IMG/VR virus record: IMGVR_UViG_3300017963_000698
Coordinates: 1-25,927 of that record
Length of the DNA stretch: 25,927 nucleotides
Reading direction: 5' to 3' (one strand)
Source: a virus
Program-made: the position numbers and the translations under genes
The notes under the pieces: generated by a model
Databases searched by the model: none
Told to the model about the DNA's origin: nothing
What the model saw: only the letters and a program-made list of their open reading frames with translations
Shown here: one piece after another, positions 1-25,927 of the stretch
Layout of the letters: every line of letters begins with the position of its first letter
How positions within the stretch are numbered: the first letter of the stretch is position 1

Positions 1-120
1 TTCTGGTTTAGGTTCTTCTGGTTTAGGTTCTTCTGGTTTAGGTTCTTCTGGTTTAGGTTCTTCTGGTTTAGGTTCTTCTGGTTTAGGTTCTTCTGGTTTA
101 GGTTCTTCTGGTTTAGGTTC
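1..120. repeat. 15-bp tandem repeat, 8 perfect copies, cut by window edge
   Basis: The unit ttctggtttaggttc (plus strand) repeats without a mismatch from base 1 to 120 and may continue outside the window. It is in frame and encodes EEPKP on the minus strand. Perfect identity at the DNA level, including third codon positions, points to recent expansion by slippage. Confidence 0.95.
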
Positions 121-204
121 TTCAACCTCAACAGATTTTTCGGCTTCTACCGCTACCAATTTCGGCTTCTTTTTTGTTTTCTTTACTTTCTTTTTTGTAG
201 CCAT
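1..204 (-). CDS. Lys-rich protein with EEPKP pentapeptide repeats (3' end outside window)
   Basis: The ATG at 204 follows an AAGGGA ribosome-binding site about 9 bases upstream, and the frame stays open to the window edge, so only the first 68 codons are visible. The product begins with a strongly basic stretch (MATKKKVKKTKKKPK), then a short acidic linker, then at least eight copies of Glu-Glu-Pro-Lys-Pro encoded by a perfect 15-base tandem repeat. Such Pro/charged repeats form extended, stiff linkers. The gene lies directly downstream of the long fibre gene and probably belongs to the same virion or appendage operon. I do not recognise a family, and the C-terminal part that would reveal its role is missing. 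Confidence 0.75.
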   Translation of the reverse strand, partial: MATKKKVKKTKKKPKLVAVEAEKSVEVEEPKPEEPKPEEPKPEEPKPEEPKPEEPKPEEPKPEEPKPE

Positions 205-232
205 TTCTTTTTATCCCTTCTATTTTTGTTGT

Positions 233-2299
233 TTACAATACACAAGTTACGCCGAGATCAACGATATATTCCGTTGAAGTTACAGCCCAACCTACACGTT
301 TTACAGCATCTCCGGTTCCTGAAGGTGCTGTTCCTACTGGGCGCCCTGTGCCGTCTGGCAAGAACAAAGCACTACCAGGGGTAAACGACGCACCGCTATC
401 AGTAACCTTTGAACCATTCTTGGCAAACCTACATATAACAGTACCACCAACATCACCGGTACCGCCTGTAATAGCTATACCTGTAACTTTACTGTTTGTA
501 TTACTATTACCATTACCTAGAGTGATCCTACCAGATGTACTTGAAGCGGCAACAACATCACCGGCAGCAATTACAACGGTATTTTCAATTGGCAACTCTT
601 GAACGTTTACACCATCTACATCAACCCTTTCAACTAAAGCGTTAACTGCGCCGATTATAGAAGTAACACCGTTCAAAATCTCATTAGAACCTGTCTGGTC
701 CAATGTACGATCAGAAGATTGACTAAGTGTAATCCCGCTATTACCGACATCATCAAAAACAAGTTCGGCGGCAGCAGAATCTAAACTCAAATTCCCCGCC
801 GACGTTGCTATAGTAGAACCGGCACCACCATCAATAGTGAAACCACTTGCACCGGCGTTTAGATCAATAAGGATTGCATCAAGTTGTATCTCTGTAGATG
901 AAGCATTACCTATAGCAATCGTTCTAGCTGCCGCACCTGTACCAATATTTATATTCTGTGCAACCGCATCAGCGCCGATACTAATTGCACCGCCACTACT
1001 TTCAATAGCGATCGCACCTGTAGCATCTAATTCCATAGTTGCTGTGTTTACATCCAATAAAGCAACCGAACTGATCGCCAAAGTTCCACTTGTAGTCGTT
1101 GACAAAGTTAGATTAGCACTATCAACAGTGAAATTCGAAGCGCCAGCAGCATTAAGCTCAATAGCACCATCTGAGTTTACATCTACTAAATCACCGTTTA
1201 TCTCTATTTCTGTAGAGCTTGCGCTACCTACAGTAATCGTTCTGGCACTTGCACCAGTACCGATGTTTATTGCACCTGTATCAGTATCAACACCTATGTT
1301 GATTGCACCGGCGGAACTATCAATGTTAACGCCGGCGGCTCCATCGGCGTTTATCACACCAGCACCGGCGGCAGTCAAAGTTAAATCCTGTCCAGATGTA
1401 GGTGTAAGACTAACAGCACCGGCGCCGGTAGCTTCTATAACACTGCTACCACCATCTTGAACATCTAACGCTGATCCAGATCCAGTTGTGTTTAGCTGCA
1501 ATAGAGTTCCACTTCCAGCAGTTGCAAAACTTGCGCCGATTCCAGTTGTGTTAGCACCCATATCAAGCTCTAATGCAATACCAGCAGTAGATGAACCCGG
1601 TGCCCTATGAATCTTTAATACGGTAGTCGTATCAGTAGCCGTTGAATTTTCTAAATCGATTATACCATTTCCACTTGTTACATCAATCGTGTTTCCAGTA
1701 GCATAAGTAGCTTGTAAAGTACTAGCACCGCCAGAAATAGCATCATCAAGATCGTCAAGCATAGTCATCAGATCCGTAGATGAAGAAGCACTGATCAATG
1801 ATGGATCTACACCGATCGAATATGCACCGGCATTCGTTCCACTTGCAGCAAGATTGTAAGCGGCAGCATCAGGACCATTATCGTTTACAGCTATCAACCA
1901 TAACTCTGCTAAATAATCACTAACACTTGAACCTATATGTACCAATCCAGCCCCAACAGTTAGATCGGCATTTAGGTTTACAGTATCAGAAGTACCGCCA
2001 CCTATATCTATTGTATCGCCGCTATTATCACCTAAATCCATATCACCATTAGCGGCAAACGTTCCGGTAATAGTTGACGACGTTGTAATCGTTTCGGCGC
2101 CATCAACGGCGAAATCACCCAAAACTCGAACGGTTTCACCTACAACACCTAATCTAACTTCGTCACTTGCTCCAAGTGTAGCACCTATAACTAGATTGCC
2201 ACCGGATCTTGGTTCTATAGCGTCAATATTCAAGGCATCGGCGACTAAGAACTGATCCGCTCTACCGACAGTAGTATTAATTTTTAGTGGAATTGCCAT
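233..2299 (-). CDS. Long repeat-built phage fibre/appendage protein
   Basis: A 688-residue protein, low in Cys and very rich in Gly, Ala, Ser, Thr and Asp, typical of trimeric beta-structured phage fibres. Two near-identical modules are visible at about residues 343-371 and 449-477 (INIGTGA-ARTI--G-ASSTEI), with degenerate copies between them. Residues about 128-280 match a pattern common in environmental phage fibres (LQATY-TGNTIDV, then LKI-R-PGSSTAG). The last ~120 residues form a separate beta domain ending in a GWAV---YIVDLG pattern that resembles the C-terminus of the 191-residue protein encoded at 2665-3240. The likely role is a structural appendage for surface binding. The start is ATG with a GGAGATAATAAA leader. 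Whether it sits on head or tail is not decided by the sequence. Confidence 0.75.
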   Translation of the reverse strand: MAIPLKINTTVGRADQFLVADALNIDAIEPRSGGNLVIGATLGASDEVRLGVVGETVRVLGDFAVDGAETITTSSTITGTFAANGDMDLGDNSGDTIDIGGGTSDTVNLNADLTVGAGLVHIGSSVSDYLAELWLIAVNDNGPDAAAYNLAASGTNAGAYSIGVDPSLISASSSTDLMTMLDDLDDAISGGASTLQATYATGNTIDVTSGNGIIDLENSTATDTTTVLKIHRAPGSSTAGIALELDMGANTTGIGASFATAGSGTLLQLNTTGSGSALDVQDGGSSVIEATGAGAVSLTPTSGQDLTLTAAGAGVINADGAAGVNIDSSAGAINIGVDTDTGAINIGTGASARTITVGSASSTEIEINGDLVDVNSDGAIELNAAGASNFTVDSANLTLSTTTSGTLAISSVALLDVNTATMELDATGAIAIESSGGAISIGADAVAQNINIGTGAAARTIAIGNASSTEIQLDAILIDLNAGASGFTIDGGAGSTIATSAGNLSLDSAAAELVFDDVGNSGITLSQSSDRTLDQTGSNEILNGVTSIIGAVNALVERVDVDGVNVQELPIENTVVIAAGDVVAASSTSGRITLGNGNSNTNSKVTGIAITGGTGDVGGTVICRFAKNGSKVTDSGASFTPGSALFLPDGTGRPVGTAPSGTGDAVKRVGWAVTSTEYIVDLGVTCVL

Positions 2300-2305
2300 T
2301 TTTTA

Positions 2306-2656
2306 TTATCTCCTTAACGCTTCAGGAACCTGAACGTTTTTAAACTTTGAATCGATATCATTATCTAAAGTAATCGGTTTATCTATTTGTTCAAAAAAAT
2401 AACCTGGTTCGTTTTTTTCACCATCTATAGATGTATTCTGAGGTACATACATATTTTCAATCATACGTTGCGCATATTCATCGCTTATTCCAATAGTACC
2501 ACCTATAGGAACCTTTAAAAAAGGACATCTTTTTTTGTCTAATACTACTGTTTTACCGTTATCGTTTACTTTACTAAACCTAACTCTAAAAGTCATGAAT
2601 CCATCTTCTATAAACGGTTCTGCATAGTTTGTCAACCTATAATATTTTTTAGCCAT
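2306..2656 (-). CDS. Hypothetical protein in fibre operon
   Basis: A 116-residue soluble protein with no signal peptide, membrane segment or family I recognise. It starts MAKKYYRL, 8 bases after the stop of the 191-residue upstream gene, and ends 6 bases before the fibre start, so it is translated within the same operon. The centre has a short Gly-containing turn (PIGGTIGIS) and the sequence looks like a small alpha/beta domain. The position between two beta-rich appendage proteins suggests an accessory structural or assembly protein, but this is inference from context only. Confidence 0.7.
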   Translation of the reverse strand: MAKKYYRLTNYAEPFIEDGFMTFRVRFSKVNDNGKTVVLDKKRCPFLKVPIGGTIGISDEYAQRMIENMYVPQNTSIDGEKNEPGYFFEQIDKPITLDNDIDSKFKNVQVPEALRR

Positions 2657-2664
2657 TTTATAAC

Positions 2665-3240
2665 CTATAATAAATAATGTTCACCAGGTTGAAACAATAA
2701 AGTATCTGTATCTATTGCAACACCTATTCGTTGTAATATATATCCTACAGTACTAGGCGGTGTTTCTGTTATCGCACCTTCAGTACTCAAAAACTGTTCA
2801 GCACCCGCTGTTAACCCTGTAAACCCACCTATAACATATCCTGTAAACATAACTACAGCAGTAGTTGAATCTGTTTTACTGATCACAATCCCAATAGCAG
2901 GGATCGTACTAGTCGAAGTATTATCTGCTTTATCTGCCGTTAATGCACCAGTAGAGTAAACAATATCTCTAACACTTACATCTGAAGGTACCGTAAAAGA
3001 TTGCGGGGTTGGTACAGATAAAGACTTGTAAGCACCATCATCGGCTAAATAGTTAGTACCAGCGCCCGAACTTGTAATAGGTACACCGTTTATTTCATTA
3101 ACACTTACAATATCATTACTGTTTAAATCTAGTTCGGCGCCGATATCAACCTGAGTAGCATTTGGCATACCTATTTCAACTACATCGCTATCTCCATCAA
3201 TAACGACTTTAGTATTTTCTATGTCAACTCTACCAGCCAT
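2665..3240 (-). CDS. Small phage appendage/decoration-like protein
   Basis: A 191-residue beta-rich protein. The N-terminal ~75 residues look like a fibre shaft (DIENTKVVIDGDS, VDIGAELDLNSNDI). The C-terminal ~110 residues have a pattern common at the ends of phage fibre or decoration proteins: a variable stretch, then FTGYVIGG--GLTAG---FLSTEGAITETPPSTVGY, then IGVAIDTDTLLF. This half resembles the C-terminal domain of the 688-residue fibre, so the two probably arose by domain sharing. Its ATG overlaps the upstream stop by one base (TAATG), which suggests translational coupling. Assignment to head or tail is open. Confidence 0.7.
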   Translation of the reverse strand: MAGRVDIENTKVVIDGDSDVVEIGMPNATQVDIGAELDLNSNDIVSVNEINGVPITSSGAGTNYLADDGAYKSLSVPTPQSFTVPSDVSVRDIVYSTGALTADKADNTSTSTIPAIGIVISKTDSTTAVVMFTGYVIGGFTGLTAGAEQFLSTEGAITETPPSTVGYILQRIGVAIDTDTLLFQPGEHYLL

Positions 3241-4862
3241 TAATATCTACCTATAAATCCATGATATAAACTTATAAATTGAGCATTTGTTACCAATTCA
3301 CTTATTGTATGAAAACTCTCACCCCAATTGCTACTAAAATCATTACCTCCGCAATTCATAGTTGGTAAAGGATAAACCGAAGGAACATGAATTATACCAC
3401 CCATTTCAGTTTGAAATCCAACTGTAGAACATTCAAACTGAAAACCATCTGTAATCATATTCTCTATAAATACATGTGACTTATGTCTACTACGTAATTC
3501 TCTTTGTGCTCTTAAATATATAGCGTTAGCAGCTATAGCATATGCATCTATAAACGAAGTATAATTAGCTAAAAGTCCAACTCTCGAATTGCTACTGGCA
3601 CCAAACCACATCGGATGATAAGCAAAAATATAAAGTATAGAAAAGTACCCTGTAACACATGGATATAAACCCCAAAATGAACCACCTACTAAATAATTTA
3701 TTGAATGATCTGTAAAAGATATAGCATAACAATTAGCTACACCATAAAAATTCATAGAATTCACTTCTACTACATTTGTCGTTCTAGAGGTTAAACCCCA
3801 ACCCCTCCATTCTGTGTTACTATCTAAACTCAAATCATTATAAGCATCAACGGCAAAAACATCAGGATGGATCATTGAATCAGTACCGGCAGTAAGTCCA
3901 CTGCTAAATCCAACAAAAATAATATGTTCAACAAGTTCTATACCATAAAGCCCTACAGCAGATGAGTTTATATTTAATTGTGTAGCAACAGAAGAATCAA
4001 ATTTGAAGTTGGCAAAATTTATTTTAGAAGCACCACCTAAAATATCGTTTGCCGGTTGCCGTTCACCACAATCTTGAGCGATTATATAACTCGAAACTGA
4101 ACTTGATATATAAATAATAGTTTCAGGTTCAACGATCCTATAAGTATCATCCTCGCTTATAGTTGCACTAAACGGCAAATTTACAACTATATCTTGGGTA
4201 TCGTTATGATGAATAGAACGTCTATCGCCGGCGGCATCACCTGTCAAAATCTCAATAGTACGCCCAAAATGTTCACCAAAACCATCAAACTCTGTATCAC
4301 TTAAACCAGAAGATCTTACTGAAATATTAGTACTTCCAGCTAAAGCTGCCGTTGAAGAAACTATTTCTGTAAAACCATCTGTTCCACCACCACCGCCATC
4401 GCTTATAACCCATATATTAGCATTTAAAATTTTATTTTTAAATACTGGCATGTCATAACCATTACCAGCGTGCGGTCCTACATGGATAATTACAGTATGG
4501 TTTATAGTATTTGGCAATAAATCTACTGCCGCTTGTAACGTTTCTAAAGGTGAAACACTAGTACCTGGATTATCATCATCGCCATCGGCGGCTCTAACAT
4601 AAAGATCTACATCGGCAACAGTTTGTTCACCTGTCAATAATGCTTTTAACGAAACATCACTACCAAATACACTTACAGGATCATCATGCCAATTGCCAGA
4701 ATCATCGCCGTGTATAATCCGCTTTAACTGACTTAACAAACCTTCAAAAAAATCAGACAGATTAGTAGAACTAGATTCAACATCACTTACAGCAGTTCCG
4801 TCAAGTGTGTCATCAAAGGAATCTGGTTTAGCTATCTGTCTAAATCTTTTTAATCCAGCCAT
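3240..4862 (-). CDS. Putative beta-helix appendage protein
   Basis: A 540-residue protein. Residues about 35-63 (NLSDFFEGLLSQLKRIIHG---NWHDDP) resemble an N-terminal module often seen in phage fibres, which may anchor the protein in the particle. Residues about 87-118 (DLYVRAADGDDDNPGTS, then SPLETLQAAVDLLP) match the usual entry into a right-handed parallel beta-helix of pectate-lyase type. The remainder is rich in Asn, Ser, Ile and aromatic residues with no clear catalytic motif. It probably acts as a tailspike-like or surface appendage protein, possibly binding polysaccharide. ATG start two bases after the preceding stop; next gene overlaps by one base. Confidence 0.65.
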   Translation of the reverse strand: MAGLKRFRQIAKPDSFDDTLDGTAVSDVESSSTNLSDFFEGLLSQLKRIIHGDDSGNWHDDPVSVFGSDVSLKALLTGEQTVADVDLYVRAADGDDDNPGTSVSPLETLQAAVDLLPNTINHTVIIHVGPHAGNGYDMPVFKNKILNANIWVISDGGGGGTDGFTEIVSSTAALAGSTNISVRSSGLSDTEFDGFGEHFGRTIEILTGDAAGDRRSIHHNDTQDIVVNLPFSATISEDDTYRIVEPETIIYISSSVSSYIIAQDCGERQPANDILGGASKINFANFKFDSSVATQLNINSSAVGLYGIELVEHIIFVGFSSGLTAGTDSMIHPDVFAVDAYNDLSLDSNTEWRGWGLTSRTTNVVEVNSMNFYGVANCYAISFTDHSINYLVGGSFWGLYPCVTGYFSILYIFAYHPMWFGASSNSRVGLLANYTSFIDAYAIAANAIYLRAQRELRSRHKSHVFIENMITDGFQFECSTVGFQTEMGGIIHVPSVYPLPTMNCGGNDFSSNWGESFHTISELVTNAQFISLYHGFIGRY

Positions 4863-4863
4863 T

Positions 4864-5226
4864 TTAACACTCTAAAACAGGATTAAAAACCGATTTGCCG
4901 GTTTTAGTTAAACTAATCCTAGTTGCCCTTTGTGTTAAGTGTACCATAACAATAACACGGGTGTCATCAATTTGTGTAATAATACGTTCCCCGCCCTTAA
5001 ACTTTTTTGACGAAACACTATCAAGGTGTTCGGCAGTCATAAAAATTTTATCATAACCTTCAGGGCGAGGAACAGAATACTGTGTACCATTATGTGAAAT
5101 AGTTAAACCAGTGATTATGTTTTGAAAAGAACTGTCTTTAGAAAAACTAAACCACTGTTTAGCCTGTTCTTTGTCATCTAAATTGAAACAAAGTGTTTTT
5201 CCAGTTGTAAGATGTACACGCAACAA
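4864..5226 (-). CDS. Small hypothetical protein, head-to-fibre region
   Basis: A 120-residue protein that begins at a TTG codon; a second TTG follows at once. No ATG is near, but an AAGGGAG site lies 7 bases upstream, which supports a TTG start. The sequence is beta-rich (LRVHLTTGKTLCFNLDD, then GTQYSVPRPEGY, then RVIVMVHLTQRATRISL) and ends with Cys. I do not recognise the family. Position downstream of the major capsid gene would fit a head-completion or connector protein, but nothing in the residues proves it. Confidence 0.65.
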   Translation of the reverse strand: MLRVHLTTGKTLCFNLDDKEQAKQWFSFSKDSSFQNIITGLTISHNGTQYSVPRPEGYDKIFMTAEHLDSVSSKKFKGGERIITQIDDTRVIVMVHLTQRATRISLTKTGKSVFNPVLEC

Positions 5227-5271
5227 ATTGCACTCCCTTGAATTGTTCCAAACAGGAGGCTTTACTTTTTT

Positions 5272-5556
5272 TTACTCCTCAGTACCCAAATCGTTACTAC
5301 TTACAATTCTTGTGTACGATATCGGTTTAGATCTCATAGTATCAACTTTTTTCTTAGTTTCTTGTATACGCATTAAATCTGAAATTTCTGGGAAATTCTC
5401 ATTGATATAATCGTATTCAGATTGTGTAATCTTAATGATAGAAGAAGGTCTAAGGTGTAAAGCACCTTTACACGATCTATCTTCAACTTCATCAGGAAAA
5501 TCAACCTGTTGCGCCCTAAGTTTCCTAGAAACTAATATATGTAGTAAACTAGTCAT
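5272..5556 (-). CDS. Small hypothetical protein after the capsid gene
   Basis: A 94-residue protein with ATG start, overlapping the end of the upstream gene by 8 bases, which suggests coupled translation. The sequence contains a basic N-terminal part and a helical centre (ITQSEYDYINENFPEISDLMRI) followed by a Lys-rich stretch. Phages often encode small head-tail joining or decoration proteins here. No family is recognised. Confidence 0.65.
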   Translation of the reverse strand: MTSLLHILVSRKLRAQQVDFPDEVEDRSCKGALHLRPSSIIKITQSEYDYINENFPEISDLMRIQETKKKVDTMRSKPISYTRIVSSNDLGTEE

Positions 5557-5848
5557 TAGTCATTTTCCTTTTGACTTTTTTCCGTTTAATCTTAGGTGTA
5601 GGACTTTCTGTATCTACACTCGGCGTTGGTTCCTTTTCTTCTTCTTTAGGAACTATATTTTTCTTTTCAGGAATTGGATCGGGTTCTTTTTCTTGTAGTT
5701 TACTTACAAGAAAAGACGAATTGTTTTTACAATAATCAACTTCAGGAGTTTGATCACTGATGACAACAGTCCGATCTTTTATATATTTTCTACCACTAGG
5801 TGAAATAAACGTTGCACTTGTCTTTAAGGTTACATTATATAATGCCAT
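5549..5848 (-). CDS. Small protein with Lys/Glu/Pro-rich tail
   Basis: A 99-residue protein. I choose the ATG at 5848, which has an AAGGG site 7 bases upstream, rather than a GTG seven codons earlier. Residues 1-45 form a small beta-like domain (MALYNVTLKTSATFISPSGRKYI). The rest is a disordered, charged tail with many Pro and Lys residues ending in a basic cluster (KIKRKKVKRK). The gene is first after the major capsid protein and separated from it by two hairpins. Decoration or connector roles are possible but unproven. Confidence 0.65.
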   Translation of the reverse strand: MALYNVTLKTSATFISPSGRKYIKDRTVVISDQTPEVDYCKNNSSFLVSKLQEKEPDPIPEKKNIVPKEEEKEPTPSVDTESPTPKIKRKKVKRKMTND

Positions 5849-5870
5849 GCTTGAGCCCTTTCCAAACACA

Positions 5871-5914
5871 TGGTTTACGGTTTGTAAACCAAAAGGCGGC
5901 TTGATTAACCGCCT
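5871..5914 (-). terminator. Twin hairpins after major capsid gene, possible weak terminator
   Basis: Two adjacent inverted repeats fill the gap between the capsid stop and the next gene. The first encountered by transcription has stem 5894-5899 with 5909-5914 (aggcgg/ccgcct), a 9-base loop and then TTTT on the minus strand. The second is tggtttac/gtaaacca at 5871-5878 and 5884-5891 with a 5-base loop. The T run is short, so partial termination or mRNA 3'-end protection after the abundant capsid message is more likely than a full stop. Confidence 0.45.
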
Positions 5915-5931
5915 ATCGGTTTACTCACTTG

Positions 5932-7128
5932 TTATACACCAGTACCAATATTAGTACCCTTTACGAGTGCAGTTACTTCTTCAACCTGACAAGAAACCTT
6001 AGCGTGCATACAGTATTCATTACCACGCTTATAGATGTTTCTATCTTTTTCTAGTGTTAGATCTCTACCGATACCTATAATAAAGTTATCCATATGAGTA
6101 AGAATAACTTGCGGATTTGCTTGATAAGTGATCTTACATACATCACCATCGCCGATCGAACCACCGGCATTACGCGCTATAGTTCCAGCAGTATAATCCA
6201 TATCATAATCAGTACCTTCAGTATATGCTGCTGTAGGTGTAGTAGATAAAGCACTCGGCAGGACGTTCTCGCCGGCAGATACAATTGGATTATATCTTAG
6301 ACTTACAGCGGTAGTTCCACTAAGTGTTACATGCTCAACAACTGTTGGGTTTAGAGCCATCAATGGAACCTCAACAATAGGAATTCCATAAGGTGTTTGA
6401 GTCTCACCGGCGGCGGCACTATCACCACGCGGCGTCATGCGAGTTGCGAATTTTTCAATATAAATCTGCGCCAGATCAGGCGACATAAAGAAACGCAAAT
6501 CCTTTTTGTTTCTGCGAAACTTAGTCGGCATAGCCCTAATCATTGCACCGAATACACTTAGACCAATATTTGTACCGGCATGATCTACAACGTTTCCACT
6601 ATCAGCCAAACGCAACCAACCGTTAAACAGCGCCAAAAAAGCATCCTTAACATACTGAGTAGTAGAACCACCATCAAGGATATCACCTTCAATAGAAGCT
6701 TGTCCAGTTGTATCGCCGTTTATATAAAGTGTCTCAAGATCATTTGCCAACTGCTTTGCAAACATTTTCATGATATGATCTTCAACACTTTCACCTTCTA
6801 TATTCAACTCTTTAAAACCATCTGAAATCTCAAACGGTACAATGATTTCTTTTGGTAGAAGGCTGATCTTTGAAGTAGTTACACCACGCCGATTAGACGG
6901 TGCAACCATTTCAGTCGCCGGTTGTGCGACACGAGTGCCAATACCGATCTTATCAATGTCAAGTTGCTCATTCCTAAACTTAACAACTCTGGCGTTATCT
7001 TTCAGGACGGTTTCTTGAACCAAATAATCTATAAACTTATCCTGTTGTGCGGGGTTAAGCTTGCCGTAGGTAGCTAGAGCATCCGCCGCAGTAATCGCCG
7101 CTTTCTGGGTTAGCTCTTCATTAGTCAT
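5932..7128 (-). CDS. Major capsid protein (HK97-fold type)
   Basis: A 398-residue protein positioned after protease and scaffold genes, the usual place for the major capsid protein. Its N-terminal helix (MTNEELTQKAAITAADALATYGKL) and the following pattern fit HK97-fold shell proteins: an E-loop-like region near 60-90, the helix EDHIMKMFAKQLANDLETLYINGD near 116-139, and a P-domain region with RFFMSPDLAQIYIEKF at 212-227. Residues about 260-337 look like an inserted beta domain (TEGTDYDMDYTAGTI), as seen in some capsid proteins. An AAGGAG site lies about 12 bases before the ATG. The exact family is not named because no search was run. Confidence 0.8.
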   Translation of the reverse strand: MTNEELTQKAAITAADALATYGKLNPAQQDKFIDYLVQETVLKDNARVVKFRNEQLDIDKIGIGTRVAQPATEMVAPSNRRGVTTSKISLLPKEIIVPFEISDGFKELNIEGESVEDHIMKMFAKQLANDLETLYINGDTTGQASIEGDILDGGSTTQYVKDAFLALFNGWLRLADSGNVVDHAGTNIGLSVFGAMIRAMPTKFRRNKKDLRFFMSPDLAQIYIEKFATRMTPRGDSAAAGETQTPYGIPIVEVPLMALNPTVVEHVTLSGTTAVSLRYNPIVSAGENVLPSALSTTPTAAYTEGTDYDMDYTAGTIARNAGGSIGDGDVCKITYQANPQVILTHMDNFIIGIGRDLTLEKDRNIYKRGNEYCMHAKVSCQVEEVTALVKGTNIGTGV

Positions 7129-7182
7129 CTTTCTATTTTCTCCTTTATAGAGTTTATATTGTTTAATTACTAGGACGTTTGC

Positions 7183-8070
7183 TTACAGCAAGCCAGTCCA
7201 AATATTACCATCTGTATTCTTTTGTACCAGTTTATCTTCTGAAGACTTAGGCGCCGGACGTGTTTCCTCGATCTTAGAAACGCGTCCGCTAATATCTTCA
7301 AGGCTCTTTTTGATCGGTGCAAAAACTTCTTCGATCGACTTAGTAACAGAATCAGTATTTTCACCTTTAGATACCCACTTAACATCAGCAGGTAACGCTG
7401 TTTTAGTTAGATCAGAAATAATACCTTTTACAGAATCGGGATCTACACTTACCAACATACCTAACAGTTGTTCGGTAGTCTTTTTAAGTGTAGCTGTTCT
7501 CTCACCTGTAAACCGTTTATTCTTTTCAAGATCTTCAACATTAAGAAGTTCGCCGTTTTCTCCCAACTGAAAAACGATAGACTTTTTAACTTTATTTTTC
7601 TCTTCATCCTCATCTTTTTCTTTATCATCGGATTTTTTCTTGTCCTCTGATTCTTCCTTCTCTTTTTCTTTATCCTTATCCTCTGCTTTTTTCTTTTCTT
7701 TGTCGTCTTCTTCCTTTTCTTTATCCTCTGCTTTTTCAACTGGATAATCGCCAGGTTTTAGTTGACTAAGAAAAGTAACTATAGAATCAATATCCTCATT
7801 AGGAACACTCTCACTATCTGAACTTTTGTTCAAGTATTCCTTGATGTTAGTTATTGACTTAACTAGATCCACCGGCAAACCGGCTTTTTCTAGCGTTTCG
7901 TTTGTTAGTCCATTATTAGGATCAAACGCACCCATGGTTTTAACCTCCTCATTTCTTTTCCAGAGTAAAAATTCACGCAAGATTGCCGGTTTATCAACTA
8001 TGGAAACCTCACGAGTATCTAAACCGAGAATTTCTCGGGCATCTTTTTTGCTTTTATTTTTAGTAATCAT
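7183..8070 (-). CDS. Capsid scaffold protein, coupled to the protease
   Basis: A 295-residue protein starting in an ATGA overlap with the protease gene. Residues 19-39 (TREVSIVDKPAILREFLLWK) match the short conserved VDKPA segment found at phage protease/scaffold junctions. Residues about 113-163 are almost all Lys, Glu and Asp and predicted by eye to be a long helix or coiled coil. The C-terminal part has further helices and ends in NIWTGLL. Length, charge and position between protease and capsid genes fit an internal scaffold. An in-frame ATG at codon 46 has a far better ribosome-binding site than the first start, so two products are likely. Confidence 0.75.
   Translation of the reverse strand: MITKNKSKKDAREILGLDTREVSIVDKPAILREFLLWKRNEEVKTMGAFDPNNGLTNETLEKAGLPVDLVKSITNIKEYLNKSSDSESVPNEDIDSIVTFLSQLKPGDYPVEKAEDKEKEEDDKEKKKAEDKDKEKEKEESEDKKKSDDKEKDEDEEKNKVKKSIVFQLGENGELLNVEDLEKNKRFTGERTATLKKTTEQLLGMLVSVDPDSVKGIISDLTKTALPADVKWVSKGENTDSVTKSIEEVFAPIKKSLEDISGRVSKIEETRPAPKSSEDKLVQKNTDGNIWTGLL
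7933..7950 (-). promoter_or_regulatory. Internal ribosome-binding site and nested ATG in scaffold gene
   Basis: Codons 41-43 of the scaffold gene (Glu-Glu-Val) read GAGGAGGTT and form a near-perfect Shine-Dalgarno sequence, 7 bases before the in-frame ATG at 7935. Initiation there would give a 250-residue protein lacking the VDKPA segment. This resembles nested scaffold starts such as lambda Nu3 within C. Confidence 0.55.
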
Positions 8071-8924
8071 TTTCCTTCTACTGTAGCAATGCCACCAATA
8101 CTAAACCCTGTCAACTCTTTATTCTTTATCTTATTCCATATATTATCATCACTCACATGAACTGTCATCACCCAACTTCCTTTTTTGACATGTTTACCGT
8201 TTATATCATATGAAACAGGTGATATGTAAGATTCAACTAATTCAACACCAATATCACCAAACATATTATGCATAATCCCCAATTTTGTACTCCTATTATA
8301 GTTAGTTAAAAAGTTATGGGCTGTCTTTCTAATAGTTTCCGGCTTTTCCCAATCTTTATGTGCGTCAACCTCGTTAGGTTCTAAAACAATTCCAGTTACT
8401 ATCCTTAATTCTCTACCTTCCGCCTTTACTGTTTCTACCTCGCAGAACTCGAATTCTTTAGTTGGCACATCAATCAGATTACCTTGATCAGAAACCAATA
8501 ACCAACCGTCACCATCTTCTATAAGTCTATGTAATCCTTTGAGTTTTTTCCCTTTAAACATGATCTCTGTAGTACTAATAGAATCACCTGATAGCACCGC
8601 TAAACCTTGATCGATCACATCAATCTCTGATGTAAGTGCCTTGGATACATTTATATAGTGTGCCGGCTTGATATGTTTTGGTAAACTCATAGAGTTTTTA
8701 TGCTTATCAAACTCCTTAATTACCCTAATCGGATTATCACCAATAGGACTTTTTTCGGACTCCAAAACCAATAATGATGGTTCACCTATATCAAGTCTAA
8801 TCATCCAACGTTCATTAGCCAAATTAGAACCTATTTGAACAGGTTCACTCCAATTTTGTCTCTGTAAAACAAACTTTGCATTCGATAAAGAAAATTCACT
8901 TTTTTCAGAAAAACCTTTATTCAC
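8067..8924 (-). CDS. XkdF-like prohead protease with LigD-like N-terminal region
   Basis: A 285-residue protein with a GTG start that overlaps the upstream stop (GTGA). Residues about 170-281 match the XkdF family of phage prohead proteases: GIVLEPNEVDAHKDW, then IRKTAHNFLTNYN, then GIMHN, then ELVESYI, then VKKGSWVMTVHV-DD-IWNKIKNKELTGFSIGG. His219 and Ser275 are candidate catalytic residues, by analogy to herpesvirus-type capsid proteases. The first ~150 residues resemble the LigD phosphoesterase-like modules found beside such proteases (KFVLQRQNW near the start; MFKGKKLKGLHRL---DGWLLV near 122-145). It would cleave scaffold and capsid proteins during head maturation. Confidence 0.75.
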   Translation of the reverse strand: MNKGFSEKSEFSLSNAKFVLQRQNWSEPVQIGSNLANERWMIRLDIGEPSLLVLESEKSPIGDNPIRVIKEFDKHKNSMSLPKHIKPAHYINVSKALTSEIDVIDQGLAVLSGDSISTTEIMFKGKKLKGLHRLIEDGDGWLLVSDQGNLIDVPTKEFEFCEVETVKAEGRELRIVTGIVLEPNEVDAHKDWEKPETIRKTAHNFLTNYNRSTKLGIMHNMFGDIGVELVESYISPVSYDINGKHVKKGSWVMTVHVSDDNIWNKIKNKELTGFSIGGIATVEGK

Positions 8925-11590
8925 ATCAATCTCAACCCTACTAGATTGGATTCTTTTACCAATTCGTTGCGTACTGTTTCAATTTCACCTTCAGATTTTT
9001 CCCAATATTTCAACTCATCTGGTATCTGTTTTCTAATCGCTACAGGTAAAAACGAATAACCTTGCGGCGGTATCCAATGATCCTGAACGGATTGATCACT
9101 CAAAATATATGGCATTTGTTCTTTAGGACGAACAGATATCCATAATTGCTTATCTATAATCCCAGAATTCTTTTTTATAAATACATCTGTACATTCATTA
9201 CACAATTCTATTATATCACCGTCCCATTCTATGAAACTCATTTCACCTTCATTTTTGCATACTAGACATTCTTCTATCCTATCTGTTTTTTCTATTTTTA
9301 TGGCTCTAAAAACTAAACGCCCTTTGAAATTACCGTTCTTTAAAAAATATTCCCGGTAATCACTTTTTTGGACGCCATACTCTACAACACCTTGATCCAC
9401 AATATCAAACACACCAGGATATTGTGGATTACCACCTATAGGCGATGCCTTACCTAATACCGGATCTTTAGTTTTACCTTCGATATCTAGCCAGATATTC
9501 GGACAAACACCTTCATATTTGCTTACAATTTCCACTGGCAAAGAATCATCATCTACCATCCAATTGTTGTTTTTCCAATCCACTTTACTTATATTATCCA
9601 AACACCCTGATAATTTTTTTGCTGTTTCTAATGTAGTTACTGGTTTATCAATATCATATTCCTTTTGTATTTCCATAGTCCAACTAATCAAACTTTTATT
9701 GCATTCTGTTTCTACTCTAAAATCAGAATGCAAACTTTTACCGCACCAATGGTTTTGAACAACATATCTGTATGTACCAGACTCATCAGGGACAATAAGA
9801 TTACTTTCATCACATGACTTTTTTACCGGGTTATAATTCATAACTTCAAGTAAATCACCAGGTTGTATCCCAGTAGAACCGCCGCCGGTAATAAACGTTG
9901 AAAGCTTTCTAACTATCCAACCGCGTTTTTTAAGTTCATTAAACTTCTTTTTAGCTTTCATATCGTAATGAAGAATAAACTTACCTTTTAAACTCTTTAG
10001 TTTTTCTATAAACTTATCTTCATCAAATTCTTTTTCGCCAACACCTTGATCACGTTCTGGGTATGGCGGATCTAAATAAAAGAATGAATCTGGCGCATCA
10101 TACTTATCAAATAATTTTTCATAACTATCATTATGAATCTTTACACCCTTTAATCTTTCTTTAGTAAGCGCTAATCTATCTGGACCTTGGTATCTTTTAT
10201 TTTCAATCGAAGGATCTATACCTCTTATGTTTGTATCTACACGGTAAAAAGATGCAAACCTTTTATATACAAAACGGTAAAACCGTTCTATATCGTTTTT
10301 AGGTTTTAAATAATGTACCTTCTCTAATTGATCTCTTGTGCAAACCCAATTGAGTGATTGTATCTTTTTAATCTGATCTTCAGTTATATCTTGTATAAAC
10401 TTTAAACAAAAAGGTATCTCCGGGTTTATATCGTTCAATACTTCTACTTCACTCCGTTCTTTACGATAAAAAACCGCCGCACCACCGGCAAACGGTTCTA
10501 TATACGTTTTATGTTCTGGCATCATACTTACTACACGTCCGGCGACTCTGGTTTTTCCGGCAGTAGAACCCCACATAGATAATCTTCGTTTACTAACACT
10601 TTCTTTATTTTCCGTTTCACGTTCTAATATCTTACGTGCTTTATTCTGTAAATCTGATATTTGTTTATCAGATAAACCAAATTTGCTTTGTGGTATACGT
10701 GCTATAGCATTCCTCAAGTGTGGCAAATCAACTTTACCTGTAGCATCTTTATAAGGAAAATGCCGTAAACTTCTCGGTGCAGTTTTCCCTTCACCGACCT
10801 TTTTACCACCTGATTCAACATATAAAAAAGCACTATCCGGTAAATCGTTTATATAAGCCCTAGACCATACTGCTTTCTTTACAAAACATTGAAAACCAAA
10901 ATCTTTATCAACCCAATTTTTATTTGAAAACTCCTTTTCAAAATCAGAAGATAAGTCATCTAATCCGTTATCGGGCGGCGCCGGATGTTCCACACCATCT
11001 GAAGATAACTTATCCACAATCAAAGAATGTAGATTAGTTATCTTAATTGTGCTCAACTCGTCGGTGTTATCACCGTACATTTTATGTAGTTTCCAATGTA
11101 CGGCTTCAAGTTGTTCATTATCTAATCCGTCGATATCTATATCTGTAGTAATTTCGATATCTGATTTTTTTATTTCTTCTGTTATTTCTTCTACCTTCTT
11201 TTCAATTTCATTTATAAAACTAACATCGATTGGATTATCAAACTTATCCAACACTTCAACTTGACGATAATACAACACATCTGAATTCCAAGTTGGTTGT
11301 ACCTCTGCCCACTGTTTTCTAGTGTCTTCAGAGATCAAGTGTCTATTTTCTAAACTCTTAAAAGCATCGCCGTTCACAGCAACAGTATCACCTAACTTTA
11401 TTATACCTAAAGCTTTATTTTGACTAACCAAATAACACGTTTCATTTTTTATTTCAATAGGACGTGTTTTAACAAGCAAATCAGATTTGCCGTCTATCAA
11501 TGCCGTTGCTATAAAATGTGGTGAAACAGTGATACTTTCTATAGTAGTAACATCTGCTTCTTTTTGTGGTAATGTGGATACTCTTTTCAT
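8921..11590 (-). CDS. Fusion protein: phage head domain, Dam-type methylase, LigD phosphoesterase-like domain
   Basis: An 889-residue multidomain protein. Residues 1-230 are a phage domain of unknown role (HLISEDTRKQW---LYYRQVEV near 84-113). Residues about 246-325 carry a short motif common beside phage prohead proteases (RHFPYKDATGKVDLPHLRNAIARI). Residues about 339-588 form a complete D12-class adenine-N6 DNA methylase, with AdoMet motif EPFAGGAAVFY at 365-375 and catalytic DPPY at 507-510. Residues about 604-830 resemble the LigD 3'-phosphoesterase (YVVQNHWCGKSLHSDFRVE; His614, His621, Asp623, Arg625) and hold an inserted four-Cys zinc-ribbon-like segment at 776-800. ATGA coupling to the preceding gene and GTGA to the protease suggest equimolar production with head proteins. 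Possible role: DNA modification or repair linked to packaging; this is inference. Confidence 0.7.
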   Translation of the reverse strand: MKRVSTLPQKEADVTTIESITVSPHFIATALIDGKSDLLVKTRPIEIKNETCYLVSQNKALGIIKLGDTVAVNGDAFKSLENRHLISEDTRKQWAEVQPTWNSDVLYYRQVEVLDKFDNPIDVSFINEIEKKVEEITEEIKKSDIEITTDIDIDGLDNEQLEAVHWKLHKMYGDNTDELSTIKITNLHSLIVDKLSSDGVEHPAPPDNGLDDLSSDFEKEFSNKNWVDKDFGFQCFVKKAVWSRAYINDLPDSAFLYVESGGKKVGEGKTAPRSLRHFPYKDATGKVDLPHLRNAIARIPQSKFGLSDKQISDLQNKARKILERETENKESVSKRRLSMWGSTAGKTRVAGRVVSMMPEHKTYIEPFAGGAAVFYRKERSEVEVLNDINPEIPFCLKFIQDITEDQIKKIQSLNWVCTRDQLEKVHYLKPKNDIERFYRFVYKRFASFYRVDTNIRGIDPSIENKRYQGPDRLALTKERLKGVKIHNDSYEKLFDKYDAPDSFFYLDPPYPERDQGVGEKEFDEDKFIEKLKSLKGKFILHYDMKAKKKFNELKKRGWIVRKLSTFITGGGSTGIQPGDLLEVMNYNPVKKSCDESNLIVPDESGTYRYVVQNHWCGKSLHSDFRVETECNKSLISWTMEIQKEYDIDKPVTTLETAKKLSGCLDNISKVDWKNNNWMVDDDSLPVEIVSKYEGVCPNIWLDIEGKTKDPVLGKASPIGGNPQYPGVFDIVDQGVVEYGVQKSDYREYFLKNGNFKGRLVFRAIKIEKTDRIEECLVCKNEGEMSFIEWDGDIIELCNECTDVFIKKNSGIIDKQLWISVRPKEQMPYILSDQSVQDHWIPPQGYSFLPVAIRKQIPDELKYWEKSEGEIETVRNELVKESNLVGLRLM

Positions 11591-11850
11591 AATGCATTCC
11601 TATAATCTAAATCTTTAGGTTTTTTATTATGGCGTTTAAACCAGTTTGATCTAATTCTATCTATCTGTTCGTCGATAGGATTATCTTCGTTAGGTACACC
11701 TTGCAACATTTCAAGTTGATAAATTTGTCCGCTAGTCAAATCGCCTGTTTCGTCTAAAATATCTTCAGTGAGTTTCAAAATTTCTTCATCCTCTAAAGGT
11801 GGCGCCGTATCGTTTAGTTTTTCTAAAGCACTTTGTTTTTTATCTGGCAT
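11587..11850 (-). CDS. Small acidic hypothetical protein in head operon
   Basis: An 87-residue acidic protein with ATG start preceded by AAGGGGAAG. Its TGA overlaps the next ATG (ATGA). The sequence is helical by eye (DEEILKLTEDILDE, then EQIDRIRSNWFKRHNKK) with no motif I recognise. Position between the MuF-type head protein and the methylase fusion suggests a minor head or assembly protein. Confidence 0.65.
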   Translation of the reverse strand: MPDKKQSALEKLNDTAPPLEDEEILKLTEDILDETGDLTSGQIYQLEMLQGVPNEDNPIDEQIDRIRSNWFKRHNKKPKDLDYRNAL

Positions 11851-11864
11851 ATCTTCCCCTTAAT

Positions 11865-13838
11865 TTATGGTAACCTCGTAATATTAGTGGCTATATCCCT
11901 AACTAATAACGCTTTTTCGTCTTTTGTTATATTCGGAATATTATCTACAAAATCATAAATTACATCTTCTACCTCTGTAGATATTTTAACACCAGGACGG
12001 TTTATAGCGAATGAAGCTGTTTCAACGGCGTCAATTATTTGTTGTTCAGTCCAGTTTTTACCTACTACACGTTCAACAGATTCTAAGATATCTATTATTT
12101 GTCTATCATATGCACCAGGTGCTATCCATCTATCATAAAATTTTGTTCTCAGTTTAAACGGTTGTATAAAAGTATTCCTATGTAACACAAATTCTTGTGA
12201 TTTGCCATAAGCATTGTTCACACCTAATAGTTTACGCAAAATAGACTTAGATACTATTTCGGTTGTACCTTCTATAAGACTACGCGCAGAATCCTTAAAG
12301 GCTTTCATTGATGAACGATTAGAACCATGAACTACTTCGTGTATTAAAGTTTCTATCCCTAAATCTTGTTTATGTAAAAACGTATTTTTCCATGTACCAT
12401 CTAATATCTGTTTCAATTCGTCCGATATTGTTTCCGCACTAGATCTTTTAAGCTCTATTCTGCCGGTCCAATAGTGTGTGCCTAACGATTTTTTGTTTGT
12501 TCTAATGTATAATTTTTTGTTCTGCCCTTTTGTAAGTTCTTCAGGTAATAACGACCCTCTTTCCCTTGCTGGCGTTTGAGTCATACCAAAATGTTTTTCA
12601 AAAGTTTTATTGATAGTTTTTCTAATCTTACCTAACTCTTTTGTGCCATATAAACTATCCCATTGTTCTGATATAACCTTGAAATCCCCTACTAAATCAT
12701 CATGTGGATTTATAGTTGCTGTAGTTCTAGGCTTCGGTTTGGGTTTAGGTAAAACAGGTTTTGTTCTTATAGGTTTTGGTGCTCGTATTCCCATCTCTTT
12801 ACTTACAACATCTATATTACATCTACACCTGAAATGATACGGCGGCATTATAACATTAGCTTTTACAAGTCCTCTAGTACCCTTTGGTGATACTCTACCT
12901 ATTCTACCACCGGTTAAGTTATGAGCCATTTTAGTTGTTATAAACGGTTGCGCTTGTTTAACTTGTTCCGGCGTAGTAGCAGAAAGAAGATTTTCTAGTT
13001 GAATACCGGCATCAGATACAGTGAATTCTTTGCCGTCTAACATCTGGCATTTTTCACACGTCCTATGATCGTTTGGATTCACTACTTGAAACGTTGTAAA
13101 CCCAACATTACTAAACGCATTAAGTTGCGCCGTTACTCTCGCGGACGTTGCGGCATTAGCTGTCAAACCTTCAAAATATCTTTCACTAGTTCCTCTAAAG
13201 CCTTTAGGTATTTTTACATGTTTCAGATTAGATTCTACAACTTGTTTCATGGTTTTGCCGGCAGCTACTCTGCCGCGCCCATGCTCAATCAAATGTTCTT
13301 TAGTTACTTTAGCTATAGTATCAGAAACATTGTTTTTATAATGTTCTCCGATCCAAAAAACTTGATGCCCTTCTAATGCAGACATTGCCCTGTAATCCGA
13401 CATATCAAAATCAGGACGTACTTTGAATTTTTCAGCTTTAGCAACGAAAGTACCTGTACTAAAATCCATCGGCGCTTTAGTTATTTTATACGCTTTTTTT
13501 AATGCCGCGACATGAGATAAAGTATATATATTGATCATCTCATTATGAAATCGAACTGATACAACATCATACCACTTGTTCATAACTTCATCGATAGATT
13601 TTACTATACGACTTATATCCTTATCCGTTACAATCTCACTTGACTTATTTAACTCTTTTAATGCAACACTACTGGCTTCAGAAGCTAATCTATCCCATTG
13701 TTTACTTATATATTCACGCAACATAGTTTCAACTTTAGCGGTTTGTGTTAACTCATCTATCGCTAAAGCTTTAGATAACATAAAATCAACAATATTTATA
13801 CTGTCATAAAGTTGATCTATTTGTGTAATCTGTTGCAT
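11865..13838 (-). CDS. MuF/gp7-type minor head protein with C-terminal HEXXH metalloprotease-like domain
   Basis: A 657-residue protein. The first ~345 residues match SPP1 gp7 / Mu gpF head morphogenesis proteins: a helical N-terminus, a central TSARVTAQLNAF helix at 231-242, then NPNDHRTCEKCQMLDGKEF at 254-272 and PPYHFRCRCNID at 332-343, with the usual Cys/His residues. A Pro/Lys-rich linker follows at about 355-373. The extra ~280 residues contain ETLIHEVVHGSN at 496-507, a zincin HEXXH motif (His500, Glu501, His504), and LIEGTTE at 521-527, whose Glu residues could be the third zinc ligand. This matches the layout of MuF polymorphic effectors carried in phage heads. ATG directly follows the portal stop. 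Confidence 0.75.
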   Translation of the reverse strand: MQQITQIDQLYDSINIVDFMLSKALAIDELTQTAKVETMLREYISKQWDRLASEASSVALKELNKSSEIVTDKDISRIVKSIDEVMNKWYDVVSVRFHNEMINIYTLSHVAALKKAYKITKAPMDFSTGTFVAKAEKFKVRPDFDMSDYRAMSALEGHQVFWIGEHYKNNVSDTIAKVTKEHLIEHGRGRVAAGKTMKQVVESNLKHVKIPKGFRGTSERYFEGLTANAATSARVTAQLNAFSNVGFTTFQVVNPNDHRTCEKCQMLDGKEFTVSDAGIQLENLLSATTPEQVKQAQPFITTKMAHNLTGGRIGRVSPKGTRGLVKANVIMPPYHFRCRCNIDVVSKEMGIRAPKPIRTKPVLPKPKPKPRTTATINPHDDLVGDFKVISEQWDSLYGTKELGKIRKTINKTFEKHFGMTQTPARERGSLLPEELTKGQNKKLYIRTNKKSLGTHYWTGRIELKRSSAETISDELKQILDGTWKNTFLHKQDLGIETLIHEVVHGSNRSSMKAFKDSARSLIEGTTEIVSKSILRKLLGVNNAYGKSQEFVLHRNTFIQPFKLRTKFYDRWIAPGAYDRQIIDILESVERVVGKNWTEQQIIDAVETASFAINRPGVKISTEVEDVIYDFVDNIPNITKDEKALLVRDIATNITRLP

Positions 13839-15560
13839 TTATTCATCTTCATCTTGGATTAGTTTTTCAGACCAAGCTTCTTCTAAATGTTTTCTTAAAC
13901 TAAATAAACTATCAATCACATCTGTTTGATCTAAACTCTTTAACATTTTAGTCGGCGCAACCTGTTGTGATGGTTCTGTCACATCCGCTTGGTTCTTAAC
14001 GGCTTCTGCCATGGACAAACTAAACGGCATATCTGGATCGAATGTATCTGTCTTCTGTAACGGCGGCAACTCAAGACCTAGTATATCATTTAGAACCATC
14101 CTTGCGATCCGTGGTGTCATTCCGCCGGTCTTTTCAGCACCACCTAAGATCTTAACCAGTTCTGAATTGTCCGTAGTATTTGGACTATTGCTTTTGAATT
14201 TATAATAAACAGCACCAAGAATAGGAAATAATTCACGGTTTATCCAGTTATCAAATTCATTTCGTTCTGGCGCAAAAATTTGTTCATCAGCTAATCGCCG
14301 TGATGTTTCCGCCGTTGTTCTAGTATAGTCTGAACTCCTGCCAGTGAATATAGGTGGTAACCTCCAGGATACCCTTACTTTTTCGCGATTAGTTTCAGAA
14401 TACTTTTGAAACATTGCATCAGAATGTTGATCGTCTGTTAATGACTTTATATCTATTTTAACCTGTCCAGAGTCTTCACCTTCTTCACCCATGGGTTCGG
14501 CTTCTATAACTAACACTTTACTTCTGTTATCGTCACCCTGGATTTTCTCCATAAACTCTTGAATTCTAATAACTGTATCTTCTGTAAGCTGTCCATTGCT
14601 TACGGCAATTACTTGACTAGGAATCATATTATTACAAAATGTTATATAATTTATCTCACTAGATTTACGATCCCCTTCTATATCGATTATAGAACCCATA
14701 AACTTAGGTAACCCATATGCTGATCTGCTACAGTATATCTTCCAATGTTTTATTTCATTAGCCTTTAATTCTTCCGGCATTGGAGTTCCTTTACCATCCC
14801 AATTTTTTACTTTCTCTTCAGGAACTAATTCACCGGTTTCAACGTTGTATGTTCTATAATCGCCGAACTCTTTAAACCATCTTTGTGAATATGAACTACT
14901 CGAATAACTTCTAGTAGGACTAAGTGATATCTGAACAAATCTTCTAAACCGCTTATAAATTGTCATGGTATCTATTGAAATACTACCATCTACATTTAAT
15001 TTATGTATCGGCATATCAACTTTAATTGGAGTTACATCTGTAGGTGTTATCCTAACTTGATAACTTGGTACATGTGTAAAATACTGTATCTCGCCGTTTA
15101 TACTCCTTACTACTTCCCAATATCCATTACCTGTAGCTTCTATATCCTGTCTTGTGTCGCGTCTAAGTTTTGTAAACGATCGATCATATCCGGCGTTCTG
15201 AAAGAAGTTTTCAAGTTTTACAAATTCTATTCTAGCTTCTTTTTTAGTCTTATCGTCGATCTCTGCATCACCGTTTAACCTTGATACAAAATAATGCCCA
15301 AAACCGTCTATATTGGTTTCCATGGCATCTATACAAGGCCCCATTTCTGAATTCCGTTCTGATAATGTGGTTAGATAATACATATCAAACGGCGGTTCTA
15401 AAATCCTACCTTCTGCCTGTAAAGAAACTAATGGATTATCCTCTGCAAGTTGTTTTGACTTTCCAGGTTCATCATTTTTCTTAGTAGGTAAATCGATTAT
15501 CAAAGCACGTACTTTATTACCTTTAATTTTTGTATCAACTACTTCTGAGTTTATATGCAT
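13839..15560 (-). CDS. Phage portal protein (PBSX family type)
   Basis: A 573-residue protein that should form the dodecameric portal through which DNA enters and leaves the head. Typical parts are visible: PPFDMYYLTTLSERNSEMGPCIDAMETNIDGFG near 57-89, TGNGYWEVVRS near 142-152, YGLPKFMGSIIDIEGDR near 276-292, and the clip/crown region with RVSWRLPPIFTGRSSDYTRTTAETSRRLADEQIFAPERNEFDNWIN near 403-446. The latter is characteristic of the PBSX-type portals. The ATG at 15560 has an AGGAG site 5 bases upstream, overlapping the terminase stop. The C-terminus is acidic and helical. The place between large terminase and MuF-type protein is the standard order. Confidence 0.88.
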   Translation of the reverse strand: MHINSEVVDTKIKGNKVRALIIDLPTKKNDEPGKSKQLAEDNPLVSLQAEGRILEPPFDMYYLTTLSERNSEMGPCIDAMETNIDGFGHYFVSRLNGDAEIDDKTKKEARIEFVKLENFFQNAGYDRSFTKLRRDTRQDIEATGNGYWEVVRSINGEIQYFTHVPSYQVRITPTDVTPIKVDMPIHKLNVDGSISIDTMTIYKRFRRFVQISLSPTRSYSSSSYSQRWFKEFGDYRTYNVETGELVPEEKVKNWDGKGTPMPEELKANEIKHWKIYCSRSAYGLPKFMGSIIDIEGDRKSSEINYITFCNNMIPSQVIAVSNGQLTEDTVIRIQEFMEKIQGDDNRSKVLVIEAEPMGEEGEDSGQVKIDIKSLTDDQHSDAMFQKYSETNREKVRVSWRLPPIFTGRSSDYTRTTAETSRRLADEQIFAPERNEFDNWINRELFPILGAVYYKFKSNSPNTTDNSELVKILGGAEKTGGMTPRIARMVLNDILGLELPPLQKTDTFDPDMPFSLSMAEAVKNQADVTEPSQQVAPTKMLKSLDQTDVIDSLFSLRKHLEEAWSEKLIQDEDE

Positions 15561-15568
15561 AATATCTC

Positions 15569-18172
15569 CTACAACACACCAAAACTTCTACGAGTTCTAT
15601 TGCGTGTTCGCTGTTTAGCTGAACCAACCGCATGGTCTAAAGCATCAAAAAAGTCTCTATGCTTCTCTGATGGAAACAAGATTAGATTCTCTATAGGTTT
15701 AGAATGTACACCCTTTTTAAAATAGAAACGTTTATTCTCAAAAATCGCCGATAGCTTCCACGCCCTTGACATTTTATCTTTATGTACTTGTCTCTTATAT
15801 ATTCTAGCGTTAGGGCGTTTTTCTTTCAACGTTTGTCTTAAAGCATCCTGATATTGATTGGATTCTATACCTACTTTGATAGGGCTCCAACGATCATAAA
15901 ATTCAAATATCTTTTCGGCGTGTTTAGTCGGACGTAAAAAGTCTAAATAGTAATCCAATAAATAACAATAGTAATCATCCTTCTTTATTGATCCTTGAAT
16001 ACCTATAACAGCTATCGCAAACTTATCGTTTATTTCACGTTCTGTAACGTTTAAATCTACACCCATATATATCTTAAGCGTATTAGTCGCCGGATAATCA
16101 TCAATATCAATCTGTTGACAATCATCATATTGAAAAATTTCCCCCTTCATCGCTTCAGTATCACAATTACCTGATATTAAAATTTTCCCGTTACGCCTAG
16201 TTATCAAAGTGGCATTCTTGGTTTTAAAACATACAACATTACCTGAATATGGAACTTCATAAATTTGTTTATTTGGATCAATCCCATTACCTATAGCTTT
16301 ACGTAAACAAACCCTAAACGAATCGCTTCTTTGTACATAAACTTTACCATTTTTATAAATTTTTCTTGTTTTTATTTTAGAAATAGAAGAATCATATCCA
16401 ATCATAAATCCAATTTCCATCACATCGTTTACAAGCTGTTTAGATATTGAAGTGTACTGGTATGAATCACCTTTTTTATATTTTATTATATAACCACCAC
16501 CATCTATCAATGTATCAAAAAGTATTTTTAACTGACGTTTAGATAAGTTAAAAAAAATTCTTGGTATTCTTGCATCATACGAACATGTTTTTACATTTTC
16601 CCTTAACCATCCCCATAACCAAATATGTGAAAAAACTAACCTCACAGTATTTTTATTTTTATATTCTTTAAAATCAATTGACATTGATTTGAGAATATTT
16701 TTCATTGACTTCAGAACAATTCCTTCGTTTTGTGAAAAACTAATCTCCCCACGGGTTTTTTTACTAGTACTACCTTTAGTTACAAAAAAACCTAAAAACT
16801 TCAAAAACATATCCATCTCTACATCTATAGGTCTATGTTTTTCTAAAGAATATTCTTTCCATATACCTATACCATATCGATCTTTTCTCCAACCTTGTTT
16901 TATCTTGAAAATCTTTTTTTCTTTACCATTCCAATCTACACATGAAGGGAATAAAACACGCTTTGTTCTAATGCTAACTTTGGAAGGTAGATTATAAGCG
17001 TCAACAAAATCCCAATCGTCTTTAGATGGATAATCTGCTGGTTTACAAACCATTTGATGATTTGGTGTAACCAAAGCATCAACCTTGTTACTTTTTATGT
17101 GAACCAGATTTCCTTTGTATGATTTGTTAATTTTACGAATTGGCTTTTGATATTGTAGTTTATTGTTTTTGAGATTATACGTTGCAAGCTTGTTATCTTT
17201 GTCTATTTCGTAAAAGTATTTCCAACCTTTATTTGTAAGGAATTCTGTATCTTCTGAATGACATTGGTATTGACTGTTAAAAATAATCAATCCTGATTTC
17301 TTGCGTATATCCTTAAAATATTTCGGTGTAAACTTTTCAGGCCATGGTGAATTTTCGTTATCATCTAAAGCTCTAATTACAAGAGTTTTACCTTTAAGTT
17401 CGTTAGCTTCTAAGTGTCCATACAAATCATCAAAATGATATCTAGTCCCTTCTCTATGATGTTCGCCGCGATGAGGAACGTTTGGATCTGGTGGTTCTAA
17501 TAATGGAAGATATGTTTTATAATACCAAGTCTTGACTTTATCCCTCATTCTAGACGTTCTGGAATTCTCTTCTGTTATCAAGTCATCTGTTATAAGTACA
17601 TCAAAGTGTTTAGATGTAATAGTTGAATCTTCACCAGTACATGTGATCGTCGATTCTGTTGCTGCTGTAGTTCTACCAAGTATACTTATTTCCGTGTTAT
17701 CCCATTTCTCTACATCGCGTGGATCAAAAAATGGTCCGAATATATCAACTAACTTTTTGTTATGCTCAAAATGTGCTTTTATACCACGTAAAAAACCTTC
17801 AGCATTCCCTTTGCTTTTACTACCTAACAATATCCTTAAGTTTCTATTCTTACATAAAAGAAATATAGATCGTGTAATCGTGCAAGACGTTGTTTTACCA
17901 GAACCACGGAACGCAAGGATCAAATTATCAGGATGTAGAAATTGCCATTGCAACATTTTTAAATGAAATGGTTTAACGTCGTAACCAAGAACTTCTTTAG
18001 CTAATATATCTATGCGATTATTCTCTAGAACCTGTCGCCGAATCCATTCGTTCGTCGCTGCCTGTTGCTGTGCTAAAACACCTTCAAGTTGTGAACGTTC
18101 TAATCTATCAAGCTTCTTTGCTACACCACGAATTATAGGTGTTACTTTTTTCTTTTTTACACTTTTCGGCAT
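15569..18172 (-). CDS. terL: Terminase large subunit interrupted by an intein
   Basis: An 867-residue precursor. The two exteins (residues 1-303 and 670-867) join to a 501-residue terminase large subunit, the usual length. The ATPase part has Walker A AFRGSGKTT at 87-95 and a Walker B-like VLITDDLITEEN at 192-203. The nuclease part has acidic residues in MGVDLNV (Asp706), VGIESNQYQ (Glu770) and FFDALDHAVG (Asp843, Asp846). The intein sits in the conserved SQYQ|C segment that links ATPase and nuclease domains. The mature protein translocates DNA through the portal and cuts it at headful or specific sites. Splicing is needed to give an active enzyme. Start ATG MPKSVKKKK; a weak GGAG site lies upstream. 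Confidence 0.9.
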   Translation of the reverse strand: MPKSVKKKKVTPIIRGVAKKLDRLERSQLEGVLAQQQAATNEWIRRQVLENNRIDILAKEVLGYDVKPFHLKMLQWQFLHPDNLILAFRGSGKTTSCTITRSIFLLCKNRNLRILLGSKSKGNAEGFLRGIKAHFEHNKKLVDIFGPFFDPRDVEKWDNTEISILGRTTAATESTITCTGEDSTITSKHFDVLITDDLITEENSRTSRMRDKVKTWYYKTYLPLLEPPDPNVPHRGEHHREGTRYHFDDLYGHLEANELKGKTLVIRALDDNENSPWPEKFTPKYFKDIRKKSGLIIFNSQYQCHSEDTEFLTNKGWKYFYEIDKDNKLATYNLKNNKLQYQKPIRKINKSYKGNLVHIKSNKVDALVTPNHQMVCKPADYPSKDDWDFVDAYNLPSKVSIRTKRVLFPSCVDWNGKEKKIFKIKQGWRKDRYGIGIWKEYSLEKHRPIDVEMDMFLKFLGFFVTKGSTSKKTRGEISFSQNEGIVLKSMKNILKSMSIDFKEYKNKNTVRLVFSHIWLWGWLRENVKTCSYDARIPRIFFNLSKRQLKILFDTLIDGGGYIIKYKKGDSYQYTSISKQLVNDVMEIGFMIGYDSSISKIKTRKIYKNGKVYVQRSDSFRVCLRKAIGNGIDPNKQIYEVPYSGNVVCFKTKNATLITRRNGKILISGNCDTEAMKGEIFQYDDCQQIDIDDYPATNTLKIYMGVDLNVTEREINDKFAIAVIGIQGSIKKDDYYCYLLDYYLDFLRPTKHAEKIFEFYDRWSPIKVGIESNQYQDALRQTLKEKRPNARIYKRQVHKDKMSRAWKLSAIFENKRFYFKKGVHSKPIENLILFPSEKHRDFFDALDHAVGSAKQRTRNRTRRSFGVL
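16166..17263 (-). mobile_element. Intein in terL with decayed LAGLIDADG endonuclease
   Basis: This encodes residues 304-669 of the terminase precursor. It begins with Cys304 (CHSEDTEFLTNKGWKYF, block A), has block B VTPNH at 368-372, and ends RRNGKILISGN followed by Cys670. The penultimate residue is Gly668 instead of the usual His, a variant seen in some inteins. The central part has two LAGLIDADG-like motifs: FLGFFVTKG at 459-467 and FDTLIDGGG at 552-560. At the position of the catalytic acid they carry Lys466 and Gly559, so the endonuclease is probably inactive while splicing may still work. The DNA looks more AT-rich than the exteins. Confidence 0.9.
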
Positions 18173-18190
18173 AGTTTACAAACTCCAAAC

Positions 18191-18229
18191 CGGAGGGCGG
18201 GAGAAGGGAAAGGTAACAACCGCCCTCCG
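18191..18229. other. GC-rich 10-bp hairpin upstream of terL
   Basis: cggagggcgg (18191-18200) pairs perfectly with ccgccctccg (18220-18229) around a 19-base loop. It fills the gap between the 103-residue gene and terL. No T run follows on the minus strand, so it is not a standard terminator. It could mark an mRNA end or limit terL translation. Confidence 0.6.
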
Positions 18230-18246
18230 ATTCAGAAATATATTAT

Positions 18247-18558
18247 CTAATCGAAAACTTCGTAAACAATAGTTTCACCGCTTGCGTTTAGATCTGTGTC
18301 GGCTCCAATGGTAAAACCGTTTGCCAACGGAGTAATACCATTAGAAGTTATAGTTGATATGTCTGTTGTTCCTGAACCGGAATCTACTGTCTTTTGAGCA
18401 CTAGCATCAGCCATTTCACTACACCAAAAAGCTTGACAGTTTCCACCGGTATTATATAGCCTTACTAATCTCGGACGAAACCCTACCTTCGTAACATTTA
18501 TCGCCGATCCAGTTCCAACCACACTACCTACACTTAGTCTATTCATTCCACTTGCCAT
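18247..18558 (-). CDS. Small virion-like protein between terminase subunits
   Basis: A 103-residue beta-rich protein. The pattern KVGFRPRLVRLYN, then FWCSEMADASA, then TSNGITPLANGFTIGADTDLN resembles a small domain I recall from phage structural proteins, in which a Gly-Phe-Arg-Pro-Arg start and a GF-IG-D--LN end recur. It has the strongest ribosome-binding site in the window (AAGGAGGT, 5 bases before ATG), placed in the loop of a 7-bp hairpin, so high expression is expected. It lies between the candidate small terminase and terL, an unusual place for a structural gene. It could be a decoration protein; function unproven. Confidence 0.65.
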   Translation of the reverse strand: MASGMNRLSVGSVVGTGSAINVTKVGFRPRLVRLYNTGGNCQAFWCSEMADASAQKTVDSGSGTTDISTITSNGITPLANGFTIGADTDLNASGETIVYEVFD

Positions 18559-18559
18559 T

Positions 18560-18580
18560 TTTTCACCTCCTTAGTGAAAA
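18560..18580 (-). promoter_or_regulatory. Hairpin presenting a Shine-Dalgarno sequence in its loop
   Basis: On the minus strand TTTTCAC and GTGAAAA form a perfect 7-bp stem around the loop TAAGGAG, one base before the ATG of the 103-residue gene. Most of the Shine-Dalgarno sequence is therefore held exposed in a loop, which could raise or regulate translation. Confidence 0.5.
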
Positions 18581-18645
18581 TACACTCTTGACAATTACCG
18601 AGACAACAAGAACCCGGCAACCTGTCTCAACATGAGACTGGAGTG

Positions 18646-19278
18646 TTAAACTTTTGATCTTACCACTCTCCTACCACCACTATTCTTAGATGGCGGTTTC
18701 CTTTTGGTTTTATTGCCAGTATCTAGTTTAGATATTGGTGCTTTTGGTAACGGTTTATAAATTGGACCAGAATCAATTTGATCTATAGACTGATCCCCAT
18801 AACGTAAATGCATCTCATTAACCGCTTGAATCTCACCCAAGACAAACTGTTTAAGCTCTACATTCGTTAGGTTTACAATAGCTTGTCCAGCTACTAAACG
18901 CCCTGAATCTGAGTTTCTTTCGACTAAACCCAACTCTTGCCCCATCTTTATTATCTTATCTAATATGTCGGATTTTGCCTTTATTGCACCTACATAAGCC
19001 GATTGGTTCTTACTTGTATCATATTCGGCGATTAGATTATCAAGATCTGCTATACATGCCTTCTGTTCGATCATGTACTGAACGTATGTATGTTCAGTGG
19101 TTTTCTCGCGTGTAATCTCAGATTGCTTATCAAAAAATTTGGTTTTTAATATTTCGTAATCTGAAAACTGAATACCAATCTCTTCAGCAATTTCCTCATC
19201 CGTCCAACCCTGGATCAATAAAGAATGTAGCTTTGCATACGCTGATCGTAAAGCTTTACCGCGCAACTGTAATGTCAT
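18646..19278 (-). CDS. Candidate terminase small subunit
   Basis: A 210-residue protein from the ATG at 19278; a TTG three codons earlier is also possible. Residues about 20-48 (LLIQGWTDEEIAEEIGIQFSDYEILKTKF) form a helix-turn-helix-like segment, followed by long helices (TYVQYMIEQKACIADLDNLIAEY, then SAYVGAIKAKSDILDKIIKMGQELGLVE) of the kind used for oligomerisation in small terminases. The C-terminus is basic and disordered (KTKRKPPSKNSGGRR). As first gene of the packaging operon and two genes ahead of terL, it is the best candidate to recognise the viral DNA for packaging. The ribosome-binding site is weak. The call rests on fold pattern and context, not on a family motif. Confidence 0.6.
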   Translation of the reverse strand: MTLQLRGKALRSAYAKLHSLLIQGWTDEEIAEEIGIQFSDYEILKTKFFDKQSEITREKTTEHTYVQYMIEQKACIADLDNLIAEYDTSKNQSAYVGAIKAKSDILDKIIKMGQELGLVERNSDSGRLVAGQAIVNLTNVELKQFVLGEIQAVNEMHLRYGDQSIDQIDSGPIYKPLPKAPISKLDTGNKTKRKPPSKNSGGRRVVRSKV

Positions 19279-19287
19279 ACATATCAA

Positions 19288-19456
19288 ACTAAACGTTGTA
19301 ATCCCTTATGTCCACAACTTTAAACGATTGATATGATTTCGGCGATTAGATATGTAATCAACTGTGGTTTAGATTAGAATGATAAAACACGGCAAAAACT
19401 AGGCTTTTATCAAACTTCTAAACTGTAAATGTAAATAAATACTGTAATATAAGCAC
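19288..19456 (-). promoter_or_regulatory. Intergenic gap between early terminator and late operon; promoter expected
   Basis: This AT-rich gap is the only place between the early terminator and the first packaging gene, so the late promoter should be here, read on the minus strand. I find no convincing sigma70 -35/-10 pair. Imperfect direct repeats are visible on the plus strand at about 19326-19337 and 19344-19358 (GATTGATATGAT and GATTAGATATGTAAT), and taaacg recurs at about 19291 and 19322. These could be activator sites. Confidence 0.3.
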
Positions 19457-19487
19457 AAAAAAAAGTCCTGTAGTTTCCTACAGGACT
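19457..19487 (-). terminator. Intrinsic terminator closing the early module
   Basis: A perfect 10-bp stem, agtcctgtag (19464-19473) with ctacaggact (19478-19487), closes a 4-base loop that reads GAAA on the minus strand. On that strand it is followed by eight T residues (19457-19464 region). It lies 23 bases after the stop of the zinc-finger gene. On the plus strand a shorter CTTTT follows, so weak bidirectional action is possible. Confidence 0.93.
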
Positions 19488-19510
19488 CTTTTAATTATTG
19501 ATGTAAACCG

Positions 19511-20053
19511 TTACTCGACTACATCAAGCTGCTCTGATTCATCTGGCAAACTTCCTTCTATCTCCAAACCTGGAATCATGTTTTTCGGGATCGGTGGCAA
19601 ACTCTCATCACCTTCCTTATTATAGCAAGTCAACACAGTCATCTCTACCAGTTCAGTACTGTCTGAACCATTCACGATCGGCATTGGTCCAACTTTACGA
19701 GCTATAGTCTCAAAACCCAAGTGTTTAAGCTCTGTTGCTCTACGCTTAGCATCAAACGTTTCAGTCTTATAAAACTCTTGTGTGCAAGTTCCCCACGTTA
19801 CAACACCATAACAATCAAGTTTCTGTGGTTCGCCGTTTTTTCTGGCTACCTTCCTCATGAGTTTAGAATTCTCAGACCTGAGATATTCAATCTCACACTT
19901 TACAGAACAGAATTGATCATTGGGATCACTTGGCTCAAATTCCTTAGCACACTGAATACATTGAACGGTATCCATGATCTCTACCTCATCATTATCAATT
20001 ACATCATTGACGTTGATATCTCCAGACTTTTTATTCTTTCCCTTTTTTTTCAT
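19511..20053 (-). CDS. Small zinc-finger protein
   Basis: A 180-residue protein from the ATG at 20053; a longer reading from a TTG at 20068 would overlap the GGAG ribosome-binding site and is rejected. The N-terminus is basic (MKKKGKNKKSG). Residues 32-53 contain Cys-x2-Cys and FCSVKC (Cys32, Cys35, Cys49, Cys53), a zinc-binding knuckle of FCS type, followed by a helix. The middle part (CYGVVTWGTCTQEFYKTETFDAKRRATELKHLGFETIARKV) looks like a small alpha/beta domain, and the tail is acidic. It is the last gene before the early terminator and shares its leader with the DUF932 gene. It may bind nucleic acid; the function is unknown. Confidence 0.65.
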   Translation of the reverse strand: MKKKGKNKKSGDINVNDVIDNDEVEIMDTVQCIQCAKEFEPSDPNDQFCSVKCEIEYLRSENSKLMRKVARKNGEPQKLDCYGVVTWGTCTQEFYKTETFDAKRRATELKHLGFETIARKVGPMPIVNGSDSTELVEMTVLTCYNKEGDESLPPIPKNMIPGLEIEGSLPDESEQLDVVE

Positions 20054-20104
20054 TTTTCTAATCTCCAATTTGTTGTTTATGGTTTTTATGTTATTTGTTT
20101 ATTT

Positions 20105-21232
20105 TTATGCTGCTACTTTACTTAAATATCTGTGTCCAACTTCCTCAAAATTGAGCCTTGAAACGGTGCTCAAGTCTCTACCTGTAGCCGTTACAGCGTT
20201 TGCAATGTCATACGCTGTAACGCTCTTCTCATCAAAAAGTTTACGTGTAGTATTATCAAGTATTGCTTGATCATGCTGTAACGTATCTTTAACTAGTTGA
20301 TTCTGAACCTTTTTTATTTCACCTTTACCAAGTCCAAAACCAGATAGACTTTCGATTTCATCAAGTGCATTATCGATCAATACACTTACTGAATTTTCCC
20401 ATTTTTTAATATCGCCATTAGCTTCTGCCATGGCTACAGGAATCGCATCGCGAATACCGTCCTGTAACTTTCTAGGGTCACCTATATGTCTGAATTTCTT
20501 AGTTGCTTCAGACTTCCACGATCTCATTCCATTTAAGCATACAAGTCTATAAGTGATTGGGGTTATCTGTACCGATCTAAGTCCTAACTCGCTATTTCCG
20601 ATATCAAAACCCCATTCGATAGAATCATTAAGTTTTACCTCAACCGATTCTGTGGGTACTGTAACCCTCATGATCATATGCGGTCCAGTTGCTACCGATC
20701 GAACACTTACTTTATCTATCAAACTTGTCCGATCTAGATATTCTCCAACTTCATCGATCAAGGTAAGATCGTCAATCGGCGCATACCGTTCAGACATAAT
20801 AGACCTAACTTCATTACCAGCTAATCTGAACGTAGTGTTACTACTGTTATGCAATAAACCGAAATTCATGCAAGCCACTTGCAATTTTTGTGGTAGTGCT
20901 CTGATGTAATCCGGTGGTGTTTTCATATCTGTTTTCCCCACTTTTGTTCTTGAGCATAACTGATTAAAAGCATTGTTGCGTAAAATAAGTGGATCTCCTG
21001 TTTCTCTGCCTGGATACGGTATACGTGCTATTGACATATGTTCGCCATCAGTTGTCCCAAACGCCCAACTATTCAATGCCGATGAATATATGTCATCCGC
21101 TTCACCGTCTTTTTCATGAGCACTTCTAACAATCTCTTTAGCTTCTACAAAGCTAATCGGATTATTTGGAAAATTTTTCCAAACTTCCCTCATATCCTGC
21201 TTAGTCTTTAATGGTGTTAAATTTGTTTCCAT
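20105..21232 (-). CDS. DUF932-family phage protein
   Basis: A 375-residue protein matching the DUF932 pattern common in phages and plasmids: SERYAPIDDLTLIDEVGEYLDR near 129-150, then DIGNSELGLRSVQITPITYRLVCLNGM near 210-236, then FRHIGDPRKLQDGIRDAI. The family is close to full length here. Its biochemical role is not established; members sit in early or replication regions. It ends in the helical EVGHRYLSKVAA. The ATG follows an AAAGGAGATTAGAAAA leader shared with neighbours. The coding sequence contains a perfect 11-bp inverted repeat at 20189-20222 and a 9-bp one at 21165-21183. Confidence 0.75.
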   Translation of the reverse strand: METNLTPLKTKQDMREVWKNFPNNPISFVEAKEIVRSAHEKDGEADDIYSSALNSWAFGTTDGEHMSIARIPYPGRETGDPLILRNNAFNQLCSRTKVGKTDMKTPPDYIRALPQKLQVACMNFGLLHNSSNTTFRLAGNEVRSIMSERYAPIDDLTLIDEVGEYLDRTSLIDKVSVRSVATGPHMIMRVTVPTESVEVKLNDSIEWGFDIGNSELGLRSVQITPITYRLVCLNGMRSWKSEATKKFRHIGDPRKLQDGIRDAIPVAMAEANGDIKKWENSVSVLIDNALDEIESLSGFGLGKGEIKKVQNQLVKDTLQHDQAILDNTTRKLFDEKSVTAYDIANAVTATGRDLSTVSRLNFEEVGHRYLSKVAA

Positions 21233-21252
21233 TTTTCTAATCTCCTTTGTGT
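21233..21252 (-). promoter_or_regulatory. Shared translation leader (example upstream of DUF932 gene)
   Basis: The minus strand reads ACACACACAAAGGAGATTAG just before AAAAATG. Near-copies precede the clamp gene (23458-23477) and the 181-residue gene (22483-22501), and the 3' half (GGAGATTAGAAAAATG) is identical before the zinc-finger gene at 20053. It looks like a reused ribosome-binding cassette. Confidence 0.6.
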
Positions 21253-21255
21253 GTG

Positions 21256-21459
21256 TTATTTATCAACCCTATTTTTTAATTCTACATATAAACGCCTTAA
21301 AATAGGTACAGGAATCTTAACTGTAGCTTGATCAGTATCGATCCATCCTGTACTTGCTACATACTTCAACAGATTATCTACATTATCTAAACTACTCCAT
21401 TGTAGTTTAGTACGTTTACCACACTCTGAGCATACAAACCTATAGAATTTATTTTTCAT
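21256..21459 (-). CDS. Small hypothetical protein with CxxC
   Basis: A 67-residue protein. The ATG at 21459 has an AGGA site 9 bases upstream that overlaps the stop of the preceding gene, so I prefer it to earlier in-frame codons inside that gene. It contains FVCSECGKRTKLQW near 8-21, one Cys-x2-Cys knuckle, then a helical stretch and a basic end (RRLYVELKNRVDK). With only one Cys pair visible, a zinc site would need a partner. A 9-bp inverted repeat lies within it at 21387-21410. No family recognised. Confidence 0.6.
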   Translation of the reverse strand: MKNKFYRFVCSECGKRTKLQWSSLDNVDNLLKYVASTGWIDTDQATVKIPVPILRRLYVELKNRVDK

Positions 21460-21469
21460 TTTTACAATC

Positions 21470-21841
21470 CTATATGTATGTTTCAAACGATTCCCAAAAA
21501 TATTTATATGAATTCTCATCAAGCCACTTGCCATCAAGCTTGATCTTGCCTTGATCAACTTCTATCAAAGCCATATCAACTCCAGACCAATGAGATACAA
21601 ATTCTAAAAACAACGGATTATTTGAATGGTGTTCCCTAATAATCCGTTGAATTGTTCGTGTTACAGCATATTCAATAAGAAATCTCGCACCTTTCCTTTT
21701 TAAACAGTATAACTTTTCTTCTATCTCAATCACCTTTGGATATTTTTTATCTGATAACATCCGATAAACATAAAAAGCCGCCATTCTAGCAGGAATCGGC
21801 GCTTTGTTTATCTGTTCTATTATATTTTCTTGTGTTACCAT
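21470..21841 (-). CDS. Small hypothetical early protein
   Basis: A 123-residue, mainly helical protein (NIIEQINKAPIPARMAAFYVYRMLSDKKYP near 5-34). No membrane segment or catalytic motif is seen. ATG start with an AAAGGGAA site about 10 bases upstream. Its stop overlaps the ribosome-binding site of the next small gene, which suggests coupling. I do not recognise the family. Confidence 0.6.
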   Translation of the reverse strand: MVTQENIIEQINKAPIPARMAAFYVYRMLSDKKYPKVIEIEEKLYCLKRKGARFLIEYAVTRTIQRIIREHHSNNPLFLEFVSHWSGVDMALIEVDQGKIKLDGKWLDENSYKYFWESFETYI

Positions 21842-21909
21842 TTTTTTTGATTCCCTTTTTTTCGGATAGCTAATCCGTTTATGCTCATCAGTACAGTCGC
21901 CAACTGTAG

Positions 21910-21930
21910 ACAGTGAGAAAGTCTCACTGT
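21910..21930. other. Intergenic 9-bp hairpin
   Basis: acagtgaga (21910-21918) and tctcactgt (21922-21930) pair perfectly around a 3-base loop, just after the stop of the 181-residue gene. A second, 6-bp hairpin (tacagt/actgta, 21892-21908) lies next to it. There is no T run on the minus strand. Confidence 0.6.
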
Positions 21931-21936
21931 TTCGCT

Positions 21937-22482
21937 TTATGCTGCTTTTACCTTTATTGTTTTTTGGGATGGTACACCCTTGTTGAATGCAAAATAAGTA
22001 GCATTATTTTTAGTAGTTATTCTATCACACTCATTCACGTTCTTCATTGCATAAAGCGCTTTAAGAAATAAATCGGGTTTTCTTGTGTCGTAAATATATT
22101 CATCATACTGCTTATCAGAAAATTTGCAGATCTTTTCAAATAGTTTCATAGATTTTTTTATTTGTAAAAACCTATCTCCCAATTCTGACAATATCAGCGA
22201 TGAATAATCAGTTTCGAATTTTATCCATCTTATATTAAGTTTTGCATCGTAAGAACTATGCATAAAAGATTTATATTTATACCCTTTATCTAATAACTCA
22301 TTCATATCTTGTTTTGCTTTTTTTCTTATATATTCATTATCATAATCACTATTAACTCTATCAAGTCTATCTTGTATCGCTTCATATTCATTTTCGAATA
22401 TATAAATAAAAAAGTTCTCACGTCCATATTGTTCCCCAATCCACTGCTCGAATAGATATGTTTTATATGTTTTCATTTCCAT
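21937..22482 (-). CDS. Hypothetical early protein
   Basis: A 181-residue protein rich in Lys, Asp, Glu and aromatic residues, helical by eye (YEAIQDRLDRVNSDYDNEYIRKKAKQ in the first third). No motif is recognised. The ATG follows AAGGAG by 7 bases within the shared leader. The C-terminus is basic (SQKTIKVKAA). It is in an early cluster of small proteins that often act on host functions, but nothing in the sequence indicates a target. Confidence 0.65.
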   Translation of the reverse strand: MEMKTYKTYLFEQWIGEQYGRENFFIYIFENEYEAIQDRLDRVNSDYDNEYIRKKAKQDMNELLDKGYKYKSFMHSSYDAKLNIRWIKFETDYSSLILSELGDRFLQIKKSMKLFEKICKFSDKQYDEYIYDTRKPDLFLKALYAMKNVNECDRITTKNNATYFAFNKGVPSQKTIKVKAA

Positions 22483-22513
22483 GTTTAATCTCCTTTTTTG
22501 TGTGTTATAGCTT

Positions 22514-22813
22514 TTAACCTCTTGAGATCGACAAATTCAACCCCATTTTACTGGCCGCAGACACGACATAATTGCCGTGCCCTGCCCACTGCTCATAGCC
22601 ATTGTGTAAGGCTATGAGTTCCTCAATCTCCTTGATGTAGCGGTTTACATCATCTATATCATACTTCCCATCCCATTCGATTATGTCGTTCATCGGTGGG
22701 ATATGGGGCAAGTCCAGATCGTCTACATGATCGTACCACGACTGCACTGCATCTATCACTTCGTCGAGAGAGTCATACGTCTCTTGATAGTTATTGTCTG
22801 CTAGTATATACAT
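22514..22813 (-). CDS. Small acidic hypothetical protein
   Basis: A 99-residue, strongly acidic protein (many Asp and Glu, Trp and Tyr), with an AAGGAAC site before the ATG. The sequence (LDEVIDAVQSWYDHVDDLDLPHIP) suggests a small helical domain. Its acidity would fit a DNA-mimic or antirestriction-type protein, but there is no specific motif and I do not claim this. A perfect 9-bp inverted repeat (ctcatagcc/ggctatgag, 22592-22618, 9-base loop) lies within the coding sequence. Confidence 0.6.
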   Translation of the reverse strand: MYILADNNYQETYDSLDEVIDAVQSWYDHVDDLDLPHIPPMNDIIEWDGKYDIDDVNRYIKEIEELIALHNGYEQWAGHGNYVVSAASKMGLNLSISRG

Positions 22814-22834
22814 TTTGTTCCTTTCTTTCTTAAG

Positions 22835-22860
22835 CTTGATTGCCTGACCAGGCCATCAAG
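22835..22860. other. Intergenic hairpin after clamp gene
   Basis: cttgattgcct (22835-22845) pairs with aggccatcaag (22850-22860) at 10 of 11 positions around a 4-base loop. On the minus strand it precedes the ribosome-binding site of the 99-residue gene and lacks a T run, so a processing or regulatory role is more likely than termination. Confidence 0.5.
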
Positions 22861-22902
22861 AAATTGATAGCTAGGTGCGATAATCAAACTTCTGAAGTGT
22901 AT

Positions 22903-23457
22903 TCAAATCTTGATCGGCATAATAACTAGCGTGAGATTGCTTATCGCTCTACAAAGTATCTTGATAGGAGACAAAGCACTATCAGCATAAACGTGGAAAG
23001 AAGGGACTTCTCTACCATTGAACATACTCCTTTTCAATTGAAACGCCTTTATTGCATCCTGTATGAAGAAGGGATTTAGACCACGTTCTTTCACTGGCGT
23101 ATCGTTATATTCTGGCATGACTTCGCGCCATGACGGAATAGATACATCAAGTGCGTCGAATGAAAATCCAAGTACTTTAACTATGGATTCATTCACTTGG
23201 ATTTCAATTTTGTCATCTGGAGATATGTCAATTGCTTTTAAGATCTTCTTTGCATCATCAAGACTAATAGCAAATTCAATATCTTGACCACTGCATGGTG
23301 CACTAAGTACTGATAAGCACTTACCATTTGTGCCAACTATGTTTAATCTCTCATCCTTGCATTCAAAAAAAACACATTCCAAGTATCTATTGCCACCTTT
23401 GGCGAATAGTACGGCTGCATTAATTCCGTTGTAAAGTTCGCCTTTCTCTATTTCCAT
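22903..23457 (-). CDS. Short beta-sliding-clamp-like protein
   Basis: A 184-residue protein resembling parts of the DNA polymerase III beta clamp: NRYLECVFFECKDERLNIVGTNGKCLSVL near 23-51 fits the strand that in clamps reads L--V--e--g--L-l-ATDG-RLa; SIPSWREVMPEY near 105-116 fits the FPDYrrVlP motif; the end TLVIMPIKI fits the clamp C-terminus (vvMPmr). Bacterial clamps are about 370 residues with three domains, so this one is about half length. It could be a reduced phage clamp that forms a higher-order ring, or a clamp-derived regulator. ATG with a strong AAAGGAG site in the shared leader. It follows the helicase gene and fits a replication module. Confidence 0.6.
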   Translation of the reverse strand: MEIEKGELYNGINAAVLFAKGGNRYLECVFFECKDERLNIVGTNGKCLSVLSAPCSGQDIEFAISLDDAKKILKAIDISPDDKIEIQVNESIVKVLGFSFDALDVSIPSWREVMPEYNDTPVKERGLNPFFIQDAIKAFQLKRSMFNGREVPSFHVYADSALSPIKILCRAISNLTLVIMPIKI

Positions 23458-23500
23458 TTCTCTCTCCTTTGTGTGTGTGTTTTCAAGCGTGATAACTTGA

Positions 23501-23532
23501 TGCTAGCCTATATATATTTATATAGGCTAGCA
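23501..23532. other. 14-bp perfect intergenic hairpin after helicase gene
   Basis: tgctagcctatata (23501-23514) pairs perfectly with tatataggctagca (23519-23532) around tatt. It begins 8 bases after the helicase stop and ends before the clamp leader. No T run follows on the minus strand. It may protect or process the mRNA, or act as a binding site. Confidence 0.8.
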
Positions 23533-23540
23533 CTAAGCGA

Positions 23541-25589
23541 TCATACATATAGTTGATCGGCAAATTTACTGATCTGTGTTTTTTTGTATGTACTTAGAAT
23601 CTTAAGAGCCCATGCGCATTGTTTATCAGAATACTCGATACCGTCAAGCGCCCTATCGACTAATGATTGCACAAACTCTGATCTGGCATCCTTGCCATTG
23701 AATCCTATATTATCTTTTTTAACAGCACCGTCGCAGTGTCCAGACAGATAAAGCATAGCTTTAGCAGCTACTTGCTTTATCTCTGAATTCACAGTGTATT
23801 CAAAGGTGCCTTTTTTGTTTCTGATCTGTACTTTTGTATCCTCAACCGGCTTTTTCTCAACCGGCTTTTTCTCAACCGGCTTTTTCTCAACCGGCTTTTT
23901 CTCAACCGGCTTTTCGATTTTGGGACGATTCCGATCAAGCGCTTGATCGGCTATGTTCATTTTATACACCATGGTTTTAATCACATGAGAATCAATAGTG
24001 CCATCGAGTGTAAGATAGACAACATTTACAAATGTAGCTGTTTGCCCGATTCTATGTGCTCTATCCTCAGCTTGCACGCACCACGATGGATTCCAATCAG
24101 CTTCAGCAAAAACAACTGTATTAGCTGCTGTAAGCGTAATACCCATTCCGGCAGCATGTGTTGATAGAATAGCTAATTCGACTTCAGAATCATTCTGAAA
24201 CCGATCAACTAATTCTTGACGCTTATTGATCGGCGTAGATCCATCAATCCTTATAGAATTAGGGAATTGTTTTTCGATCTCATCTAATAAAACTTTATGA
24301 TGAGCGAAAACTATTGCTTTACCTTGTATATTTTCGCTCAAATACTCACATACACCCTTTGCTTTTGCTTGTGCTATTTCAGCCCTTAAAGCTGATATTT
24401 CTTCAAAACTACCAGCACTAGCTATTAATCGATCTATGTCATCAGTCCAGGTTTCCGGCATACTCTGTAAACCAGAATCACTGCACTCTAGATCAACTAC
24501 CGATCTGAGCTTTGGAGGTAGTTCGGTTTCAACGTCTACCTTAAGCCGTCGTACCATACACGACGATCGTAATTTGGCTTGTAATTCGTCAAGGTGGGTA
24601 GCACCATCAAACTGCCAACCCCATCTTGTCTTTTCCGGTGCACAATACCGGAATAAAAACTTCGACTCAGTTTGCCAAGTGCCTTCAGGACCAATCGCGC
24701 CGATCGCTTTTAGAAGGCTGATACTTTCTCTCACCTTATTCTGTATCGGCGTACCTGTTAATAACACGCAACGTGCCACTTTATGGATCAATCCCTCAGT
24801 CTTAAGACGGCCTTTCACCCATGTGCCAAAAAAGAAAGCTGTTCTTTTGGCTTTTGGGTTTTTCAACATATGCGATTCATCAAGAATCGCTAGATTAAAA
24901 TTCATACCAGAAAGTGTTTCTCTGATATGCTTTGCGCGATCACTGCTACCGACCACTTTATCATAGTTGACTATGATCACCCTAGCGGTAGTATCAACTG
25001 CTTTGCCATTGATAACATGGACTGAGATCTCAGAATCCCACCATTTTTGGAACTCACGTTGCCAGTTAACTTTAAGCGTAGCCGGACAAACTACCAAAAT
25101 TTTCTCGGCATCAAGGGATCGCGCAATCCCGATACCTTGCATAGTCTTGCCCAATCCCATTTCATCGGCGATCAACACACCTTTTTTGCCGGATTGAAAA
25201 TTAGACAGTGCGTACTGAATTCCGGCCCTTTGATACGGTCTGTACTCAAGACCAGTAGCACGGGGTATGTCAAGATCGGCGTCTGTAGCCTTTGACAGGT
25301 CTTGAGACCTTGCAAGATCCGTCAATAGACTTGCTACATCTGAACTCAACTCAACTTGATCAGAGCTTGCTAGATCTACTGCAAGCTCTAATTTGTTTTC
25401 ACTGATCCAGCGGGTACGGCGTGGAATACCCGCGTCGTATAGCCTACGTTGCAGATCGGGCGGTGATTTTTCCCATACGAAAAACCAACCCCGTTCCTTT
25501 AACCATTGTGAATCAGAAAAACTAGCATTGGGCGCGTACAATACGCGCCCTAGTTTTTCTACTGTCACTGTCTCGATTCTTATTGTCAC
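23541..25589 (-). CDS. SNF2-family helicase
   Basis: A 682-residue superfamily 2 ATPase of SNF2 type. Motifs in order: YRPYQRAG near 116-123 (Q-like), Walker A DEMGLGKT at 142-149, DESH at 237-240, LLTGTPIQN at 276-284, IVFAHHKVLL at 426-435, GMGITLTAAN at 481-490, and QAEDRAHRIGQT at 506-517. The compact layout resembles SMARCAL1/HARP-like bacterial and phage enzymes that remodel forked or annealed DNA. After the motor come five KPVEK repeats (about 560-583) and a ~90-residue C-terminal domain (GFNGKDARSEFVQSLV, then CAWALKILSTYKK). GTG start, AAAGGAG 7 bases upstream. It probably acts in replication or recombination. The gene contains many long inverted repeats. Confidence 0.9.
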   Translation of the reverse strand: MTIRIETVTVEKLGRVLYAPNASFSDSQWLKERGWFFVWEKSPPDLQRRLYDAGIPRRTRWISENKLELAVDLASSDQVELSSDVASLLTDLARSQDLSKATDADLDIPRATGLEYRPYQRAGIQYALSNFQSGKKGVLIADEMGLGKTMQGIGIARSLDAEKILVVCPATLKVNWQREFQKWWDSEISVHVINGKAVDTTARVIIVNYDKVVGSSDRAKHIRETLSGMNFNLAILDESHMLKNPKAKRTAFFFGTWVKGRLKTEGLIHKVARCVLLTGTPIQNKVRESISLLKAIGAIGPEGTWQTESKFLFRYCAPEKTRWGWQFDGATHLDELQAKLRSSCMVRRLKVDVETELPPKLRSVVDLECSDSGLQSMPETWTDDIDRLIASAGSFEEISALRAEIAQAKAKGVCEYLSENIQGKAIVFAHHKVLLDEIEKQFPNSIRIDGSTPINKRQELVDRFQNDSEVELAILSTHAAGMGITLTAANTVVFAEADWNPSWCVQAEDRAHRIGQTATFVNVVYLTLDGTIDSHVIKTMVYKMNIADQALDRNRPKIEKPVEKKPVEKKPVEKKPVEKKPVEDTKVQIRNKKGTFEYTVNSEIKQVAAKAMLYLSGHCDGAVKKDNIGFNGKDARSEFVQSLVDRALDGIEYSDKQCAWALKILSTYKKTQISKFADQLYV
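23841..23915. repeat. 15-bp tandem repeat, 5 copies, in helicase gene
   Basis: ctcaaccggcttttt repeats from 23841, with four perfect copies and a fifth differing in the last base. It encodes KPVEK pentapeptides linking the helicase motor to its C-terminal domain. Unit length equals that of the EEPKP repeat at the left edge, though the sequence differs. Confidence 0.95.
23931..23950. other. 20-bp perfect palindrome in helicase gene
   Basis: CCGATCAAGCGCTTGATCGG is self-complementary over all 20 bases and lies inside the helicase coding sequence (codons for ADQALDR). Half-site copies (TTGATCGGC) lie at 22910, 23553 and 24226, and an inverted pair CCGATCAA/TTGATCGG flanks 24209-24225. Confidence 0.9.
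25515..25560. other. Long bipartite hairpin in 5' part of helicase gene
   Basis: Outer stem agaaaaacta (25515-25524) with tagtttttct (25551-25560), 10 bp; inner GC-rich stem gggcgcgta (25530-25538) with tacgcgccc (25542-25550), 9 bp, loop of 3; one 5-base bulge. On the minus strand the GC stem is followed by AATGCTAGTTTTTCT, similar to an intrinsic terminator, at about codons 11-26. Confidence 0.8.
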
Positions 25590-25601
25590 TATTTATCTCC
25601 T

Positions 25602-25859
25602 TTAATTTTTGTCTTGAGTGATCGTAAACGTGTCGCAGGACCGGCCATCAGGTCCGATATCGATATCGACGTCTATATGTACGTCCTGATATCCCCTAAT
25701 TTGCCCGCATGTACATGTCGGACTACCACAGAGGTCTCTACATATTTTATAATATGTAGATCGGGACACTGTATGGTGCCGAACGTTAGCTGGGATTTTC
25801 ACGGAACATTTGGTTCCGTGAAAATCGTTTCGTAATATCACATCTACTGTTTTTCTCAT
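25602..25859 (-). CDS. Small Cys-rich hypothetical protein
   Basis: An 85-residue protein with ATG start and AAGGAG 6 bases upstream. Cysteines at 18, 40, 44, 49, 51 and 75 (YYKICRDLCGSPTCTCG) could bind zinc. The C-terminal half is acidic (DVHIDVDIDIGPD). No family is recognised. The stop lies 12 bases before the helicase start, so the two are co-transcribed. The gene is packed with perfect inverted repeats (25655-25668, 25737-25760, 25794-25826), which may constrain its protein sequence. Confidence 0.6.
   Translation of the reverse strand: MRKTVDVILRNDFHGTKCSVKIPANVRHHTVSRSTYYKICRDLCGSPTCTCGQIRGYQDVHIDVDIDIGPDGRSCDTFTITQDKN
25794..25826. other. 14-bp perfect hairpin within small Cys-rich gene
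   Basis: gattttcacggaac (25794-25807) pairs perfectly with gttccgtgaaaatc (25813-25826) around a 5-base loop, covering codons 12-22. A perfect 10-bp hairpin (tctacatatt/aatatgtaga, 25737-25760) and a 14-base palindrome (CGATATCGATATCG, 25655-25668) follow in the same gene. Confidence 0.9.
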
Positions 25860-25860
25860 T

Positions 25861-25927
25861 TTATCTCCTTATCTGGTTATTTGCTGCTATGGCAATATCG
25901 GCCACCCAATGTTTGACCGCTCCGCAA
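25861..25927 (-). CDS. Possible 3' end of an upstream gene (partial)
   Basis: One minus-strand frame is open from the window edge to a TAA at 25861-25863 and would encode 21 residues ending IAIAANNQIRR. The ribosome-binding site of the next gene lies over its end, the arrangement typical of this genome. The fragment is too short to identify. Confidence 0.35.
   Translation of the reverse strand, partial: CGAVKHWVADIAIAANNQIRR

Follow-up and report, generated by a model that had tools for sequence, protein, structure and literature searches.

Close inverted repeats and strong predicted mRNA folding in the probable early module of an uncultivated phage

Background

Why should one gene block of a phage be crowded with perfect close inverted repeats, most of them inside coding sequence? 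It has long been disputed whether selection on mRNA or template-switch mutation gives rise to such repeats, and a genome that combines one extremely outlying module with an average one provides a natural internal control. The window considered here, i.e. the whole stretch of DNA that was analysed, is the 25,927-bp IMG/VR record IMGVR_UViG_3300017963_000698 from an uncultivated virus/phage, whose probable genes all lie on the minus strand. It comprises a structural ("late") block and a block that is probably an early module (Table 1), the label "early" being taken from gene content and position.

Results and Discussion

Density of perfect stems

With a stem defined as a perfect inverted repeat of at least 9 bp with a loop of at most 20, a full scan with an exact finder identified 14 stems in the early region (20105-25927) against 0.63 in dinucleotide shuffles (maximum 3 in 100 shuffles), an excess of about 22-fold. 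The first-pass annotation of this DNA had given a good estimate of the chance expectation (about 0.5), and all 13 stems that it listed, two of them of 14 bp, are exact; it overlooked one (21611-21649, 12 bp). For the late block it had reported a single stem (9699-9733), whereas the full scan found 8 in region 1-20104 against 2.4 in the dinucleotide null, about 3-fold, so the late region also lies above chance. The early/late contrast stands despite this miscount, and neither the shuffled controls nor the late module show the early stem density. Codon-preserving shuffles within genes gave nulls of 1.05 for the early region (maximum 5 in 150 shuffles) and 3.05 for the late one. The stems lie mostly in coding sequence, as had been claimed (12 of 14, the other two being intergenic), and when protein, codon usage and dinucleotides were all kept, 0.8 coding stems were expected against the 12 observed (z 13.8; 0 of 60 shuffles reached 12), i.e. 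an excess of about 15-fold. Codon rarity within stems was not significant (p 0.10), and the codon phase showed no preference (8 of 12 stems in the c1:c3 register, near the shuffle null of 0.58).

Rickettsia-type palindromic elements represent a single element that has inserted into genes in multiple copies. The phage hairpins likewise lie within open reading frames, but all the early stem sequences differ (the loops range from 0 to 20), as the first-pass annotation had maintained, and the stems that could be checked by alignment give no sign of an inserted element; a repeated palindromic element was therefore rejected. Direct repeats are not enriched, with just 2 in the early region, and were rejected as the source of the stems.

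In the early genes perfect stems of 9-12 bp are in excess, while stems with a single mismatch other than G-U are not. Such a preponderance of perfect stems speaks for template-switch (quasi-palindrome) mutation, in which the polymerase briefly copies the nascent or the opposite strand and imperfect inverted repeats become perfect, and recalls the "binary" pattern discussed for the coding palindromes of Nematomorpha mitochondria (PMC6649704). Were this the only cause, such events would be more frequent or better tolerated in the early genes, and the stems would be functionless. The mechanism is an established one (Monttinen and Loytynoja 2022, PMC8794818; Ladoukakis and Eyre-Walker 2008, according to the citing passage in PMC4060949), and an excess of small inverted repeats has been attributed to it, the coding excess reported in these sources being small. 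The phage stems resemble repeats of this origin in being perfect, unrelated in sequence, close-armed and within coding sequence; they differ in the size of the excess, its restriction to one module and its partial phasing to start codons, and no conversion event was demonstrated. At the 20189 stem, the wider DUF932 consensus is matched by the 3' arm as well as by the T-x-Y in the 5' arm, thus there is no sign that either arm was overwritten. We regard template switching alone as possible but on the whole doubtful; it is the main rival explanation, and it may have supplied the perfect stems.

Table 1. Blocks, genes and hairpins of the window
Feature	Coordinates	Strand	Basis or remark
Structural ("late") block	1-20068	-	terminase with LAGLIDADG insert, portal, head protein, capsid, fibre-like genes
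Probable early module, eight genes, small proteins of no named function among their products	20105-25859	-	gene content and position
DUF932-like gene	20105-21232	-	early module
Gene	21256-21459	-	early module
Gene	21470-21841	-	early module
Gene	21937-22482	-	early module
Gene	22514-22813	-	early module
Clamp-like gene	22903-23457	-	weak similarity to DNA polymerase processivity factors
SNF2 helicase gene	23541-25589	-	early module
First early gene	25602-25859	-	early module
14-bp stem, loop 5, +34 to +66 of first early gene, start-phased	25794-25826	-	exact finder
10-bp stem, loop 4, gene 25602-25859	25737-25760	-	exact finder
Start-phased hairpin, SNF2 helicase gene, +30 to +75	25515-25560	-	9-bp inner stem 25530-25550 and 10-bp outer stem, 5-nt bulge
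9-bp stem (12 pairs including one G-U), helicase gene	25362-25389	-	exact finder
10-bp stem, loop 20, helicase gene	24301-24340	-	3' arm codes conserved VFAH, helicase C domain
10-bp perfect palindrome, loop 0, helicase gene	23931-23950	-	exact finder
10-bp stem, loop 17, C-terminal part of helicase gene	23746-23782	-	exact finder
14-bp stem, loop 4, extended pairing, intergenic (helicase/clamp-like)	23501-23532	-	without T run, not an intrinsic terminator
Imperfect two-helix hairpin, start-phased, clamp-like gene, about +16 to +57	23401-23442	-	read from sequence; 40-nt window energy peak there
9-bp stem, loop 9, gene 22514-22813	22592-22618	-	exact finder
9-bp stem, loop 3, intergenic	21910-21930	-	exact finder
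Imperfect hairpin, start-phased, gene 21470-21841, +30 to +79	21763-21812	-	start-aligned folding
12-bp stem, loop 15	21611-21649	-	exact finder; absent from earlier list
9-bp stem, loop 6, +50 to +73 of gene starting at 21459, start-phased	21387-21410	-	exact finder
9-bp stem, loop 1, +50 to +68 of DUF932 gene, start-phased	21165-21183	-	exact finder
11-bp stem, loop 12, near 3' end of DUF932 gene	20189-20222	-	3' arm codes conserved NAVTA

Comparison with other viral DNA

The background comprised 120 random viral loci (1.02 Mb) and loci around SNF2 helicases of other phages. In the random loci close inverted repeats reach 1.75 times the composition estimate, with no single locus above 8.4-fold, against 28-fold for the early block by the same estimate; their coding sequence shows little excess (84 vs 69 expected). 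The SNF2-bearing loci of other phages carry a milder, strand-symmetric coding excess of 2.1-fold (165 vs 77), which is in keeping with template switching, and one of them (L190) reaches 18-fold for the whole locus, intergenic DNA counted. Among 125 coding 5-kb stretches of the SNF2 set the highest count is 8 stems, in L173, followed by 4, while the early block has 10 under the same loop rule. L173 was rejected as a second dense coding stretch because its reading frames are doubtful. In the other viral DNA (about 1.6 Mb) no 5-kb coding stretch is a convincing match to the early block. L173 also has nine perfect stems within 1.5 kb (5562-7090), in what appears to be non-coding or repeat-rich DNA.

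Predicted folding and strand bias

Folding predicted in 60-nt windows was compared with codon-shuffled versions of the genes. The early genes are over-folded on the sense strand (z -10.6) and on the antisense strand (z -8.4), the late genes much less so (-3.2 and -2.4); the early excess persists when dinucleotides are kept as well as protein and codon usage (z -10.9), and also in windows free of perfect stems (sense z -6.4, antisense -4.7). None of the 131 comparison loci is as folded as the early module, which ranks first of 132 with -1.97 kcal per window; the background has a mean of -0.58 (sd 0.38), and the late genes are ordinary (-0.36 kcal per window). Over-folding on both strands is what template switching would produce, but near-average late genes in the same genome are not predicted by it.

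Does the sense strand, i.e. the message, fold more strongly than its complement? Sense-strand G-U stems in the early genes number 14 vs 6.4 expected (1 of 300 shuffles), against 2 vs 3.65 for the antisense type, and among the imperfect stems the G-T type is enriched and the A-C type is not. The control stems with an A-G mismatch are also in excess (15 vs 7.9), and this makes the G-U argument weak. The sense/antisense asymmetry gives a binomial p of 0.016 (among the background stretches, 1 of 111 has a sense bias at 0.02), and the early block ranks 6th of 127 in sense-minus-antisense folding energy. The bias of the early folding toward the sense strand is modest and no more than suggestive.

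Hairpins phased to start codons

When the early genes are aligned at their starts, predicted folding at -15 to +15 is weak, between -0.8 and -1.6 kcal per 40 nt, where AT-rich background genes have -2.1 to -2.6. It then strengthens to -8.8 kcal per 40 nt on average at +45 to +60 (-4.0 in the AT-rich background genes), within an extra strong-folding peak that extends over +26 to +80. A hairpin at about +30 to +75 is found in 6 of the 8 early genes (starts 25859, 25589, 23457, 21841, 21459 and 21232). This phasing is a post hoc finding from eight genes; it gives a p of 0.0008 against random offsets in the same genes, was matched by 0 of 300 codon shuffles, and after offset scanning has a family-wise p of 0.0084 (0.13 for the late genes). 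With an automatic gene picker, the early start peak is the second largest of 136 loci (-4.1 vs a mean of -0.16, sd 1.21). Several early ribosome sites (before 21232, 22482 and 23457) have in common a leader that is rich in A/C and unstructured, e.g. AACACACACAAAGGAGA.

Mutation alone does not predict start phasing, and for that reason selection on the early mRNA is the best single reading: the early messages would have been selected for strong folding within coding sequence, a proposal to which we assign about even chances. Selected mRNA structure, one of the causes envisaged in the first-pass annotation, is favoured by the phasing, by the folding outside perfect stems and by the modest sense bias. 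Against it, the antisense strand is over-folded too, A-G stems are in excess, and the syntenic relative L217 described below has neither a stem in its DUF932 gene nor a clear start peak. The template-switch cause, named in the same annotation, accounts for the perfect stems and for the DUF932 stems not being conserved, but leaves the phasing unexplained.

In the predicted folding, the ribosome-binding site and start codon of each early gene are open, six of the eight genes have a first hairpin just past the initiating ribosome, and further hairpins lie along the gene body. Under selection on early mRNA, the first hairpin would probably pace or space ribosomes departing from the start, and the body hairpins would slow elongation or shield the mRNA from nucleases. 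New stems could still arise by template-switch mutation and then be kept as fitting this selection. Or perhaps the start hairpins form a module-wide cis code, one per early gene, read by a host or phage factor or by the ribosome? This seems quite unlikely; if true, early protein output or message lifetime would be set as a group.

Relatives and the history of the module

No close relatives of the early module emerged from scans with the helicase, DUF932 and clamp proteins, no relative from megablast against phages, and no match from a search of bacterial genomes with a capsid profile. Four contigs have parts of the late block in common with the window. L217 (62% GC) shares the DUF932 gene at 45-47% protein identity together with the late gene order, and the conservation check proposed in the first-pass annotation was run on this one relative, at the DUF932 gene only. 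It is the sole relative sharing the gene, and too distant for covariation. Its DUF932 gene contains no stem, so the stems of the window are not conserved there, a point in favour of template switching. The direction of the early-over-late difference is kept, the early genes of L217 being more folded than the late ones (-0.86 vs -0.19), with no clear start-phased peak. Since the DUF932 gene of L217 is stem-free and its early genes are nevertheless more folded, individual stems are probably labile. Close relatives, if found, would allow a direct test of both causes.

The contrast between the blocks could also be inherited mosaicism, the early block having recombined in from a lineage or host rich in coding close inverted repeats. 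Synonymous codon usage indeed differs between early and late blocks (chi2 128, df 41, p 7e-11; GC3 0.33 vs 0.27), and bacterial genera differ widely in their coding inverted repeats (PMC4060949). However, phages commonly differ in codon usage between early and late genes (PMC5683454), and L217, which carries the same late module, shares the DUF932 gene and the gene order; we consider such a history improbable.

Regulatory sites

The stems might instead be discrete regulatory sites, i.e. terminators, RNase sites or protein operators. In their favour, a terminator scan of 18000-25927 gave 13 sites vs 4.1 expected, and the 14-bp hairpin between the helicase and clamp genes has extended pairing. 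Yet the only clear intrinsic terminator on the coding strand (19459-19492) lies outside the early block, with the upstream genes on one side and the terminase region on the other, and the perfect early stems have no T tracts on the coding strand, i.e. they lack the U run that follows the G+C-rich stem of an intrinsic terminator. Nor did Rfam give a family match. The first-pass annotation's suggestion of protein-binding DNA sites finds no support, as the stems have no common sequence, are mostly intragenic and vary in loop length. Discrete sites are thus a very unlikely explanation of the stems. A strong intergenic hairpin without a T run is present just upstream of the terminase gene region (18191-18229, minus strand), with a counterpart near the equivalent place in the relative L009 (969-1011) whose stem differs in sequence and whose pyrimidine-rich loop (coding strand) is similar.

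Relationship to known systems

Selection on local mRNA folding in coding sequences has been described before (Katz and Burge 2003, as cited in PMC4060949). Across the tree of life, folding is weak at the start codon and strong in the gene body relative to codon-preserving nulls, with an extra strong-folding peak downstream of the start at nucleotides 30-70 (Peeri and Tuller 2020, PMC7063772). The early module shows all three features; it departs from the profile in being stronger than all 131 comparison viral loci, in being confined to one module and in consisting partly of perfect 9-14 bp stems. Its folding is best described as an extreme, module-restricted form of the known profile. Nematomorpha mitochondria carry coding palindromes of up to 284 bp, gained and lost between species (PMC6649704). 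They too are perfect inverted repeats in functional genes, with, as in the phage, arms that partly code for conserved residues, but the longest perfect stem of the phage is 14 bp and its G-U stems are enriched as well.

Other features of the window

The large subunit of the terminase (15569-18172) is split by a LAGLIDADG insert, probably an intein, which is apparently absent from the relatives L003 and L217. Segments of an 889-aa protein (8921-11590), one of which resembles a DNA methyltransferase, are reordered in L003 (5327-8035), as if shuffled. Two repeat tracts lie in coding sequence: PKPEE proline/glutamate-rich repeats at 1-204, and KKPVE lysine/proline-rich repeats at about 23840-23915, the latter being nearly the sole close direct repeat of the early block.
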